From Bacteroides fragilis (lineage in GTDB: Bacteria; Bacteroidota; Bacteroidia; Bacteroidales; Bacteroidaceae): a stretch of DNA of 64,000 nt. The position numbers and the translations under genes are program-made. The notes below the pieces were generated by a model that was not told the DNA's origin, made no database searches, and saw nothing but the letters and a program-made list of their open reading frames with translations. The stretch lies in contig NZ_CP018937.1 in NCBI RefSeq assembly GCF_002849695.1, positions 62,001-126,000 of the forward strand, in the 5' to 3' direction. Below, piece after piece: positions 1 through 64,000 of this stretch (position 1 is the first letter of the stretch; the number at the start of each line of letters is the position of its first letter).

Positions 1-104
1 TATCTTTTATAGAAAGACATAACGATACTTACATCGAAGTTATGAATAATATCATTATTTAAATCGATGAGTTTCTTTTCTGTTGTGGGTTTATTTACGT
101 TCAT
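1..104 (-). CDS. Partial glycosyltransferase-like protein (N-terminus only)
   Basis: Reading leftward from an ATG at 104, an open frame runs off the window edge, giving about 34 codons. The start overlaps the TGA of the upstream gene as ATGA, a mark of translational coupling. The last visible residues (VSIVMSFYKR) match the beta1-strand opening of family 2 glycosyltransferases, where the usual form is SIVMPFYNR. Only the N-terminus is visible, so the family assignment is an inference from a short motif and the pairing with the neighbouring sugar-transferase-like gene. The rest of the gene lies outside the window. Confidence 0.45.
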   Translation of the reverse strand, partial: MNVNKPTTEKKLIDLNNDIIHNFDVSIVMSFYKR

Positions 105-1354
105 GCTATCAGTATTTTTTCATTAAACAGCATTTGGATAAACTCCACAAATATTTTAGGTTCCTTTTTGTATGGACTCATATTTATAGCATCTTTTATT
201 AAGCAACTTCTTTTAAAAAGGGCTATAATTTCAGCTTCTTCTTTACCAAAACTTGAATGGACTTTGTTGTTGGCTGTATAAGCTAATACAAATTTGGTAT
301 CAGAAAATTTAATAAGGTGAAAAGCATCCGATAACCTAAGGTGAATTTCCATAGGGAACGTATATAATTGTTTGTGGTTGGCTGCTACTTCTAAAATTAA
401 GTCGTTAAGCGATTGCTGGGTTTGGCGATACTCATTGTCCAACAATTCTTTGTTTTTAATAATAATGCAGTCTATGTTTTTGCTCTTTTCTGTATTTTGT
501 ACATATTGAATATCGTTCATGATCAAATTCAAAGGGATGTATTCGTTTAAGCTTCCCCCTATCCGTCCCTGAAACTTATTAGCGAATTGTTGGCTGAGGT
601 TTTGGGGTGTGATAAGTCCTCCATATCCTTGCTCTCCAATCACGATACATGGTTTACCTAACATTATTCCTGTGTAAATAGAAATACCATCCCCGATGAT
701 TATATCATTTGATAGAATTACTTTTTCGATATTCGATTCTTTTACATTGATAAGTGTAATATTAGAATTGAATATAGGGATAAGAGGATCTCCATTATAA
801 AGTATTGTGATTCTATAGTCTGATAAAATATTTAATAAGTTACTGATATAATAGACCGGTGAATTTTTAAGGTTAGGGTGTGCGATAGCTATTAATAGTT
901 TGGGGCTATTTTTATTTCTTATTTCTACATTTTTAGTAACGACTGGTATAGAAAAATATGGTAAGACAAACATTTTGTCTTTTTGAAAGAAACTCTCCAA
1001 GAGCTGATTGAAGCAATCACAAAGTATTATTTTTTCTACTTGTTGGTCTTCACTTAAATATTCGTCTTTTAAATACTCTGTATTTATGAAGTGTATGATT
1101 GGGATATTTGATTTTCTTGCAAATTGACTAATGTGGCTCAAACCTGTTTTGCCATAAGTAAGAATAATCTCTGCTTCTTCTGTTTTTATATGACTTGACG
1201 GGGGGATATATAGATAATCACTGAGATGATTTTGAGATTTACATATAAGGGTAATATCATTGCTATCATCTTTATTATCCAGAATCTTTAGTATTCTATT
1301 ACAAAAGTCAACTTGTCGCTGGTTGGAGACGTCTAGGGAAAAAAGTATTTTCAT
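101..1354 (-). CDS. GT-B-like protein with PqqD-like C-terminal domain
   Basis: 417 aa, ATG at 1354. Residues 1-330 have the alternating hydrophobic strands and glycine-rich loops of a GT-B glycosyltransferase fold: a pattern near 225-245 (IIIGDGISIYTGIMLGKP) resembles the nucleotide-sugar binding half. The last 90 residues look like a PqqD-type winged-helix or RiPP recognition domain: a strand pair, then GKEEAEIIALF, then a final helix ending NEKILI. No signal peptide or membrane segment is visible, so it should be cytoplasmic. The next gene overlaps it by four bases and starts like a family 2 glycosyltransferase. In CFB bacteria, glycosyltransferases accompany radical-SAM peptide maturation clusters; such a link here is inference, because no precursor peptide or radical-SAM gene is in view. 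The region is visibly AT-rich compared with the housekeeping genes that follow, which fits recent acquisition. Confidence 0.45.
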   Translation of the reverse strand: MKILFSLDVSNQRQVDFCNRILKILDNKDDSNDITLICKSQNHLSDYLYIPPSSHIKTEEAEIILTYGKTGLSHISQFARKSNIPIIHFINTEYLKDEYLSEDQQVEKIILCDCFNQLLESFFQKDKMFVLPYFSIPVVTKNVEIRNKNSPKLLIAIAHPNLKNSPVYYISNLLNILSDYRITILYNGDPLIPIFNSNITLINVKESNIEKVILSNDIIIGDGISIYTGIMLGKPCIVIGEQGYGGLITPQNLSQQFANKFQGRIGGSLNEYIPLNLIMNDIQYVQNTEKSKNIDCIIIKNKELLDNEYRQTQQSLNDLILEVAANHKQLYTFPMEIHLRLSDAFHLIKFSDTKFVLAYTANNKVHSSFGKEEAEIIALFKRSCLIKDAINMSPYKKEPKIFVEFIQMLFNEKILIA

Positions 1355-1467
1355 AATTAGTAAGGTTTCTTGGTTTTCAGTAATAATAAAATTATTATTT
1401 TGTTAATATATGACTTTTTTTATATGAACATCCTCCAAAAAGATTTTTTTTATTTTTAATTAACTAA

Positions 1468-1763
1468 TTAAAAAAGGTGGTATGCAATGCCATTCTTGCT
1501 GTTATTGAATAGTGAGACGAATAGTATGCACTCTGTTGATACCTGAGTAGTTACGCTTTCTCTTGCTGTATCCCTTCTATTATAAATCAATGCTGTATTT
1601 TCGCGTTTGATGAAGGTGTCGGTCACTGACGGGCCTGTTATACTTTCGGAGATAAACGATAAACTCTCTCCGATGGAGCGAACCATATCCGGGGTAATCT
1701 GTATACATATGAAAGCCTCATTATCTTTTTAGTAAAAGGGTCAGGACTTATTGTAACAGCCAT
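1468..1763 (-). pseudogene. Frameshifted remnant of an unknown gene
   Basis: An intact open frame of 72 codons (1686 to 1468) has no convincing start: coding-like sequence continues upstream in the same frame, then shifts frame at a run of A residues near 1730. Reading from the ATG at 1763 gives MAVTISPDPFTKK; restoring one A would join this to DNEAFICIQITPD and then to the 72-codon frame. This suggests a gene of about 98 codons disabled by a one-base deletion. The region further upstream (to about 1860) also has broken coding-like stretches in other frames. I do not recognise the family. It may instead be chance open sequence. Confidence 0.3.
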
Positions 1764-1903
1764 CGAATCATCCTCCTGATAAAGTGCGACGGTTCTTTTC
1801 TTCTTCTTCGCGGATTACGAACTAACCAACGGTATTTGTTTTTGATATTAAACTATTGTATACAAGTATGTTATGATGAATCTCCGTTTGCTTATTCCGG
1901 CCC

Positions 1904-1976
1904 TGGTATGCGGGCTCATGGGCCTTGGTATGCGGGCTTATAAGCCCGAGTATACGGGCTCATGGGCCCGGGTAGC
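1904..1976. repeat. Three tandem 22-23 bp palindromic GC-rich units
   Basis: Units at 1904-1925, 1926-1948 and 1949-1970, with the start of a fourth at 1971, share the pattern TGGTATGCGGGCT then CAT or TATA then GGGCCC or AGCCCG. The central unit contains a perfect 14-bp palindrome (GGGCTTATAAGCCC, 1934-1947); the others are near-palindromes. The block is GC-rich inside otherwise AT-rich intergenic DNA. It could fold as serial hairpins, bind a dimeric protein, or be an interspersed repeat. Confidence 0.7.
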
Positions 1977-2116
1977 GGGGATGGGATGAAGAGCGGATCA
2001 TTTTCGACTAAACAGTAAAGGAAAGCACAATGCTTTAAACAATGTATTCAGTTAATAAATACGTTCCTTAGTGTTGCTTATCAGTGTCTTAACGATTGGA
2101 TGGCGCTCAAGTTAAC

Positions 2117-2233
2117 GGGTGGAAGATGGAAGATGCGGGTGGAAGATAAACAGGCTGAAAATGCGATCTTCCACCATGTCATTGCATTGATTATTAATGG
2201 AGTAAGTGGAAAAAGGTGGAAGATGGAAGATCG
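2117..2233. repeat. Repeated GGTGGAAGAT motif in intergenic DNA
   Basis: GGTGGAAGATGGAAGAT occurs at about 2118-2134 and 2215-2231, a further GGTGGAAGAT at 2138-2147, and an inverted copy (ATCTTCCACC) at 2166-2175. Short open frames here on both strands consist of this repeat and are unlikely to be genes. The block lies just downstream of rsgA. Nothing else gene-like was seen between 1770 and 2321. Confidence 0.6.
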
Positions 2234-2321
2234 AAACGTATTTTTTGTAGGAGAAGCAGTTACTCTGCTAAGTGAAGCATTAAAATAGAATAAAGAATAT
2301 TCTCTGAAAAATAGCAGAGAT

Positions 2322-3254
2322 TCAGTATGCTGCGCGGTATTTTCCTTCCTCCTTATCCTCAAGCATACTCAGATAGGAAGTGTAGCGTGATTCGCTGATG
2401 TAGTGCTCTTCTACCGCTTTCCGAACAGCACAACCGGGTTCTTGACGGTGTGTGCAGTTTCCATATTTGCAGTCTGCCGAAGTCTTGAATATTTCGGGGA
2501 AGTAATGGCCTATCTCTTCCTCTTCCATATCAAAAGTGCCGAAACCTTTGATACCGGGTGTATCGATGATATATCCGTTGCCGGGGACGGGGAACATTTC
2601 GGAGAAAGTGGTGGTGTGCATTCCTTTGTTGTGATAAGCTGATATCTCTGCGGTCTTGACTTCCAGCCCTGGGACAAGGGCATTGATGAGGGTTGATTTG
2701 CCCACTCCCGAATGTCCGGAGAAGAGGGTTACCCGGCCTTTCAGTTCCTCGCGTATGGCATCGACTCCTTCACCGGTCAGTGCGGATATTTTAAAACAAG
2801 GGTAACCTATTTGGGTATAGAGGGTGATGAGGCTGTCCAGATAATGCAGTTCGTCTTCATCATAAGCATCCACTTTGTTGAAAAGAATCTTCACCGGTAC
2901 ACGGTAGGCTTCTGCCGACGCCAAAAAACGGTCGATGAAGGTGGTTGAAGTTTCGGGATAGTTAATAGTCACCACCAGCATACATTGGTCGAGGTTGGCT
3001 GCAAGAATATGCGATTGTTTGGAGAGGTTCGATGAACGGCGGATGATGTAATTTTTCCGGTCTTCTATCTCATTGATAAAGGCCGTTCCTTCTTGGTTGA
3101 GTATGATTTGTACACGGTCACCTACGGCAACGGGATTTGTACTCCGTATGCCTTTCAGCCGAAAATTACCTTTGATCTTGCATTCAACCAACTGCCCGTC
3201 ATCGGTTTTCACCTGATACCAGCTACCTGTATTCTTTATTACTAATCCCTTCAT
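2322..3254 (-). CDS. rsgA: Ribosome small subunit-dependent GTPase A
   Basis: 310 aa, ATG at 3254. RsgA (YjeQ) is a cytoplasmic circularly permuted GTPase that checks late maturation of the 30S subunit. The permuted order is visible: an N-terminal OB-fold (about 1-70), G4 NKVD at 126-129, then G1 GHSGVGKS at 180-187, G3 DTPG at 231-234, and a C-terminal zinc-binding segment with C262, C267, H269 and C275. Length is normal for the family. It lies downstream of frr on the same strand, about 100 bp apart, so the two translation factors may share transcription from the frr promoter. An inverted repeat lies between them. Confidence 0.97.
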
Positions 3255-3268
3255 GTTTTATAAACTGC

Positions 3269-3349
3269 AAATTACAAGTTACGAGCTATAAGAAATGATT
3301 GGAGAGGCTGTGCTTGTGCACTGCACTCGTAGCTCGTAACTTGTAATTT
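3269..3349. repeat. 19-bp perfect inverted repeat between frr and rsgA
   Basis: Arms at 3269-3287 and 3331-3349 are exact reverse complements (AAATTACAAGTTACGAGCT and its complement), separated by 43 bp. They fill most of the gap between frr and rsgA. There is no clear U-run, so it is not an obvious terminator. The sequence looks like an interspersed intergenic repeat; a role in processing the frr-rsgA transcript is possible. Confidence 0.7.
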
Positions 3350-3353
3350 AGAA

Positions 3354-3914
3354 TTATACGGTCATAATTTCTTTGTCCTTTTCAGCCAGCATTTCTTCAA
3401 TCTTGGCGATGTACTTATCATGAACCTTCTGCAGTTTAGCTTCTGCATTCTTTTGTTCATCTTCAGCCAAACCGTCTTTTACAGCTTTTTTCAGTGCATC
3501 TATACCGTCGCGGCGCGCGTTGCGGATACTTACTTTAGCTGTCTCGCCTTCAGCTTTACACTGTTTGGCAAGTTGTTTACGGCGTTCCTCGGTAAGAGGG
3601 GGGATGCCGATGCGGATAATTTCACCGTTATTCTCCGGCATGATACCGAGATCGGAGTCGATAATGGCTTTTTCAATAACCCGGAACATGCTTTTATCCC
3701 AAGGTTTAATCGTGATGCTGCGTGCATCGGGAGTGGTTACGGCAGCTACGTTGCTGATGGGCACCATGCTTCCGTAAGAGTCTACACGGATACCATCCAG
3801 CAAGCGTGTGCTTGCTTTTCCGGCGCGGATGTGTGCCAGTGCTTCTTCCAGATACATCACTGCCATATCCATCTTCTCTTGTGATTCTTCGATAATCGTT
3901 TTTACGTCTACCAT
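3354..3914 (-). CDS. frr: Ribosome recycling factor
   Basis: 186 aa, ATG at 3914, the standard length of the family. RRF works with EF-G to split post-termination ribosomes in the cytoplasm. The typical layout is visible: a long charged N-terminal helix with IRAGKAS, the IRVDSYGS and PISNVA segment of domain II, IKPWDKS, and the C-terminal three-helix bundle with LTEERRKQL and RNARRD. It is upstream of rsgA on the same strand. A well-matched Bacteroides promoter lies about 45-75 bp upstream of the start. Confidence 0.98.
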
Positions 3915-3959
3915 CTTATTAAGTCTTTATAAAATTGGCACTTTGATTAATTTTGAAAA

Positions 3960-3990
3960 CAAAAGTAGATTATTTTTTGGTTATCTGCAA
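3960..3990 (-). promoter_or_regulatory. Promoter for frr (and probably rsgA)
   Basis: On the minus strand a TTG (3990-3988) is followed after 20 bp by TACTTTTG (3967-3960). This matches the Bacteroides consensus of TTG and TAnnTTTG. It is correctly placed for the frr start at 3914. Confidence 0.7.
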
Positions 3991-4040
3991 CTATCTATAG
4001 AGAGAAATGCATTGCCTGACGTTTCTCTTTCTAAATAGTA

Positions 4041-5099
4041 TTATTGGTAATTATCGCAATAGGTGGTAGACGGGCTGCTGATATAACGTCCGCTTAAGTT
4101 ACAACTGGAACCACTGAGGTGACTACAATTGGAGCATCTTTTACCGCCGGATGAAGAAGATGATTTTCCTAAAAGTGAAAGCAAAAAGAGAGCAATTAGT
4201 ACAATTAGTAAAAGGATGAGGAAATGAGCTACAATTAAGACAGTGGCTGTTGAACCAATTAAATAAGTTAATGTACAGATACATGCATGTTTCCATCCAC
4301 CTTTGGGAAGTACTTTATTGAAAATAATACCTGTTTGCACAGATTGTCCGACAAGAAATCCAATTCCTATCACAGGCAAAAAGCCTGCAAAGAAAAAGCC
4401 ACAAATGATAGCGCCTATGATACAGATGCCCCAAGTATATATTCCCCATGTCCAATTGAAAGTTGCGTAGGAATTGTATTGCACATCATTCAAGGTATTG
4501 AAAAAACACATCCATTGATTAAATACAACTGCACCGAATATAAAGAAATTAATGATGGTCCATAGCCATCCTATTTTATCGGGAGTGCAAAACCAAATAC
4601 TATTTGCGCCCATTGAAAACACATAAAATAGTTCTAACAAACAGACGGTAATGAATAAACTGAGGTTTATCGTATGTTCGGTGTCTTCCAGCGGAGTACT
4701 TTCTCCACGACGCATTCTAAGGATGAATAGCACAATAGAAAGTCCTAATATGATATAAACTAAAGGGCGGCAATCATAATTTGTTTGTCGAAACCAGTCG
4801 CTGAATGTATTTGTTGGAGCTTTTGCGGGAGGTGTTGGAGTAACAGGTCGTATGTAGGCCGTACTTACGTATCCACATCCGCCATTGAAGGATATCTTTG
4901 CCCATTCGCCATCTATTGATTCTACATTTACGATTCCCCCATGATTTATTGTTCCGATGACAGGAGCATTTGTGCTTCCATGACTACGTATGTTTAGAAA
5001 AGTATTGGCGGTCACTTCATACTTTTCCAAAGCTTGGGTAGAGAGGACTATAATGAATAGTCCGATACAAATGAACAGGAATCGTTTGAATGTTTTCAT
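4041..5099 (-). CDS. SH3-domain multi-pass membrane protein with Cys-rich tail
   Basis: 352 aa, ATG at 5099. A signal peptide (1-23, ending TQA) is followed by a bacterial SH3 domain at about 26-86 (FLNIRSHGSTNAPVIG and WAKISFNGGCGYVS), a Pro/Thr linker, then six or more hydrophobic segments between about 112 and 315. The C-terminus is a Ser-rich tail with five cysteines in about 32 residues (CSNCSHL, SSCNLS, TYCDNY), which could form a metal site or disulfides. SH3b domains often bind cell-wall peptides. The gene is the last of a five-gene leftward operon and starts 7 bp after the L,D-transpeptidase stop, which supports an envelope role. I know no named family for the whole protein. Confidence 0.8.
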   Translation of the reverse strand: MKTFKRFLFICIGLFIIVLSTQALEKYEVTANTFLNIRSHGSTNAPVIGTINHGGIVNVESIDGEWAKISFNGGCGYVSTAYIRPVTPTPPAKAPTNTFSDWFRQTNYDCRPLVYIILGLSIVLFILRMRRGESTPLEDTEHTINLSLFITVCLLELFYVFSMGANSIWFCTPDKIGWLWTIINFFIFGAVVFNQWMCFFNTLNDVQYNSYATFNWTWGIYTWGICIIGAIICGFFFAGFLPVIGIGFLVGQSVQTGIIFNKVLPKGGWKHACICTLTYLIGSTATVLIVAHFLILLLIVLIALFLLSLLGKSSSSSGGKRCSNCSHLSGSSCNLSGRYISSPSTTYCDNYQ

Positions 5100-5106
5100 C
5101 AGTTTG

Positions 5107-5661
5107 TTATTTACTGGGTTTTATGTCTTTTACAGCAGGCGTGATGATAACAGTTGTCGGCACTCGGATTAAAGATACTAATTGCTCTAATTCTGAATTT
5201 TTGATTCGAATGCATCCTTCGGTCGCTCGGGTCCCAATAGATAATGGGTCGTGGGTGCCATGAATCCCAATTCCTTTATGTCCGGGTGTTTCTAACCGGA
5301 TGAAATGATTACCGTATGCACCCTCTATTTCACCTTTCCCATCTCCAAAATCGTGTTTCCATTTAGAAGCATCTTGGATATCGATTATTTTAAAAGTTCC
5401 TTCAGGAGTTTTTAAATCTCCTTGTTTTTCCTTATTGCCATAATTCTTCCCACAAGCTATGTCGGCAGTGAATAATTCTTGGCCCTTATAGTCTATTAAG
5501 CGTAATTTCATTTCATCTTTTGAGATGAGAAGAATGTTCGCATTCTTAATTTGTGCCATTTGGGCAGTATGGTAGTAGTAGAAAGCTACTGCCATACCGC
5601 CTATAGAAACGATAAATGTTAGATGCGATATAATTAGATACCGTATAATTTTCTTTTTCAT
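5107..5661 (-). CDS. L,D-transpeptidase (YkuD family), membrane-anchored
   Basis: 184 aa from the ATG at 5661. An upstream TTG at 5682 would overlap the previous stop, and the ATG gives a clean signal anchor (KKKIIRYLI, hydrophobic to about residue 30). The YkuD core follows, with NILLISKDEMKLRLID, the TPEGTFKI segment, and the active-site block with H134 (GIHGTHDP) and C150 (ATEGCIRI). Usual family form is HGT, then S-x-GC; here SHGC is replaced by TEGC, but the catalytic Cys and following Arg are kept. The family cross-links peptidoglycan or attaches proteins to it in the periplasm. It starts 11 bp after the stop of the large SH3/repeat protein, so the envelope proteins in this operon may act together at the wall. 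Confidence 0.88.
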   Translation of the reverse strand: MKKKIIRYLIISHLTFIVSIGGMAVAFYYYHTAQMAQIKNANILLISKDEMKLRLIDYKGQELFTADIACGKNYGNKEKQGDLKTPEGTFKIIDIQDASKWKHDFGDGKGEIEGAYGNHFIRLETPGHKGIGIHGTHDPLSIGTRATEGCIRIKNSELEQLVSLIRVPTTVIITPAVKDIKPSK

Positions 5662-5671
5662 TGTATTATGC

Positions 5672-8467
5672 TTAGTGTACAATTACTTGGCAGGAGAAGA
5701 TTTTACTTCCCTCGTACCATATCTCGTACTGATAAGTACCTGGAGAATACACGTCACACTCTGGACTTCCCCAGCTTGTTAAATAAGAAACATTGTTATC
5801 AGCTCCGACAGCAGGTGTATATATACCATGCTTGTAAGTGTATCCGTTCGGCGAGTTCTTGTTGGCAATGAGTACACCATTGGGACGATAGATTTTGGCA
5901 TACAATGTAATGTTTCTGGCCCCGTTTAGACTTGAATAAATAATCTTTGGTTTCAGGTATTGTAATTTATTTCCGTAAAGCGGCTTCCCATAATCTTCTA
6001 AAATGGTCCCTTTATCGTTTGAGTTGGCAAATAACATTGTTCGGATCTTGATGGGACACTCAACAGGTTTTGAAGAAACGGTTACAGCCTTTTCTGAATT
6101 GCCCTGAATTTGCACTCCGGTTGAATACAATAATTGTCCTTCGGACCAGAATTCTATCCGGTAAGTTCCAGAAGTGTACGCATCTCCGGTTGTATTTCCC
6201 CAACCGGCTAAATTAATATATCCGGATCTGTTTAGAGTTACTTTTTGTTCATTAGTATATCCGGAGGGTGATCCTGTTCCAGTCATTAAGTTCCCCTGTG
6301 GAGTGATAATTTTATATTTGATGACCGCTGAACTCTTCCCCGCAGGATTTTCATAGAAAATACGTGGAGACAAGTACTGAGTGGTGGTGGGGAGCTGTGT
6401 CCCAAATTGAGTAAGAACATTGTAACTTTTATCAGTGTTTCCAAAAAGTGCCTTCGTTATTTTTAGTCCGTTCTCGCTCTTTGTTTTTGACGGCTGCTGG
6501 TTGGTTGGGAGTTGAGGCGAGCGACTAACTGTAGCATTTGGGGTAGCATAGATAACTTTATATTTATCTGTTTTCCATGGATAATATTTAATATCTTTTA
6601 TTTGGGCATTTTCTGTTGTTTGCTCTTGATATATAAAAACGGGAGTTTCGTCATCTGCAAACGAATAAATAGCCAGTACGCCTTCGTGTGTGGAGGTGTT
6701 GGATAAGATGAACGCAAATTCTGTAAACTTCGTATATCCGTTAGCCAGTCGGGGGTAAAGTACTGCGTTAGGTTTGACTTCTATAGGCTGTGCAAACAAC
6801 TGCCATTGTCCCGTCCCTGTTTTATAGTTGTTTTTCTTTATAAAGTCTACGAGTGCCAGCCGACATTTTGCTGTCGGTGCTCCTTCCATAGCTTCTTTGC
6901 TTCCCCATAAGTTATTCAACAATTCAAAATCAGCCTTACTTAGGGTGTAATTGGTAGATACATATCCTTTTTTCTCATTGGCTTTAATGTATGACCATCC
7001 ATCTCCTTCTTTTTGGTAAGTGATGAGCTCCGAACCATAGGGCAGAGATTGGATACGATTATATTCTACATTTGCATTTTTATCGGAACGTTGCAGCAAG
7101 CTGGATACGTATACATAGGTACGCTCTGCGTCCCGATCAATGGCCATAGGTTTATACCAATATTGATAGCCGCAAAAGCCTATGATAGCGGTGATAATCA
7201 GGAACGACCACAAACCTCCGTGCCCCTTTTTAGGCGGAACTGTAGATGTTCGTCGGTTAGATGGGGTTCTTGGAGGAGGTGGCGGTGTTACCCGTGACTG
7301 CGGGGGCGGGGTAGAGGCCCGGTATTGTTTGATTGTGAATGTGTATGTTGCAATTTGCAGATCATTTTCAAAGAACTCAATACTCCATTGACCGGCGGAG
7401 AATACATTTCCAGACATACTTCCGAAGCCATTCAAGGGATATGCGGATCGGGAACCTGTGAGAGGGACATTGCCATACCACGTATAACCGGACTTGCTGT
7501 TGCTGGCTGTCATGAGTGTCCTGTCGGGAGCGTATAATTTGTACCATATATCTACACTGCTCCCTCCTCTTAATACTCGATAATCAATTCGAGGCTGTAA
7601 ATAGCAGCTACGAGTATCGAGCTCGGCCTGATTCGAAGGAATGGGATCACCTTTTTCGTCAGTATTGGCAATTACCAATCTGGTTATTTCAATGGAAGGG
7701 GATGTTTGCCGGGGAGGAGTTTGTGGTATTCTTTCCTGAGGGGCTCTTTCTTGTATCGGGTTTTCGCGGGTATATTTCGTCATGAACTTTTTGAAGTCCT
7801 CAAAAGTTTTAGAATCTTTTGTATAATATGTTTTGGCTATTCCACGAAAATCTTTGCTCCAGGTAATGATGTTTTTGTTATTGCTATGCAATTTGTCTGA
7901 TGCGATTAGAATGGAGATATACTGCTCACATTCTTTTCGGGACGTTTCGTTAAATGTACCGTTTTTCCAGAAATTGGCTAAGAAACGGACAGCATTCCAT
8001 TCATCTCGGTCCAGTTCATTCTGATTCTCGTATAACTGCGAATAAGTGCTTGCCCATTTTTTGGCATTTTGTTTTAATATGATATTTTGAGATTCACTGT
8101 TGACAGGTGTCTGAAGAGGAGCCGAAGAGCGGGGTGCAGAACTCTGATATAATTTCTTTAACGCATTTTGGAATACTAAAAATGTAGTTTCGTCTTTAGT
8201 GTAATATTTCCTGGCGATGGTACGAAACTCTTTACTCCATACAATAATTTCTTTATTATTGCTGTGTAATTTATCCGATTGTTCAAGAGTGCTTATCAGG
8301 TCCATGCATTCGCTGGTAGCATCCGGATCAAATTTTTTTCGCCAATAGTCGGCCAGTGTCTCTATAGCAGTCCATTCTGCTGTAGAGAGTTCTGTTTGTT
8401 TGCTTTTAAGAAATCGACAAGCTTCGTTCCACTTGCCGATTTCCAGTTTTAATAAAGTCTTATCCAT
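5672..8467 (-). CDS. Large single-pass protein with duplicated helical, SH3 and triplicated beta domains
   Basis: 931 aa, ATG at 8467. Visible modules: two copies of a helical domain (about 5-107 and 134-232; shared SDKLHSNNK, WSK-FR-IA and YYTKD); a beta domain at 260-380; a Pro-rich linker (386-414); one transmembrane helix at about 418-437; an SH3-like domain at about 449-510 (GWSYIKANEKKGYVSTNY); a middle region of unknown fold (515-640); and two more copies of the beta domain (668-787 and 806-931). The beta copies share NTD or NSND, YL-P-I-Y, SGYT or NGYT, G-W/F-G and SGTY-IE-W. The N-terminal part probably faces the cytoplasm, where the Hsp70-like partner encoded just upstream would be, and the C-terminal part the periplasm. 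I do not recognise a named family. It lies 27 bp downstream of the Hsp70 gene. Confidence 0.8.
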   Translation of the reverse strand: MDKTLLKLEIGKWNEACRFLKSKQTELSTAEWTAIETLADYWRKKFDPDATSECMDLISTLEQSDKLHSNNKEIIVWSKEFRTIARKYYTKDETTFLVFQNALKKLYQSSAPRSSAPLQTPVNSESQNIILKQNAKKWASTYSQLYENQNELDRDEWNAVRFLANFWKNGTFNETSRKECEQYISILIASDKLHSNNKNIITWSKDFRGIAKTYYTKDSKTFEDFKKFMTKYTRENPIQERAPQERIPQTPPRQTSPSIEITRLVIANTDEKGDPIPSNQAELDTRSCYLQPRIDYRVLRGGSSVDIWYKLYAPDRTLMTASNSKSGYTWYGNVPLTGSRSAYPLNGFGSMSGNVFSAGQWSIEFFENDLQIATYTFTIKQYRASTPPPQSRVTPPPPPRTPSNRRTSTVPPKKGHGGLWSFLIITAIIGFCGYQYWYKPMAIDRDAERTYVYVSSLLQRSDKNANVEYNRIQSLPYGSELITYQKEGDGWSYIKANEKKGYVSTNYTLSKADFELLNNLWGSKEAMEGAPTAKCRLALVDFIKKNNYKTGTGQWQLFAQPIEVKPNAVLYPRLANGYTKFTEFAFILSNTSTHEGVLAIYSFADDETPVFIYQEQTTENAQIKDIKYYPWKTDKYKVIYATPNATVSRSPQLPTNQQPSKTKSENGLKITKALFGNTDKSYNVLTQFGTQLPTTTQYLSPRIFYENPAGKSSAVIKYKIITPQGNLMTGTGSPSGYTNEQKVTLNRSGYINLAGWGNTTGDAYTSGTYRIEFWSEGQLLYSTGVQIQGNSEKAVTVSSKPVECPIKIRTMLFANSNDKGTILEDYGKPLYGNKLQYLKPKIIYSSLNGARNITLYAKIYRPNGVLIANKNSPNGYTYKHGIYTPAVGADNNVSYLTSWGSPECDVYSPGTYQYEIWYEGSKIFSCQVIVH

Positions 8468-8494
8468 TTATAGGGTTCTGCTTTGTTCTGTTTT

Positions 8495-10084
8495 TTACTC
8501 TACTGATGCTTTGTCGATGATTGCTTTTGATTTTCTGAGTTCTTCTTCACATTTTACACCGGTGATTTTGAGATCGAATTCAAGTTTATCATTTTCTACA
8601 TAAGCTAATCCGTGCAAGATACCTTCCTGGTCAATCTGATATGTAACTGAAATCTGGGTACCTTGAGGCCAGTCTTTGCTCAGTTTAAGCGTATGGTCGT
8701 CAATTAGTGTGCAGAATCTTTCTTCCACGATACTTTCTGTTTCCATATTTGTGAAATCACTTTCAAATACTTTCACAGATACACCTCGTTGGTTAGGAAT
8801 AGAAGTAGTAAAGGTTTCAATTCGTTTTGTGGGTAACGAACTATTTGCAAAAATGAGGTTTTGCACCATGCTTTGTCCTTCAATGATTACGTCGGTACCA
8901 TATGTTTTACTGGTGACATTGACCACTGTGGTACGATCTCCACGGAGAGGAGCCGGTTTATCATCACTTTCTCCTTCTTCATAGTCGCGAACTGCTTGTG
9001 AATAGGCGGCATTCATAGCATAAATTGCCGCTCCTTTGGCTACACATTCATCCGGGTCGGTTAGTTTGGCATCACAATTGAATTCTTTATCTACCCGTTC
9101 CTTTATTTGTGGCATGCGGCTGCTACCTCCCACCAACAGTATTTCATCAATATTATTGTAACCTTTTTCTTTGGCAATAGCAATGACCTTCTTGGTGGCA
9201 TCAATCGTTTCGTCCAGTTTCCTTTCTGTCAGCGAATTGAATAACTCACGGCTAATTTCTATACGTGCGGAATTGCCTTCATATTGGTAAGTTGCTTTCG
9301 CTGTCTGCTTGGCTGTCAATACTTTTTTCTTGTCTTCTGCAAGTAATAACAACTCATATTTTAGGTCTAATCGGTCTTCGAACGAATAAGAAGTGTTATT
9401 TTGTTCGTTAAAAGCTGCCAGTATATATTCAGCTAATGCGGTATCCCAGTCTACTCCTCCTAAATGATGGTCTCCACCTGTGGCTATTACTTTAATGGCA
9501 CCACCGTTCACATTAATCAGGGTAACGTCAAATGTTCCGCCTCCGAGGTCGTATACTAAAACCGTTTTTTTCTGATCTGTCTTTACACCGTAAGAGATCG
9601 CGGCAGCCGTAGGCTCATTGATGATAGAAAGTACATTTAAGCCGGCTATTTCTCCGGCCTGTTTGGTTTGCATACGCTCTTTGGTTCCAAAATAGGCCGG
9701 ACAAGTGATAACGACATCTTTGATCGGTTCCGGATTATCTCCTAAATCGTTGGCATCTTTAACCAGTTTTTTTAAGATGAAAGCCGAAATTTCTGTTGGG
9801 TCGTAATGATAGGGAAATTCGTTTGTGTTTTTATCGAAACTGTCATCTACACCTATATGGCGTTTTATGAATACTGCCGTTTTGGTAGGTTCAGTGGCCA
9901 ACATACCTTTGGCTTCTTTTCCCACGACAACATGGTCCATATCCTCAAAATATACAGCGGATGGAGTAGTGGCATCTCCTTCGAAATTGCGGAGAACAAT
10001 GGCTTGGTCGAATTTATCTACTTGTGCAATGCAACTGTAGGTGGTACCTAAATCGATACCATATACACTTCTGGTATTGTCCAT
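8495..10084 (-). CDS. Hsp70-family (DnaK-like) ATPase, short form
   Basis: 529 aa, ATG at 10084. The nucleotide-binding domain is complete: phosphate 1 GIDLGTTYS near residue 9, the IINEPTAAAISYG connector, phosphate 2 DLGGGTFDV near 175, and the adenosine motif LVGGSSRMP near 320. After about residue 385 there is a short beta substrate-binding-like domain (TSKTYGTDVI, ESIVEERF, SVTYQID), but no room for the full helical lid: DnaK is about 640 aa. It is therefore a specialised paralogue rather than the housekeeping DnaK. It sits between a GrpE-like gene and a membrane/SH3 gene in one leftward operon. The client is unknown; the repeat-containing membrane protein encoded next is an obvious candidate partner (inference). 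Confidence 0.9.
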   Translation of the reverse strand: MDNTRSVYGIDLGTTYSCIAQVDKFDQAIVLRNFEGDATTPSAVYFEDMDHVVVGKEAKGMLATEPTKTAVFIKRHIGVDDSFDKNTNEFPYHYDPTEISAFILKKLVKDANDLGDNPEPIKDVVITCPAYFGTKERMQTKQAGEIAGLNVLSIINEPTAAAISYGVKTDQKKTVLVYDLGGGTFDVTLINVNGGAIKVIATGGDHHLGGVDWDTALAEYILAAFNEQNNTSYSFEDRLDLKYELLLLAEDKKKVLTAKQTAKATYQYEGNSARIEISRELFNSLTERKLDETIDATKKVIAIAKEKGYNNIDEILLVGGSSRMPQIKERVDKEFNCDAKLTDPDECVAKGAAIYAMNAAYSQAVRDYEEGESDDKPAPLRGDRTTVVNVTSKTYGTDVIIEGQSMVQNLIFANSSLPTKRIETFTTSIPNQRGVSVKVFESDFTNMETESIVEERFCTLIDDHTLKLSKDWPQGTQISVTYQIDQEGILHGLAYVENDKLEFDLKITGVKCEEELRKSKAIIDKASVE

Positions 10085-10123
10085 AGTTATTTATCTTTTT
10101 AGAGTTTTTTTTAGATGAGTTGA

Positions 10124-10972
10124 TTATTCTGATTTTTTATATACAGTGACTGTTGAGGGTTGAAATATTTTGTTTGTGGTAGTATTTCGGAAGCCTCCGT
10201 AATGAAATTCTTTAATAGTGCCGGCCTGTTCAGGAGTATCAGTGATCACTGTCCGGATGGCTGTTTGCTCTTTAGGTGAATATGCGCTGCCTATGGTCGG
10301 TTCAAAATACTCTAAGTCGTATTCGTCTTCCAGAATATCTTGAATATGCAGTTTACAATTTTCCACTTCTCTCAATAATCTCGTATAAGTTTCAGGGGAA
10401 CTCTTAGCTTCCGTATTTTCATAAAACTTATAAGTTTTCGTGAGTCGTTCATGCATTTTTATCATGTTTTTCAGAAGAGGTTTTACGATTTCCGCATGAA
10501 GATCCCGGTTATGACTTTGCAGTTCTTCATGAAGATCCTTAATGATTTTATCTTTGTAAGAAGAATCTTCCAATAGTTTTTTTAATGCATTTATTTGATC
10601 TCCGATTTGAGAAGGGAACGAGTGATCGGGATGCGTCGCAGGCTCTATGGAGCGTTCATCGTTTGGATTCCTATTCTCCAGGTTCTGCTGCCGTTCTTCA
10701 AGTTCTTTTGCTAATTTATCCAACTTTTCAGCACGTAGATTCAACTCTTCTTCTTTTTGTTGAAGCTCCTGGATTTTTAATTTCATTTCTTCTTCTTGTT
10801 CGGGAGAAAGTTGTTCCTGTTCATTGGGGGAGGATGTCGCCTCATCGGTAGCTGGAGAGGGAGTGTGATTGGGCATTCCGGTTGAGATTAATTGAGCAAG
10901 ATTAGCTTCAAATTGGCTCATTCTTTCCAATAGCTCTTCCATTTTGTTATTTTTACTTTTGGGCCATTCCAT
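10124..10972 (-). CDS. GrpE-like coiled-coil nucleotide exchange factor
   Basis: 282 aa, ATG at 10972. Residues about 50-125 are a long Glu/Lys/Gln-rich coiled coil (EEEMKLKIQELQQKEEE), followed by helices at about 140-215. The C-terminal segment resembles the GrpE beta-domain: EYFEPTIGSAYSP, then AGTIKEFHYGGFR, then NKIFQPSTVTVYK, matching the family pattern of FDP, GTV, GY and LRPA-V-V. GrpE proteins release ADP from Hsp70. The length and extra N-terminal coiled coil differ from housekeeping GrpE (about 200 aa). It is the first gene of the operon, 40 bp before the Hsp70-like gene, with a strong promoter upstream. The GrpE assignment rests on motif resemblance and the Hsp70 neighbour. Confidence 0.7.
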   Translation of the reverse strand: MEWPKSKNNKMEELLERMSQFEANLAQLISTGMPNHTPSPATDEATSSPNEQEQLSPEQEEEMKLKIQELQQKEEELNLRAEKLDKLAKELEERQQNLENRNPNDERSIEPATHPDHSFPSQIGDQINALKKLLEDSSYKDKIIKDLHEELQSHNRDLHAEIVKPLLKNMIKMHERLTKTYKFYENTEAKSSPETYTRLLREVENCKLHIQDILEDEYDLEYFEPTIGSAYSPKEQTAIRTVITDTPEQAGTIKEFHYGGFRNTTTNKIFQPSTVTVYKKSE

Positions 10973-11087
10973 GTTGTGTGTATTTATAGATTAATATATA
11001 GATTTTTATTTCTGGTTTTACATAAAGTATGAATACTTTTTATTAGATCAGATAACGAATAACTCTGTCTTTTTCAATCTTGTCTCG

Positions 11088-11119
11088 CAAATATATAGTT
11101 TGTAGTTGTGAAAATCAAA
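11088..11119 (-). promoter_or_regulatory. Promoter of the Hsp70/GrpE-like operon
   Basis: Minus-strand TTTG (11119-11116), a 20-bp spacer, then TATATTTG (11095-11088): a full match to the Bacteroides consensus. It predicts a leader of about 110 nt before the GrpE-like start at 10972. The 28-bp palindrome lies about 30 bp upstream of the -33 element. Confidence 0.72.
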
Positions 11120-11149
11120 CATATTGCTTTATAAAATTGTTGTAAAATG

Positions 11150-11177
11150 ATTTTGTACCGGATATCCGGTACAAAAT
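11150..11177. promoter_or_regulatory. 28-bp perfect palindrome upstream of the Hsp70-like operon
   Basis: The sequence centred on GGATATCC (11160-11167) reads identically on both strands over all 28 bp from 11150 to 11177; the core is GTACCGGATATCCGGTAC. No U-run follows and it has no loop, so it is a poor terminator; its place just upstream of the promoter suggests an operator for a dimeric regulator. Several half-related TCCGGA or CGGATA words occur at about 11354-11420. The remaining intergenic DNA (11180-11650) shows no gene. Confidence 0.6.
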
Positions 11178-11657
11178 TGGAATTAGTAAAGAACCTCTTT
11201 GATTTATATTGATGATCGGTCATGTTTTTAGTACATTAATTTAATATTCTATATTGAATATCATTAATATGCTATTAAGGCAAAATAATGGAAAGTATGT
11301 TTCACTTGGTATTCATAAAACAATAGGTTCTCTTTGATTTATTCAAGTGTCTTTCCGGACGTATATCCGAGTATATCCTGTATGTATGCGCGGAATATAT
11401 CCGGATGCATGTCCGGAGATCTGCCTCTTTTAATGAAAGAAACGGGTTGAAGACATGAAATTTTAAGAATCATATGCTTCTGTTTTAAGGTAAAAGAAAA
11501 TACACTTCCTGAAAGGAGGCTGAATAAGAGGCTAAAAGAAGAACACTGTCATAGGATACCTTTTCATTATTATTTCCCGGAAGAGTTGCTGACTCGTGAA
11601 CTGTTGGAGAAGGATGGGAAATTATCTGATGAAATGGAAACTGGAGAATAAATGAAG

Positions 11658-11702
11658 AATGGGTTAATAAGTGAACGTATCCTGTCCACTTATTAACCCA
11701 TT
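11658..11702 (-). terminator. Hairpin downstream of pyrH
   Basis: Two 16-bp arms (11658-11673 and 11687-11702) are perfect reverse complements with a 13-nt loop, 27 bp beyond the pyrH stop. In the minus direction the arm is followed by a T-rich stretch (CTTCATTTATT) rather than a clean U-run. It is probably the pyrH terminator. Confidence 0.55.
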
Positions 11703-11728
11703 CGTATTTCTTCAGATTAGAGAATTGA

Positions 11729-12439
11729 CTAATTGTGTACCAATGTGCCAATCTCTTCTCCTGTGATTACTTTTTTCAGGTTGCCTACCGTATCCATATC
11801 GAATACCACGATGGGCAGATTGTTTTCCTTGCACATACATGTAGCTGTGAGATCCATCACTTTCAATCCGCGTTTCAACACTTCGTCGTAAGTGATGGTG
11901 TCGAATTTTGTAGCAGTCGGGTCTTTTTCCGGGTCAGCAGTGTAGATACCGTCTACACGGGTGCCTTTCAGCATTACGTCTGCTTCTATCTCAATGCCGC
12001 GGAGGGAAGAGCCGGTATCGGTAGTGAAGAATGGATTTCCTGTTCCTGCCGACATGATCACGATTTCGCCGTTTTCCATACATTCGATGGCTTTCCACTT
12101 GCTGTAAAACTCACCGATGGGTTCCATACGTACTGCGGTCAGTACGCGTGCTTTCACCCCGGCAGCAACCAATGCCGAGCTGAGTGCAAGGCTGTTGATA
12201 ACAGTGGCCAGCATTCCCATTTGGTCGCCTTTTACCCGATCGAAACCTTTATTGGCTCCGCTCAGTCCGCGGAAGATGTTGCCACCACCGATGACGATAC
12301 CTATTTGTACGCCTTGTTCGTGAATCTCTTTGATTTGTGCGGCATATTCGGCCAATCGTTTTTCATCGATGCCATATTGCTTTTCTCCCATCAGGCTCTC
12401 ACCGCTGAGCTTCAACAGGATTCTTTTGTATTTTGCCAT
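11729..12439 (-). CDS. pyrH: UMP kinase
   Basis: 236 aa, ATG at 12439, standard family length. It phosphorylates UMP to UDP in cytoplasmic pyrimidine nucleotide synthesis. Visible signatures of the amino-acid-kinase fold: KRILLKLSGESLMG at the N-terminus, VIGGGNIFRG, DQMGMLATVINSLAL (the UMP-binding and hexamer region), GTGNPFFTTD, and the C-terminal VFDMDTVGNLKKVI. A perfect TATCTTTG promoter element lies 32 bp upstream of the start. Confidence 0.98.
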   Translation of the reverse strand: MAKYKRILLKLSGESLMGEKQYGIDEKRLAEYAAQIKEIHEQGVQIGIVIGGGNIFRGLSGANKGFDRVKGDQMGMLATVINSLALSSALVAAGVKARVLTAVRMEPIGEFYSKWKAIECMENGEIVIMSAGTGNPFFTTDTGSSLRGIEIEADVMLKGTRVDGIYTADPEKDPTATKFDTITYDEVLKRGLKVMDLTATCMCKENNLPIVVFDMDTVGNLKKVITGEEIGTLVHN

Positions 12440-12470
12440 ACGAGTTGGTTGTTAATGATTTCTTTTTTTG

Positions 12471-12478
12471 CAAAGATA
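12471..12478 (-). promoter_or_regulatory. -7 element of pyrH promoter
   Basis: TATCTTTG on the minus strand (12478-12471) matches TAnnTTTG exactly and sits 32 bp before the pyrH ATG. A good TTG at the -33 position is not obvious. Confidence 0.5.
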
Positions 12479-12512
12479 AACGAATAGTTTTAAAGCGAGA
12501 TTCTTTTGAGAG

Positions 12513-13832
12513 TTATTTTTGTTGCATTATCTTTCTGGCGAGCAGTGCTTGTATGAATCCCCGTGAAGAGAGATAGACGATAAATGCCATCCATAGAGCA
12601 TGGTTACCCATTGAGTTATGAAATGTGTAATAGATAATGAAGAAACTGGCCGAAGCTATAAACATGGAATAGAGCATTTGGCGTGTTGCAGTCGCACCAA
12701 TGAAGATGCCGTCCCAAAGGAATGCCGAGAATCCGGCAAGAGGAATAGCCAATACCCAATAGAAATAGGTTTCTGCTTCATTGATAACAGACGCTTCGTT
12801 GGTGAGTAAGCCGAGAAATGATTGTCCTCCTATGCCATAAAGTAGGGTGAAAGCGATTGAAAGGCCGGTACCCCAGGCAAATAATCTGCGGACAGTGCGG
12901 TGAAGTTCCGTCCGGTTATCGGCACCTATATAGCGTCCTGCCAATGCTTCGCCTGCGTAAGCAAAACCATCCATGATATATGAGAACAGAGTAAAAAGTT
13001 GCATAAGTAGTGTGTTTACGGCCAGGACAACTTCTCCTTGTGCTGCTCCGGCAGAGGTAAAATACATCGTTACCGCCACCAGGCATAAAGTACGGAGAAA
13101 GATATCACGATTTACCTGGAAGAAACGATACATGGCCTGTCTTAGCAGCAGGCCTTTCCATTGGATGCGTTTTCGCAGTTGCCCATAATATCGGTGCCAT
13201 AACAGGAATGCCATGAAAAAACCTGCATATTGGGCAATCAGAGTACCCAGCGCAACGCCTTCTACTTTCATACCCAACAGATAGACAAAGCATAGGCTGG
13301 CTGCGATGTTGACTATATTTTGAGTGATGGCGATGTACATCGGGAAACGGGAGTTTTGCATACCGATAAACCATCCGGCAAAGCCATAAAGCCCTAACAT
13401 GGCGGGAGCACCCCAAATGCAGATATAGAAATAAAGTGTAGCAAGGCGTTTCACTTCATCGGAGGTTTGGATAAAAGTAAATGCCGCTTTTAGTATGGGA
13501 TATTGCAGAAGCATCAGGCAGAGAGCAATGAACAGTCCTACACCGACCGACCGTAATAGGAGTCGGGTCACTTCGTCAAGATCGCGCTTGCCGTATGCCT
13601 GAGAAGTCATTCCACTGGTACCCATCCGCAGAAAACCGAATATCCAATAAATGATATTAAACAGCATACCTCCCACGGCAATGGCACCAATGTAGGCTGC
13701 TGACCCCAGATGACCTACAATAGTAACATCGATCAGCCCCAATAACGGAACGGTTATATTGGAGATGATGGAAGGGACGGCTATTTGCAGAATCCGTCTG
13801 TTACCACTGCTGAGATGAAAGATTTTATCCAT
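12513..13832 (-). CDS. MATE family efflux transporter
   Basis: 439 aa, ATG at 13832. Twelve hydrophobic segments arranged as two related bundles, with family-typical stretches: ILQIAVPSIISNIT and LLGLIDVTIVGHLGS at the start, GFLRMGTSGMTSQAYG, and AYAGEALAGRYIGA opening the second half. These inner-membrane pumps exchange cations for drugs or metabolites. The protein belongs to the DinF-like branch by layout. Substrate cannot be deduced. It is transcribed alone, about 73 bp upstream of pyrH in the same direction. Confidence 0.95.
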   Translation of the reverse strand: MDKIFHLSSGNRRILQIAVPSIISNITVPLLGLIDVTIVGHLGSAAYIGAIAVGGMLFNIIYWIFGFLRMGTSGMTSQAYGKRDLDEVTRLLLRSVGVGLFIALCLMLLQYPILKAAFTFIQTSDEVKRLATLYFYICIWGAPAMLGLYGFAGWFIGMQNSRFPMYIAITQNIVNIAASLCFVYLLGMKVEGVALGTLIAQYAGFFMAFLLWHRYYGQLRKRIQWKGLLLRQAMYRFFQVNRDIFLRTLCLVAVTMYFTSAGAAQGEVVLAVNTLLMQLFTLFSYIMDGFAYAGEALAGRYIGADNRTELHRTVRRLFAWGTGLSIAFTLLYGIGGQSFLGLLTNEASVINEAETYFYWVLAIPLAGFSAFLWDGIFIGATATRQMLYSMFIASASFFIIYYTFHNSMGNHALWMAFIVYLSSRGFIQALLARKIMQQK

Positions 13833-13931
13833 GGACGGGCAAAGTTACACGAAAAAAGGTGAATCTGAAAATGAAGAGAACAATAACGTTATTTAATTGG
13901 TTTTTAGCGACCGGTGAGTCGGAATAATTTC

Positions 13932-13939
13932 TATCTTTG
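13932..13939 (+). promoter_or_regulatory. -7 element for the TPR protein gene
   Basis: TATCTTTG at 13932-13939 is a perfect TAnnTTTG match, 21 bp before the ATG at 13961. No clear TTG is found at the expected upstream distance. Confidence 0.5.
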
Positions 13940-13960
13940 TAGGAACCTAACTAAATAAGT

Positions 13961-14653
13961 ATGAATAAGATGAAAGCTCTGACTTTATTTCTTTCCATGT
14001 TGTTTTCGCTTCCGTTTGCGCTTTCAGCACAATCGGCAGGAGAAATGCTGCAGAGAGTATCAGCCGCCATTGATAATAAACAGTGGGAACAAGCTATTAG
14101 TCTGTTCCGTCAGGCCGTGAATACGAATGTGGAAAAGGCCGAGATGTTTTACTGGGCCGGGGTGGATAAGAATACAGATGTAGCCTCGAAGTTTGCTAAT
14201 GAGTTGGCTTCATTCTATAAGAAGTCACGCAGCTATGATAAGGCATACCTGTTTTATAAAGAATTGCTGCAAAAATCACCGAACGATGTGAACTGTTTAG
14301 CTTCTTGTGGTGAGATGGAGATTTGCCGGGGTAAGGAAGCAGAAGCTTTGAAGACTTACGAGAAGATATTGACGCTGGATGCAGATAATCTGGCTGCTAA
14401 TATCTTTGTCGGTAACTACTATTACCTGAAGGCTGAACAGGAAAAGCAGAAGATAGAGAATGATTATAAGAAAATAAACACTCCTACCCGGATGCAGTAT
14501 GCCCGTTACCGGGAGGGACTCAGCCAGATACTTACTACCGGATATATAAAGGCAAAAGGATATTTAGAGAGGGTGGTCAGCCAGTTTCCTTCTACTGAAG
14601 CAAAGAAGACATTAGATAGAATAAAACTGATAGAAAAAGAGGTGAACAGATAG
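13961..14653 (+). CDS. Secreted TPR-repeat protein
   Basis: 230 aa, ATG at 13961. A signal peptide (1-23, cleavage near LSAQS) precedes at least three tetratricopeptide-like helix pairs: AIDNKQWEQAISLFRQAV, SYDKAYLFYKELLQKSPND and AEALKTYEKILTLDADNLAA. The C-terminal half is helical and ends in a Lys-rich segment. TPR units mediate protein contacts, so a periplasmic scaffold role is likely. The specific partner is unknown. The gene is convergent with a metalloprotease gene, and a shared bidirectional terminator lies at its end. Confidence 0.85.
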   Translation: MNKMKALTLFLSMLFSLPFALSAQSAGEMLQRVSAAIDNKQWEQAISLFRQAVNTNVEKAEMFYWAGVDKNTDVASKFANELASFYKKSRSYDKAYLFYKELLQKSPNDVNCLASCGEMEICRGKEAEALKTYEKILTLDADNLAANIFVGNYYYLKAEQEKQKIENDYKKINTPTRMQYARYREGLSQILTTGYIKAKGYLERVVSQFPSTEAKKTLDRIKLIEKEVNR

Positions 14654-14675
14654 TAAGGCTGTTCACCTCTTTTTT
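14638..14675. terminator. Bidirectional terminator between convergent genes
   Basis: Arms 14638-14649 and 14659-14670 (AGAGGTGAACAG and its complement) form a 12-bp stem with a 9-nt loop, followed by TTTTT on the plus strand. On the minus strand the left flank supplies an AAAAAGA-derived T-rich tail. It overlaps the stop of the TPR gene. Confidence 0.85.
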
Positions 14676-14676
14676 C

Positions 14677-15990
14677 TTATCTTCTTATAAGTATTGGCAA
14701 ATCCAAAGGACCTTCGGCTGCTGTGCGGGTTTGTGTCTGTCCTTTTTTCGGTCCCGGAATTAGTGGGCTGTAGGTCAGGACATGGCGGATACGGTTGCGC
14801 TGGTCATGGCTGAATTGGTCAGAATAGCTATATGCGTAATCCATGATGTTATGGGATGTAAATGTCTGATCGGTCATGCAATTTTCTCTTAAGGCGAGGG
14901 TAGACAAGGCATGTACTCCTAAAGCTAATTGAGTGTTTGACCACTGATCATAATATTCTTTATTGTATGTCGGAGTATCCTTACAATAATCCGAATCAAT
15001 GCATCCGTCGTAAGTGCCGTTATCATCTTCGGAGAACACATGGTGCAGACCTAAATAATGACCTAATTCGTGAGCCATAGTAACGGTTACGTCTGCTGAG
15101 TTATATGAGTTTCCCGATGATTGTTCATTTATGTAAAGGCTGTTAATTGATACACAATAGGGAAACTTTAAATTATTTAGCGTCAAATAGGGACTTTCTA
15201 CCGGATTGAGCCCTTCCAAAAAGGTACTGCCTTTGGTAGAAAAGGGAAGGTGGGCAATACCTAATGTTGTAAAGCCGGAATTGTCATTGGTAAAGTTGTA
15301 AATCATCACATTGATATACTGGTTAGGATCCCAAAGGTAACTTACATATTTTCGCGTATTGTCGGACATAAATGCATCGCAGTCGATGGGATAACTTTCC
15401 GGCCAAAGGGTGTATTCCACTCCCGGAGTAGTTAAATCTTTTCCGTCAGGACCCGTAGAGGCAAGTGTAAAAGTCAGGTTCATATCTACGCTTCCAATCT
15501 TGTTTTTATATAATTTGTTGACCGTTTTTAATATGTCAGTTAAACGGTTTGGACTAATGTGCTGTTTGGGGTCTGAACTATTCTTATATAGCACGTGGAA
15601 GATTATGGGAAGTTCATAGTGGTACGATTCGGGATCGGTTGAATGTCCGGCTGCCAATTGTGTGACGGTTATGACCTTTTTTATTCCACTGGAAGTTACA
15701 GCAATCGTTGCACTTCTTTCAGTCGTTTCAAGGTTAGCTTCTACAACAATGCCGAGTGGCTGATCGCTTGCTCCCTTATTGGGTACGAGCTTGCACCAGG
15801 TTGAAGAACTTGCTGCTACCCACGAATCGCTGCTGGTGATATTTACGGTTAGAGTAATTCCATCGCTGTCAATATCTTGAAAAGATGACTCCGACAACTC
15901 AAGTTTTGAATTATTTTCGGTATTGGAGTCTTCGCAACTGACAAACAGTAGTGTTAATATGGATATTAACAGTAGGCATCTGATTTTCAT
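14677..15990 (-). CDS. Lipoprotein zinc metalloprotease (M43-like) with BACON domain
   Basis: 437 aa, ATG at 15990. A lipoprotein signal ends at C19 (LLFVSC). Residues about 30-112 form a BACON-type Ig-like domain (SDSWVAASSSTWCKLVP, ATIAVTSSG, VTVTQLA). The catalytic domain (about 125-410) contains HEXXHXXGXXH as H307, E308, H311, G314 and H317, the metzincin zinc site, and a later NIMDYAYS segment consistent with the Met-turn. This layout resembles pappalysin/cytophagalysin M43 proteases. It should sit on the outer membrane and cut proteins outside the cell or in the periplasm. A TACCTTTG promoter element lies at 16031-16024. It is not fragilysin, which lacks the BACON domain. Confidence 0.9.
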   Translation of the reverse strand: MKIRCLLLISILTLLFVSCEDSNTENNSKLELSESSFQDIDSDGITLTVNITSSDSWVAASSSTWCKLVPNKGASDQPLGIVVEANLETTERSATIAVTSSGIKKVITVTQLAAGHSTDPESYHYELPIIFHVLYKNSSDPKQHISPNRLTDILKTVNKLYKNKIGSVDMNLTFTLASTGPDGKDLTTPGVEYTLWPESYPIDCDAFMSDNTRKYVSYLWDPNQYINVMIYNFTNDNSGFTTLGIAHLPFSTKGSTFLEGLNPVESPYLTLNNLKFPYCVSINSLYINEQSSGNSYNSADVTVTMAHELGHYLGLHHVFSEDDNGTYDGCIDSDYCKDTPTYNKEYYDQWSNTQLALGVHALSTLALRENCMTDQTFTSHNIMDYAYSYSDQFSHDQRNRIRHVLTYSPLIPGPKKGQTQTRTAAEGPLDLPILIRR

Positions 15991-16059
15991 AAATTAAACG
16001 TTTTTATATTTAAAACAATATTGCAAAGGTAATGTTTTAAACTAAAAAAAGAAGAAGTA

Positions 16060-16815
16060 TTATAAAATGTGCTGTACCTCTTTAAATACGTATCGGCGTA
16101 TTTTGCCTGTATCGTCTTGCAAAACAAGATGACCGTCGGCTTCAACTTCTATGGTTCTGGCTATAAACTCTCCGTTCGCATCGGAATACTTATGCATACC
16201 CTTTTTTCGGAAAAGCGCCTTCTGATACCGGTGGGCTATGTAAGTGTGCTCCCCTTTTTGAAGCAGGCTGTAATATTCTATAATTCGTTGCATAACTCCT
16301 GCCAATATTCCGGAGAGTTCGTAAGTTTGGCCGGTGATTTGTTTAAGTGATACAGGATTGGGGGCGGAGCTGAAAAACTCTTCCTGGTTAATATTGACGC
16401 CAATCCCTGCAATGCTTTGGCTGATATGTACTCCCATCAAATCATTTTCAATCAATATTCCGCAGATTTTTCTTTCTTTCCAGTAGATATCGTTCGGCCA
16501 TTTAATAGAGATATCTTTAATGTATGTGTCGAGTTCTTCCTTAATGGATAAAGAGATGATTTGAGATAGAAGAAATTGTCTGCGGATTTCTAAAGAAGTG
16601 GGATAAAGTACGAGGCTGAATATCAGATTCTTACCTTTCTCCGATTCCCAACTGTTTCCTCGCTGTCCTCTGCCCAAGGTTTGGTAGTTAGCTACTACCG
16701 TGGTTAGTTCACTGACATCTTGCTTATTGCACAGGTCGTTTAAATAATGATTGGTGGAGTCTGTCTCTTCGATATAAATCAAAGGTACAGGAAAAGACTC
16801 AGGGAAGGGCATCAT
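16060..16815 (-). CDS. birA: Biotin--[acetyl-CoA-carboxylase] ligase
   Basis: 251 aa from ATG at 16815; a GTG at 16824 and a second ATG at 16812 are alternatives. It activates biotin with ATP and transfers it to the carboxyl carrier protein. Signatures visible: DSTNHYL near residue 20, the biotin-binding GRGQRGNSWES loop, and the SIKWPNDIYW plus KICGILIEN core, then a small C-terminal domain (GEFIARTIEVEADGHL). There is no N-terminal helix-turn-helix, so it is a monofunctional enzyme without repressor activity. The start overlaps the end of the upstream yjbR-type gene by 17 bp, indicating coupled translation. Confidence 0.95.
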   Translation of the reverse strand: MMPFPESFPVPLIYIEETDSTNHYLNDLCNKQDVSELTTVVANYQTLGRGQRGNSWESEKGKNLIFSLVLYPTSLEIRRQFLLSQIISLSIKEELDTYIKDISIKWPNDIYWKERKICGILIENDLMGVHISQSIAGIGVNINQEEFFSSAPNPVSLKQITGQTYELSGILAGVMQRIIEYYSLLQKGEHTYIAHRYQKALFRKKGMHKYSDANGEFIARTIEVEADGHLVLQDDTGKIRRYVFKEVQHIL

Positions 16816-17155
16816 ATTCGGCACGTAGTTTTTTAGTGAATTTCTTCAATACTTCTTCGTAAGAATGGTCAATCAGCTGTTTTATCAATTTATCGTCGGC
16901 ATCCCGGTCAAAGAAAACCTGATTCCAATATTTCTTGTTGAAATGATAAGCACCTTCGATGGCTGAATAATGTTCACGTAGTTCGATGGCATAATCAGGA
17001 TTACATTTCAAAGCAATCATATTGGCTCCTTCCAAATCGATTAGTGCGAACATTTTATCCATCACTTTCAGTACAAGTGAGTATTCATCGAATGGGAGGC
17101 ATTCGGTGACTGCTTTTTTCTGAAGACAGTATTCTCTGGCTGATTCTATATTCAT
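16799..17155 (-). CDS. MmcQ/YjbR family protein
   Basis: 118 aa, ATG at 17155, typical length. The family fold resembles a small cysteine-less DNA-binding double-wing domain. Visible signature: AREYCLQKKAVTECLPFD at the N-terminus, then MFALIDLEG, LKCNPDYAIELRE and the histidine-containing GAYHFNKKYWNQVF. Biochemical function is not established in the family. It lies 5 bp after yraN and overlaps birA. Confidence 0.92.
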   Translation of the reverse strand: MNIESAREYCLQKKAVTECLPFDEYSLVLKVMDKMFALIDLEGANMIALKCNPDYAIELREHYSAIEGAYHFNKKYWNQVFFDRDADDKLIKQLIDHSYEEVLKKFTKKLRAEYDALP

Positions 17156-17160
17156 ACTAT

Positions 17161-17526
17161 TTAAAATAATGGCGGGTAAAACGCCTCTTTTATATGTTCA
17201 ATTCTGAAATTTCCTGCTTTACCTACGACAGTAATAATATCAAATCTTACAGATGCGTCTATTTGGAAAAGCTTAATATATGTATCGGCTGCGATTACGG
17301 TTCGCCTGATTTTCTGTGGAGTAACAGCATCCTGAGGTAATGCAAAGTCCGTGTCGGTACGTGTCTTTACTTCCACAATTATCAGTTCACCGTTTTTGGC
17401 TGCCACAATGTCCAGTTCCAGATGTCCTTTACGCCAATTCCGATGACGAATGGTATATTCGTGCTGCTCCAGATATTGAACAGCAGCATCCTCTCCGGCC
17501 TTTCCTAACAGATTATGTTCTGCCAT
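17161..17526 (-). CDS. yraN: YraN family (UPF0102) endonuclease-like protein
   Basis: 121 aa, ATG at 17526. The Holliday-junction-resolvase-like core is visible: GKAGEDAAVQYLEQ, NWRKGHLELDIVAA, and ELIIVEVKTRTD with the D and ExK metal-site residues. Members are probably DNA-associated but poorly characterised. First gene of the yraN-yjbR-birA series, divergent from the ribbon-helix-helix/tadA pair; a TAAATTTG element on the minus strand (17558-17551) could be its promoter. Confidence 0.93.
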   Translation of the reverse strand: MAEHNLLGKAGEDAAVQYLEQHEYTIRHRNWRKGHLELDIVAAKNGELIIVEVKTRTDTDFALPQDAVTPQKIRRTVIAADTYIKLFQIDASVRFDIITVVGKAGNFRIEHIKEAFYPPLF

Positions 17527-17570
17527 ATAATTTTAGCATACTATTTTCTGCAAATTTACTCTTTTTCTTC

Positions 17571-17600
17571 TTTGAAATTACAGAAGTAAAAGTAAATTTG
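17571..17600 (+). promoter_or_regulatory. Promoter of the RHH-tadA operon
   Basis: TTTG at 17571-17574, an 18-bp spacer, then TAAATTTG at 17593-17600. The ATG follows only 8 bp later, so the mRNA would be almost leaderless. Confidence 0.6.
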
Positions 17601-17608
17601 CAAAGAAT

Positions 17609-17842
17609 ATGAGAAAGAGAGATAAAAAGTGTAATAAGGCAACTCTTGACGAACCTAAACGGGAACGCAGGATGAGTATATTGCTAAGCGAAGATGAGCA
17701 GCAGATTGTAGATCGTTATCTGGATAAGTATAAGATAACGAATAAATCGCGTTGGCTTCGTGAAACGATTCTCATGTTTATACATAAAAATATGGAGGAA
17801 GATTATCCGACTCTTTTTGGTGAACACGATATGCGGCGTTAA
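17609..17842 (+). CDS. Small ribbon-helix-helix-like DNA-binding protein
   Basis: 77 aa, ATG at 17609. The N-terminus is strongly basic (MRKRDKKCNK and PKRERR), followed by a beta-strand (MSILLSEDE) and two helices (QQIVDRYLDKYK and SRWLRETILMFIHK), the layout of Arc/MetJ-type repressors. This would be a dimeric DNA-binding regulator, possibly autoregulatory given the compact promoter. It ends 4 bp before tadA, so the two are cotranscribed. There is no toxin gene beside it, so it is not an obvious antitoxin. Confidence 0.7.
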   Translation: MRKRDKKCNKATLDEPKRERRMSILLSEDEQQIVDRYLDKYKITNKSRWLRETILMFIHKNMEEDYPTLFGEHDMRR

Positions 17843-17846
17843 GATT

Positions 17847-18284
17847 ATGTTGGACGATTCTTATTTTATGAAACAAGCTCTGGTTGAGGCTGCTAAGGCC
17901 GGCGAACGTGGAGAAGTCCCAGTGGGAGCAGTTGTCGTTTGCAAAGAACGGATCATTGCTCGTGCACACAATCTGACTGAAACATTGAATGACGTGACAG
18001 CCCATGCCGAAATGCAGGCTATTACTGCGGCAGCCAATGTCCTTGGAGGAAAATATCTGAATGAATGTACGTTGTATGTTACTGTAGAACCTTGTGTGAT
18101 GTGTGCCGGTGCTATTGCCTGGGCACAAACTGGTAAATTGGTTTTTGGTGCTGAAGACGAAAAAAGGGGGTACCAGAGATATGCTCCAAAGTCCCTTCAT
18201 CCCAAAACTGTAGTTGTCAAAGGGATACTCGCCGATGAATGTGCCAATCTGATGAAAAATTTTTTTGCGTCTAAAAGAAGGTGA
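17847..18284 (+). CDS. tadA: tRNA-specific adenosine deaminase
   Basis: 145 aa from ATG at 17847. The frame is open further upstream, but that overlaps the preceding gene and the family begins at this point (DDSYFMKQALVEA). It converts A34 to inosine in tRNA-Arg. The zinc site is complete: H53 and E55 in HAEMQ, and C83 and C86 in PCVMC. Length is normal. It follows the ribbon-helix-helix gene by 4 bp. Confidence 0.96.
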   Translation: MLDDSYFMKQALVEAAKAGERGEVPVGAVVVCKERIIARAHNLTETLNDVTAHAEMQAITAAANVLGGKYLNECTLYVTVEPCVMCAGAIAWAQTGKLVFGAEDEKRGYQRYAPKSLHPKTVVVKGILADECANLMKNFFASKRR

Positions 18285-18296
18285 ATTTTTATATTA

Positions 18297-18587
18297 TCAA
18301 TCTTTTATCTCTTCATAATCCACATATTCTCCTTCATTGTCATCAAAAAGTTTTTTGTGCTTGTTAGCTCCGGTTTCAGTAATGATTTCCTCTTTATCGT
18401 TAGCTTGTGTCGGACGATAGTATCTTTGCCCCGAATTACTGTGTGTCGAATTCTGGCTTCCGGAACCGGAGGCAGATGAGCGTTTCCCCAGTCCGAAGAT
18501 GGCTCTTAACACACTTCCTACAAGGGCCAGTCCGATAATGATAACGGCGATAACGATAATGAATAAAAATCCTAAAATGTGAAACAT
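18297..18587 (-). CDS. DUF4834-like small membrane protein
   Basis: 96 aa, ATG at 18587. One N-terminal membrane helix (ILGFLFIIVIAVIIIGLALVG), then a Ser/Gly-rich linker and an acidic tail ending EGEYVDYEEIKD. This is the pattern of the Bacteroidetes DUF4834 family, whose role is unknown. It is convergent with tadA (12 bp apart) and lies downstream of pssA on the same strand. Confidence 0.75.
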   Translation of the reverse strand: MFHILGFLFIIVIAVIIIGLALVGSVLRAIFGLGKRSSASGSGSQNSTHSNSGQRYYRPTQANDKEEIITETGANKHKKLFDDNEGEYVDYEEIKD

Positions 18588-18649
18588 AGGCTATTTGTTT
18601 TATGCATTGTTTAAAATTTGTAGTACAACAAACGTGCCAGAAGGATTGT

Positions 18650-19360
18650 TTATTTATTTTTTCTTGTTAAAAGTGAAAGAATGATATACCATACAATAAC
18701 CGCTGAGAATCCGCTGATACCCAAGAACAGCAACAGTGGAATGCAGACTATCAGGAATATGAAACTAATCTTATTGTCTTTCCAAGAAAGATTTTTAAAT
18801 TTCAGGGAGAACATGGGGATCTCAGCTACCAGCAACCATGAAAAAAGCATTACCATTATAATAAGGTATATAACATTGCAGTGAGCAAGTAAGAATTCTT
18901 TGCCTCCTACAATAAGTGCACCCCAATATAAAGCGTTGGCAGGTACAGGAAGACCGATAAAGGAACTCGTTTGGCGTTCGTCTACATTAAAGTTGGCCAA
19001 ACGGAGAGCTGAGAATATCGAAATAAGAAAAGCCAGATAAGGAATATACTCTTTTACGCCTGCCAGAAAGTCGGGATACACAAGTCCGGGTTCTTTCATG
19101 AATGAAAAAACAAGTATGGCCGGAGCTACGCCGAAGCTGACATCATCGGCCAAAGAGTCCAATTCTTTACCAATAGGAGAGTAGGCATGAAGCAAACGTG
19201 CCAACATACCATCGAAAAAATCGAAGACAGCACTCAAGATGATAAAAGTGACAGCCAATTCGTATTTGGCTTCAAAGGCCATAACACAAGCAATGCATCC
19301 TGAAAAGAGATTCAGGCAGGTCACTGTGTTGGGTATATGGCGGATAATAGCATTTGCCAT
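18650..19360 (-). CDS. pssA: CDP-diacylglycerol--serine O-phosphatidyltransferase
   Basis: 236 aa, ATG at 19360. It makes phosphatidylserine in the inner membrane from CDP-diacylglycerol and serine. The CDP-alcohol phosphatidyltransferase signature is seen near residues 46-68, as FDFFDGMLARL followed by GKELDSLADDVSFG. About seven hydrophobic segments. It follows psd by 10 bp; together they form the PS-to-PE pathway. Confidence 0.97.
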   Translation of the reverse strand: MANAIIRHIPNTVTCLNLFSGCIACVMAFEAKYELAVTFIILSAVFDFFDGMLARLLHAYSPIGKELDSLADDVSFGVAPAILVFSFMKEPGLVYPDFLAGVKEYIPYLAFLISIFSALRLANFNVDERQTSSFIGLPVPANALYWGALIVGGKEFLLAHCNVIYLIIMVMLFSWLLVAEIPMFSLKFKNLSWKDNKISFIFLIVCIPLLLFLGISGFSAVIVWYIILSLLTRKNK

Positions 19361-19370
19361 TGTTCGTTTT

Positions 19371-20057
19371 TTATTTTAATTTGGCGATAACGGTTTGGTT
19401 ACCGGTTGTCAATTGTCCCATACTAACACAAATCTCAGTGCCCAATGGCAGATATACATCTACACGGGAACCAAATTTAATAAAGCCCAGATGTTCGTCA
19501 ATATAACATTCCTCACCCGGTTCGGCATATGTTACGATGCGGCGTGCCATTGCACCGGCTATTTGCCGTGCCATGACCTCTACACCCTCGGGAGTTTCAA
19601 TAACAACCATTGAACGCTCGTTCTCTGTGCTGGCTTTCGGAAGCCATGCTTTCATGAACTTGCCGTTTTCGTGAGAGACTTTTTTGACGACTCCATCCAC
19701 CGGGTACCAATTGGCATGTACGTTTAGAATGCTCATGAAAATGGATACCATGATCCGGCGGTCATGAAAGTATTCATGTTCGTCTACCTCTTCAATAACT
19801 ACGATTTTCCCATCGGCCGGTGCAACTACGATCCTTTCAGTATCTTGTCCGAACAGGCGGATCGGGCAACGGAAAAAGTTAACCATCAACAGATAGACTA
19901 CAACACTGACCAGAGCCATCAGGTAGAATGGTATTTTACAATCAATTCCCCAGTAAAGGGCTGCATTTATAATTAGTAGCAGAAAAAAGCTACCCCATAA
20001 AATATGTGTTCCTTCACGGTGAATTCTTATCTTTTTTAATTTTTTAAGTCGACCCAT
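19371..20057 (-). CDS. psd: Phosphatidylserine decarboxylase
   Basis: 228 aa, ATG at 20057. Short (type II-like) proenzyme: two N-terminal hydrophobic segments (about 19-55), a catalytic domain with VVAPADGKI and [13 protein letters not shown], and the self-cleavage site IKFGSRVDV near residue 195, where cleavage before Ser creates the pyruvoyl group. It makes phosphatidylethanolamine from the product of the pssA gene immediately downstream. A strong promoter lies upstream, in a region shared with the divergent dnaE. Confidence 0.96.
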
Positions 20058-20083
20058 TTGCGCTATTTAATGATAATTATCCG

Positions 20084-20114
20084 CAAAAGTATACTTATTT
20101 TAAAAATCCAGCAA
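20084..20114 (-). promoter_or_regulatory. Promoter of psd-pssA
   Basis: Minus-strand TTG (20114-20112), a 20-bp spacer and TACTTTTG (20091-20084). Consensus match, 26 bp before the psd ATG. Confidence 0.68.
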
Positions 20115-20159
20115 GCATTTGCAGATAGAAATGACTTATGTTGATAACTTTTTGGAGTT

Positions 20160-20167
20160 TATCTTTG
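20160..20167 (+). promoter_or_regulatory. -7 element for dnaE
   Basis: TATCTTTG at 20160-20167 is a perfect match; a TTG lies at 20141-20143 but 16 bp away, shorter than usual. Transcription would begin near 20175, which excludes the upstream in-frame ATG at 20119 as the translation start. Confidence 0.55.
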
Positions 20168-20220
20168 TTAGTAGCTACAGACATTGTAATTTTATGGCTT
20201 CAAATTATCAACCTATAACT

Positions 20221-23200
20221 ATGCAGGATTTCGTTCATTTACACGTCCATACGCAATATTCTCTTCTGGATGGCCAAGCCAGTGTCAGTGCGCTTGTCGA
20301 TAAGGCCATAAAGGATGGAATGAAAGGTATTGCCGTTACGGACCATGGAAACATGTTCGCCATCAAAGAGTTTACGAACTATGTGAATAAGAAAAACGGG
20401 GGTCCGAAAGGAGAAATCAAGGACCTGAAGAAACGGATTGCAGCCATTGAGGCCGGTGAAGTGGACTGTGCGGATAAAGAGGCTGAAATTGCTGATTGTA
20501 AAGCTAAAATAGTGGAGGCGGAGGGGCGGTTGTTCAAGCCCATTATCGGTTGCGAAATGTACGTGGCCCGCCGGACTATGGATAAAAAGGAAGGAAAACC
20601 CGATCAAAGCGGGTACCACCTGATTGTACTCGCCAAAAACGAGAAGGGGTATCATAACCTGATCAAATTGGTTTCACGTGCGTGGACCAAAGGCTATTAT
20701 ATGCGCCCCCGTACAGACAGGAATGAATTGGAGAAATATCATGAGGGCTTGATTATCTGTTCGGCATGTTTGGGTGGTGAAGTTCCCAAAAAGATAACTC
20801 AGGGATTGTTGGCGGAGGCAGAGGAAGCTATTCAATGGTATAAGAATCTGTTTGGGGACGATTATTATCTGGAAATGCAGCGTCATAAAGCAACGGTGCC
20901 GAAAGCTAATCATGAAGCATATCCATTGCAGGTGAATGTGAATAAGCATTTGATAGAATACGCCAAAAAGTATAATGTCAAGTTGATTTGTACAAATGAC
21001 GTTCATTTTGTCAACGAAGAGCATGCAGAAGCCCATGACCGGCTAATCTGTCTGAGTACGGGAAAAGACCTTGATGATCCCAACCGGATGTATTACACTA
21101 AGCAGGAATGGATGAAAACGAAAGCAGAGATGAACGAACTCTTTGCCGACGTGCCTGAAGCATTAAGTAATACTTTAGAAATTCTGGATAAGGTAGAATA
21201 TTATTCGATTGATCATGCACCGATTATGCCTACTTTTGCTATTCCGGAGGATTTCGGAACAGAAGAAGGGTATCGGCAAAAATATACGGAAAAGGATCTT
21301 TTTGATGAATTCACCCAAGACGAAAATGGCAACGTGGTGTTGAGTGAAGAAGCAGCTAAAGATAAAATAAAACGTTTGGGAGGATATGATAAACTGTATC
21401 GTATCAAGCTGGAGGCCGATTACCTGAAGAAGTTGACTTTCGACGGAGCCAAGAAGTTTTATGGCGATCCGTTGTCACCGGAAGTAAAGGAACGCTTGGT
21501 CTTTGAGTTACATATTATGAAGACGATGGGTTTTCCAGGCTACTTCCTCATTGTGCAGGACTTCATTGCTGCCGGACGTAATATGGGGGTATCCATTGGA
21601 CCGGGACGTGGTTCGGCTGCTGGGTCAGCCGTGGCCTATTGTTTGCAGATCACCAAAATAGACCCTATTAAATACGATTTGCTGTTTGAGCGTTTTCTGA
21701 ATCCCGACCGTATTTCATTGCCGGATATTGATATTGACTTCGATGACGATGGTCGTGGCGAAGTGCTTCGTTGGGTGACGGAGAAGTATGGGCAGGAGAA
21801 GGTAGCACATATCATTACATATGGTACTATGGCAACAAAGCTGGCTATCAAAGATGTTGCACGTGTACAAAAGCTTCCGCTTGCCGAATCGGATCGTTTG
21901 GCCAAACTGGTTCCTGATAAAATTCCTGATAAAAAACTGAACTTAAAGAATGCTATAGAATATGTGCCCGAATTGCAGGCTGCCGAAGCGTCACCTGATC
22001 CATTGGTAAGGGATACGATGAAATATGCCAAAATGCTTGAGGGAAACGTGCGGGGAACCGGTGTACATGCCTGTGGTACCATTATTTGCCGTGATGATAT
22101 TACGGACTGGGTGCCGGTCAGTACGGCAGATGATAAGGAGACCGGCGAGAAGATGCTGGTTACCCAATATGAAGGTTCGGTGATTGAAGATACCGGACTG
22201 ATTAAGATGGACTTTCTGGGGCTGAAGACTTTGTCTATTATCAAAGAAGCCGTCGAAAACATCCGTCTGAGTAAAGGCATGGAACTGGATATTGATTCTA
22301 TTTCAATTGAGGATCCTGCAACTTATAAACTTTATAGTGATGGACGGACTATCGGTACATTCCAGTTTGAATCTGCCGGTATGCAGAAATACTTACGTGA
22401 GTTGCAGCCATCTACATTTGAGGATCTGATCGCGATGAATGCCCTTTATCGTCCGGGTCCAATGGACTATATTCCTGACTTTATCGACCGTAAACATGGA
22501 CGTAAGCCTATTGAATATGACATTCCTGTCATGGAGAAATACCTGAAGGATACGTATGGAATTACGGTTTATCAGGAACAGGTCATGCTTCTGTCACGCC
22601 TTTTAGCCGATTTTACCCGTGGTGAGTCGGATGCCCTCCGTAAAGCGATGGGTAAGAAACTGCGTGATAAGCTGGATCACATGAAACCTAAGTTTGTTGA
22701 AGGTGGAAGGAAAAACGGCCATGATCCGAAGGTACTTGAGAAAATCTGGGCGGACTGGGAGAAGTTTGCTTCGTATGCGTTCAATAAATCACATGCTACC
22801 TGTTATTCCTGGGTTGCATACCAGACAGCATACCTGAAGGCTAACTATCCGGCTGAATATATGGCAGCTGTCATGAGCCGAAGTTTGTCGAATATTACTG
22901 ATATCACCAAACTGATGGACGAGTGCAAAGCAATGGGAGTGCAGACGCTTGGTCCGGATGTGAACGAAAGTAACCTGAAGTTTACGGCAAACCGGAATGG
23001 AAATATCCGCTTCGGGCTGGGGGCTGTAAAGGGAGTCGGTGAAGCTGCTGTGCAAAGCATCATGGAGGAACGAAGGGAAAATGGTCCTTTTAAAGGTATT
23101 TTCGACTTCGTTCAGCGTGTCAATTTGAATGCTTGTAATAAGAAGAACATGGAGTGTCTGGCTCTTGCGGGCGGATTCGATAGTTTTCCTGAGCTGAAAC

Positions 23201-24015
23201 GTGAACAGTATTTTGCGGTGAATGCCAAAGGCGAAACTTTTCTTGAAACATTGATGCGTTATGGTAACCGTTATCAGGCGGATAAAGCTGCTGCCGTTAA
23301 TTCATTATTCGGAGGAGACAATGTGATTGACATAGCGACTCCCGAAATTCTTCCGGCAGAACGTTGGAATGATTTGGAGAGGTTAAATAAAGAAAGAGAA
23401 TTGGTCGGTATCTACTTGTCGGCTCATCCGCTTGATGAATATGCCATTGTGTTGGAACATGTATGCAATACCCGTATGATCGAACTTGATGATAAAGCTG
23501 CTTTGGCAGGAAGAGAAATAACGATGGGAGGTATTGTTACCAGCGTGCGTCGAGGTATAAGTAAGAATGGTAATCCTTATGGCATAGCCAAAATAGAAGA
23601 TTACTCCGGTTCTGCCGAGATACCTTTCTTCGGAAACGATTGGGTTACTTTTCAAGGCTATTTAGGTGAAGGGACTTTTCTGTTTATCAAAGCTCGTTGC
23701 CAGCCTAAACAATGGCGTCCCGATGAACTTGATATTAAGATTACTTCGATGGAATTGCTGCCCGACGTCAAGGAACAACTGGTAGAGAAGATCACAATTC
23801 TGATTCCGCTTGCCGAACTTAATTCGAACTTGGTTACGGAACTTGCCACTTTGACGAAAGAGTCTCCGGGAAATACAGAACTTTATTTTAAGGTAACAGA
23901 TACGGATGGAAAGATGTATGTAGACTTGATTTCTCGTCCCGTTAAACTTTCGGTAGGTAGAGAATTAATTTCCTATTTAAAGGAACGTCCCGAACTTGCG
24001 TTTCATATAAATTGA
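20221..24015 (+). CDS. dnaE: DNA polymerase III alpha subunit
   Basis: 1264 aa from the ATG at 20221 (MQDFVHLHVHTQYSLLDG, the usual N-terminal PHP signature). In-frame ATGs at 20119 and 20194 exist; the first is upstream of the likely transcription start, the second remains possible. It is the replicative polymerase catalytic subunit. Domains: PHP (about 1-330), with LHVHTQYS and VTDHGNM; polymerase palm with PDIDIDFDDD holding the catalytic aspartates; GPGRGSAAGS; the fingers and tandem HhH region (GLGAVKGVGEAA); and a C-terminal OB-fold (about 1060-1140). Transcribed divergently from psd; trxA follows. Confidence 0.97.
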   Translation: MQDFVHLHVHTQYSLLDGQASVSALVDKAIKDGMKGIAVTDHGNMFAIKEFTNYVNKKNGGPKGEIKDLKKRIAAIEAGEVDCADKEAEIADCKAKIVEAEGRLFKPIIGCEMYVARRTMDKKEGKPDQSGYHLIVLAKNEKGYHNLIKLVSRAWTKGYYMRPRTDRNELEKYHEGLIICSACLGGEVPKKITQGLLAEAEEAIQWYKNLFGDDYYLEMQRHKATVPKANHEAYPLQVNVNKHLIEYAKKYNVKLICTNDVHFVNEEHAEAHDRLICLSTGKDLDDPNRMYYTKQEWMKTKAEMNELFADVPEALSNTLEILDKVEYYSIDHAPIMPTFAIPEDFGTEEGYRQKYTEKDLFDEFTQDENGNVVLSEEAAKDKIKRLGGYDKLYRIKLEADYLKKLTFDGAKKFYGDPLSPEVKERLVFELHIMKTMGFPGYFLIVQDFIAAGRNMGVSIGPGRGSAAGSAVAYCLQITKIDPIKYDLLFERFLNPDRISLPDIDIDFDDDGRGEVLRWVTEKYGQEKVAHIITYGTMATKLAIKDVARVQKLPLAESDRLAKLVPDKIPDKKLNLKNAIEYVPELQAAEASPDPLVRDTMKYAKMLEGNVRGTGVHACGTIICRDDITDWVPVSTADDKETGEKMLVTQYEGSVIEDTGLIKMDFLGLKTLSIIKEAVENIRLSKGMELDIDSISIEDPATYKLYSDGRTIGTFQFESAGMQKYLRELQPSTFEDLIAMNALYRPGPMDYIPDFIDRKHGRKPIEYDIPVMEKYLKDTYGITVYQEQVMLLSRLLADFTRGESDALRKAMGKKLRDKLDHMKPKFVEGGRKNGHDPKVLEKIWADWEKFASYAFNKSHATCYSWVAYQTAYLKANYPAEYMAAVMSRSLSNITDITKLMDECKAMGVQTLGPDVNESNLKFTANRNGNIRFGLGAVKGVGEAAVQSIMEERRENGPFKGIFDFVQRVNLNACNKKNMECLALAGGFDSFPELKREQYFAVNAKGETFLETLMRYGNRYQADKAAAVNSLFGGDNVIDIATPEILPAERWNDLERLNKERELVGIYLSAHPLDEYAIVLEHVCNTRMIELDDKAALAGREITMGGIVTSVRRGISKNGNPYGIAKIEDYSGSAEIPFFGNDWVTFQGYLGEGTFLFIKARCQPKQWRPDELDIKITSMELLPDVKEQLVEKITILIPLAELNSNLVTELATLTKESPGNTELYFKVTDTDGKMYVDLISRPVKLSVGRELISYLKERPELAFHIN

Positions 24016-24024
24016 TTATCTTTG
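23996..24024 (+). promoter_or_regulatory. Promoter of trxA inside the dnaE 3' end
   Basis: TTG at 23996-23998, an 18-bp spacer, and TATCTTTG at 24017-24024, overlapping the dnaE stop. Good consensus match; gives a leader of about 45 nt. Confidence 0.68.
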
Positions 24025-24074
24025 CCCCATAACAGTGATGGATACTTAATAACTAACAATTAATAATTAAAGAA

Positions 24075-24389
24075 ATGGCTTTAGAGATTACTGACAACAA
24101 CTTTAAGGAAATCCTTGCAAAAGGAACACCGGTTGTTATTGACTTTTGGGCTCCCTGGTGCGGGCCTTGTAAGATGGTAGGTCCTATCATCGACGAGTTA
24201 GCTAAAGAATATGAAGGAAGAGTGATTATGGGTAAGTGTGATGTAGATGAAAACTCTGATCTTCCTGCAGAATTCGGTATTCGTAACATTCCTACGGTTC
24301 TTTTCTTCAAAGACGGAGCATTAGTGGATAAACAAGTCGGTGCCGTAGCTAAACCTGCATTCGTAGAGAAAGTTGAGAAATTATTATAA
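24075..24389 (+). CDS. trxA: Thioredoxin
   Basis: 104 aa, ATG at 24075. A cytoplasmic dithiol reductase: one thioredoxin domain with DFWAPWCGPCK (active-site C29 and C32), the cis-Pro segment IPTVLFF, and a final helix AFVEKVEKLL. No signal peptide. Followed after 26 bp by a small acidic protein gene that probably shares its transcript and ends in a strong terminator. Confidence 0.97.
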   Translation: MALEITDNNFKEILAKGTPVVIDFWAPWCGPCKMVGPIIDELAKEYEGRVIMGKCDVDENSDLPAEFGIRNIPTVLFFKDGALVDKQVGAVAKPAFVEKVEKLL

Positions 24390-24415
24390 TATACTTTCAT
24401 TAAAAATATTTGTTT

Positions 24416-24751
24416 ATGGGACTGGAAGACGATTTTTTGTTAAGTGATGCCGATGATGAAAAGACCATCGAGTTCATCCGGAACTATTTGCCTCAGGAGT
24501 TGAAGGATAAATTCTCAGAAGACGAGTTATATTATTTCCTCGATCTGATCGATGAGTATTACTCTGAAAGCGGAATCCTTGATGCTCAGCCCGATGCTGA
24601 CGGTTATGTAGACATCGATCTGGAGCAGGTAGTGGAATATATCGTGCAAGAAGCCAAGAAAGATGAAGTGGGTGAATACGACCCGGAAGAAATCTTGTTT
24701 GTGGTGCAGGGAGAAATGGAATACGGAAATTCTCTGGGACAGGTGGAATAA
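24416..24751 (+). CDS. Small acidic protein of unknown function
   Basis: 111 aa from ATG at 24416; an upstream TTG at 24410 is less likely. Very acidic, with no membrane segment: LEDDFLLSDADDEKTIEFIR, DELYYFLDLIDEYY, DADGYVDIDLEQVVEYI. It is mostly helical by composition. I recognise it only as a conserved-looking Bacteroidetes protein; no function can be assigned. Cotranscription with trxA is likely (26-bp gap) and a terminator follows it. Confidence 0.8.
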   Translation: MGLEDDFLLSDADDEKTIEFIRNYLPQELKDKFSEDELYYFLDLIDEYYSESGILDAQPDADGYVDIDLEQVVEYIVQEAKKDEVGEYDPEEILFVVQGEMEYGNSLGQVE

Positions 24752-24777
24752 GCCAGTCTTCGTAAACCAAAAGATAA

Positions 24778-24811
24778 AGAGCGTGCAGAAACACTTCTGC
24801 ACGCTCTTTTG
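24778..24811 (+). terminator. Rho-independent terminator of trxA operon
   Basis: A 13-bp perfect stem (24778-24790 with 24795-24807, AGAGCGTGCAGAA) with a 4-nt loop, followed by TTTTGTTG. The gap from here to 24981 shows no gene. Confidence 0.9.
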
Positions 24812-24981
24812 TTGCATATATGTATGATAGTTTACTTTGTCTTGATTCCTCTCCTCCTGCTAAAAATACATTTTGTTTTTCGGCCCTCGGAAGTATCGGA
24901 TGTGTATAGGAGTCCGGATATCTGCCTGAAAATAGGATGAATAAAAGTCCGGCTTACTCTGTTTTTACGAAATAAGATCTA

Positions 24982-25713
24982 CTAAATTTCTTCTAACGCA
25001 TAGTATTGGTAGTCTCTTACAACGGTTTGAAGAAACTTTTCATCATTTACGTCTGTTTGGTCTACAGAAAGCAGTGCACGAACTTTGGGTGCCAGTTGTG
25101 AGATATGCCTTGCCCGGTCCTTATGATGCAGTTCTAACGCCTTACTGATCACATTTATTTGCTCCAAGGACAGATCGGCGGCTAATGGAAAACTGGGGTG
25201 ATATCCTTTGGTCAGATAATCGAACTCATCAAGGCTTACTTGTATTTTGCGGTAATTTTTCTCTTTAATTACCATTGTTCCTGCCGCAAGATCACCTAAA
25301 CGTTGGCTGTTTTTGGTTAATAGTATGACCAGTACCCCCAATCCTCCGGTAATAGTTACGTCTATCCCATAGAGCAACCACCTTAGCAGATATGCACTCA
25401 GGCTGGGTGTCGTACCGTCTGCTTTTACCACACGGATATTCATGACCTTTTTTCCGATACTTTGTCCTTGGTTAAAAACTTCGCAAAGTAACGAGTAACA
25501 TAGTACGGGCAGATAGATAAACAGGAACAACAAGAAAAAAGTACTTCCGGAAAAAGCGTGTATATTGAGTTTCCCCAATACATAAGAAGTGGCAAGAATG
25601 TAAATAAACAGCAGGAAATAATCGATGATACGAGCCAATATCCGTTCGCCAAGGCTGGCGGGTACTTGGCTGATGCGTACGAATTGTCCGGTGATAATAG
25701 TCGATTCTGCCAT
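24982..25713 (-). CDS. RDD family membrane protein
   Basis: 243 aa, ATG at 25713. The RDD domain spans about 18-145, with Arg-Asp signature RIIDYFLLFIY and three to four membrane helices, KKVMNIRVVKADG and LLRWLLYGIDV between them. The cytoplasmic C-terminal 100 residues are helical and charged. In Bacteroides the gene normally sits divergent from a SpoIIM-family gene at the head of the MoxR/DUF58 locus; that partner here is 12 kb away, at 37632. The first six codons are duplicated as a dead start at 37512-37530. This shows that the island between was inserted at the junction. Confidence 0.9.
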   Translation of the reverse strand: MAESTIITGQFVRISQVPASLGERILARIIDYFLLFIYILATSYVLGKLNIHAFSGSTFFLLFLFIYLPVLCYSLLCEVFNQGQSIGKKVMNIRVVKADGTTPSLSAYLLRWLLYGIDVTITGGLGVLVILLTKNSQRLGDLAAGTMVIKEKNYRKIQVSLDEFDYLTKGYHPSFPLAADLSLEQINVISKALELHHKDRARHISQLAPKVRALLSVDQTDVNDEKFLQTVVRDYQYYALEEI

Positions 25714-25850
25714 TTCTGATTAAACACATTTGGGTTCCGGTTGCAAATATATCATAATTCTCTTACTTTTGCTTCCGGTTTCGGACAAAACTTATCCGTA
25801 ACTAGAACCTGTTGGATAAAAGAGGTAACGCTTATAGGTCGTAATGTGGA
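25697..25850. repeat. Left copy of ~150-bp island-flanking repeat
   Basis: This matches 37513-37662 in the same orientation. The core from GGTTGCAAATATATC (25738) to TTATCCG (25798) is identical; flanking stretches are similar with scattered differences. The left copy holds the intact RDD start (25713) and a decayed start of the SpoIIM gene at 25816: ATAAAAGAGGTAACG, where the true gene has ATGAAAGAGGTAACG. Confidence 0.9.
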
Positions 25851-25858
25851 TTCTAATT

Positions 25859-26938
25859 TTATTTATCGGTTGAGTTAGTTACTATTTTATCCTTTAATGA
25901 AATCCCTTTTATCACTTCCACATAATTTCCATCTGAAATACCGATGTTGATGATTTGTTTTGTTTTCTGTTGTGTCATAGTATCCAGCAGATAGAGGTAT
26001 GTAGAGTCATTCTCGTATAAGACATATTTTTCATCAATGGATAAAGTGTGCTTTTTCTGTTTTATCACCATAGTAGCTGTTGCGGAATATCCCGATCTTA
26101 TAACAGGCATATTTTCCGAGACGGGAAATTCTGCCTCAAGCATGTATTTCATAATTCCGTTCTCCGCATTTCCTTTGGATGAAACTTTTGTTACTACTGC
26201 CCGGGTTTGTAAATTATCATAGGCATTGAATAAGAGTGAAATCGTGTCTTGTAAAGCGATATCTTTCAGATATTTTTCAGGGACAAGAGCTTTAAAACGA
26301 AACCGAGACATTTCCGCCACAACGGCAATCGTTGTTCCCGGATTAAAATTATTGCGCTCTATTACAGAGGCCCCCGTTTCCAGAGGGGTATCAATAATAA
26401 CGCCGCTAATACTCGATCTTACAATATTTGATGCCGTTTCAGGAGAGATACGCCCTTCTTTCAAGATGTTCAATTGATTTTGGGCAGAGGCGAGTTTCTC
26501 CTTAGATAATTCGTATGCCTGTGTGTAAGAGTCCATCTCTGCCTGTGCCACAAGGTTCTTTGAGTACAATTTTTGTTCCCGTTTATAATCTTCCAGTCGG
26601 GCTTTATACTCAATTTGGGCAGTGTTCAAGTTATATTCCAGTCGTTCCATATCCGATGCGTTTGGGACCAGCATGATGGAGGCGACAGGATCTCCTATGC
26701 ACACTTTATCTCCTATCGAAACATTAATCTTGTCCAGGACTCCCGATATCTGCGATTTTATTTCGATCTCCTTCATCGGAAAAACATTGCCGGATATGTT
26801 TATTTCCTCTTTGATCTCGCGATATTGTGGTTGTGTAGTTTCGTAAATTGCCTTTGTACCTCTTAGCGAAGAACGAAAAGCAACAAATGCCAGTGTGGAG
26901 GAAAAGATGCAAATCAATATAATCTTAAATGTCTTCAT
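25859..26938 (-). CDS. HlyD/MacA-type periplasmic adaptor
   Basis: 359 aa, ATG at 26938, sharing the A of TAATG with the upstream permease stop. An N-terminal anchor (FKIILICIFSSTLAFVA) is followed by a biotinyl-lipoyl-like half motif (ISGNVFPMKEIEIKSQISGVLDKINVSIG), a coiled-coil hairpin (about 100-165, NTAQIEYKARLEDYKREQ), the return half motif (SSISGVIIDTPLETGASV), and a beta-barrel and membrane-proximal domain. These adaptors bridge an inner-membrane ABC transporter and an outer-membrane channel. Last gene of the island operon, with the FtsX permease directly before it. In the peptide context it probably belongs to an export or self-protection transporter. No TolC homologue lies nearby. 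Confidence 0.88.
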   Translation of the reverse strand: MKTFKIILICIFSSTLAFVAFRSSLRGTKAIYETTQPQYREIKEEINISGNVFPMKEIEIKSQISGVLDKINVSIGDKVCIGDPVASIMLVPNASDMERLEYNLNTAQIEYKARLEDYKREQKLYSKNLVAQAEMDSYTQAYELSKEKLASAQNQLNILKEGRISPETASNIVRSSISGVIIDTPLETGASVIERNNFNPGTTIAVVAEMSRFRFKALVPEKYLKDIALQDTISLLFNAYDNLQTRAVVTKVSSKGNAENGIMKYMLEAEFPVSENMPVIRSGYSATATMVIKQKKHTLSIDEKYVLYENDSTYLYLLDTMTQQKTKQIINIGISDGNYVEVIKGISLKDKIVTNSTDK

Positions 26939-28179
26939 TATCCTATATTTTCGTTTCTAATAGCGTCAATGGGTTGTATAACAGATGCTTTCATTGCCGG
27001 AAATGCTCCGGCAATGACACCGGACAGAATCAAGACAACCAAAGCGAGAACAGCTACATTTATATCTATTTCTACATGCTTTATCATCGTTGCGTGACGG
27101 GCGCTTTCGAGCAACCAATTTATAATCTCAAGAATACCTGCACCTGATATCAATCCGATGATACCGGAAATCACAGTTATGATGACAGATTCCGTCAGCA
27201 TTAACACAAGAATGGATTTAGGGGTTGCCCCTACAGCCTTACGGATGCCTATTTCGCTACTCCTTTCTTTGATCACAACAAACATGATGTTGCTTACTCC
27301 AACAATACCACTTATCAGAAAACAAATTCCTACGATCCAGATGAACATCTTCAATCCATCAAAGAGCCCCTCAAAAGCAGACGTTTGTGTCTCAAAATTG
27401 ATTATCTGCAAAGCTTGCTTATCAGAATAAGCAAATTGGTATTTATTAGCGATGAAGGCTCTCAGCTCATTCTCAAATCGCTTGGAATCAACTTCTTTGT
27501 TCAGATATAAACAGAAAGCGCGCAATGGAGTCTTATTGTCAATGCAGTTTATGTAACTTGAAAAGGGCACATATACCGAATTGATTTCCGAAGCGCTGAA
27601 AATATCATCATTCTTTAGTACGCCTATCACCTTAAAATCAATACCGGCAATGTTGATCGACTTACCCAACGCTTTTTGATTATTAAATAAGGTCGTACTG
27701 ACATTTTCGCCGATAATGGCAACATTACGCGTATTCTCGTCATCTCCTTTATTAAAATATCGTCCATCTTCGTTGATTTTAAGTATCTTAATTCCCATAT
27801 AGTTTTCATTGATTCCTATAATCTTAAAAAGTCCGCTTTTAGCTTTATTCATCACTTGCGAATAAGACCCTGTTATTTCAGGAGAAATAGCTTTTATTCC
27901 CGGGAACTGTTTCTTCACGCGGTTAAGAAAATGCAAATCGAAATGCAACTGTTCCCCTTCTCTGATATTCTTATACTTCATAGAAGTGGTTCCTCCATAT
28001 ACATACATGCTTTTCTGGGCAAAAATGCTGAATATATCCATCACAGAGTTTTGAAATCCTTTTCCTGTACCCAATAGCACAACCAATATCAGGATTCCCC
28101 ACGAGATGCCGAATCCGGAAAGAAAGGTGCGGATCTTATTCTGCCTGATTGAAAGATAAATCTCGTATAGAACTTCCAT
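26938..28179 (-). CDS. MacB/FtsX-type ABC transporter permease
   Basis: 413 aa from the ATG at 28179, sharing bases with the upstream stop (TAATG); a TTG at 28212 is less likely. Layout: one N-terminal helix (LSGFGISWGILILVVLLG), a large periplasmic MacB-type domain (about 50-275), then three helices with the FtsX pattern, including SEIGIRKAVGATPKSIL. The family extrudes or transports peptides and lipoproteins across the inner membrane by mechanotransmission with a cognate ATPase. No ATPase domain is fused and none is encoded in the island, so a partner must come from elsewhere, or the system is incomplete. It is coupled to the HlyD-type adaptor gene. Confidence 0.9.
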   Translation of the reverse strand: MEVLYEIYLSIRQNKIRTFLSGFGISWGILILVVLLGTGKGFQNSVMDIFSIFAQKSMYVYGGTTSMKYKNIREGEQLHFDLHFLNRVKKQFPGIKAISPEITGSYSQVMNKAKSGLFKIIGINENYMGIKILKINEDGRYFNKGDDENTRNVAIIGENVSTTLFNNQKALGKSINIAGIDFKVIGVLKNDDIFSASEINSVYVPFSSYINCIDNKTPLRAFCLYLNKEVDSKRFENELRAFIANKYQFAYSDKQALQIINFETQTSAFEGLFDGLKMFIWIVGICFLISGIVGVSNIMFVVIKERSSEIGIRKAVGATPKSILVLMLTESVIITVISGIIGLISGAGILEIINWLLESARHATMIKHVEIDINVAVLALVVLILSGVIAGAFPAMKASVIQPIDAIRNENIG

Positions 28180-28745
28180 TATAGCAGAGTAAAGAGTTTC
28201 GTAATAGCCCAAACAGACAGAATGGGAATTACAACGGAGGCAATGGCATACCGCAGCCGTACCTTATATAAATGATGGATTAATATCATGCACAGCAAAT
28301 AATAGGGGATAAAAGAATAGTTAACCAACATTATGGGGAGACCAAGAGAATAATTATTTTGTAAGGTCGTTACCGCATTAGAAGTACTATATTCCATTTT
28401 CTGATTAAGAAGGAAGATGGAAATAAAAACAGAAATGGCAGGAATAATATAGAAATAAGACGAAATATATAAAAGATGTTTGAATGGAGCATAACCATTA
28501 AAGAGTATGGCTGTTAGGTGAAAGAGAAAAGTGGAGATAAGCCATATTACAATAGCTGACAAGACTATTATAATATAACTCATCCGTGCCAGAATTACAA
28601 ATAATCTATCAGTCTCTAAATTGTTATTATTCACAAGATGATTAGTAGTTATCAAAAATTCTGCGAGTAATAAACTATATAGTAATATAGTTAAAAAGCC
28701 ATACCATTTAGGCATCTTCTCAAGTGTATTGATTATCCTTTTCAT
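28179..28745 (-). CDS. YIP1-like five-helix membrane protein
   Basis: 188 aa, ATG at 28745. Five hydrophobic segments (about 17-33, 52-75, 86-108, 132-155, 166-186) and no long soluble domain. Spacing and the FNGYAPFKHLLYISSYFYIIP segment resemble the YIP1 family of integral membrane proteins. It overlaps the SpoIIM-type gene by ATGA and the permease by TAATG, so expression is tightly coupled. Function is unknown; a role in maturation, export or immunity of the upstream peptide is inferred only from context. Confidence 0.65.
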   Translation of the reverse strand: MKRIINTLEKMPKWYGFLTILLYSLLLAEFLITTNHLVNNNNLETDRLFVILARMSYIIIVLSAIVIWLISTFLFHLTAILFNGYAPFKHLLYISSYFYIIPAISVFISIFLLNQKMEYSTSNAVTTLQNNYSLGLPIMLVNYSFIPYYLLCMILIHHLYKVRLRYAIASVVIPILSVWAITKLFTLL

Positions 28746-29302
28746 GTTAACATATTTATTGATACATAAGTTTCGATGTAGGCAGCTGAAAGAATAATTA
28801 TGAAAATGATCAATAAATTGATGCCTATGTTCTTGTAAAATTTAAATGTAGGCATTTTATTTGTATACATAAACAAAATAATATTCCAAGCTATATAAAG
28901 TCCTATTCCTCCTGATATCCAAAAACCGATAAGTTCAAAGCTATGGGGCAAGGTTAAAGCGAAAATATCGGTTATACTCATGCCTAGTTTGTATGTTCGG
29001 CAACATACATCCGCAAAACAAAAAACATTTAATAACAAGTTAAAAAGTGTACCTATTCCTAATAACCCTCCTCCTAATACATTTAGGATGCAACCTTGCA
29101 TATTGTTTTTTAAAATGGTAATAAATGCACTGTGTTTATCTTTGTTATACAAAAAATATAAGGTTTTGTTGGCGGGACTATTGATTTCAAAAGTTGTCGT
29201 ATGACTTATTGCTATTTCAGAAATATCTATTACACACAGTCGTACTATGGCTGGTAACAACCAAAATAAAAAAGCAGCAATGAAAAAATATTTGTTAACC
29301 AT
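28742..29302 (-). CDS. SpoIIM/DUF95 family membrane protein (short form)
   Basis: 186 aa, ATG at 29302. Four to five membrane helices with the SpoIIM/DUF95 core: FITILKNNMQGCILNVLGGGLLG, then ALTLPHSFELIGFWISGGIGL, the conserved proline-histidine-glutamate helix. It lacks the longer N-terminal soluble domain of the resident 320-aa paralogue at 37632. DUF95 proteins are shared components of circular-bacteriocin clusters in Firmicutes, where they are needed for production. Here the gene lies two genes after a 97-aa secreted-type peptide, directly abutting its neighbours on both sides. It could be a maturation or export component. Confidence 0.8.
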   Translation of the reverse strand: MVNKYFFIAAFLFWLLPAIVRLCVIDISEIAISHTTTFEINSPANKTLYFLYNKDKHSAFITILKNNMQGCILNVLGGGLLGIGTLFNLLLNVFCFADVCCRTYKLGMSITDIFALTLPHSFELIGFWISGGIGLYIAWNIILFMYTNKMPTFKFYKNIGINLLIIFIIILSAAYIETYVSINMLT

Positions 29303-29854
29303 TTATGAACTCTTATTTAAATATTTGTTAATGTTGATTTGTATCGTTAAATGGGATTCACTACTTATATCTATAATTTGTTTATGTTTGCCGTTTTTCT
29401 GTTGAATGTGTAGAATACCATTTTTTTTATCAAAATTATAGCAATCAATGCTACTCCATTTTAAATCCCAGTGCATTATATAACGTATTCCTTTTTGATT
29501 TATTACCAAGATTTTTTGCATTAAGATAGAGGCTATTATTGATAATAATATAAGAATGGCAGATAACGGAAAATACTGTATTGGAATTACATATATTGAT
29601 AGAATGATAGAAATAGGACTCAGTGTATTTAATAGTATCTTATTCCTTTTAGTCGTTAAATTGATAATAGATCCTGATAAGTTATTCTTTTGTAAAATAT
29701 AAAATAAGGCTATTGTAATGATTCCAATAGTAAAGTAAAGACCTGTTAATTCCCATTTTATATGATCGGATATTGAAAGAGATAAAGTAATGATACAGGT
29801 TAGTAGAAGTAAAACTAAACAATATAATATTTTTTTTAATAAGAAATTATTCAT
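29303..29854 (-). CDS. Membrane protein with PH-like C-terminal domain
   Basis: 183 aa, ATG at 29854. Four hydrophobic segments in two hairpins (about 7-27, 34-54, 75-92, 95-112), then a 65-residue soluble tail with a beta-rich pattern: KGIRYIMHWDLKWSSIDCYNF, then GILHIQQKNG, ending in a helix. This resembles bacterial PH-like domains attached to membrane hairpins. The gene is very AT-rich. It is the first gene after the peptide gene and the 12-bp hairpin, and its stop abuts the next ATG. Function is unknown; immunity or maturation is a guess from position. Confidence 0.6.
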   Translation of the reverse strand: MNNFLLKKILYCLVLLLLTCIITLSLSISDHIKWELTGLYFTIGIITIALFYILQKNNLSGSIINLTTKRNKILLNTLSPISIILSIYVIPIQYFPLSAILILLSIIASILMQKILVINQKGIRYIMHWDLKWSSIDCYNFDKKNGILHIQQKNGKHKQIIDISSESHLTIQININKYLNKSS

Positions 29855-29874
29855 AATATTTTTATTTTATTTGT

Positions 29875-29910
29875 GAGGTTGCTTTGTATGAAATAGAGCA
29901 AAGCAACCTC
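29875..29910 (-). terminator. 12-bp hairpin between peptide gene and downstream export genes
   Basis: Arms 29875-29886 and 29899-29910 (GAGGTTGCTTTG and its complement) form a perfect 12-bp stem with a 12-nt loop, in the 74-bp gap after the 97-aa peptide stop. On the minus strand it is followed by an A-rich, not U-rich, stretch, so it is more likely a leaky terminator or mRNA-stabilising structure than a full stop. It would raise peptide output relative to the downstream genes. Confidence 0.6.
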
Positions 29911-29928
29911 TGTTAGTTAATTATTTTT

Positions 29929-30222
29929 TTATAATCCTGCTGCGGCGGCTCCTACTCCGGCTATCCAACCTGCCGGACACCAGCCTAGACCAACAGCACA
30001 AGTACCTAATGTTTCTGTTACTTTTCCCATTGCTAATGCTCCAACAGCTAACTTTCCTGATGCTTCAGGACCATATTCACCAGTTCCGGCAGCATAAGTC
30101 ATTGCAACAGTTGCTTCTTGTAAGTTATAATCACATTTATTTTCGTTGATTCCTCCCATTATACCCAAAGAGATAACAATAGCAACCAGCATTCCTAAAA
30201 CTGCTTTTTTATTTGTTTTCAT
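29929..30222 (-). CDS. Small Gly/Ala-rich secreted peptide, bacteriocin-like candidate
   Basis: 97 aa, ATG at 30222. A basic start (MKTNKKA) and a hydrophobic segment (LGMLVAIVISLGIMGG, 9-24) form a leader, which could be a signal peptide or end in a Gly-Gly site at 23-24. The remaining 73 residues are rich in Gly and Ala, with repeated small-xxx-small spacing (GKLAVGALAMGK), three cysteines (C30, C75, C82) and a hydrophobic end (WCPAGWIAGVGAAAAGL). Such composition fits membrane-active or circular bacteriocins; the net charge is slightly negative, as in some circular ones. It stands ahead of DUF95, YIP1-like, FtsX and HlyD genes. A signalling peptide for the divergent two-component system is the main alternative. 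No known family is recognised. Confidence 0.7.
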   Translation of the reverse strand: MKTNKKAVLGMLVAIVISLGIMGGINENKCDYNLQEATVAMTYAAGTGEYGPEASGKLAVGALAMGKVTETLGTCAVGLGWCPAGWIAGVGAAAAGL

Positions 30223-30353
30223 TTACTGTAAAGATTTAAATGTTTAAAACTCTTTTTTTGATTCTCGTGAAAACAGCCTATAACTTAATAGTCCCGTTTT
30301 CAGTTGCAATTTTTTCTATCCGTCCATATTCATATGATTTAAAGTTTGAACTT

Positions 30354-30557
30354 TTATTTCTTTTGGAGGAGTCGTAATAATGCTCCTATGCAAAAAGGAA
30401 TAAATATAATGATGCATATCCCTATTACAGCAGTATCTCCGTCTTGAGGTTTTTCTATAGGCCAAAGGTATCCTGATAAAAATAGGACAGTTACAATTTC
30501 TGTTGTTGCTCCTATAATTGTTGGCAACCATTTACGGTGTCTCTCATTCATAATCAT
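30354..30557 (-). CDS. 67-aa two-helix basic membrane peptide
   Basis: 67 aa from ATG at 30557, directly after the stop of the O-antigen-ligase-like gene; ATG at 30551 is possible. Basic ends (NERHRKW and LLRLLQKK) flank two hydrophobic helices (about 11-28 and 42-61). Size, charge and topology are those of bacteriocin immunity peptides, and it lies just before the 97-aa peptide gene. That role is an inference from form and place only; it may also be an unrelated small membrane protein. The 131 bp between it and the next gene contain no convincing promoter. Confidence 0.55.
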   Translation of the reverse strand: MIMNERHRKWLPTIIGATTEIVTVLFLSGYLWPIEKPQDGDTAVIGICIIIFIPFCIGALLRLLQKK

Positions 30558-32342
30558 CTATTTTTTGTTTTTATTACATACCTGTTTCAACAGTAGTCTC
30601 ATCTCTTCTTTTATCTCTTTCGCTGCCGTGGTTGGCACTTTCTCGTCGGTAGCTAATATTTTAGAAGCCCATTCTCCGGCGCTCCCGTAATCGCCTGCAG
30701 CTTCGTATAGTTTAGCCAACAAATACTTGGGGTATAACTTGGATGGCTGCATATAGACAGCTGTTGTATATGCATCGACGGCTTTAGCCGTATCTCCGTT
30801 TTCTCGGTATGCGTTTCCTAAGAGGATGAAACTGTTAGGGTTGGAACATTGGGCGCAGGAAACTGACAGCTCTTCAATCGCCTTTTGATATTCAGCCGAT
30901 AAGAAATAGGCTGATCCAAGATAAAAATGGAAGATGCCGTCGTTCCTGAGAATGCCTTGCGCCTTTTTATACATCTCTATACCTCCTTTCAGGTCATGGC
31001 GCATTACTCGTTGTTGTCCCCGATGAAAGAAATAGTATCCTCGCGCGTTTATCATGCCGGCAAGTGCGAATACGCAAATCAGGGGGCCTGCGAGGGATCT
31101 TACCCCGTTGCTTATCATGCGATGTGCGGTGGAAAGCAACCGCTTTTTTCCATAAAGAGCCACCGACAGGCAGAACATCAGATAAAGGGTGGTGGGGAGT
31201 ACCTTCAGAGGATAGGAACAGAACATCAATATGGTTATGGAAACGATGGATGCTTTGGCTCCGAGTTCAATGGTCGATAGGTTTTTCCAACCGGTGCCCA
31301 CTGCCATAACCAAAAGGGCCGCGATGCATGCTGTCACGATAATCCCTTGCTCAAGGCCAAGTTCAAGGAATTCGTTGTATGCGGTGGTTACATATCCCGC
31401 GATGTGACGTTCTTTCTCGGTACCTTCTTTTTCCCGGAAGTAGTCGGCTTGCCACTTTCCGTATTGAGATTCAAAATAACCGATTCCGTTTCCCCATAAC
31501 AAGTTCGCATGGGGATGAGGAGTGGATAGAGTTACTTTCCATACCAATATACGGCCCAAAGCGGAATCTTCTTTCATTTTGAATACAAAGAATCCGCTTG
31601 CGATGATTAAAACGGCTGACAGAATGATTGCCGGGGTCCGAATCGCTTTTTTACTCCAATAGTTGGTACCGCGTAGCAATCGGGCGTACCGGTAGCAAAG
31701 TACGCAAAGACAGCCTGCGCCACATGCGATCCATGCTCCGCGTGAGCGACTGAGTATTAACAGATAGCATACCAAGATAAAAAGCCCGCCCAAGATGTAG
31801 CAAATATTATCGAACCGTTTGTTTTTTCTATAAGATACTAATAGTGAAAGAATCAACGGGGCCGTCACCCCAAGATAACCGGCGTAGGCTCCCGGGTTGG
31901 CCATAGACCCGCCTATGATGAACTGCGGGTCGCTATTCTCCAATAGACCGATGGACTGGGCGATTCCAAAAACGGTCTCCACCGCGACGGTTGCTATGAC
32001 TACCCAGGCAAAGAAGCGTCTGTTTTTCCCGGGCAGGGACTGTGTGGCAAAAAAAGAGAAGAACAATGTCCATAGTACTGCCATCGTATATAAACGATAG
32101 GTCCCATATATATTTCCTGAGACATACCGTAAAAAAAGGCTTAGGACAATGCCGGAGACAATAAAACAGGCGCGGCTGTTTCTGCTCCAATCTTCTTTCA
32201 TCCCGCTCCATGTCGTTGCGAAAAAGACAAAAGAGCATATATAGAACAAAAAGAGCATTACCGGAAATCTGTTATTATCCAGGCCTGCATGTGGTAATAG
32301 GAATAATAGCGCAGCTGTTATTTTTAAGACTTTATTTTTCAT
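30558..32342 (-). CDS. O-antigen ligase-like membrane protein with TPR domain
   Basis: 594 aa, ATG at 32342. About twelve hydrophobic segments (to about 430) with the Wzy_C/WaaL core: LILSRSRGAWIACGAG and a large periplasmic loop holding GNGIGYFESQYG and HNEF-like AYNEFLELGLEQG. The C-terminal 150 residues are TPR-like (FHFYLGSAYFLSAEYQKAIEEL, SFILLGNAYRENGDTAKAVDAY). Ligases and polymerases of this family transfer glycans in the periplasm; in Bacteroidetes similar TPR-bearing forms accompany small secreted peptides, so it may modify a peptide or protein here. It overlaps the upstream gene by ATGA. Confidence 0.85.
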   Translation of the reverse strand: MKNKVLKITAALLFLLPHAGLDNNRFPVMLFLFYICSFVFFATTWSGMKEDWSRNSRACFIVSGIVLSLFLRYVSGNIYGTYRLYTMAVLWTLFFSFFATQSLPGKNRRFFAWVVIATVAVETVFGIAQSIGLLENSDPQFIIGGSMANPGAYAGYLGVTAPLILSLLVSYRKNKRFDNICYILGGLFILVCYLLILSRSRGAWIACGAGCLCVLCYRYARLLRGTNYWSKKAIRTPAIILSAVLIIASGFFVFKMKEDSALGRILVWKVTLSTPHPHANLLWGNGIGYFESQYGKWQADYFREKEGTEKERHIAGYVTTAYNEFLELGLEQGIIVTACIAALLVMAVGTGWKNLSTIELGAKASIVSITILMFCSYPLKVLPTTLYLMFCLSVALYGKKRLLSTAHRMISNGVRSLAGPLICVFALAGMINARGYYFFHRGQQRVMRHDLKGGIEMYKKAQGILRNDGIFHFYLGSAYFLSAEYQKAIEELSVSCAQCSNPNSFILLGNAYRENGDTAKAVDAYTTAVYMQPSKLYPKYLLAKLYEAAGDYGSAGEWASKILATDEKVPTTAAKEIKEEMRLLLKQVCNKNKK

Positions 32343-33052
32343 TGCCGATTTGTTTTACGTTTTGAGAAAAACGCGATGAGCAGATAGACAATTCCACCTA
32401 TACCCAAGGCATATAAGAAATGAGTGAATGAAAGCCCCTCTTTTTGCGGAGGGATGTATCTGTACTCTTGGTCCACTTTTATGCAGCCCGGATCGCTGAA
32501 CTCGCCAAGAAGTGAGTCTATCGGGAGAGCGTCATTTCCCTTTTGATAAAGCATCAGTGTGATGTATCCGAATTTCGATATATACAAAGACTGGCATCCT
32601 TTCAATAGTATGGAATCTCTCCGGATTGTGAGATAATTGTTTATCCGGTAGTTCGGGGCGGAGTTTACCGGAACGATGCTGTCAAGGCGTGTGAATATCG
32701 AATCGTTGTTCCACATATTCTTTGTCCGGTCATTCATCTCTTTCATGTCCGAAACGATCCGGTCGAAAGAATATGAATGGAGGGACTGCAAAACAGGCAT
32801 AAAACCAACCAAAGCATAATTTCCAGTAAAATATTCCTTTTGAGATATCGGATATAGCCCCATGTCGAGATCAAGCCGTGGAAATATCTTTTTGAGAGTG
32901 TCATGGGGAATGGTATCCCATCCGGAAGGGAGATCTATGCTATACTTACATCCTTTATGGGAAATGTCTACGCTTCGTGCGCATGTGTTCAGGGCATTAT
33001 ACAACATGCACGCCAAAATCATCGCTGTTATTTTTATCTTTGTCACCACCAT
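32339..33052 (-). CDS. Secreted membrane-anchored protein of unknown function
   Basis: 237 aa, ATG at 33052. A signal peptide (1-25) precedes a soluble domain of about 180 residues, opening CKYSIDLPSGWDTIPHDTL, then a C-terminal membrane helix (FLYALGIGGIVYLLIAFF, about 209-227) and a basic tail. The SIDLPSGWD start resembles lipoprotein-like domains that begin with a short amphipathic strand pair, but I do not recognise the family. It overlaps the transglutaminase-like gene by 10 bp and the ligase-like gene by 4 bp, so all three are one translational unit. Confidence 0.7.
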   Translation of the reverse strand: MVVTKIKITAMILACMLYNALNTCARSVDISHKGCKYSIDLPSGWDTIPHDTLKKIFPRLDLDMGLYPISQKEYFTGNYALVGFMPVLQSLHSYSFDRIVSDMKEMNDRTKNMWNNDSIFTRLDSIVPVNSAPNYRINNYLTIRRDSILLKGCQSLYISKFGYITLMLYQKGNDALPIDSLLGEFSDPGCIKVDQEYRYIPPQKEGLSFTHFLYALGIGGIVYLLIAFFSKRKTNRQ

Positions 33053-34512
33053 ATCTGTTCGTTATTCATATAAGTAAAAATGCGTTCTTCAACTCCTTTT
33101 TCAAAACAGCCGCCTGCCATTCTTGCGGCATAAACTGAGATATGCCCGTATTTAGGGTATTTGCGATATAAAGAAATGCTCCGGAGGGCGGAATGATCGG
33201 GAGTCAACTCATGTACATCTCCATTCTCCTTTAAAATAAAAGGTGTCGCGAAAGGAGCCATCACGCCGTTTCGCACGGATGCCGGAAAATAAACGATGCC
33301 CTTACCTTCATTTTGATATCCGGCGATCTTGTTGTCGCCGAACGGGATTCCCCGCGCTACGTTTCCGAAAGTTATTATCTTTTTATTCTCAGTTGCGGAA
33401 ACGGCTACGGGTATCCAATCTTTATTATTAAATATACATAAGAACAGCACGTCACCTTTCATGTCGGGATCCGAACCGGATAAGGCAATATCTGATACAG
33501 GCATCGGGTATTCTCCCGTGACGTCTTTCCAAAGGGGATCTAAGTAACCAATGCCGCCCTTATTGCTTGAATATCTGGTTCTGTAGATTTTAGGAATCTT
33601 ATATGAGATGCTGTTGTGTCCCTCTCCGTTAAATCCGACATCCACAAACCTCCCGTCTTTGTTCATCACCACGTTCCACGCATGTCCGCCGCTCCTGTTT
33701 GCCCATGCGGGTACCACATCGATGGTAGAAGGAATGCCAATGGCTCTGAGTGACAAGGTCAGATATGCGGTCAAGTGGTCACAACTTCCCCAATGTAACT
33801 GATCTAACTCACTGAAAGTCGGGAAAAAAGGGTATTTACTCATTCCGGCGTTATAGTAAATGCCGGATACCTGCACAATTGCTTTTGTCAATTCCAAAGG
33901 GTCGCTGATTGAATCCAACAGGTAAGAGAATTTTTGATAAGCCTGTTCCCTCCAATCACTCAGTGATTCGTTTCCAATACGATAGGGTAAAATATATTCG
34001 CAGAAATCATCGAAAGAGCACTCCGTAAACTTTTTAGTGCGATGCCAGACTTTGATCGCTTCTTCTACATTGTTGATCAGGAAGTTGCCGGTTATAACTT
34101 CGATGTCTCTTACTATTTTGGGGCGCGGAGGGTCAGTACATGTTTTATATACGGAATCCAATGCCATCCCTAATCGAGACTTGCCGGGATCCCACGCTTC
34201 TTTTTCTTTAATGTGATTATTTAAGATAATGGAATGAAAAGGATCTTGTTCATTGGCTGGAATGAGGCTGTATTTATCTGCCATATTCCCAACCAAAAAG
34301 AATATGGATCTGATCTTCAAAGAGTCTTTCTGATTAATGAAAAAATCCGGAGCTTTCTCTATCTCTTCTCTGTTTTTATGAGATAACTTGAGAACTTCGT
34401 GAATCTTATCTGGGTATCTGCTGTTGTTCGGTTGTATACAACCGGACAAGACAAGAGTATTTAAAAGGAATGATACCCATATAGGAGACTTTATACATCG
34501 TGATTTTTTCAT
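33043..34512 (-). CDS. Transglutaminase-like lipoprotein
   Basis: 489 aa, ATG at 34512. A lipoprotein signal ends at C25 (VLSGC). The transglutaminase-like core holds a Cys-His-Asp set: C244 in HWGSCDHLTAY, H277 in GGHAWNVV and D291 in FVDVGF. The N-terminal 200 residues are helical, the C-terminal 170 beta-rich (VLFLCIFNNKDWIPVAVS). Such enzymes cut or cross-link peptides, or act as proteases, in the periplasm or on the surface. It is the first gene of the island's leftward series, with a TACCTTTG promoter element 29-36 bp upstream. A role in processing the island's peptide is inference. Confidence 0.85.
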   Translation of the reverse strand: MKKSRCIKSPIWVSFLLNTLVLSGCIQPNNSRYPDKIHEVLKLSHKNREEIEKAPDFFINQKDSLKIRSIFFLVGNMADKYSLIPANEQDPFHSIILNNHIKEKEAWDPGKSRLGMALDSVYKTCTDPPRPKIVRDIEVITGNFLINNVEEAIKVWHRTKKFTECSFDDFCEYILPYRIGNESLSDWREQAYQKFSYLLDSISDPLELTKAIVQVSGIYYNAGMSKYPFFPTFSELDQLHWGSCDHLTAYLTLSLRAIGIPSTIDVVPAWANRSGGHAWNVVMNKDGRFVDVGFNGEGHNSISYKIPKIYRTRYSSNKGGIGYLDPLWKDVTGEYPMPVSDIALSGSDPDMKGDVLFLCIFNNKDWIPVAVSATENKKIITFGNVARGIPFGDNKIAGYQNEGKGIVYFPASVRNGVMAPFATPFILKENGDVHELTPDHSALRSISLYRKYPKYGHISVYAARMAGGCFEKGVEERIFTYMNNEQIWW

Positions 34513-34540
34513 ATCAGTTTCAGTAGGTTAACTTATACCG

Positions 34541-34548
34541 CAAAGGTA
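34541..34548 (-). promoter_or_regulatory. -7 element for the island's leftward operon
   Basis: Minus-strand TACCTTTG (34548-34541) is a perfect TAnnTTTG match 29 bp before the transglutaminase-like ATG. The nearest TTTG upstream is only 12 bp away, so the -33 part is weak, suggesting that an activator is needed. Confidence 0.5.
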
Positions 34549-34830
34549 GTGTGGGGCTTTCAAATGTTTTATAATCAATACCTAATATTTTTATAATCAA
34601 ATCCATGTCTTTTGGTTATATGGATAAATTTTATCACGAGTACGCAGAGGGAAAGGGTTGTGCAAATAGATTTGTTTATTTGCGTTTTTGCATGAAAAGG
34701 ATATTTTTATCTCTCTTTTAATAACGCGATCTTTTTCGAAATCTTCCTAATAGAGGAGTAAAATACATAAATAGGGTATTTGTATGCGAATTTTCTTACC
34801 TTTTCGGTTAAATATTCCGGTTTTATCATC

Positions 34831-34935
34831 AAAACATTAACTTCTTTTCCCGAAAGAAGTTAATGTTTTCTGCATAAGAAGTTAGTCTTTTGTCTGTAAG
34901 AAGTTAATGTTTTATCCGTAGGAAGTTAATTTCGT
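34831..34935. repeat. Hairpin plus serial AGAAGTTAATGTTTT repeats
   Basis: Arms 34831-34847 and 34853-34869 form a 17-bp perfect hairpin with a 5-nt loop. The right-arm word AAGAAGTTAATGTTTT then recurs, degenerate, at about 34877 and 34899 and in truncated form at 34920. Spacing is about 22 bp. The block lies in the 900-bp gap between the divergent leftward operon and the kinase gene. The rest of that gap (34936-35340) shows no gene. Confidence 0.7.
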
Positions 34936-35353
34936 AAAAGGGAGAGATGAAAATGGTGTTTTTTGAAGCTACTTGGAATTTCGAAATGGATATTGCTGAT
35001 GTAACTTTCCGACAGAGAGATGGAACTTATTTAAATAAAATGTCTGCAGAATGTGCTTTTATTTATTCATAGTGGCCGAAATAAGGTGGAATGGTTTGCT
35101 TTTTGATTTAGACTAACGGTGAAATACAGGCTTCTTTTGTATCTTTCGTCATTGTGGACGGAAATAGACATATACAGCCTCCTTTTAAAATACAAAGTGC
35201 CAGTATGGAATGCAACTGTCAGAATGTAAGATTTCCCTTTGGGGATGGCTTGTCATCTTGCTTTTAGAGAGGCGTAAAATGAAACAACATTCTTAAATAA
35301 CCTTCAAACAGGTATTGGACAAGACTTAAAAACGGCCTTAAAATTACGAATTC

Positions 35354-35384
35354 TTTGTTATATTGAAAACTTCCCTTATATTTG
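35354..35384 (+). promoter_or_regulatory. Promoter of the two-component system
   Basis: TTTG (35354-35357), a 19-bp spacer and TATATTTG (35377-35384): full Bacteroides consensus, 29 bp before the kinase ATG. Confidence 0.75.
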
Positions 35385-35412
35385 TCAAAAAGAAATAACC
35401 AGACTTAATTCT

Positions 35413-36765
35413 ATGAGGAAAGAACTATTATTTACTGTTTTCGTTTCTGTAGCTTTTATTTTTCTTCAGGCCTTTTGGATAGTTCGTATGTACCAGAGAT
35501 ATGAGGAGCAATATACCGAACAAGTAAATAAAGCTTTCTTAGATGCTATTGGAAAAGAAGTAGAGCTTAGATTCAGGTATGTAGAGGAATTTAAGACCCC
35601 TATTCTTATCAAGTCTGCCGGATGTGTCTCTGAAAAGGAACGAGCCGGATACAAAGGTGACACCATTGATTTAGTACTTTTAAAACAGAATGACATAGTT
35701 CGGAATGTTTCTGAATTTCTTGCACAATTAGAGCAAGACGAATTACTCTCTAATCGGATATTTCCTGTATTACCTGTTATAGACAGTCTTCTTCGGGAAG
35801 AGTTATCGGGTTTGAAAACAGACCATTACCTGTCCTTATATGATAAGGAGGGAAAAATGGTTGATTCTTTGGGGAACACTTCTTTGCGGGGGGAGCGTCG
35901 GGTTATCAAAATACGGGAAGCTATCGGGACGAAGGGGCTGCTTTATATGCAAATAGAGTCCAAACTGCCCTATGACGCTATCCTGTCCAAAATGTTTTAT
36001 TCCCTTCTTGTTTTTGCATTGATTATAACGTTTGTTGTGGGATGTCTTATCCATCAGTTAAGAGTTATTAGTCAAAAAGATGAACTGTTAGAGAGGCGTG
36101 AAGTGAGTGTGAATGGGATTGTTCATGACCTCAAATCACCATTGAATGCACTTGTCACTTTAACCGGCTGGCTTATGGAAACGGAATCAGATTTTCGGAA
36201 GAAAGAATTGATGGCTGAAGTTATAAAGCGTGCCGGACACCAAGCGGCGCAAATCGAGTCTATATTGGTCTGTGCCAGAGGAACGGCGCAACCCATTGTT
36301 CTGAACAAAACCGAAATAAATCCGGAAGAAATAGTACAAGCGGCAATTGATGACATCTGTGTTGAATTGAAAGCTAAGCCACATAGTATTGAGGTTATAA
36401 ACGAAGCACCCGGATTGACGTGTCCGGCAGACAGAGGTTATTTAGAAAACGTGATGAAGAACTTGATAGAAAATGCGTTGAAATATGCCGATGATGGAGT
36501 GAAAATACAGATTGAAATAACAAAAATCTCACAAGAAATACAGATTAAAGTGATAGATAATGGTTGGGGAATTGCCCCGAAGTATCAAAAAAAGCTATTC
36601 AATCAGTATTATCAGGTCCCCCGGGAAGCATTGCGAATGCAGAAAGGATATGGTATCGGATTGGCATATGTCCGGCATATTATCCGGGCGCATGGTGGCA
36701 AAATCCAATTCAAGAGCCGTGAGAATGAAGGAAGTGTATTTACGTTTTATATTCCGGAAAAATAA
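35413..36765 (+). CDS. Membrane sensor histidine kinase
   Basis: 450 aa, ATG at 35413. N-terminal membrane helix (5-25), a periplasmic sensor domain of about 165 residues, a second helix (about 196-216), then the DHp domain with the phospho-acceptor H238 in VHDLKSPLNALV, and an ATPase domain with the N box (NLIENALKYADD), G1 (DNGWGIAP) and G2 (KGYGIGLAYVRHI). It resembles RprX-type kinases of Bacteroides. The response regulator follows after 3 bp. As part of the island and divergent from the peptide operon, it probably regulates that operon; the signal might be the peptide itself (inference). Confidence 0.95.
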   Translation: MRKELLFTVFVSVAFIFLQAFWIVRMYQRYEEQYTEQVNKAFLDAIGKEVELRFRYVEEFKTPILIKSAGCVSEKERAGYKGDTIDLVLLKQNDIVRNVSEFLAQLEQDELLSNRIFPVLPVIDSLLREELSGLKTDHYLSLYDKEGKMVDSLGNTSLRGERRVIKIREAIGTKGLLYMQIESKLPYDAILSKMFYSLLVFALIITFVVGCLIHQLRVISQKDELLERREVSVNGIVHDLKSPLNALVTLTGWLMETESDFRKKELMAEVIKRAGHQAAQIESILVCARGTAQPIVLNKTEINPEEIVQAAIDDICVELKAKPHSIEVINEAPGLTCPADRGYLENVMKNLIENALKYADDGVKIQIEITKISQEIQIKVIDNGWGIAPKYQKKLFNQYYQVPREALRMQKGYGIGLAYVRHIIRAHGGKIQFKSRENEGSVFTFYIPEK

Positions 36766-36768
36766 AGT

Positions 36769-37476
36769 ATGGAGGAGAAAATTAAAATTCTTTTTATTGA
36801 TGATGATATTACGTTTGGACGTATTTGTACCATCATCTTACAGGAAAAAGGCTACGAAGTCTTTTATCAGACTACTTTAAACGGAGCCAAAGCTTGCATA
36901 ACAGAAGCTCATCCGGATATCATTGTACTTGATGTGGAGATCGGAAATCAGAATGGCATTGAAGTCGCTCCGGAAATAAAAGTGATAGCACCGAATGTTC
37001 CTGTTCTGTTTATCTCTTCTCATACGGAGAGCCATTGGGTTGTACAGGCTTTGGAAGCGGGTGCGATGGCTTATCTTAAAAAGCCCTTTCACGCTGAAGA
37101 ATTAATTGCGTATGTTGAAAGGTTTGCTGTACAACGTCCGTCCCAACTTCGGATAGGTTCCTTGTCGCTTGACGCCGAAACCAGGATTTTATTTGCTGAT
37201 GACTCGACAGTTATTAAACAATTGAGTGAATCCGAATATAAGTTAGTAAGGCTTTTACTTGTTTATAAAAACCACATAGTGGGCAGAAGGCAAATAGAAA
37301 TGGAGTTATGGGGAAATACTGAAGGAAATGAACAGAGTACTAATAATTTAATATCCAAGATACGAAAATACCTTGTTGCTGATCCCGACATCGCACTTGA
37401 AACGATACCGAGGAGCGGATATAGGCTTTCTGTGAAATTAGAAAAACAGAAGAGAAGAGTGAGTGACTGTTTTTAA
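36769..37476 (+). CDS. OmpR-family response regulator
   Basis: 235 aa, ATG at 36769. Receiver domain (1-120) with acidic pocket LFIDDD, phospho-acceptor D55 (VLDVEIGNQNG), switch S/T in FISSHTES and K in YLKKPFHAEEL. C-terminal winged helix (about 135-228) of the OmpR type, with SESEYKLVRLLL, STNNLISKIRKYL and IPRSGYRLSV. It is cotranscribed with the kinase (3-bp gap). Likely targets are the divergent island operon and its own promoter. Confidence 0.95.
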   Translation: MEEKIKILFIDDDITFGRICTIILQEKGYEVFYQTTLNGAKACITEAHPDIIVLDVEIGNQNGIEVAPEIKVIAPNVPVLFISSHTESHWVVQALEAGAMAYLKKPFHAEELIAYVERFAVQRPSQLRIGSLSLDAETRILFADDSTVIKQLSESEYKLVRLLLVYKNHIVGRRQIEMELWGNTEGNEQSTNNLISKIRKYLVADPDIALETIPRSGYRLSVKLEKQKRRVSDCF

Positions 37477-37512
37477 GCAGAGTTAATCTGATTTCTTCTA
37501 AAGTGTGACAAT

Positions 37513-37662
37513 CATAGTCGATTCTGCCATTTCTGGTTAAACATTTTTTAGTTTCGGTTGCAAATATATCATAATTCTCTTACTTTTGCTTCCGGTTTCG
37601 GACAAAACTTATCCGGAATTCAACGAGTTAAATGAAAGAGGTAACGTTTATACGTCGGAACA
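37513..37662. repeat. Right copy of ~150-bp island-flanking repeat
   Basis: Counterpart of 25697-25850. It holds the intact SpoIIM start (37632) and, on the minus strand, a dead RDD start: ATG at 37530 followed by codons for MAEST, after which the frame leaves the RDD sequence and stops within ten codons. The identical core runs 37557-37615. Confidence 0.9.
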
Positions 37663-38594
37663 TTGAAAAATGGAAAGAGACAGAGAAGGTGGTGGAGCAG
37701 GCAGATAAACTGACTCCCGACCGTCTTGCCGATGCTTATACGGAACTTACTGCCGATCTGGCATTTGCGCAAACTCATTATCCGTCTTCCCGCATTACTA
37801 TTTATCTGAATAACCTGGCTTCGGCCCTCCATAATGTGCTTTATCGCAATAAGAAGGAGAAATGGACCCGTATTTTTACTTTCTGGACACAAGAGGTTCC
37901 ACAAACGATGTACTATGCTCGTAAAGAGCTGTTGATTTCGGCCCTGATCTTTTTGGCCAGTGTATTGGTGGGTATTGTTTCAGCAGCGAATGATGATAAC
38001 TTCGTCCGTCTGATTCTGGGGAATGGTTATGTGGATATGACGCTCGATAACATAGCGCGTGGTGAACCGATGGCTGTATACAACGGTTCGGATGAAGTTC
38101 CTATGTTTTTGGGCATTACTTTGAATAATATCATGGTTTCTTTCAATGTCTTTGCTATGGGGTTGCTTACCAGTTTTGGGACAGGATGGTTACTTTTTAA
38201 TAACGGAGTAATGCTCGGGGCCTTTCAGACCTTCTTTTTTAAGCATGGCCTGTTGGGAGAATCGATGCTTGCTGTCTGGCTGCATGGAACTTTGGAAATC
38301 TGGGCTATTATCGTAGCCGGTGCCGCGGGATTGGCATTGGGAAACGGATGGCTGTTTCCCGGGACTTACTCCCGCAAAGAGTCTTTTATGCGCGGAGCCA
38401 AGAAAGGACTAAAGATTATAGTGGGTACGGTTCCTGTCTTTGTTATGGCCGGATTCATTGAGGGGTTTATCACACGCCATACTGAATTGCCTGACTTTCT
38501 GCGGTTGAGCATTATTCTTTTATCACTGTCATTTATTATCTATTACTATATTTATTTACCAAATAGAAAAAATCATGGAATCACAAAAAACTAA
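37632..38594 (+). CDS. SpoIIM/DUF95 family membrane protein (resident form)
   Basis: 320 aa, ATG at 37632. An N-terminal helical soluble domain of about 90 residues (EVTFIRRNIEKWKETEKVV) is followed by five or so membrane helices with the SpoIIM core FNVFAMGLLTSFGTGWLLFNNG and the WLHGTLEIWAIIVAGAAGLALG helix. Members often sit in RDD/SpoIIM/MoxR/DUF58 loci; molecular function is unknown. It heads the rightward operon (19-20 bp overlap with the next gene), and its old neighbour, the RDD gene, is now separated by the island. Confidence 0.92.
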   Translation: MKEVTFIRRNIEKWKETEKVVEQADKLTPDRLADAYTELTADLAFAQTHYPSSRITIYLNNLASALHNVLYRNKKEKWTRIFTFWTQEVPQTMYYARKELLISALIFLASVLVGIVSAANDDNFVRLILGNGYVDMTLDNIARGEPMAVYNGSDEVPMFLGITLNNIMVSFNVFAMGLLTSFGTGWLLFNNGVMLGAFQTFFFKHGLLGESMLAVWLHGTLEIWAIIVAGAAGLALGNGWLFPGTYSRKESFMRGAKKGLKIIVGTVPVFVMAGFIEGFITRHTELPDFLRLSIILLSLSFIIYYYIYLPNRKNHGITKN

Positions 38595-39507
38595 AATTGC
38601 TTTATATGTGAAGCGGCCTTTTGGTGACAAACTCAATGCCACCATGGACTTTATAAAAGAGAACTGGAAGCCGATGTTGAAGTTCAGTACCTATTTGATT
38701 CTGCCATTATGTCTGATTCAGGCTATCAGCATGAATGGAATCATGGGGGGAACAATGGGCTTTGCAGCTGCCAAAGAGACCGGAGCCAATCCTCTGGAAG
38801 CGATAGGTGCACAATTTTGGGTCAATTACGGATTGATGTTTCTTTGTTATTTGGTAGGATCTATTTTACTGACTTCCATTGTTTACGGATTGATGCAGAT
38901 TTATAATCAGCGTGAAGAACGTTTGGCAGGTGTCACTTTTGCCGATCTGAAGCCTTTTCTGTTCAAGAATATAAAACGTCTGCTGGTTATGGTACTGTTT
39001 TATATAGTTCTGATTATAGCAGTGAGTATTGTTATAGGGATTCTGGTTGCAGCTTCTCCATTCACGCTTTTGCTTACTATTCCGCTGCTGATTGCCTGTG
39101 CAGTGCCTTTGGCCTTGTTTACTCCAATTTACTTATTTGAGGAGATCGGCATCTTTGCTGCTTTCCAGAAAACTTTCCGTCTGGGGTTTGCCACATGGGG
39201 AGGTGTTTTTGGCGTTTCCTTGGTCATGGGATTGATCTCCAGTGTATTGCAGGGCGTTACTACGACTCCGTGGTACATTGCTACTATTGTGAAATACTTC
39301 TTTATGTTGAGCGATACACAGAATGAGTTAACTATTTCCGCCGGATATAGTTTTATGGTCTATCTGCTGGCCATTATCCAAACTTTTGGAGCCTATCTTT
39401 CTATGATATTTTCTTTAATTGGTATAGTATATCAATATGGGCATGCCAGTGAAGTGGTAGACAGTATTTCGGTAGAAAGCGAGATAGATAAATTTGAGCA
39501 ACTTTGA
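38575..39507 (+). CDS. Multi-pass membrane protein of the MoxR/DUF58 locus
   Basis: 310 aa, ATG at 38575, overlapping the SpoIIM gene by 20 bp. A short N-terminal soluble segment (KRPFGDKLNATMDFIKENW) precedes about six membrane helices; the pattern TPIYLFEEIGIFAAFQKTFRLGFATWGG resembles glycerophosphodiester-phosphodiesterase-type membrane domains. Function is not known. Its conserved place between SpoIIM and DUF4129 genes suggests it is part of the same envelope complex. Confidence 0.8.
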   Translation: MESQKTKIALYVKRPFGDKLNATMDFIKENWKPMLKFSTYLILPLCLIQAISMNGIMGGTMGFAAAKETGANPLEAIGAQFWVNYGLMFLCYLVGSILLTSIVYGLMQIYNQREERLAGVTFADLKPFLFKNIKRLLVMVLFYIVLIIAVSIVIGILVAASPFTLLLTIPLLIACAVPLALFTPIYLFEEIGIFAAFQKTFRLGFATWGGVFGVSLVMGLISSVLQGVTTTPWYIATIVKYFFMLSDTQNELTISAGYSFMVYLLAIIQTFGAYLSMIFSLIGIVYQYGHASEVVDSISVESEIDKFEQL

Positions 39508-39520
39508 TTAAACTTTTTGG

Positions 39521-40144
39521 ATGACTTTGCAAGCTGATACTCTGGTCTGTGATACCGCAAGAGTTGCCTTTTGGCAGTCCAATCCGGCTTATGACTACAA
39601 CCGGGAACTGATAACACCTGAGATCGATGTCTTCGGCTGGCTCAGTATGCAGCTTTCTAAGTTACTGCGCGCCATTTTCGGAAGTCGTTTTGCGGAGGAA
39701 TATTCCGGTATTATTCTGGTTGTCATTGCCATTCTGATCTTGTTGTTGATTCTTTGGTTTGTTTATAAAAAACGTCCCGAGCTTTTTATGCGTTCACGCA
39801 GGGGGCCTGTGAACTACAGTGTCCATGAAGATACTATTTACGGGGTTGATTTTGACTCTGAGATAAAGCGTGCCATGGAACGTAAAGATTACCGGGAATC
39901 CATTCGTTTGCTTTATTTGCAAACCTTGAAACTATTGAGTGATGAGGGGCGGATAGACTGGCAGCCCTATAAAACTCCTACAGAATATATTTATGAGGTA
40001 AAACAGGAAGCACTTCGCAGCTCTTTCAGGCGTTTGACAAATGGTTTCCTGAGGGTGCGTTATGGCAATTTTGCTGCATCCGAGCCACTATTTGAGGAAT
40101 TGTTGTCCTTGCAAACCGAGATATGGAAAGGAGGTATCGAATGA
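39521..40144 (+). CDS. DUF4129 domain protein
   Basis: 207 aa, ATG at 39521. An N-terminal periplasmic part, one membrane helix (IILVVIAILILLLILWFVY, about 67-86), then a cytoplasmic DUF4129 domain with IKRAMERKDYRESIRLLYLQTLKLLSDEGRIDW and TPTEYIYEV. The domain is also found in transglutaminase-linked proteins of MoxR loci. Its stop overlaps the next start as ATGA. Confidence 0.88.
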   Translation: MTLQADTLVCDTARVAFWQSNPAYDYNRELITPEIDVFGWLSMQLSKLLRAIFGSRFAEEYSGIILVVIAILILLLILWFVYKKRPELFMRSRRGPVNYSVHEDTIYGVDFDSEIKRAMERKDYRESIRLLYLQTLKLLSDEGRIDWQPYKTPTEYIYEVKQEALRSSFRRLTNGFLRVRYGNFAASEPLFEELLSLQTEIWKGGIE

Positions 40145-41388
40145 GAGGTAGCCGCTGGTTTATCATTGGGATAGTTCTCTTTTTGCTGATCATGTTTGTG
40201 GTTGAGTATCATCTGCCGAAGAAATTTGTCTGGAACCCGACTTTCGGGCAACATGATCACCAGCCATTGGGAGGGGCTGTATTTGATGATGTTTTAAAGT
40301 CTTCGCTTCCGGATGGATATTCACTTTCGCGCAAGACATTCTATCAGTTTGCTGCTGACAGCAGCCCCCGGAAAAGTATTCTTGTCGTTACCCAGCATCT
40401 GGATTTGGTGAAGGCGGATGTCAGTGCTTTACTCGATCTGGCCCGTAGGGGAAACAAGATATTGATAGCCAGTTCCTCTTTTAGTCCGTTACTGGCTGAT
40501 ACATTGGGATTCAATAATTCGTATGCTTATTTCAATCCGAGGCGGTTAAAAGAATATGCAGCCGATCTGTTGGAACGTGACAGTGTGTTCTGGATCGGTG
40601 ATTCGGCGGTATATGATAAGCGTACTTTCCGTTTTTATCCGCATTTATGCGGTATTTATTTCACGAAGTATGATTCGTTGTCTCTGCCCTTGGCTACGAG
40701 CCGGATCGATTCCATGCAGATGTTCAATGACAGTTTGCCGGATTGCTTTCCGCCTGTGGCTATCAGCCGTCCGTTCGGGAGGGGAGAGATTGTCTTGGTC
40801 ACCACGCCTTTGCTGTTCACTAACTATGGGATGCTCGATGGCGATAATGCAGCCTATCTTTTCCGTTTGCTTTCACATCTGAAAGGGTTGCCCGTAATTC
40901 GTACCGAGGCTTATGGTGCCGGTGCGCAGATTGAAGAATCTCCTTTCCGCTACTTTCTTTCCCAACGTCCTCTGAAGTGGGCACTCTATCTGACAATGTC
41001 GGTATTGGTGCTGTTCATGGTGTTTACTGCCCGTAGGAGGCAAAGGGCCATTCCGGTGATTCGTGAGCCGGCCAACCGTAACCTTGAGTTTACGGAGTTA
41101 ATAGGCATACTTTATTATCAAAAAAAGAATCATGCAGATCTTGTACGTAAAAAGTTCACTTATTTTGCCGAGAGCTTGCGGCGGAACATACAGGTGGATG
41201 TAGAAGATGACAGTAATGATGATGTCTTGTGCAGCCGGATTGCGCGGAAGACGGGAAATGAAGAGGTGAAAGTCCGAAATCTTTTCCGTAAACTTCGTCC
41301 TGTGGTACGTGGAGAACTGGAGGCCGGAGAGACATTGATGAAAGACCTGATTGATGGAATGAATGAGATAGAAAAGCCTCGATCTTGA
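40141..41388 (+). CDS. DUF4350 domain protein
   Basis: 415 aa from ATG at 40141. An in-frame ATG exists at 40123, but an AGGAGG at 40129-40134 sits 6 bp before 40141 and decides the start; this is a rare clear Shine-Dalgarno site here. An N-terminal helix (WFIIGIVLFLLIMFVVEY), a periplasmic DUF4350 domain (about 45-270, including KSILVVTQHLDL), a second helix (WALYLTMSVLVLFMVFTA, about 280-297), and a cytoplasmic tail. Part of the MoxR/DUF58 locus; function unknown. Confidence 0.87.
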   Translation: MRGSRWFIIGIVLFLLIMFVVEYHLPKKFVWNPTFGQHDHQPLGGAVFDDVLKSSLPDGYSLSRKTFYQFAADSSPRKSILVVTQHLDLVKADVSALLDLARRGNKILIASSSFSPLLADTLGFNNSYAYFNPRRLKEYAADLLERDSVFWIGDSAVYDKRTFRFYPHLCGIYFTKYDSLSLPLATSRIDSMQMFNDSLPDCFPPVAISRPFGRGEIVLVTTPLLFTNYGMLDGDNAAYLFRLLSHLKGLPVIRTEAYGAGAQIEESPFRYFLSQRPLKWALYLTMSVLVLFMVFTARRRQRAIPVIREPANRNLEFTELIGILYYQKKNHADLVRKKFTYFAESLRRNIQVDVEDDSNDDVLCSRIARKTGNEEVKVRNLFRKLRPVVRGELEAGETLMKDLIDGMNEIEKPRS

Positions 41389-41427
41389 TCCTTTGGCGGA
41401 GGAAGAATAATTGGAAAGAAAAGAAAT

Positions 41428-42447
41428 ATGAATTTGATAAATAAAAAGAATATGGAAGAAAACATGAATGATATGCATGGAGAAGAAGCTCCGCGTACCG
41501 ATTTGACTCTTTTTTCAGAGAAGATACAGGAACTGAAAAGTCAGATTGCTTCCGTTATTGTGGGGCAGGAACGTACTGTCGATCTGGTGTTGACGGCTAT
41601 TCTTGCTAACGGTCACGTTTTGATAGAAGGAGTGCCGGGAGTAGCCAAGACCTTACTTGCCCGTCTTACTGCGCGCCTGATAGATGCTGATTTCAGCCGT
41701 GTACAGTTTACTCCCGACCTGATGCCGAGTGATGTTCTGGGTACGACCGTCTTCAATATGAAAACCAATGAATTTGATTTTCATCGGGGACCTGTCTTTG
41801 CTAATGTTATATTAGTGGATGAAATCAATCGTGCTCCTGCCAAAACCCAGTCTGCCCTTTTTGAAGTAATGGAAGAACGTCAAGCCAGCATTGACGGAAC
41901 GACTTACCGGATGGGAGAACTTTATACCATTCTGGCTACACAGAATCCTGTGGAGCAGGAAGGAACCTATAAGTTACCCGAGGCCCAGCTTGACCGTTTC
42001 CTGATGAAGATTACCATGGATTATCCGTCGCTTGAAGAAGAAGTCAGCATTCTGGAACGCCACCATACCAATGCTGCATTGGTGAAATTAGAGGAGATAA
42101 AGCCGGTGATTACCAGTGAGGAGCTGCTTTCTCTTCGCCGGCTGATGGGAAAGGTATTTGTGGATCAGACTCTGCTTCAGTACATTGCTTTGATTGCCCA
42201 ACAGACCCGTACCAGTAAAGCTGTTTATTTGGGAGCCTCTCCCCGTGCTTCAGTAGCTATGTTGCAGTCTGCCAAAGCTTATGCACTTTTGCAGGGGCGT
42301 GATTTTGTGACTCCGGAAGACATTAAGTTTGTGGCTCCCTACGTTTTGCAGCATCGCCTGATTCTGACGGCAGAAGCCGAAATGGAAGGATATTCGCCAG
42401 TCAAGGTAACCCAGCGCTTGATTGATAAAGTGGAAGTACCTAAATAA
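41428..42447 (+). CDS. MoxR family AAA+ ATPase
   Basis: 339 aa from ATG at 41428; downstream ATGs at 41452 and 41464 are possible starts. Walker A GVPGVAKT, Walker B VILVDEINRAPAKTQ, sensor 1 ATQNP and sensor 2 region SPRASVAML are all present. MoxR proteins act as chaperone-like ATPases that help assemble or activate partner proteins, often with VWA or DUF58 proteins encoded next to them. The DUF58 gene follows after 2 bp. Confidence 0.96.
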   Translation: MNLINKKNMEENMNDMHGEEAPRTDLTLFSEKIQELKSQIASVIVGQERTVDLVLTAILANGHVLIEGVPGVAKTLLARLTARLIDADFSRVQFTPDLMPSDVLGTTVFNMKTNEFDFHRGPVFANVILVDEINRAPAKTQSALFEVMEERQASIDGTTYRMGELYTILATQNPVEQEGTYKLPEAQLDRFLMKITMDYPSLEEEVSILERHHTNAALVKLEEIKPVITSEELLSLRRLMGKVFVDQTLLQYIALIAQQTRTSKAVYLGASPRASVAMLQSAKAYALLQGRDFVTPEDIKFVAPYVLQHRLILTAEAEMEGYSPVKVTQRLIDKVEVPK

Positions 42448-42449
42448 TT

Positions 42450-43760
42450 ATGTTCCTGACCAAACGTTTTTACATATTCGTCCTTGTCGTCATCCTGTTG
42501 TTAGGTGGCGGATATCTGTTCGGCTCTATGTTCATCATCGGGCAGTTAGGGTTGGTTGCGCTATTGCTCGCCCTGGCCTTCGACGGGTATCTGTTGTATC
42601 GTACCAACGGTATCCGGGCCTTCCGTCAATGCGCCGGGCGTTTCTCTAACGGAGATGATAATGATGTCAGTTTACGTATCGAAAGCCGTTATCCCTATCC
42701 CGTGAATCTGGTAGTGATCGATGAAGTGCCCGTCATATTTCAACAGAGAGACGTTCATTTTGAACTGTCTCTTAAGCCTAACGAAGGGAAGACAGTGACA
42801 TATCAACTACGTCCGACCCATAGGGGAGAATACGGTTTCGGATCTATTCGTGTCTTCTCAACCACCCGGATCGGATTAATATCCCGAAGGTTTACGTGTG
42901 GTAAGTCCGAAACCGTCAAAGTATACCCCTCTTACCTGATGCTTCATCAATATGAATTGCTGGCGATAAGTGATAATCTGACCGAATTAGGCATCAAGCG
43001 TATTCGTCGGGCAGGACATCAGACGGAATTCGAACAGATCAAAGAATACGTAAAAGGAGATGATTACCGTACTATAAACTGGAAGGCCAGTGCACGCCGC
43101 CATCAGTTGATGGTCAATGTTTATCAGGACGAGCGCAGTCAGCAGATATACAGCGTGATTGATAAAGGGCGTGTGATGCAGCAGGCTTTTCGTGGTATGA
43201 CGTTGCTGGACTATGCCATCAACGCCTCTTTGGTGCTTTCGTATGTAGCCATGCGAAAAGACGATAAAGCCGGGTTGGTGACGTTCAACGAGCATTTTGA
43301 TACGTTCGTCCCTGCTTCCAAGCAAGTCGGACAAATGCAGACTCTTCTTGAGAATCTCTATAAACAGGAAACAACGTTTGGTGAAACGGACTTTTCCGCC
43401 CTTTGTGTGCATTTAGGGAAGCATGTGAATAAACGCAGCTTTCTGATGCTCTATACCAATTTCAGTAACATGACCAGCCTGAACCGGCAACTGGTTTACC
43501 TGCAACAACTGGCCAGACAACACAGAGTGTTGGTTGTATTCTTTGAGGATGCCGACCTGAAAGAATATATTGCCGGGAAACCGGAGACAACCGAAGGATA
43601 TTACCAACATGTTATCGCAGAGAAGTTTGCGTTTGAGAAGCGACTGATTGTGTCTACTTTGAAGCAGCATGGCATTTATTCGCTGCTTACAACTCCTGAT
43701 AAACTGTCAATTGATGTGATCAACAAATATCTGGAAATGAAATCCCGTCAGTTACTCTGA
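42450..43760 (+). CDS. DUF58 domain protein
   Basis: 436 aa, ATG at 42450. Two N-terminal membrane helices (about 6-45), then a beta-rich periplasmic-like segment and the DUF58 domain with IRRAGHQTEFEQIKEYVKGDDYRTINWKASARR near 190-220, and a C-terminal VWA-like part. It is the standard partner of the MoxR ATPase. Its 3' end overlaps the convergent Imm17-like gene by 9 bp. Confidence 0.93.
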   Translation: MFLTKRFYIFVLVVILLLGGGYLFGSMFIIGQLGLVALLLALAFDGYLLYRTNGIRAFRQCAGRFSNGDDNDVSLRIESRYPYPVNLVVIDEVPVIFQQRDVHFELSLKPNEGKTVTYQLRPTHRGEYGFGSIRVFSTTRIGLISRRFTCGKSETVKVYPSYLMLHQYELLAISDNLTELGIKRIRRAGHQTEFEQIKEYVKGDDYRTINWKASARRHQLMVNVYQDERSQQIYSVIDKGRVMQQAFRGMTLLDYAINASLVLSYVAMRKDDKAGLVTFNEHFDTFVPASKQVGQMQTLLENLYKQETTFGETDFSALCVHLGKHVNKRSFLMLYTNFSNMTSLNRQLVYLQQLARQHRVLVVFFEDADLKEYIAGKPETTEGYYQHVIAEKFAFEKRLIVSTLKQHGIYSLLTTPDKLSIDVINKYLEMKSRQLL

Positions 43761-43976
43761 TACAGGTTGCGTATTGAGGAAGAAGAAGACAGCCATACCT
43801 ATCATGATGATTCCCAGCAGTCCGTAAAACAGCCGGGCGCGTTTTCTGCCTACATTCCGTACAATCAGTTGTGCATTTTGGGCAGTGAAAAACCAGTTCC
43901 AGTTGAGTATAGATGCCAGCAGGGCGGTAAGCCCTGCGATGGCAAATATTCCCTGAACAAAATATTGAGGGGCCAT
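43752..43976 (-). CDS. Imm17-like small membrane protein
   Basis: 74 aa, ATG at 43976. Two membrane helices (about 7-25 and 48-66) joined by a basic loop (VRNVGRKRARLFYG). The length and the LNWNWFFTAQNAQ and ARLFYGLLGIIMIG segments match the Imm17 family. Imm17 was named from polymorphic-toxin loci, but no toxin gene is next to it here, so an immunity role is not supported. Overlaps the convergent DUF58 gene and lies 11 bp downstream of tsaE on the same strand. Confidence 0.7.
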   Translation of the reverse strand: MAPQYFVQGIFAIAGLTALLASILNWNWFFTAQNAQLIVRNVGRKRARLFYGLLGIIMIGMAVFFFLNTQPVSE

Positions 43977-43987
43977 TGCTCGGATGA

Positions 43988-44407
43988 TTAGTCGTTAATC
44001 ACTATTTTTCTTGTTCCATCCTCAAGTTCCTCGATGGTAACCTTTACGGCGTCTCCCGGCAACAGTTCTTCTACCAGTTCCGGCCATTCGATGAAACAAA
44101 GTGCACCACTGTAGAAGTAATCTTCATACCCCATGTCATATACTTCGCTCAACTTTTTGATCCGGTAGAAGTCGAAGTGATAAATCAGCTCTCCGCCTTC
44201 GTCCGAACGGTATTCGTTAACAATGGCAAAAGTTGGGGAAGTGATAACATCCGACACTCCAAGCTCTTCGCAAAGTGCCTTGACGAAAGTCGTTTTACCT
44301 GCCCCCATCTTTCCATAGAGTGCAAAGACTGTGTTATCGCCCATGGCAGAGATGAACTCGCGGGCAGCTTCGTGAATCTGTTCCAGTGATTGAATCTTGA
44401 TTTCCAT
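43988..44407 (-). CDS. tsaE: tRNA threonylcarbamoyladenosine biosynthesis ATPase
   Basis: 139 aa, ATG at 44407. Part of the TsaB-TsaD-TsaE complex that makes t6A at position 37 of ANN-decoding tRNAs. Walker [16 protein letters not shown] and the family segment [17 protein letters not shown], then FIEWPE are all visible. Length is standard. Confidence 0.97.
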
Positions 44408-44422
44408 ACTTATATGTTGTTT

Positions 44423-45232
44423 TTATTGTTTCTTTCTGAAAAGGCTCTTTCCTATTTTACATGCAATGTAGATAAGAATAGAGAAGAAAATGATGGATGC
44501 TCCCGAAGGCACATTCAGGCGGTAAGAGATCAGCAGACCTCCCAGGCAACTCAGGTAACCGATGGCAATCGACAGCCAGATGATGCGTTTAAACTTGTTG
44601 GTAAACAGATTGGCCGTCATCTGTGGGATGGTCAGCAACGAAATAGCCAGTACAATCCCCACCATGCGCAGACAGGAAACGATGGTAAGGGCGATGAACA
44701 TCATCAGGATATATTCCAATACTACTACCGGGATTCCTTGTGAACGGGCAAACTCACGGTCGAAAGCGATGTATATAATCGGGTGGATGAACAAGGTGAA
44801 GAACAGGATTAGCAGGATGGCAAGAATACCCAGCATCAGCAAGTCGGTCTGTGTAATGGTGAGGATATTGCCAAACAGGTAGGCCGAAAGATCGGGAGCG
44901 AAACCCGGGGACAGAAAACTAAACATGATTCCCAATGCCATACCCAGTGTCCAGAACATGGCAATGGCCGAATCTTCACGCATGTCTTTTCGTTTGCTGA
45001 GCCACTCTACTCCGAAAGCCGATAAGACGGAAAAGACGGCTGCCGAAAGAATGGGAGAGAGGCCGGTATACAGTCCCAGTCCAATGCCGCCGAATGAGGC
45101 ATGGGTGATACCTCCGCTGATAAATACCAGGCGGCGAGTTACGATATACGTACCGATAATGCCACAGGCAATGCTTGCCAGAAGACTTCCCAGGAGAGCG
45201 TGTTGAAAAAAGGTATATTGTAGTAAATCCAT
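44423..45232 (-). CDS. Metal-ion ABC transporter permease (ZnuB/MntB family)
   Basis: 269 aa, ATG at 45232. Eight or so membrane helices with the ABC-3 family marks: RRLVFISGGITHASFGGIGLG and the IVSCLRMVGIVLAISLLTIPQMTA helix. It should import zinc, manganese or iron. Neither an ATPase nor a metal-binding protein gene is adjacent, so partners must be elsewhere. It lies 15 bp before tsaE. Confidence 0.93.
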   Translation of the reverse strand: MDLLQYTFFQHALLGSLLASIACGIIGTYIVTRRLVFISGGITHASFGGIGLGLYTGLSPILSAAVFSVLSAFGVEWLSKRKDMREDSAIAMFWTLGMALGIMFSFLSPGFAPDLSAYLFGNILTITQTDLLMLGILAILLILFFTLFIHPIIYIAFDREFARSQGIPVVVLEYILMMFIALTIVSCLRMVGIVLAISLLTIPQMTANLFTNKFKRIIWLSIAIGYLSCLGGLLISYRLNVPSGASIIFFSILIYIACKIGKSLFRKKQ

Positions 45233-45270
45233 ACGGTTCAGCTGTTAGGAACGTGAGGCAGACGGGCGGG

Positions 45271-45693
45271 TTAAGGATGTATCCTCCGTTCGCCTACTAC
45301 CAGAAAGACTTCATCTTTTATTTCATCGGGAAGGCTGATTCCTCTCAGTTGCAGGCTGCGTACCCATCCGGCTACATCGGTGTCTTGCATGGTATAAAAG
45401 ACATCACGGAATTTATCAGCTTCTTCCGGTGTATATTCTTCGGGGGCCCTGCCGATAAATGTATCCAGTTCTTCGTCGTCGTAATACTCTATTTGCTTAC
45501 TGACGGCAGCCAGCAAACTGTCCCGTTCACAAACTTCATGCTGTCCGCAACACTCTACGTCGACTTCCTTTACTTCCGGGAAGCTGTCCAGTTCTCCGTT
45601 ATCTATTTTCTTTTGCAGCCTTTTGTTGCGGATATACCCAGCAATCATTGCCACGATGGCGAGCAACACCAGACCAACTATAAGTATCCACAT
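45271..45693 (-). CDS. Single-pass protein with cytoplasmic acidic domain, unknown function
   Basis: 140 aa, ATG at 45693. One N-terminal helix (WILIVGLVLLAIVAMIAGYI) then a charged domain with a CCGQHEVCERD cysteine cluster near 48-55 and EYYDDEELDTFIGR. The cysteine/histidine set could bind a metal. I do not recognise a function. A TACCTTTG promoter element lies at 45721-45714. It is upstream of the metal permease gene on the same strand, with a 38-bp gap. Confidence 0.75.
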   Translation of the reverse strand: MWILIVGLVLLAIVAMIAGYIRNKRLQKKIDNGELDSFPEVKEVDVECCGQHEVCERDSLLAAVSKQIEYYDDEELDTFIGRAPEEYTPEEADKFRDVFYTMQDTDVAGWVRSLQLRGISLPDEIKDEVFLVVGERRIHP

Positions 45694-45743
45694 AATTACG
45701 AATCAAATTTTCGCAAAGGTACTTATTAATTTGTATTATTCCG

Positions 45744-45751
45744 TATATTTG
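45744..45751 (+). promoter_or_regulatory. -7 element for the M28 peptidase gene
   Basis: TATATTTG at 45744-45751 is a perfect TAnnTTTG match, 44 bp before the ATG. No TTG at the ideal spacing. Confidence 0.45.
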
Positions 45752-45795
45752 TCCTTGCAATGTGCTAAATGAACTAAAACAGAAACATCCCGATC

Positions 45796-46797
45796 ATGAA
45801 AAGAAAACACCTGATTACTGTCTTTATGTGGTGTGTCGCCACTACTTTGTGTGCCCAGACCCCGGTCGAAAAGGGGCTGAAAAGTATTAACCGTCAGGCT
45901 GCCGAGGCTTATATCGGCTTTTTGGCCGATGATGAATTACAGGGACGTGAAGCCGGATTCCACGGTTCGCGTGTGGCTGCCCGGTACATCGTTTCCCTAC
46001 TGAAAGAGATGGGAGTCCGCCCGTTGGGTGAAAGCTACTATCAGCCGTTCGATGCTTATCGCAAGGAACGCCAGCAGAAGGGACGTCTGGAAGTGCATCC
46101 GGACTCGATAGCCAAACTGAAACAAGTGGTACATCAGAAACTGTCAATGAATAATGTATTGGGTATGATTCCCGGAAAGAAGACGGATGAGTATGTGATT
46201 GTCGGTGCGCATTTTGACCATTTGGGTATTGATCCTGCCCTGGACGGTGACCAGATTTACAATGGTGCCGATGATAACGCTTCCGGAGTATCGGCCGTAC
46301 TGCAAATAGCCAAGGCTTTTGTGGCAAGTGGCCAGCAGCCGGAACGGAATGTGATCTTTGCCTTTTGGGACGGAGAGGAGAAGGGGCTCCTCGGATCGAA
46401 ATACTTTGTGCAGGAGTGTCCGTTCATCAAGCAGATAAAAGGATATCTGAATTTTGATATGATTGGTCGTAACAATAATCCCCAACAGCCTAAGCATGTG
46501 GTTTATTTCTATACCGAGGCCAATCCTTCTTTCGGCCGCTGGTTGAAGGAAGACATTAAAAAGTACGGTTTACAATTGGAACCCAATTATCGTCCTTGGG
46601 ACAAACCGGTGGGAGGAAGTGACAACGGATCGTTTGCCAAAGTCGGTATTCCCATCATCTGGTATCATACGGATGGACATCCCGATTACCATCAACCTTC
46701 CGATCATGCCGACCGCCTGAATTGGGATAAAGTGGTTGAAATATCTAAAGCCTCTTTCCTTAATGTCTGGAATCTGGCAAACGAAAAGGATTATTAA
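45796..46797 (+). CDS. Secreted M28 family zinc peptidase
   Basis: 333 aa, ATG at 45796. Signal peptide (1-20, cleavage near LCAQT). Peptidase M28 core with zinc ligands visible in VGAHFDHLG, NGADDNASG, FWDGEEKGLLGS (catalytic Glu and metal Glu), NFDMIGR, and the late histidine of YHQPSDHADRL. It is a periplasmic or surface aminopeptidase. Followed after 7 bp by a lipoprotein gene on the same strand. Confidence 0.95.
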   Translation: MKRKHLITVFMWCVATTLCAQTPVEKGLKSINRQAAEAYIGFLADDELQGREAGFHGSRVAARYIVSLLKEMGVRPLGESYYQPFDAYRKERQQKGRLEVHPDSIAKLKQVVHQKLSMNNVLGMIPGKKTDEYVIVGAHFDHLGIDPALDGDQIYNGADDNASGVSAVLQIAKAFVASGQQPERNVIFAFWDGEEKGLLGSKYFVQECPFIKQIKGYLNFDMIGRNNNPQQPKHVVYFYTEANPSFGRWLKEDIKKYGLQLEPNYRPWDKPVGGSDNGSFAKVGIPIIWYHTDGHPDYHQPSDHADRLNWDKVVEISKASFLNVWNLANEKDY

Positions 46798-46804
46798 GAA
46801 TGAA

Positions 46805-47977
46805 ATGAAAACTAAACTAACTAATTGTGTAAGAATCGGATTACTCTCTTTTATGTTGGGGTGTTTGCTTACTTGTTGCCAAGGAACGGCTCCTTCCGGC
46901 AATACAGGTAAAAAAACTTCCAGAACGGCTATTGCGTCCAATGACTCAGTGAAGTTGATTCCCGATAAAGTCTTGAATGACGCGTCTTGTGTGCTTGCCG
47001 GCTTGCCGGTTGATAAAGAAAGCGGGAAGCTTTATGCCCTGACCCAGACGAAAGAATGGAAGAACCATGCCCGTTACATGGATCAGATATGGAACGTTTT
47101 TCAGCAGACGGCTCCCCGCGTGGTAGCTTTCTCACAGACGGAACTGGAAGATATCAACGCCCGTTGCCATACACTGTTCTATCCGTTTGGGGGGCCTGAC
47201 TTTCTGTTTGCCAATGCATTCTTTCCAGAAATGGATACTTATGTGCTGATCGGATTGGAACCCGCCGGTAGTGCGCCGAAGGTGAAACACCCTTCTGCCG
47301 AAACCTACCGTTTGTATCAAAACGCTGTGTCGGATGTACTCAACCTGAGTTTTTTTAATGATATGGACAAAGAGCTGGCCAATGATACCATTGACGGGGT
47401 AGTTCCCATCTATTCGTTGTTGATGGCCAGGGGAAACAGGAAGATAGTCAGTATTAAGGAGGTCCGGTTATCAGAAGCCGGAGATCTTATTGAAGTCGGG
47501 AAAGGAGATACCATCCGGAATGGAGATTGTACGGGAATGGAAGTTTGTTTTTTCCGTCCGGGCACTTCCCGGTTACAGACTCTTTATTATTTCTGTACCG
47601 ATATCAGTAACGAGGGGTTGCAAGCCAATAAGCCTTTACAGGCATTTATGGACCGTTTTGATACGGAGGCTACCGCAACATTCGTCAAGTCGGCTTCGTA
47701 CCTGATGCATGAGCCTTCTTTTTCCCGTATACGTGAAACGATTCTCAGGAAATCATCTGCCGTAATACAAGACGACTCTTCCATCCCGTTGTCCTGTTTC
47801 GACCCGGAGATGTGGACGGTTACTTTGTACGGTACCTTTTATAAACCTATCTCAGCTTTCTCGCAATATTCTCAGCCGGAGTTGCGAGATGCCTATCAGT
47901 TGGGCGATCCCAAGCCCCTGAATTTCCGGATCGGTTATGCACGGCAATCCAATTTGCAGGTTGTAAGAAGAAAATAA
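46805..47977 (+). CDS. Lipoprotein of unknown function
   Basis: 390 aa from ATG at 46805. The frame is open upstream but overlaps the peptidase gene, and this ATG starts a proper lipoprotein signal ending at the cysteine of LLTCC. A Lys/Thr/Ser-rich linker (to about 45) precedes a large soluble domain with FYPFGGPDFLFANAFFP and TYVLIGLEPAG. I do not know a named family. It probably resides in the outer or inner membrane leaflet and is cotranscribed with the M28 peptidase (7-bp gap). Confidence 0.75.
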   Translation: MKTKLTNCVRIGLLSFMLGCLLTCCQGTAPSGNTGKKTSRTAIASNDSVKLIPDKVLNDASCVLAGLPVDKESGKLYALTQTKEWKNHARYMDQIWNVFQQTAPRVVAFSQTELEDINARCHTLFYPFGGPDFLFANAFFPEMDTYVLIGLEPAGSAPKVKHPSAETYRLYQNAVSDVLNLSFFNDMDKELANDTIDGVVPIYSLLMARGNRKIVSIKEVRLSEAGDLIEVGKGDTIRNGDCTGMEVCFFRPGTSRLQTLYYFCTDISNEGLQANKPLQAFMDRFDTEATATFVKSASYLMHEPSFSRIRETILRKSSAVIQDDSSIPLSCFDPEMWTVTLYGTFYKPISAFSQYSQPELRDAYQLGDPKPLNFRIGYARQSNLQVVRRK

Positions 47978-48015
47978 TCCCGGTTAATGACTTTTCTCCG
48001 GAGGGTTAACCGGGA
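47978..48015 (+). terminator. Hairpin after the M28/lipoprotein pair
   Basis: Arms 47978-47987 and 48006-48015 (TCCCGGTTAA and its complement) make a 10-bp perfect stem with an 18-nt loop, starting at the stop codon. No clean U-run follows, so it may act as a regulatory or processing element instead. Confidence 0.4.
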
Positions 48016-48115
48016 ATTAACCCTCCTTCTAACCCTTCCTCATTAGCTTCGCAGCATAAATTAAATGCAAAGGGTAAATAAGCCTTTACCCTGTTTAAAA
48101 TTCAATTTCTGAGCT

Positions 48116-50401
48116 ATGAGGAAGAATATTTCGATTACCCTTATCGTTAGTGCAGCCCTTTTGCTGGCTTCGTGTACACAACAAAAAGTACCTTTCAGCC
48201 CTGTCGATTATGTAAATCCCCTGATGGGGACAGAGTCTACTTATGCCTTTTCGCATGGGAACACCTATCCTGCCGTAGCAGTTCCCTGGGGAATGAATTT
48301 CTGGAGTCCGCAAACCGGGGAGAATCGAAGTGGCTGGATGTATATGTACACCGACAGCCTGATACGGGGATTCCGCCAGACCCACCAACCCAGTCCGTGG
48401 ATAAACGATTACGGAACTTTCTCTATCATGCCGTTGTCCGGCGAACTGAAGCTGAATCATAAAGAACGGGCCGTGCCTTTCTCACACACTCAGGAGAAAG
48501 CGACTCCTTATAGTTATGGTGTCACGTTTGCGGATGGTACCCGGACGGAACTTTCCGCGACTTCGCGCGGAGCGGTATTTGAAGTTTCTTTCCCGGAGAA
48601 GTCCGACCAATATATTGTGGTAGATGCTTATGATGGTGGAAGTGCTCTGGCGATTGACAAGGAGAATCGGTGTGTAACCGGTGTGGCACGTAATCATAAT
48701 GGCGGAGTACCCGATAATTTTGCCAACTATTTCCGGATAGAGTTCAGCCATCCCATTACAGAAGAAGGAGTATACGACGGGGATACGCTGATGCATCACC
48801 AACAGACGGTAGAGGGTGATTATACCTGTGCTTACCTCAAGTTTAACGTTCCGGAGGGGGAAAGGCTGACCGTCCGTACGGCATCTTCTTTTATAAGTCC
48901 CTCACAGGCACTTATCAACTTCAGCCGGGAAGTGGGAGGAAAGAGCCTTGCCCAGGTGAAGGAAGAAGCACGAAAACAGTGGAACAGCTATCTGGGACGA
49001 ATTGAAGCGGAAGGCGGCAGTGAAGAGCAGCTACGCACCTTCTATTCCTGTCTTTACCGGACATTGCTCTTCCCCCGTGAGTTCTATGAGTTCGATGCTC
49101 AGGGGAAACCGGTTTATTACAGTCCTTATAACGGAAAAATACACGATGGCTACATGTATACCGACAATGGCTTTTGGGATACGTTCCGTGCAGTCCATCC
49201 CTTGTTCACCTTATTATATCCGGAGGTTTCCGAAAGGGTTACCCAGTCCATTCTCAATGCTTACGATGAAAGTGGTTTTATGCCCGAGTGGGCAAGTCCG
49301 GGCCACCGTGGATGTATGATTGGCAATAACTCCATCTCTTTGTTGACAGACGCCTGGGCAAAAGGGATTCGTACCATTAATCCGGAGAAAGCTCTTGAAG
49401 CGATGATCCATCAGACCGGGGCCGTGCATCCGGAGATCAGTTCGGTGGGCCGTGACGGATTTGAATATTATGATCGTTTAGGCTATGTTCCTTATCCCGA
49501 AGTGCATGAGGCTACCGCTAAAACCCTTGAATATGCGTATGCCGACTGGTGTGTAGCGCGCTTTGCCGCTTCCATCGGGAAGAAGGAGATTGCCGACAGT
49601 TATTATCGCAAGTCCTTGAATTACCGGAATCTTTATTATCCCGAACATGGCTTTATGTGGGCGAAAGATGCCCAAAGGCGGTGGAGGGACCGCTTTGATG
49701 CAACAGAATGGGGAGGTCCCTTCACAGAAGGAAGTTCCTGGCACTGGACCTGGAGCGTTCTTCACGATCCCGAAGGGCTGTCGCAACTGATGGGAGGGCA
49801 CGCATCGATGGCAGCCCGTCTCGATTCCATGTTTACAGCTCCCAACACCTACAATTACGGCACCTATGGTTTTGTTATCCACGAGATAGCCGAGATGGTA
49901 GCCCTTGATATGGGACAATATGCACATGGCAACCAGCCGGTGCAACATGCCATCTATTTATACGATTATATCGGCAGACCCTGGAAGACCCAGCAACATG
50001 TTCGCGAAGTGATGGGGAAACTCTATAACTCCGGCAGCAAAGGCTACTGTGGTGATGAGGATAACGGACAGACTTCTGCCTGGTATGTCTTCTCGGCCAT
50101 GGGATTCTATCCTGTTTGTCCCGGTGTGCCGGAATATGCGATGGGGAGTCCGCTTTTCCCGAAACTGACGCTGCACTTGCCCCATGGGAAAAATTTCATT
50201 GTGAAGGCAGAGGGAAACAGTCCCGCAAACTGCTATATCGGAAAAGCCTTGCTCAATGGCAGCGAGTTTACCCGTAATTTCCTGACTCACCGTGAACTTA
50301 TTTCCGGAGGAGAACTGGTATTATCCATGGATAGTGTGCCCGATCTCCGCCGTGGCACCCTGAAGACGGATCTGCCTTACTCTTACTCCCGGGGGCACTA
50401 A
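48116..50401 (+). CDS. GH92 alpha-mannosidase lipoprotein
   Basis: 761 aa, ATG at 48116. Lipoprotein signal ending LLLASC. The N-terminal beta-sandwich opens with VDYVNPLMGT, standard for GH92, and the catalytic (alpha/alpha)6 domain contains TDNGFWDTFRAVHPL, PEWASPGHRGCMIG, EGSSWHWTW and GYCGDEDNGQTSAWYV. GH92 enzymes are calcium-dependent exo-alpha-mannosidases that trim high-mannose or complex N-glycans. An 8-bp hairpin (48071-48092) sits in the leader. First gene of the PUL, followed by the regulator. Confidence 0.95.
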   Translation: MRKNISITLIVSAALLLASCTQQKVPFSPVDYVNPLMGTESTYAFSHGNTYPAVAVPWGMNFWSPQTGENRSGWMYMYTDSLIRGFRQTHQPSPWINDYGTFSIMPLSGELKLNHKERAVPFSHTQEKATPYSYGVTFADGTRTELSATSRGAVFEVSFPEKSDQYIVVDAYDGGSALAIDKENRCVTGVARNHNGGVPDNFANYFRIEFSHPITEEGVYDGDTLMHHQQTVEGDYTCAYLKFNVPEGERLTVRTASSFISPSQALINFSREVGGKSLAQVKEEARKQWNSYLGRIEAEGGSEEQLRTFYSCLYRTLLFPREFYEFDAQGKPVYYSPYNGKIHDGYMYTDNGFWDTFRAVHPLFTLLYPEVSERVTQSILNAYDESGFMPEWASPGHRGCMIGNNSISLLTDAWAKGIRTINPEKALEAMIHQTGAVHPEISSVGRDGFEYYDRLGYVPYPEVHEATAKTLEYAYADWCVARFAASIGKKEIADSYYRKSLNYRNLYYPEHGFMWAKDAQRRWRDRFDATEWGGPFTEGSSWHWTWSVLHDPEGLSQLMGGHASMAARLDSMFTAPNTYNYGTYGFVIHEIAEMVALDMGQYAHGNQPVQHAIYLYDYIGRPWKTQQHVREVMGKLYNSGSKGYCGDEDNGQTSAWYVFSAMGFYPVCPGVPEYAMGSPLFPKLTLHLPHGKNFIVKAEGNSPANCYIGKALLNGSEFTRNFLTHRELISGGELVLSMDSVPDLRRGTLKTDLPYSYSRGH

Positions 50402-50413
50402 TCCCGGTATACG

Positions 50414-50444
50414 TTTGCCATTTCTATTATTTTTCGTATTTTTG
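50414..50444 (+). promoter_or_regulatory. Promoter of the PUL regulator
   Basis: TTTG (50414-50417), 19-bp spacer, TATTTTTG (50437-50444): consensus match, 42 bp before the ATG at 50487. It shows that the TTG at 50415 is not the start codon. Confidence 0.72.
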
Positions 50445-50486
50445 TTGCACTATGGAACGGATGACGCATTTATCGAAGAACAGTAT

Positions 50487-53108
50487 ATGAGAAGGTTGAG
50501 ATGTTTGTTTGCTATCGGAATGATATGGCTTTGTATAGCCGATTGTTTCCCGCAGGGACTTCTTTTCTATGGAAATGAGAAGCGGATCAGTGAGCGTGCC
50601 ACTTATTCTGTCCTGCGCGAGGAACATCAGCGTACCTTTACCAATACCTTCTGCATCTCTTTTGACTATCTGGTACGGAATGTGGAGAGTCCCGGTTATA
50701 TCCTTTATCTGGAAGACCGGGATGCCGGAAAGACCTATAGCTTCACCTATCTTCATAAACCCGGTGACCGCTGTTCTTTTTCTTTTAACGAAGACGGCAA
50801 ACGTATCTTTTGTACTTTTGAACTGAATAAAGAAGATTATGACCATCGTTGGTTGCCCGTCTCCATTGCGCTGGACATACACAAAGACCAGGCCCGGATA
50901 ACCGTTGGCAGCCAAAGCAAAGAGATCTCTAATCTGGGATTGGAGAAAGGCGGCTTCTCTCCGCATATTTATTTCGGTAAATGTGAATACATTCTGGACG
51001 TGGCTTCGTATGCCATCCGTAACCTGTCGCTTACCGACGGAGAAGAGATCATGATATTCCCTTTGAACGAGAGTAGCGGAGAAGATGTACACGACAGCCG
51101 GGGACATGTTGTGGGACGGGTTACCAACCCCATGTGGCTTATCAATCAGTCCTACTATTGGAAAGAGCTTTTTACGGATTACTCTTCCACACCCTCCGGT
51201 CTGAACTTTGACAAAACACATCAGGAGATTCTTTTCTTTAATCAGGATTCTCTGTCTACGTTCAACCTATATACCCACGAATTGTCACAGGTGCCTTATA
51301 AGAATCCTTTGCCGGTTCAGCTTCGTCTGGGTATGAACTTCCTGGATGAGGCTTCCCGCGAACTGTATACCTACGAAGTAGCCGACTCGCACGGTGATGC
51401 CATGGTGGCGGCACTCGATCTTTCCACCAACGAGTGGCGTTCCGCCAGTACCGATTATCTTTGTCAGCAACTCCATCATCATAGCGGATTCTTTCATCCG
51501 GCCGAAAAGAAATTCTTTCTGTTTGGCGGTTACGGAAGCCGCAGGTATAGCAATACGTTTCTTGCATACGACCTGAAAACTTGCCGCTGGGATACACTGA
51601 CTTTCTCGGGCGACCGGGTAACTCCCCGCTATTTTTCCGGTATGGCCGTCAGCCGCGATTACAAACGGGTTTACCTTTATGGAGGCATGGGCAATGAAGC
51701 CGGTGATCAGAATGTGGGACGCAACTATCTGTACGATCTCTACCGGGTGGATATGGACACCCGTTCGGTACGGAAACTCTGGGAAGTGAAAGCACCGGCG
51801 GTCAACCGGGTGGTCCCACGCAATATGATACTCTCTGCCGATGAAAAATACCTGTTCCTGTTGGGGTATCCGGAATATCTGCCCAATTCCACTTTGCAAC
51901 TGTACCGTTTGTCCGTCCGTGACGGAGAGTGTGAAGTGGTGGGAGACAGCATTCCCATTGTTTCGGAAGAGATTGCCACCAATGCCAATCTTTATTTCAA
52001 TGAAGAACTCGGCGAGTTCTACTGCTCTGTTCAGGAGTTCGAGAAGCACGGTCAGGTGACTACCCGCCTCTATTCTTTGGCTGCTCCGCCGGTGACTCTG
52101 GCCGATGTGGAATATTACAGCCGGATGCGGACCACTCTGAACAACAGGCTGACCGGGGGAATCGTTGGCGGGGTATTGCTCTTGATGGCCTGTGTATGGG
52201 GAATCATACGTTACAGGCGGAAACGGAATGCGGCATCCCCGGAGGAAACATCTGCCGGGGTTCTTCCCGAAAGAGGGCAGAGTGCCCCGGAACTTTCGGT
52301 TATGGAGTTGCCTGAGATCGAGGAATCCGAACTTGGAAAAGAACCTTCTGAGTGGGATGAGTTGCCGGCTGTATTGCCGCCCGATAAGAATGCGATTTTT
52401 CTTTTTGGTATGTTTACCATACTCGACAATGCCGGGCGTGATATAACTTATATGCTCAGTCCTAAGCTGCGTGTTCTCTTTTTATATATTCTGTTGAACA
52501 GTGTGGGGAAGAGAGGGGTGCTTTCATCGGATATGAATAAGATATTCTGGCCGGACAAACCCGATAGTAACGTGAAGAACCTGAAGGGAGTAGCCATGAA
52601 TCATCTGAGAAAGATATTGCAGGATGTAGACGGTATCGAGCTTGTATTCCGCAACGGATACTTCTGCCTGGTGTTTGGCGAAGAGTTCTATTGCGATTAT
52701 ATCCGTCTGATTGCTCTTACTTCTCCCGAAAAGAAAAAGAAGGAGAGTCCCGGTGCCATCCGTGCCGAATGGTTGGAAATACTTCTGCGAGGCAAGTTCA
52801 TATCTACTGTCGAATCCGATCTCTTCGATTATTATAAACAAAAGGTGGAATCTCTGATTCATTCTCTGCTGCCCGAACAGCTGGAACTTGCTTACAAAGA
52901 TGCCCGGTTCAGTATCGTCATCCGTCTTTGTAACATCCTTTTCATAGCCGATCCTTTGTCGGATATGGCACTTGCCTACACGGTTTGCGCTCTTCGGAAA
53001 CAGAATAATCCGGAAGAGGCCATCAGGCGTTATGCCGCGTTTATAAAAGATTATAAGCGGATGATGAACGAGGAATACAGCATTGCTTTCGCCGACATCA
53101 AAGTTTAA
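50487..53108 (+). CDS. Membrane-spanning kelch sensor with C-terminal DNA-binding domain
   Basis: 873 aa from ATG at 50487, which gives a signal peptide (RRLRCLFAIGMIWLCIADC). The periplasmic part has a LamG-like beta-sandwich (about 24-230), then kelch-type repeats (about 250-545: FFLFGGYGSRRYSNTF, VYLYGGMGNEAGD, YLFLLGYPEYLP). One membrane helix at about 575-592 (GGVLLLMACVWGIIRY). The cytoplasmic part has an acidic linker, an OmpR/SARP-type winged helix (about 660-755: SPKLRVLFLYILLNS, NLKGVAMNHLRKIL), and a helical BTAD-like end. A one-component sensor spanning the membrane without kinase or receiver domains; it probably controls the adjacent SusCD genes in response to a glycan fragment. 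Confidence 0.85.
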   Translation: MRRLRCLFAIGMIWLCIADCFPQGLLFYGNEKRISERATYSVLREEHQRTFTNTFCISFDYLVRNVESPGYILYLEDRDAGKTYSFTYLHKPGDRCSFSFNEDGKRIFCTFELNKEDYDHRWLPVSIALDIHKDQARITVGSQSKEISNLGLEKGGFSPHIYFGKCEYILDVASYAIRNLSLTDGEEIMIFPLNESSGEDVHDSRGHVVGRVTNPMWLINQSYYWKELFTDYSSTPSGLNFDKTHQEILFFNQDSLSTFNLYTHELSQVPYKNPLPVQLRLGMNFLDEASRELYTYEVADSHGDAMVAALDLSTNEWRSASTDYLCQQLHHHSGFFHPAEKKFFLFGGYGSRRYSNTFLAYDLKTCRWDTLTFSGDRVTPRYFSGMAVSRDYKRVYLYGGMGNEAGDQNVGRNYLYDLYRVDMDTRSVRKLWEVKAPAVNRVVPRNMILSADEKYLFLLGYPEYLPNSTLQLYRLSVRDGECEVVGDSIPIVSEEIATNANLYFNEELGEFYCSVQEFEKHGQVTTRLYSLAAPPVTLADVEYYSRMRTTLNNRLTGGIVGGVLLLMACVWGIIRYRRKRNAASPEETSAGVLPERGQSAPELSVMELPEIEESELGKEPSEWDELPAVLPPDKNAIFLFGMFTILDNAGRDITYMLSPKLRVLFLYILLNSVGKRGVLSSDMNKIFWPDKPDSNVKNLKGVAMNHLRKILQDVDGIELVFRNGYFCLVFGEEFYCDYIRLIALTSPEKKKKESPGAIRAEWLEILLRGKFISTVESDLFDYYKQKVESLIHSLLPEQLELAYKDARFSIVIRLCNILFIADPLSDMALAYTVCALRKQNNPEEAIRRYAAFIKDYKRMMNEEYSIAFADIKV

Positions 53109-53436
53109 GTATTGTCCCGTTGCCAATTTGTCAAAATGCTAACGAAAGCCTCCCGGTTTTCGTTATTTCGGCCATTGGACAAGGCGGGGGCGAAAAAACG
53201 CCGCCATTTCGTTTATCTGTTTATCTTTCCGGCAGTAATTCTGCCTGTTTTCAATCAGTGGAGAAACGTAAGCGATGCCCTCCCGTGCCTCCTGTCCGCT
53301 TAATGGTGGAATACCTGTCCTTTCGATACTTCGTGAAGCCTTCTCCCAGTCATCCAACCAGAAGTAAAATAGTTCCCGCAGACCCTCTGTCTCCGTAACA
53401 ATATATGTTATCGGCCAAAACATATAGAGATATTTG

Positions 53437-53565
53437 AAAAAGAAGTAAGCATTTTCCGGGAATGCTTACTTCTTTTCGACCAAATGCTTACTTCTTTTTC
53501 GGAAAAGCCCGGCTCTTTTCACTCCCAATCAAGGCTATCGAGGAGAAAAAGCCCGGCTTTTCACC
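53437..53565. repeat. Hairpin and serial repeats in the PUL intergenic region
   Basis: Arms 53438-53453 and 53461-53476 (AAAAGAAGTAAGCATT and its complement) form a 16-bp hairpin with a 7-nt loop; the right arm recurs at 53483-53498. Downstream, AAAAGCCCGGCT recurs at 53503-53514 and 53547-53557. The 781-bp gap (53109-53889) holds no convincing gene: a small minus-strand frame (53423-53163) is considered unreliable. Confidence 0.65.
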
Positions 53566-53808
53566 TCCATTTGCCCGGTTTTGCCTGCATGTTTCTTCCG
53601 GTTGCTCCTTTTCTGTAAAGGGTACAGTCAGTGAAAAAGGCTTTTTACTGTCTTTCTGATAGCTTGGTGTCTCTTTATGCTACCTTTGTGCATATTTTAA
53701 CTTAGAGGATTCTGTGTCTGGAGCACTGTGGCGCGGGGTTAACAAGAAATACACGAGGTTAATTGCTTCGTTAACCCTTATTTAATCCCTCTCTTAAGAC
53801 CATAGAGA

Positions 53809-53816
53809 TACATTTG
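53809..53816 (+). promoter_or_regulatory. -7 element for the susC-like gene
   Basis: TACATTTG at 53809-53816 is a TAnnTTTG match 73 bp before the ATG. There is no TTG at the right upstream distance, as expected for an activator-dependent PUL promoter. Confidence 0.5.
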
Positions 53817-53889
53817 CTTTCGTCTTTAAATAAAAAGAGTCAGCAACGCCTTGCTTGATTCCTAATGTTAATTTTAACTTGTTATTATT

Positions 53890-56800
53890 ATGAGAAAACG
53901 AAAATTAGTAGAAAGAGCCGTAAGGGCCTCGGGGATGTTTGTCCTTCTTTCGGGTATGGGACTTCAACCTTGCCTTGCTTCTCAAAACTACAATGCAGAA
54001 CCTGCCGGAGTGGTGCAGGCAGCACAACAGAAACAGAAAATAACCGGCCGTGTTCTCGATGACACAGGTTTCCCCCTGCCCGGAGCTTCTGTGCAGATCA
54101 AAGGTGCTCCCGGTCGGGGAACTATTACCGACATCGAAGGTAACTTCTCGATTGACGCAGATCAGGGTGAACAGTTTGAAATCTCCTTTATCGGGATGGA
54201 AACACAGGTTATAACCGTTACCGGAAAGACCCATCTGGAGATCACCCTCAAAGAAGATACCAAAACACTGGACGAAGTAGTGGTGGTGGGTTATGGTACG
54301 CAAAAGAAAGCGAATCTGACCGGAGCCGTAGCCAGTGTTTCGGCGGAGACACTCGAAAGCCGTCCTATCACGAACCTCAGCCAGGGATTGCAGGGTATGA
54401 TCGGTAACCTGAATATTTCTGCCGATAACGGTGCACCGGGCAAAGGATACGGATTCAATGTCCGTGGTACTACCTCCATCAACTCTTCGGGCCCCTTGGT
54501 GTTGGTCGACGGTGTGCAGATGGATCCCAATATGATTAACCCGGCCGATGTGGAAAGTGTTTCGGTATTGAAAGATGCGGCTTCCGCCTCTATCTACGGA
54601 ACACAGGCAGCCTATGGCGTAGTGCTGATTACGACAAAGAAGGGTAAAGACGAGAAAGCAAAGATCTCGTTCTCGTCCAACTGGTCGGTCAATTCCCCCA
54701 CACGCAAACCGGAGTACATGGATTCGTGGACATTTGCCAATTTCCATAATCTGACCAATCGTAACTCCGGCGGAGGCGACTATTATGATAAGAACTACAT
54801 GGATCATATCTATGCTTATTATACCGACCCGAAGCATAATCTGCCGGTATTCATCGACCCGTCCAATCCCAACAAGTATCTGTATTGCGGTAACACCGAC
54901 TGGATAGACGAAACCATCAAGGATCATACTTTGATGCAGCAATACACGCTGTCACTCAACGGAGGATCGGGCAAGACCACCTATTATGGATCGGTAGGCT
55001 TCCTCGATCAGGGAGGAACGCTGAAACATTACGACGACAAGTACCGCCGTTTCAATGTCAACCTGAATCTGACTTCGGACATCACCAATTGGTTGCAGGT
55101 TCGGTTAAAAACAGTCTATAACAATACTTTCCGGGATGCTCCCTACGGAAGCAATAACAGTGACGAGACGGCACAGATCAACAGTGCTTTCTACGGTGCC
55201 GACCTTCGTCCGATGATGCCGGTTTACCATCCGGACGGAAACTTCTCCGGACAGGGCAGTTGGACCAATATGGTAGCCACTCAGTCCATCTCCGGCGAGC
55301 GTAAGAACAAAGAGAATGACCTTTGGCTGACCGGAGGTCTGAAAATCACTCCCCTGAAAGACTGGACCATCAATGTGGATTATACCTATAACATGTATAT
55401 CCTCTCAAAGAAACAGCATGGCAAGGAGATATTGGAACATACCGCCAATCCGGATATCGTAACCGTATTTCCGCATACCACTCCGAGCCGTGTGAAGTTT
55501 ACCACCGACGATAACTATTATCAGACGTTTAATGCCTATACCGACTATACCAAGTCCTTGGGCAAACACAACATAAAACTGTTGCTGGGATATAATTACG
55601 AAACCAAAAGTTACCGCTGGTTCAATGCCGAGCGTGAAAACCTTATCAGTAATGACCTCCCCGGTCTGGGACAGGCCTACGGAGAGAAGTACAATGGAAG
55701 CGGCCAGCACTCCTGGGCTACTATGGGATATTTTGCCCGCATCAACTACAATTATGCCGAACGTTATCTTTTGGAGTTGAACGGACGTTATGACGGTTCC
55801 TCCAAATTCCCTAAAGACAAACGGTTCGTATTCTTCCCGTCCGTTTCGGCAGCCTGGAGAATTTCGAACGAAGCTTTCTTCGAACCGGCTAAGAAGATTG
55901 TGGACGAACTCAAGCTCAGAGCTTCTTATGGTTCGTTGGGTAATCAGTCGGTTGGCGGCGACTATCCTTATATAGCCACAATGGGTACCAATGGCGAGAT
56001 GGGATATCTGGTAGACGGAAAGAAAATAGCCAGTGTGAGTCCCGGCGGCATCGTCAGTCCGTACCTGACATGGGAAACCGTGCGCCAGATAGACTTAGGT
56101 GTGGACTGGGCATTGCTGAACAACCGTCTTTACGGAACCTTCGACTGGTACATGCGGAAGACACTCGATATGGTGACTAACGGTACACCCCTTCCCGCAG
56201 TGCTGGGTACAGGCGCGCCGCAAGCCAATACGGCCGATCTGAGAACAACCGGATGGGAACTTTCAATGGGATGGAGAGATCACGTAAACAAGGATTTCTC
56301 TTATGATGTAAGCTTCGTACTGTCCGATTATCAGGCAGAGATCACGAAGTTCAACAATCCGCAGAACCTGCTTTCAACCCACTATGTAGGCAAGAAGTGG
56401 GGCGAAATCTGGGGGCTGGTTACCGAAGGTATTTTCCAGTCACAGGAAGAAGTAAATGCCCATGCCGACCAGTCGGAAATCTACGGCGGCGGTTGGTATC
56501 CGGGAGATGTGAAGTACAAAGACCTGAACGGTGACGGCAAGATAAATAAAGGAAAGAATACGCTTGATGATCCGGGTGACCAAAGGATAATCGGTAACAG
56601 TGAACCGCGTTACAGCTATGGTATTAAGGGCGGATTGCAATGGCGTGATTTTGACTTTGATGTATTCTTCCAGGGTATCGGTAAAAAGGATGTAGTGTTG
56701 GGAGGTAACCAGTTCTGGGGCTTCGGCAACGAGTGGCACGTACCTTTCAAGCATGCACTCGATTCATGGACGGAAGATAACCGCAATGCTTACTTCCCCC

Positions 56801-57075
56801 GCTCTACTTATGACAACGTGACCGGTAACCGCGAAACGCAGACCCGCTACCTTCAGAATGCCGCTTATCTGCGCCTGAAGTCCATTACATTGGGATATTC
56901 GCTGCCGAAAGCACTGCTGGGCAAATGGAAGATAGACCATGTACGTTTCTACGTAAGCGGACAAAACCTGCTGACGTTCGATCACTTGTTTGACATATAC
57001 GACCCCGAAACAGTGAGCCTCAGCACCTATCCGCTGACCAAGTCTGTTTCATTCGGATTAAACATTACCCTCTAA
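53890..57075 (+). CDS. SusC-like TonB-dependent outer-membrane receptor
   Basis: 1061 aa, ATG at 53890. Signal peptide (1-31), a carboxypeptidase-regulatory-like beta domain (about 50-122, ITGRVLDDTGFPLPGASV), the SusC signature DEVVVVGYGTQKK near 128, a plug domain (about 140-255) and a long beta-barrel ending in a C-terminal aromatic-type strand (VSFGLNITL). It imports oligosaccharide across the outer membrane with energy from TonB. The SusD partner follows after 13 bp. Confidence 0.97.
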   Translation: MRKRKLVERAVRASGMFVLLSGMGLQPCLASQNYNAEPAGVVQAAQQKQKITGRVLDDTGFPLPGASVQIKGAPGRGTITDIEGNFSIDADQGEQFEISFIGMETQVITVTGKTHLEITLKEDTKTLDEVVVVGYGTQKKANLTGAVASVSAETLESRPITNLSQGLQGMIGNLNISADNGAPGKGYGFNVRGTTSINSSGPLVLVDGVQMDPNMINPADVESVSVLKDAASASIYGTQAAYGVVLITTKKGKDEKAKISFSSNWSVNSPTRKPEYMDSWTFANFHNLTNRNSGGGDYYDKNYMDHIYAYYTDPKHNLPVFIDPSNPNKYLYCGNTDWIDETIKDHTLMQQYTLSLNGGSGKTTYYGSVGFLDQGGTLKHYDDKYRRFNVNLNLTSDITNWLQVRLKTVYNNTFRDAPYGSNNSDETAQINSAFYGADLRPMMPVYHPDGNFSGQGSWTNMVATQSISGERKNKENDLWLTGGLKITPLKDWTINVDYTYNMYILSKKQHGKEILEHTANPDIVTVFPHTTPSRVKFTTDDNYYQTFNAYTDYTKSLGKHNIKLLLGYNYETKSYRWFNAERENLISNDLPGLGQAYGEKYNGSGQHSWATMGYFARINYNYAERYLLELNGRYDGSSKFPKDKRFVFFPSVSAAWRISNEAFFEPAKKIVDELKLRASYGSLGNQSVGGDYPYIATMGTNGEMGYLVDGKKIASVSPGGIVSPYLTWETVRQIDLGVDWALLNNRLYGTFDWYMRKTLDMVTNGTPLPAVLGTGAPQANTADLRTTGWELSMGWRDHVNKDFSYDVSFVLSDYQAEITKFNNPQNLLSTHYVGKKWGEIWGLVTEGIFQSQEEVNAHADQSEIYGGGWYPGDVKYKDLNGDGKINKGKNTLDDPGDQRIIGNSEPRYSYGIKGGLQWRDFDFDVFFQGIGKKDVVLGGNQFWGFGNEWHVPFKHALDSWTEDNRNAYFPRSTYDNVTGNRETQTRYLQNAAYLRLKSITLGYSLPKALLGKWKIDHVRFYVSGQNLLTFDHLFDIYDPETVSLSTYPLTKSVSFGLNITL

Positions 57076-57088
57076 TACGATAACAATT

Positions 57089-58771
57089 ATGAAAAAGAAT
57101 AAGATATTACTGATGGCGTCAGTGGCATGTACTTTTATGTTCACCTCTTGCTCTGACCTGCTGGACCTGTATCCTGAGGATTCTCTCTCCGACCCTAAAT
57201 TCTGGACAAGTGTGCAGGACCTCGAACTTTATGCCAATGGCTTTTACGGAATCCTGCCGGGAGCGCAAGGCCCCGGTGCCGATGACGAATCGGACTGTTA
57301 CGTGAACGAGAAACCGAAGACCTGGATTTTCAACCTTGAAACGATTCCTACTTCCGGTGGCGGATGGGGAAGCGGAGACTGGGGAAATATCCGTTCCTGC
57401 AACTATTTTATGGACCGCTACAAACGCGTGCAAGGTGACGAGGAACAGATAAACCGTTCGGTGGCTGTGGTTCGTTTCTTCCGTGCCTGGGAGTATGTAT
57501 ACAAAGTGAAGCGTTTCGGCGATGTACCTTGGTATGAAACAGAATTACAGATGGATTCCGAGCAACTGTATAAGGGGCGCGATTCGCGGAAAGTCGTGTT
57601 TACACACATCCTGGAAGATCTCGATTTTGCCATCGAACATCTTCCCAAACCCAATGAAACGAAGATCGGTAATATGCACAAGTATGCCGCGCTGGCTTTC
57701 AAATCGAGAGCTTGCCTGTACGAGGCGTCTTTCCGCAAATATCATGGGCTGGGCGATTATGAAGAGTTATACCGTGAAGCTGCTGAGGCTGCGGAACAAG
57801 TGATTGAAGAAGGCGGCTACGCGATTTATAAGACCGATAACCCCACTCTGGACTATTATAACCTGTTTGTACAGGAAGATTTATCTTCCAATAGTGAGTG
57901 CATCATGCCGAGGGTTTATATTACCAAGCTGTTGATGCACAACAATACCCGCCAGATGGAAGAGTCGTATACAGGTTTGAGCCGTGCCATGTTTGAGCAA
58001 TACCTGTGTGCCGACGGTCTGCCCACTGCTGTCAGTCCGGAATACGAAGAGGCAGATATGCCGATGGACGAACTGATGCAGCGCGATCCGCGTTTGCGCC
58101 AGACTATTGATAATCCGGAGCTTCCTTTCAAGGTGCTGAGTGACGGCACCCGCCAGTTTAATGCTCTTCCGGTCATAGATACCAAATATTGTACCACCGG
58201 ATATTATGTAATGAAGTATCACTCGACGGATCCGGAACAGTGGAACATCGGACAGTCTACACTGGATGTGTTTATTTTCCGTTATGCCGAAGTGTTGCTG
58301 AACTATGCCGAAGCAAAGGCCGAACTGGGCGAATGTACTCAAGATGTATTGGACCTGACCATCAACGAACTCAGAGATCGTGTAGAGATGCCGCACCTGA
58401 AAGTGAATGTCGGCTTTACCGACCCGAACTGGCCGGATTATGGCTATGAACTTTCTCCATTGCTTTACGAGATCCGCCGCGAACGTGCGGTCGAGCTGAT
58501 CGGCGAGGGTTTCCGTTGGGATGATATTGTACGTTGGAAAGCGGGTAAGTTGCTGGAAGCACCCAAGAGTATGCTCGGAATGAAAGTATCGGACAAGCTG
58601 AAAGAGCAGTACGATTCTTTTTCCCGGGAACTGACCGAGGACAACCTGCTGATTGTTTATCCGGACAGATCGACCCGTAAATGGGACGATAAGCTCTATC
58701 TTCATCCGTTGCCTATCGACGAGACAACGATGAATCCGAACCTGTTACCCAATAATCCCGGCTGGGAATAA
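57089..58771 (+). CDS. SusD-like glycan-binding lipoprotein
   Basis: 560 aa, ATG at 57089. Lipoprotein signal ending FTSC, then the RagB/SusD opening DLLDLYPEDSLSDPKFW. Helical TPR-like core with VRFFRAWEYVYKVKRFGDVPW and the C-terminal IRRERAVELIGEGFRWDDIVRWK block, all family-typical. It captures glycan at the cell surface and caps the SusC barrel. It belongs to one operon with the genes on each side. Confidence 0.97.
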   Translation: MKKNKILLMASVACTFMFTSCSDLLDLYPEDSLSDPKFWTSVQDLELYANGFYGILPGAQGPGADDESDCYVNEKPKTWIFNLETIPTSGGGWGSGDWGNIRSCNYFMDRYKRVQGDEEQINRSVAVVRFFRAWEYVYKVKRFGDVPWYETELQMDSEQLYKGRDSRKVVFTHILEDLDFAIEHLPKPNETKIGNMHKYAALAFKSRACLYEASFRKYHGLGDYEELYREAAEAAEQVIEEGGYAIYKTDNPTLDYYNLFVQEDLSSNSECIMPRVYITKLLMHNNTRQMEESYTGLSRAMFEQYLCADGLPTAVSPEYEEADMPMDELMQRDPRLRQTIDNPELPFKVLSDGTRQFNALPVIDTKYCTTGYYVMKYHSTDPEQWNIGQSTLDVFIFRYAEVLLNYAEAKAELGECTQDVLDLTINELRDRVEMPHLKVNVGFTDPNWPDYGYELSPLLYEIRRERAVELIGEGFRWDDIVRWKAGKLLEAPKSMLGMKVSDKLKEQYDSFSRELTEDNLLIVYPDRSTRKWDDKLYLHPLPIDETTMNPNLLPNNPGWE

Positions 58772-58792
58772 CTACTTAAAACGAAACGAATC

Positions 58793-59746
58793 ATGAAACA
58801 GAATATATTGAAGGCAGTCATTCTGGCTGCCGGATTCTGCTGCACAGTGGGATGCAGTGACAATGACAGTGACCTGACCATTTATATTCCGGACGCGGGA
58901 ACTGCCGTGAAAGCCAATTTTTACATTGAAGACGAGCCTTATGTACAGACCTTCAACGTTGCCGTTACTCCTGAAACTTATCCGCAACTGACGGAGTATG
59001 GGTTACCCAATGATGCTGTGGTACATCTGCAAGCCGATCCGGGCAAGGTAGACGAGTATAACACGAAGAACGGAACCGAATATGAATTGCTGCCGGAAGC
59101 CGCTTACGACTTGACTGAAGAAGTGTTGGTAAAAGCCGGGACACCGAAGTCTGAGGACGCCGTAATCACGGTTCATGCGAAAGGCAACATCGAGGCGTTC
59201 AAGGAGTATCTGTTGCCCGTAAGCATTACCTCGGTAGAGGGAGCTGTTGCCGATGACTGTTGCCAGACCATCTACTTCATCTTCAGAGGATCGATGGATG
59301 CCAGCAATATGGAGTTGCTCGACCGCACCGGATGGGAAGCCCTGAGCGCTTCGTCCGAAGAGCCGAAAGAAGGAGACTGGGGACACAGCGGGCTGAAAGA
59401 GGCTTGTCTGGATGGCGATCTGAATACTTTCTGGGGAACCGACTGGAGCAACCAGCACCCCCAACCGCCTCACTGGATTGTCATTGATCTGAAGAAAACC
59501 ACCCATATTCAGGGATTTGCCTGCCAGGCACGCGAAGAGGGCTATGACGGTCCGAAAGAGGTGACCGTGGAAGTGAGCGAAGACAACGCTACCTGGACAG
59601 TCGCCGCCAAGTTTAAAGATATCCCGGCACAGGGTGAGTTCCGGTCCTTCTTGCCCGATGCCGTAGACGGACGCTATCTGAAGGTGACCATTACGGCCGT
59701 GAACGGTGGACCGCATGTGACGGTCAGCGAACTTAATTTATTTTGA
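58793..59746 (+). CDS. DUF1735 / F5-8 type C domain surface lipoprotein
   Basis: 317 aa, ATG at 58793. Lipoprotein signal ending TVGC (residue about 19). A DUF1735-type domain (about 30-165, YPQLTEYGLPNDAVVHLQADP), then a discoidin-like F5/8 type C domain (about 180-317: ACLDGDLNTFWGTDW, PHWIVIDLKKTTHIQGF, GRYLKVTITA). These surface glycan-binding proteins are common partners of SusCD. 21 bp after susD. Confidence 0.93.
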   Translation: MKQNILKAVILAAGFCCTVGCSDNDSDLTIYIPDAGTAVKANFYIEDEPYVQTFNVAVTPETYPQLTEYGLPNDAVVHLQADPGKVDEYNTKNGTEYELLPEAAYDLTEEVLVKAGTPKSEDAVITVHAKGNIEAFKEYLLPVSITSVEGAVADDCCQTIYFIFRGSMDASNMELLDRTGWEALSASSEEPKEGDWGHSGLKEACLDGDLNTFWGTDWSNQHPQPPHWIVIDLKKTTHIQGFACQAREEGYDGPKEVTVEVSEDNATWTVAAKFKDIPAQGEFRSFLPDAVDGRYLKVTITAVNGGPHVTVSELNLF

Positions 59747-59773
59747 TAACGAACATCTAAAACAGACGAATAC

Positions 59774-61225
59774 ATGAATCTAAGAAATTTATTTTTAGCA
59801 GCGGGAATCGCTGCCGTGGCGGTACCCGTATCGGCACAGAAGGCTCCGGAACCCTACGGACTAACCCCCAGTGCACGCCAGGTGGAGTGGTACAACCGTG
59901 AGATGATCGCTTTCTTCCATTTCGGAATCAACACATTTGAGGAGTATGTAAACGAAGGTGACGGACGTGCTCCGGCAGCTATCTTCAACCCTACGGCTCT
60001 CGATTGCGGACAGTGGATGCGTACCCTCCGGTCGGCGGGCATTCCCAGTGCCATCATCACTGCCAAACATGCCGACGGCTTCTGCCTTTGGCCCAGTAAA
60101 TATACGGACTATGGTGTGAAGAACTCCGCCTGGAAAAACGGAAAGGGAGACGTTGTACGTGAATTTGTAGATGCTTGCGAAGAGTATGACATCAAAGCAG
60201 GAATCTATCTGGGGCCGCACGACCGGCATGAGCATCTTTCTCCGCTTTATACTACGGAGAAGTACAAGCAGTATTATGGTCACCAGTTGGAAGAACTGAT
60301 GGGTGACTATGGAAAAGTCTGGGAAACCTGGTGGGACGGTGCCGGAGCAGACGAACTGACTACTCCCGTCTATACTCATTGGTATAAGATTGTGCGAGAG
60401 AAGCAACCGGACTGTGTCATTTTCGGGACCAAGAACTCGTATCCTTTTGCCGATGTGCGCTGGATGGGAAATGAGTCCGGCAAAGCCGGTGATCCTTGCT
60501 GGGCGACTACCGACTCTGTCTGCATCAAAGATGAGTGGAAAAATTACGAAGGACTGAACGAGGGAGTAAAAGGCGGCGACGCTTATATCCCGGCCGAGAC
60601 TGATGTATCCATTCGTCCCAGTTGGTTTTATCATGCCGAAGAAGACAGCCGTGTGAAGAGTGTCAAAGAGCTTTGGGACATCTATTGTACCTCTGTAGGG
60701 CATAACAGCGTGCTGTTGCTCAACTTCCCACCTGATCGTCGCGGACTGATTCACCCCACCGATTCACTTCATGCTGCATTGCTGAAGCAGGGGCTGGACG
60801 AAACCTTCGGGAACAATCTGCTGGCTAAGGCCAAGGTGAAAGCAACGAACGGACGCGGAGGTAAATTCCGTCCGGAATTCCTGACGGACAACAATAAGGA
60901 AACTTATTTTGCCGGAAGGGACGGAGCCAAGACCTCAGACATCGTTTTCACCCTTCCCCGGCAGACGGAGTTTGACTGCCTGATGATTCAGGAAGTGATA
61001 GAACTGGGACACCGCACGACGAAGTGGAGTGTGGAGTACTCCAATGATGGCCGTAACTGGACCCCGATACCGGAAGCAACCGATAAGCAGACGGTGGGGT
61101 ATAAATGGATCGTGCGTTTCGAACCGGTAAAAGCCAAACAGGTACGTCTTCGTATCCTCGACGGATTTGCTTGTCCTGCTATCCATACATTCGGAGTGTA
61201 CAAACAATCGGCTTTATTTCAGTAA
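59774..61225 (+). CDS. GH29 alpha-L-fucosidase
   Basis: 483 aa, ATG at 59774. Signal peptide (1-21, cleavage near VSAQK). The catalytic barrel includes FFHFGINTFEEYV, TAKHADGFCLWPSKYTDY, and the expected nucleophile region ETWWDGAGADE with D188. The C-terminal 130 residues form a discoidin-like beta domain (NNKETYFAGRD, VRLRILDGFACP). The sequence pattern fits the GH29-B type, which prefers branched alpha-1,3/4 fucose. It removes fucose from glycans in the PUL. Confidence 0.95.
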   Translation: MNLRNLFLAAGIAAVAVPVSAQKAPEPYGLTPSARQVEWYNREMIAFFHFGINTFEEYVNEGDGRAPAAIFNPTALDCGQWMRTLRSAGIPSAIITAKHADGFCLWPSKYTDYGVKNSAWKNGKGDVVREFVDACEEYDIKAGIYLGPHDRHEHLSPLYTTEKYKQYYGHQLEELMGDYGKVWETWWDGAGADELTTPVYTHWYKIVREKQPDCVIFGTKNSYPFADVRWMGNESGKAGDPCWATTDSVCIKDEWKNYEGLNEGVKGGDAYIPAETDVSIRPSWFYHAEEDSRVKSVKELWDIYCTSVGHNSVLLLNFPPDRRGLIHPTDSLHAALLKQGLDETFGNNLLAKAKVKATNGRGGKFRPEFLTDNNKETYFAGRDGAKTSDIVFTLPRQTEFDCLMIQEVIELGHRTTKWSVEYSNDGRNWTPIPEATDKQTVGYKWIVRFEPVKAKQVRLRILDGFACPAIHTFGVYKQSALFQ

Positions 61226-61234
61226 AAACAATAG

Positions 61235-64000
<2,766 letters not shown>

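Follow-up and report, generated by a model that had tools for sequence, protein, structure and literature searches.

The window, a stretch of 64,000 nucleotides from Bacteroides fragilis, carries a rare, exchangeable gene block that probably serves to produce and export a small, hydrophobic, secreted peptide and to protect the cell from it. Judging from its sequence, we assign a probability of roughly 0.55 to an exchangeable operon for one secreted, hydrophobic, membrane-active, bacteriocin-like peptide and for the protection of its producer. Ten tightly packed genes run leftward from 34512 to 25859, a two-component system adjoins them, and the whole block lies between 150-bp direct repeats. 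The left repeat (25694-25844, plus strand) covers the first codons of an RDD gene and the intergenic stretch upstream of it, the right one lies at 37511-37660 (plus strand), and the two are equal at 132 of 151 positions. All seven open reading frames that the initial annotation had placed at 25859-30557 are present there on the minus strand and form the distal part of the ten-gene run; that description did not mention the three further upstream genes (30558-34512), the adjoining two-component system, the repeats at either end or the lack of an ATPase gene. The genome has 52 PF00005 matches, none of them in the island, and the window copy has no TolC gene. Neither signal peptidase I nor an RND exporter is encoded in the island, since the genes at 25859-34512 match other families and the remainder is the two-component system. 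Island DNA gave no match in plasmids or phages, and PADLOC returned only kinase and regulator matches.

The gene set recurs in L008, a sister Bacteroides, and in L063 and L104, which belong to another Bacteroidales family. Nine genes are common to all four clusters: those for the leader peptide, the small basic protein, the short SpoIIM protein, the Yip1-like protein, the MacB-type permease, the adaptor, p237, the transglutaminase-like lipoprotein and the Wzy_C/TPR protein. They stand together and co-directional in two families and in three different gene orders. The co-occurrence check proposed in the initial annotation was favourable: in 4/4 clusters found, the peptide gene is accompanied by those for the small basic protein, SpoIIM and MacB-type transport. 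Because the window and L008 are close relatives, these amount to three independent clusters. In L063 the run also includes an ABC ATPase gene and a TolC-type gene that is broken, and the L104 contig has no ATPase ORF and no TolC gene. The L063 copy of the cluster is partly broken.

The precursor gene (29929-30222, minus strand) encodes 97 aa, a hydrophobic N-terminal leader followed by a Gly/Ala-rich core. The leader is 47-49% identical over 36 aa to those of L063 and L104 (E 6-7e-8); between the two families the leader is conserved and the core altered. The gene differs from that of L008 by 8 synonymous changes and by 3 non-synonymous ones, which affect the start codon and two residues of the leader; the core is identical. 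This synonymous excess, together with the recurrence of the set in two distant Bacteroidales genomes, indicates that the locus is more than a product of chance. In Pfam the precursor had no match up to E 1, and in NCBIfam it matched NprX_fam alone (0.42); its structure model was poor (pLDDT 52). By sequence, the peptide had no match in plasmids or viral contigs, and with an E cut-off of 0.01 it matched in 2 of 100 relatives, its own genome and G019. The G019 match (33 residues, 39%, E 0.0026) has an internal stop and was taken as chance. After the peptide gene, a stem-loop with a 12-bp stem (29870-29912, minus strand) reaches -18.3 kcal/mol, against -3.8 (sd 2.1) in mononucleotide shuffles of the gap 29855-29931, and a stable stem-loop lies 3' of the peptide gene in 4/4 clusters, three of these being independent sequences.

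Downstream of the peptide gene lie the membrane and transport genes, of which the initial annotation had correctly recognized SpoIIM/DUF95, an FtsX/MacB permease and a HlyD-type adaptor. The short SpoIIM/DUF95 protein (186 aa, 28742-29302, minus strand; PF01944, 5.8e-15) is 38% identical to its L063 and L104 counterparts. PF01944 matched in 60 of 393 Bacteroidales genomes, with short frames in the window (186 aa), G778 (201 aa) and G772 (partial, 137 aa). By sequence, the window protein was found in its own genome alone among 100 relatives, in 5/392 at E 0.001 (the four besides its own being long-frame proteins of 321-358 aa) and at a single locus, L008, in genome contigs; a profile search gave 1/325 and none in viral contigs. 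The window's own SpoIIM had no sequence match in plasmids. That of L104 had two, each within a cluster of circular-bacteriocin type: the Priestia cluster is annotated as a circular bacteriocin, and the archaeal one (pMETHO01) carries no such annotation. The SpoIIM cluster profile scored 49.0 bits against the methanogen plasmid protein and 39.0 against the Priestia plasmid protein, compared with 5.4-36.3 bits against 11 long SpoIIM proteins, the Priestia margin over the best long one being small; the tree gave a split support of 99/98, with a long-branch warning. Family matches of the Yip1/YknW-like membrane protein (188 aa, 28179-28745, minus strand) are weak: Yip1 scored 0.051 in Pfam, below cut-off, and YknW_fam 9.6e-5 in NCBIfam, at 22 of the 110 bits required. 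It is 31% identical to its L063 and L104 counterparts, and a profile search with it retrieves the pMETHO01 plasmid YIP1 (3e-8). The MacB-type ABC permease (424 aa, 26938-28212, minus strand; MacB_PCD 4.6e-27, FtsX 3.4e-16) has no ATP-binding domain and starts at a TTG codon, an ATG being present at 28179; it is 42% identical to the L063 and L104 proteins. We considered that a fused ATPase had been lost from it, and dropped the idea, separate permeases being usual in such operons. It is unfit as a marker because it matches at 1e-50 in 68/392 genomes, the best foreign matches lying in ordinary paired-permease operons. The periplasmic adaptor of MacA/HlyD type (359 aa, 25859-26938, minus strand; RND_mfp 1e-35, HlyD_D23 4.1e-9) is 42% identical to that of L063 and 39% to that of L104. 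In the methanogen plasmid cluster, counterparts were detected with the SpoIIM, Yip1 and permease profiles, and in the annotated Priestia circular-bacteriocin cluster with those of SpoIIM and adaptor.

Two small genes flank the peptide gene. The 67-aa basic, hydrophobic protein (30354-30557, minus strand; pI 8.8, GRAVY 0.65) is, by these properties, a candidate immunity protein; candidate counterparts have 73, 78 and 84, and 78 aa and a pI of 9.9-10.5. That of L008 (73 aa) is 57% identical, so that 43% of positions differ despite the same peptide core, which is odd for a dedicated immunity protein. The 183-aa membrane protein (29303-29854, minus strand) possibly has a C-terminal beta domain; its description as PH-like was not confirmed (DUF5673 0.066, VPS13_C 0.058, low-confidence model with pLDDT 61). 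Its counterpart is split over two frames in L063, and it had no match in L104.

The three upstream genes encode a Wzy_C (O-antigen-ligase-like) and TPR membrane protein (30558-32342, minus strand; Wzy_C 2.9e-12; 34% identical to L063, 33% to L104), p237 (32339-33052, minus strand; 26-29% to L063 and L104) and a transglutaminase-like lipoprotein (33043-34512, minus strand). p237 has a hydrophobic segment at each end and no significant match in Pfam or NCBIfam, hence no known family. For the lipoprotein, Transglut_core scored 0.0011 in the window, below cut-off, and 1.6e-6 in the L063 counterpart; Cys244 and His277 are invariant in 7/7 sequences, and the window form is 168 aa shorter than that of L008 through a deletion. 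The lipoprotein and the Wzy_C/TPR protein, both overlooked initially, tie the locus to Bacteroidales peptide loci.

In the mechanism that we propose for the operon, the precursor would reach the inner membrane by Sec via its hydrophobic leader, and removal of the leader would leave a core of some 50-60 residues. Maturation of the core would then take place on the periplasmic side, where the transglutaminase-like lipoprotein with its Cys/His pair would act together with the Wzy_C/TPR membrane protein. Lifting the peptide from the inner membrane and expelling it would fall to SpoIIM, the Yip1-like protein, permease and adaptor, which would draw on an ATPase and a TolC-type channel from other loci; this would serve export and self-protection alike, with the small basic protein assisting. 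The adjoining two-component system might switch the operon through phased repeats. A more specific form of this scheme is possible, if doubtful: a Gram-negative relative of the circular bacteriocins, in which the transglutaminase-like lipoprotein and the O-antigen-ligase-like membrane enzyme would close the ring, or form another cross-link, beyond the inner membrane; this pair would in that case also mature the many leader peptides of NVEALA-like Bacteroidales loci.

It is rather unlikely that Bacteroidales acquired a genuine circular bacteriocin system, with a core closed head to tail as a pore-forming killer. SpoIIM has been described as defining the circular-bacteriocin class (PMC13289728, PMC6131525), a small cationic hydrophobic immunity protein is described as a feature of their clusters (PMC6131525), and the cerecyclin and AS-48 clusters include Yip1, a MacB-type pump and a small basic protein (PMC8534725, PMC5985334), as here; the core also fits in size and hydrophobicity. 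The analogy drawn in the initial annotation is partly supported. It gains from the gene co-occurrence and from the plasmid matches of the L104 SpoIIM, but it loses on three points: no circular-bacteriocin model fits the precursor; the predicted core is neutral to acidic, with no net positive charge, although neutral circular bacteriocins exist (subgroup ii, PMC8659200); and the window locus lacks the ATP-binding protein gene by which such clusters have been recognized (PMC8534725). Moreover, the 596-aa protein encoded in the Priestia cluster was hit at E under 1 by neither the Wzy_C nor the transglutaminase-like profile.

We also regard as unlikely an NVEALA-like exported peptide with a signalling or surface role, non-antibacterial, for which SpoIIM and the pump would be merely the exporter. 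Wzy_C/TPR and transglutaminase-like genes are common to such loci, and a histidine kinase adjoins the run. However, PF14055 (NVEALA) did not match the window, L063 or L104 peptides, and a profile comparison of the precursor leader with NVEALA-type leaders gave a probability of 27% over 17 columns. The SpoIIM, Yip1-like, p237 and permease profiles matched 0/15 Bacteroidales leader-peptide loci, both the pump and the small basic protein belong to a self-protection type, and the core is hydrophobic here as against Cys-rich in those loci.

A detoxification pump like YknWXYZ or BceAB, working with a sensor kinase against foreign peptides and leaving the 97-aa ORF as an accessory, is very improbable. 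In its favour, a YknW-like protein, adaptor and permease stand beside a two-component system comprising a histidine kinase (35413-36765, plus strand; HATPase_c 5.1e-24) and an OmpR-type response regulator (36769-37476, plus strand; Response_reg 2.4e-23, Trans_reg_C 1.5e-9). Phased GAAGTTA repeats 22 bp apart (34831-34928, plus strand), present in L008 too, are probable response-regulator sites; inverted repeats there had suggested an invertible promoter, a candidate set aside because the stretch is more like phased operator repeats. Yet the peptide is found in 4/4 clusters and is under purifying change, kinase and regulator had no match in the stretches of L063 and L104 examined, maturation-type genes lie in the same run, and there is no ATPase gene. 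Finally, unrelated membrane genes as chance neighbours, several of whose families are individually common in Bacteroidales, are contradicted by the synteny of nine co-directional genes across two families and three orders.

Our literature searches found no published description of such a locus. Few Bacteroidales bacteriocins are known, and a survey that covered 1,136 genomes of the order described class I as elusive (PMC10352776); its text contains none of the terms SpoIIM, DUF95, circular, O-antigen ligase, transglutaminase and NVEALA. If our reading of a bacteriocin-like operon is true, a SpoIIM-linked peptide cluster widens the known range of the circular-bacteriocin gene set by a Gram-negative phylum unreported in the available part of the PMC8534725 survey, and the common, unexplained Bacteroidales pair of Wzy_C/TPR protein and transglutaminase-like lipoprotein gains a testable peptide-maturing role.

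With circular bacteriocin clusters (AS-48, cerecyclin; Priestia megaterium NZ_CP059459.1) the locus shares a short SpoIIM, Yip1, a small basic hydrophobic protein, MacB-type pump parts with an adaptor and a small hydrophobic peptide. It differs in a precursor of another family, with a longer hydrophobic leader and Cys in the core, in the missing ATPase gene of the window copy, in its transglutaminase-like, Wzy_C/TPR and p237 genes and in its Gram-negative host. The YknWXYZ pump of Bacillus (SDP toxin) likewise combines a Yip1-like protein, adaptor and MacB-type permease, whereas the window genes lack an ATPase gene and have a precursor gene, SpoIIM and putative maturation genes as neighbours; protection from peptide toxins has been reported for YknWXYZ and for the AS-48 pump (PMC4887032, PMC5985334). 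The pMETHO01 cluster of Methanomethylovorans hollandica (L123) resembles the locus in its SpoIIM, YIP1 and MacB-type permease and in two nearly equal 66-aa hydrophobic ORFs; unlike the locus, it is archaeal, has its own ATPase gene and carries no bacteriocin annotation, and no transglutaminase-like or Wzy_C/TPR gene was found in the stretch examined at E under 0.01. Bacteroidales leader-peptide loci, some with PF14055 (NVEALA), are a common kind in that order and share the Wzy_C/TPR protein, the transglutaminase-like lipoprotein and a short leader peptide; among 15 Wzy_C/TPR-relative loci inspected, 10 had transglutaminase-like lipoproteins and 10 leader-type peptides, with signal peptidase I in 9/15 and an RND exporter in 9/15, both missing from the window locus. 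Because the plasmid matches of the L104 SpoIIM are of circular-bacteriocin type, whereas the Wzy_C/TPR and transglutaminase-like proteins belong to Bacteroidales leader-peptide loci, the locus reads as a hybrid of circular-bacteriocin-type export and self-protection with Bacteroidales peptide maturation.

The initial annotation placed seven ORFs of a circular-bacteriocin-like secreted peptide system on the minus strand at 25859-30557. All seven are present there, and the run extends upstream by three further minus-strand genes, with ends touching or overlapping, which encode a Wzy_C/TPR protein (30558-32342), p237 (32339-33052) and a transglutaminase-like lipoprotein (33043-34512). Judged by spacing, the ten genes read as one predicted operon. 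Family searches made the SpoIIM, MacB permease and adaptor assignments firm; the protein called YIP1-like does match Yip1/YknW, weakly, and the label "PH-like" of the membrane protein was confirmed by neither family search nor structure model. No ABC ATPase gene is found in the island; the genome holds 52 PF00005 matches elsewhere (three of them under the cut-off), so that an ATPase might act in trans, as a candidate only. Compared with L008, the same island in a sister Bacteroides, the transglutaminase-like gene is 504 bp shorter at 33043-33100, in frame and near its 3' end; the part kept in L008 looks like a discoidin-type domain. A two-component system of histidine kinase and OmpR-type regulator (35413-37476) is encoded divergently to the operon, accompanied by four GAAGTTA copies with 22 bp spacing and an inverted copy in between (34831-34928). 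A GAAGTTA pair at such spacing occurred in none of 50 mononucleotide shuffles of the window, and L008 has similar repeats.

The genes form a genuine conserved unit, and counterpart clusters stand in two genomes of another Bacteroidales family. The first, L063, came from a PF01944 scan of 393 Bacteroidales genomes (in genome G778) and carries on one strand a transglutaminase-like lipoprotein, permease, adaptor, p237, Wzy_C/TPR, a 106-aa peptide, small basic ORFs of 78 and 84 aa, SpoIIM, Yip1 and an ABC ATPase. This copy looks partly decayed (L063:3182-7509): its PH-like gene lies in two frames and, on the same strand, a TolC-type gene is interrupted by an inserted, insertion-sequence-like ORF trio. 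The second, L104 (genome G902), was found with a Wzy_C/TPR alignment among 120 genomes of the G778 family (22 matched at 1e-20); its 9.6-kb contig holds a permease, adaptor, p236, Wzy_C/TPR, a 102-aa peptide, a 78-aa basic ORF, SpoIIM, Yip1 and a transglutaminase-like gene. The contig ends (L104:1-149 and 9483-9631) overlap exactly over 149 bp within an ORF, which could mean a circular molecule, a tandem array, repeats at the flanks or an effect of assembly. From these contents, nine of the ten window genes have counterparts in every one of the four clusters, with the small ORF matched only through its size, charge and position; a 183-aa gene, the tenth, lacks one in L104. Co-occurrence, which the initial annotation had proposed as a check, was found: leader peptide, small basic ORF, short SpoIIM, permease and adaptor stand together in all four, and gene order is not the same among the three independent clusters. 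No further short SpoIIM of this kind appeared in overlapping samples of 100, 392 and 325 genomes; judged from sequence searches, the gene set is rare.

The precursors of the window (29929-30222), L063 and L104 share the start MKT(N/D)KKAxLG, the window peptide being 47-49% identical to the other two across 36 residues (E 6-7e-8); beyond the leader all three diverge into a Gly/Ala-rich hydrophobic part. If cleavage falls at residue 46, a guess on which these lengths and charges depend, the remainders have 52, 61 and 57 residues, net charges of -1, -3 and 0, respectively, and GRAVY of 0.63-0.93. Between window and L008 the peptide is the same except for the start codon and residues 8 and 21; eight further differences in the gene are synonymous. 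A stem-loop follows the peptide gene, scoring -18.3 in the window (L008 about equal) against -3.8 (sd 2.1) in mononucleotide shuffles, -26.8 against -12.4 (3.0) in L063, and -65.8 against -46.4 (4.6) in the 328-base gap of L104.

Its borders and divergence mark the block as an exchangeable island. Direct repeats of 150 bp, 87% identical to each other (25694-25844 and 37511-37660), consist of the RDD gene start and the region upstream of it. Both copies also flank the island in the L008 genome, while in five other genomes the RDD and long SpoIIM genes are adjacent with a single copy, representing the unoccupied (empty) site; G014 has two copies enclosing only a relic resembling 34629-35247 (75.6%). 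In 500-bp steps, window and L008 are 86.0-92.2% identical in the flank (20738-25737) and 94.6-99.8% in the island, except for 86.8% at 30238-30737, which contains the small ORF. Synonymous divergence is 0.49 for RDD, the only flanking gene in this comparison, and 0-0.21 for the ten island genes; recombination of the island between species is therefore more recent than the divergence of RDD. The island is also mosaic: the small ORF (30354-30557) is the gene most divergent from L008 (57% amino acid identity; dN 0.25, dS 0.21, gapped alignment), whereas 28179-29854 is nearly identical (dS < 0.01). ORF and family inspection of the island revealed no recombinase gene. Elsewhere in the same genome, L057:9979-11269 (G000:C1:2975979-2977269) is a 1.3-kb, 97.4% identical copy of 26690-27980, spanning the permease end and adaptor start, in a region of RND efflux and transfer-type genes that also contains an ORF resembling, by reading, a ribosomal-protection protein.

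Wzy_C/TPR proteins form a common family, with members in 31 of 100 relatives and in 22 of 120 genomes of the G778 family. Sixteen places were fetched, chiefly top-ranking ones in the two lists, and 15 loci (L104 left out, some ended by the contig) were scanned with profiles at 1e-5. A transglutaminase-like lipoprotein occurs in 10/15, signal peptidase I in 9/15 and RND in 9/15; SpoIIM, Yip1-like, p237 and window-type permease profiles matched in none. Cys244 and His277 are retained in all seven transglutaminase-like proteins aligned. Leader-type small ORFs, chosen by pattern and eye, accompany ten loci; among those tested, the ones from three of the ten pass the Pfam NVEALA cut-off, and an ORF from a fourth scores below it. 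The window precursor does not match NVEALA, and comparison of window-type with NVEALA-type leader profiles was not significant. Small ORFs near Wzy_C/TPR genes in L105, L106, L107, L108, L114 and L115 have hydrophobic leaders and, in several cases, Cys-rich tails; they lack a Pfam NVEALA match and are perhaps unnamed precursor families. Another Wzy_C/TPR locus in the window's own genome (L109, G000:C1:2649000-2665000) is an ordinary one that includes a signal peptidase and an RND exporter.

Taken together, the gene set likely makes a secreted peptide, somewhat more probably antibacterial than otherwise and unlikely to be a ring; the mechanism we infer mostly from gene families and order. No published account of such a set was recognised in the open-access PMC text consulted on circular bacteriocins in Bacteroidota, SpoIIM/DUF95, NVEALA, and O-antigen ligase with transglutaminase.

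The link to circular bacteriocins runs through SpoIIM. In tblastn against plasmids (E up to 10), the L104 protein matched two records and the window's own none. One match, in a Priestia megaterium plasmid (E 6e-3), sits within an annotated cluster of four circularin A/uberolysin-family genes, YIP1, ATPases and an adaptor; the other, in a Methanomethylovorans hollandica plasmid (E 4e-4), adjoins YIP1, ABC genes and a pair of hydrophobic 66-aa ORFs. This methanogen locus (L123, pMETHO01, NC_019972.1 86020-100421), with SpoIIM, YIP1, a MacB-type permease, an ATPase and the two near-identical 66-aa ORFs, is possibly an archaeal circular-bacteriocin-like cluster. Compared directly among a few proteins, the window SpoIIM matches the methanogen one at 3.3e-9; a three-member profile gives 49.0 bits for the methanogen, 39.0 for Priestia and 5.4-36.3 for 11 long Bacteroidota SpoIIM, and the short proteins group with the plasmid ones in a tree (99/98, with a long-branch warning). 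Published circular-bacteriocin clusters comprise a precursor, DUF95, an ATP-binding protein, a small immunity protein, YIP1 and an ABC pump (PMC8534725, PMC6131525). An export role predicted for the window SpoIIM/DUF95 would fit by analogy, because deletion of the leucocyclicin Q DUF95 gene is reported to leave the mature circular peptide within the cells (PMC6131525, PMC7132975).
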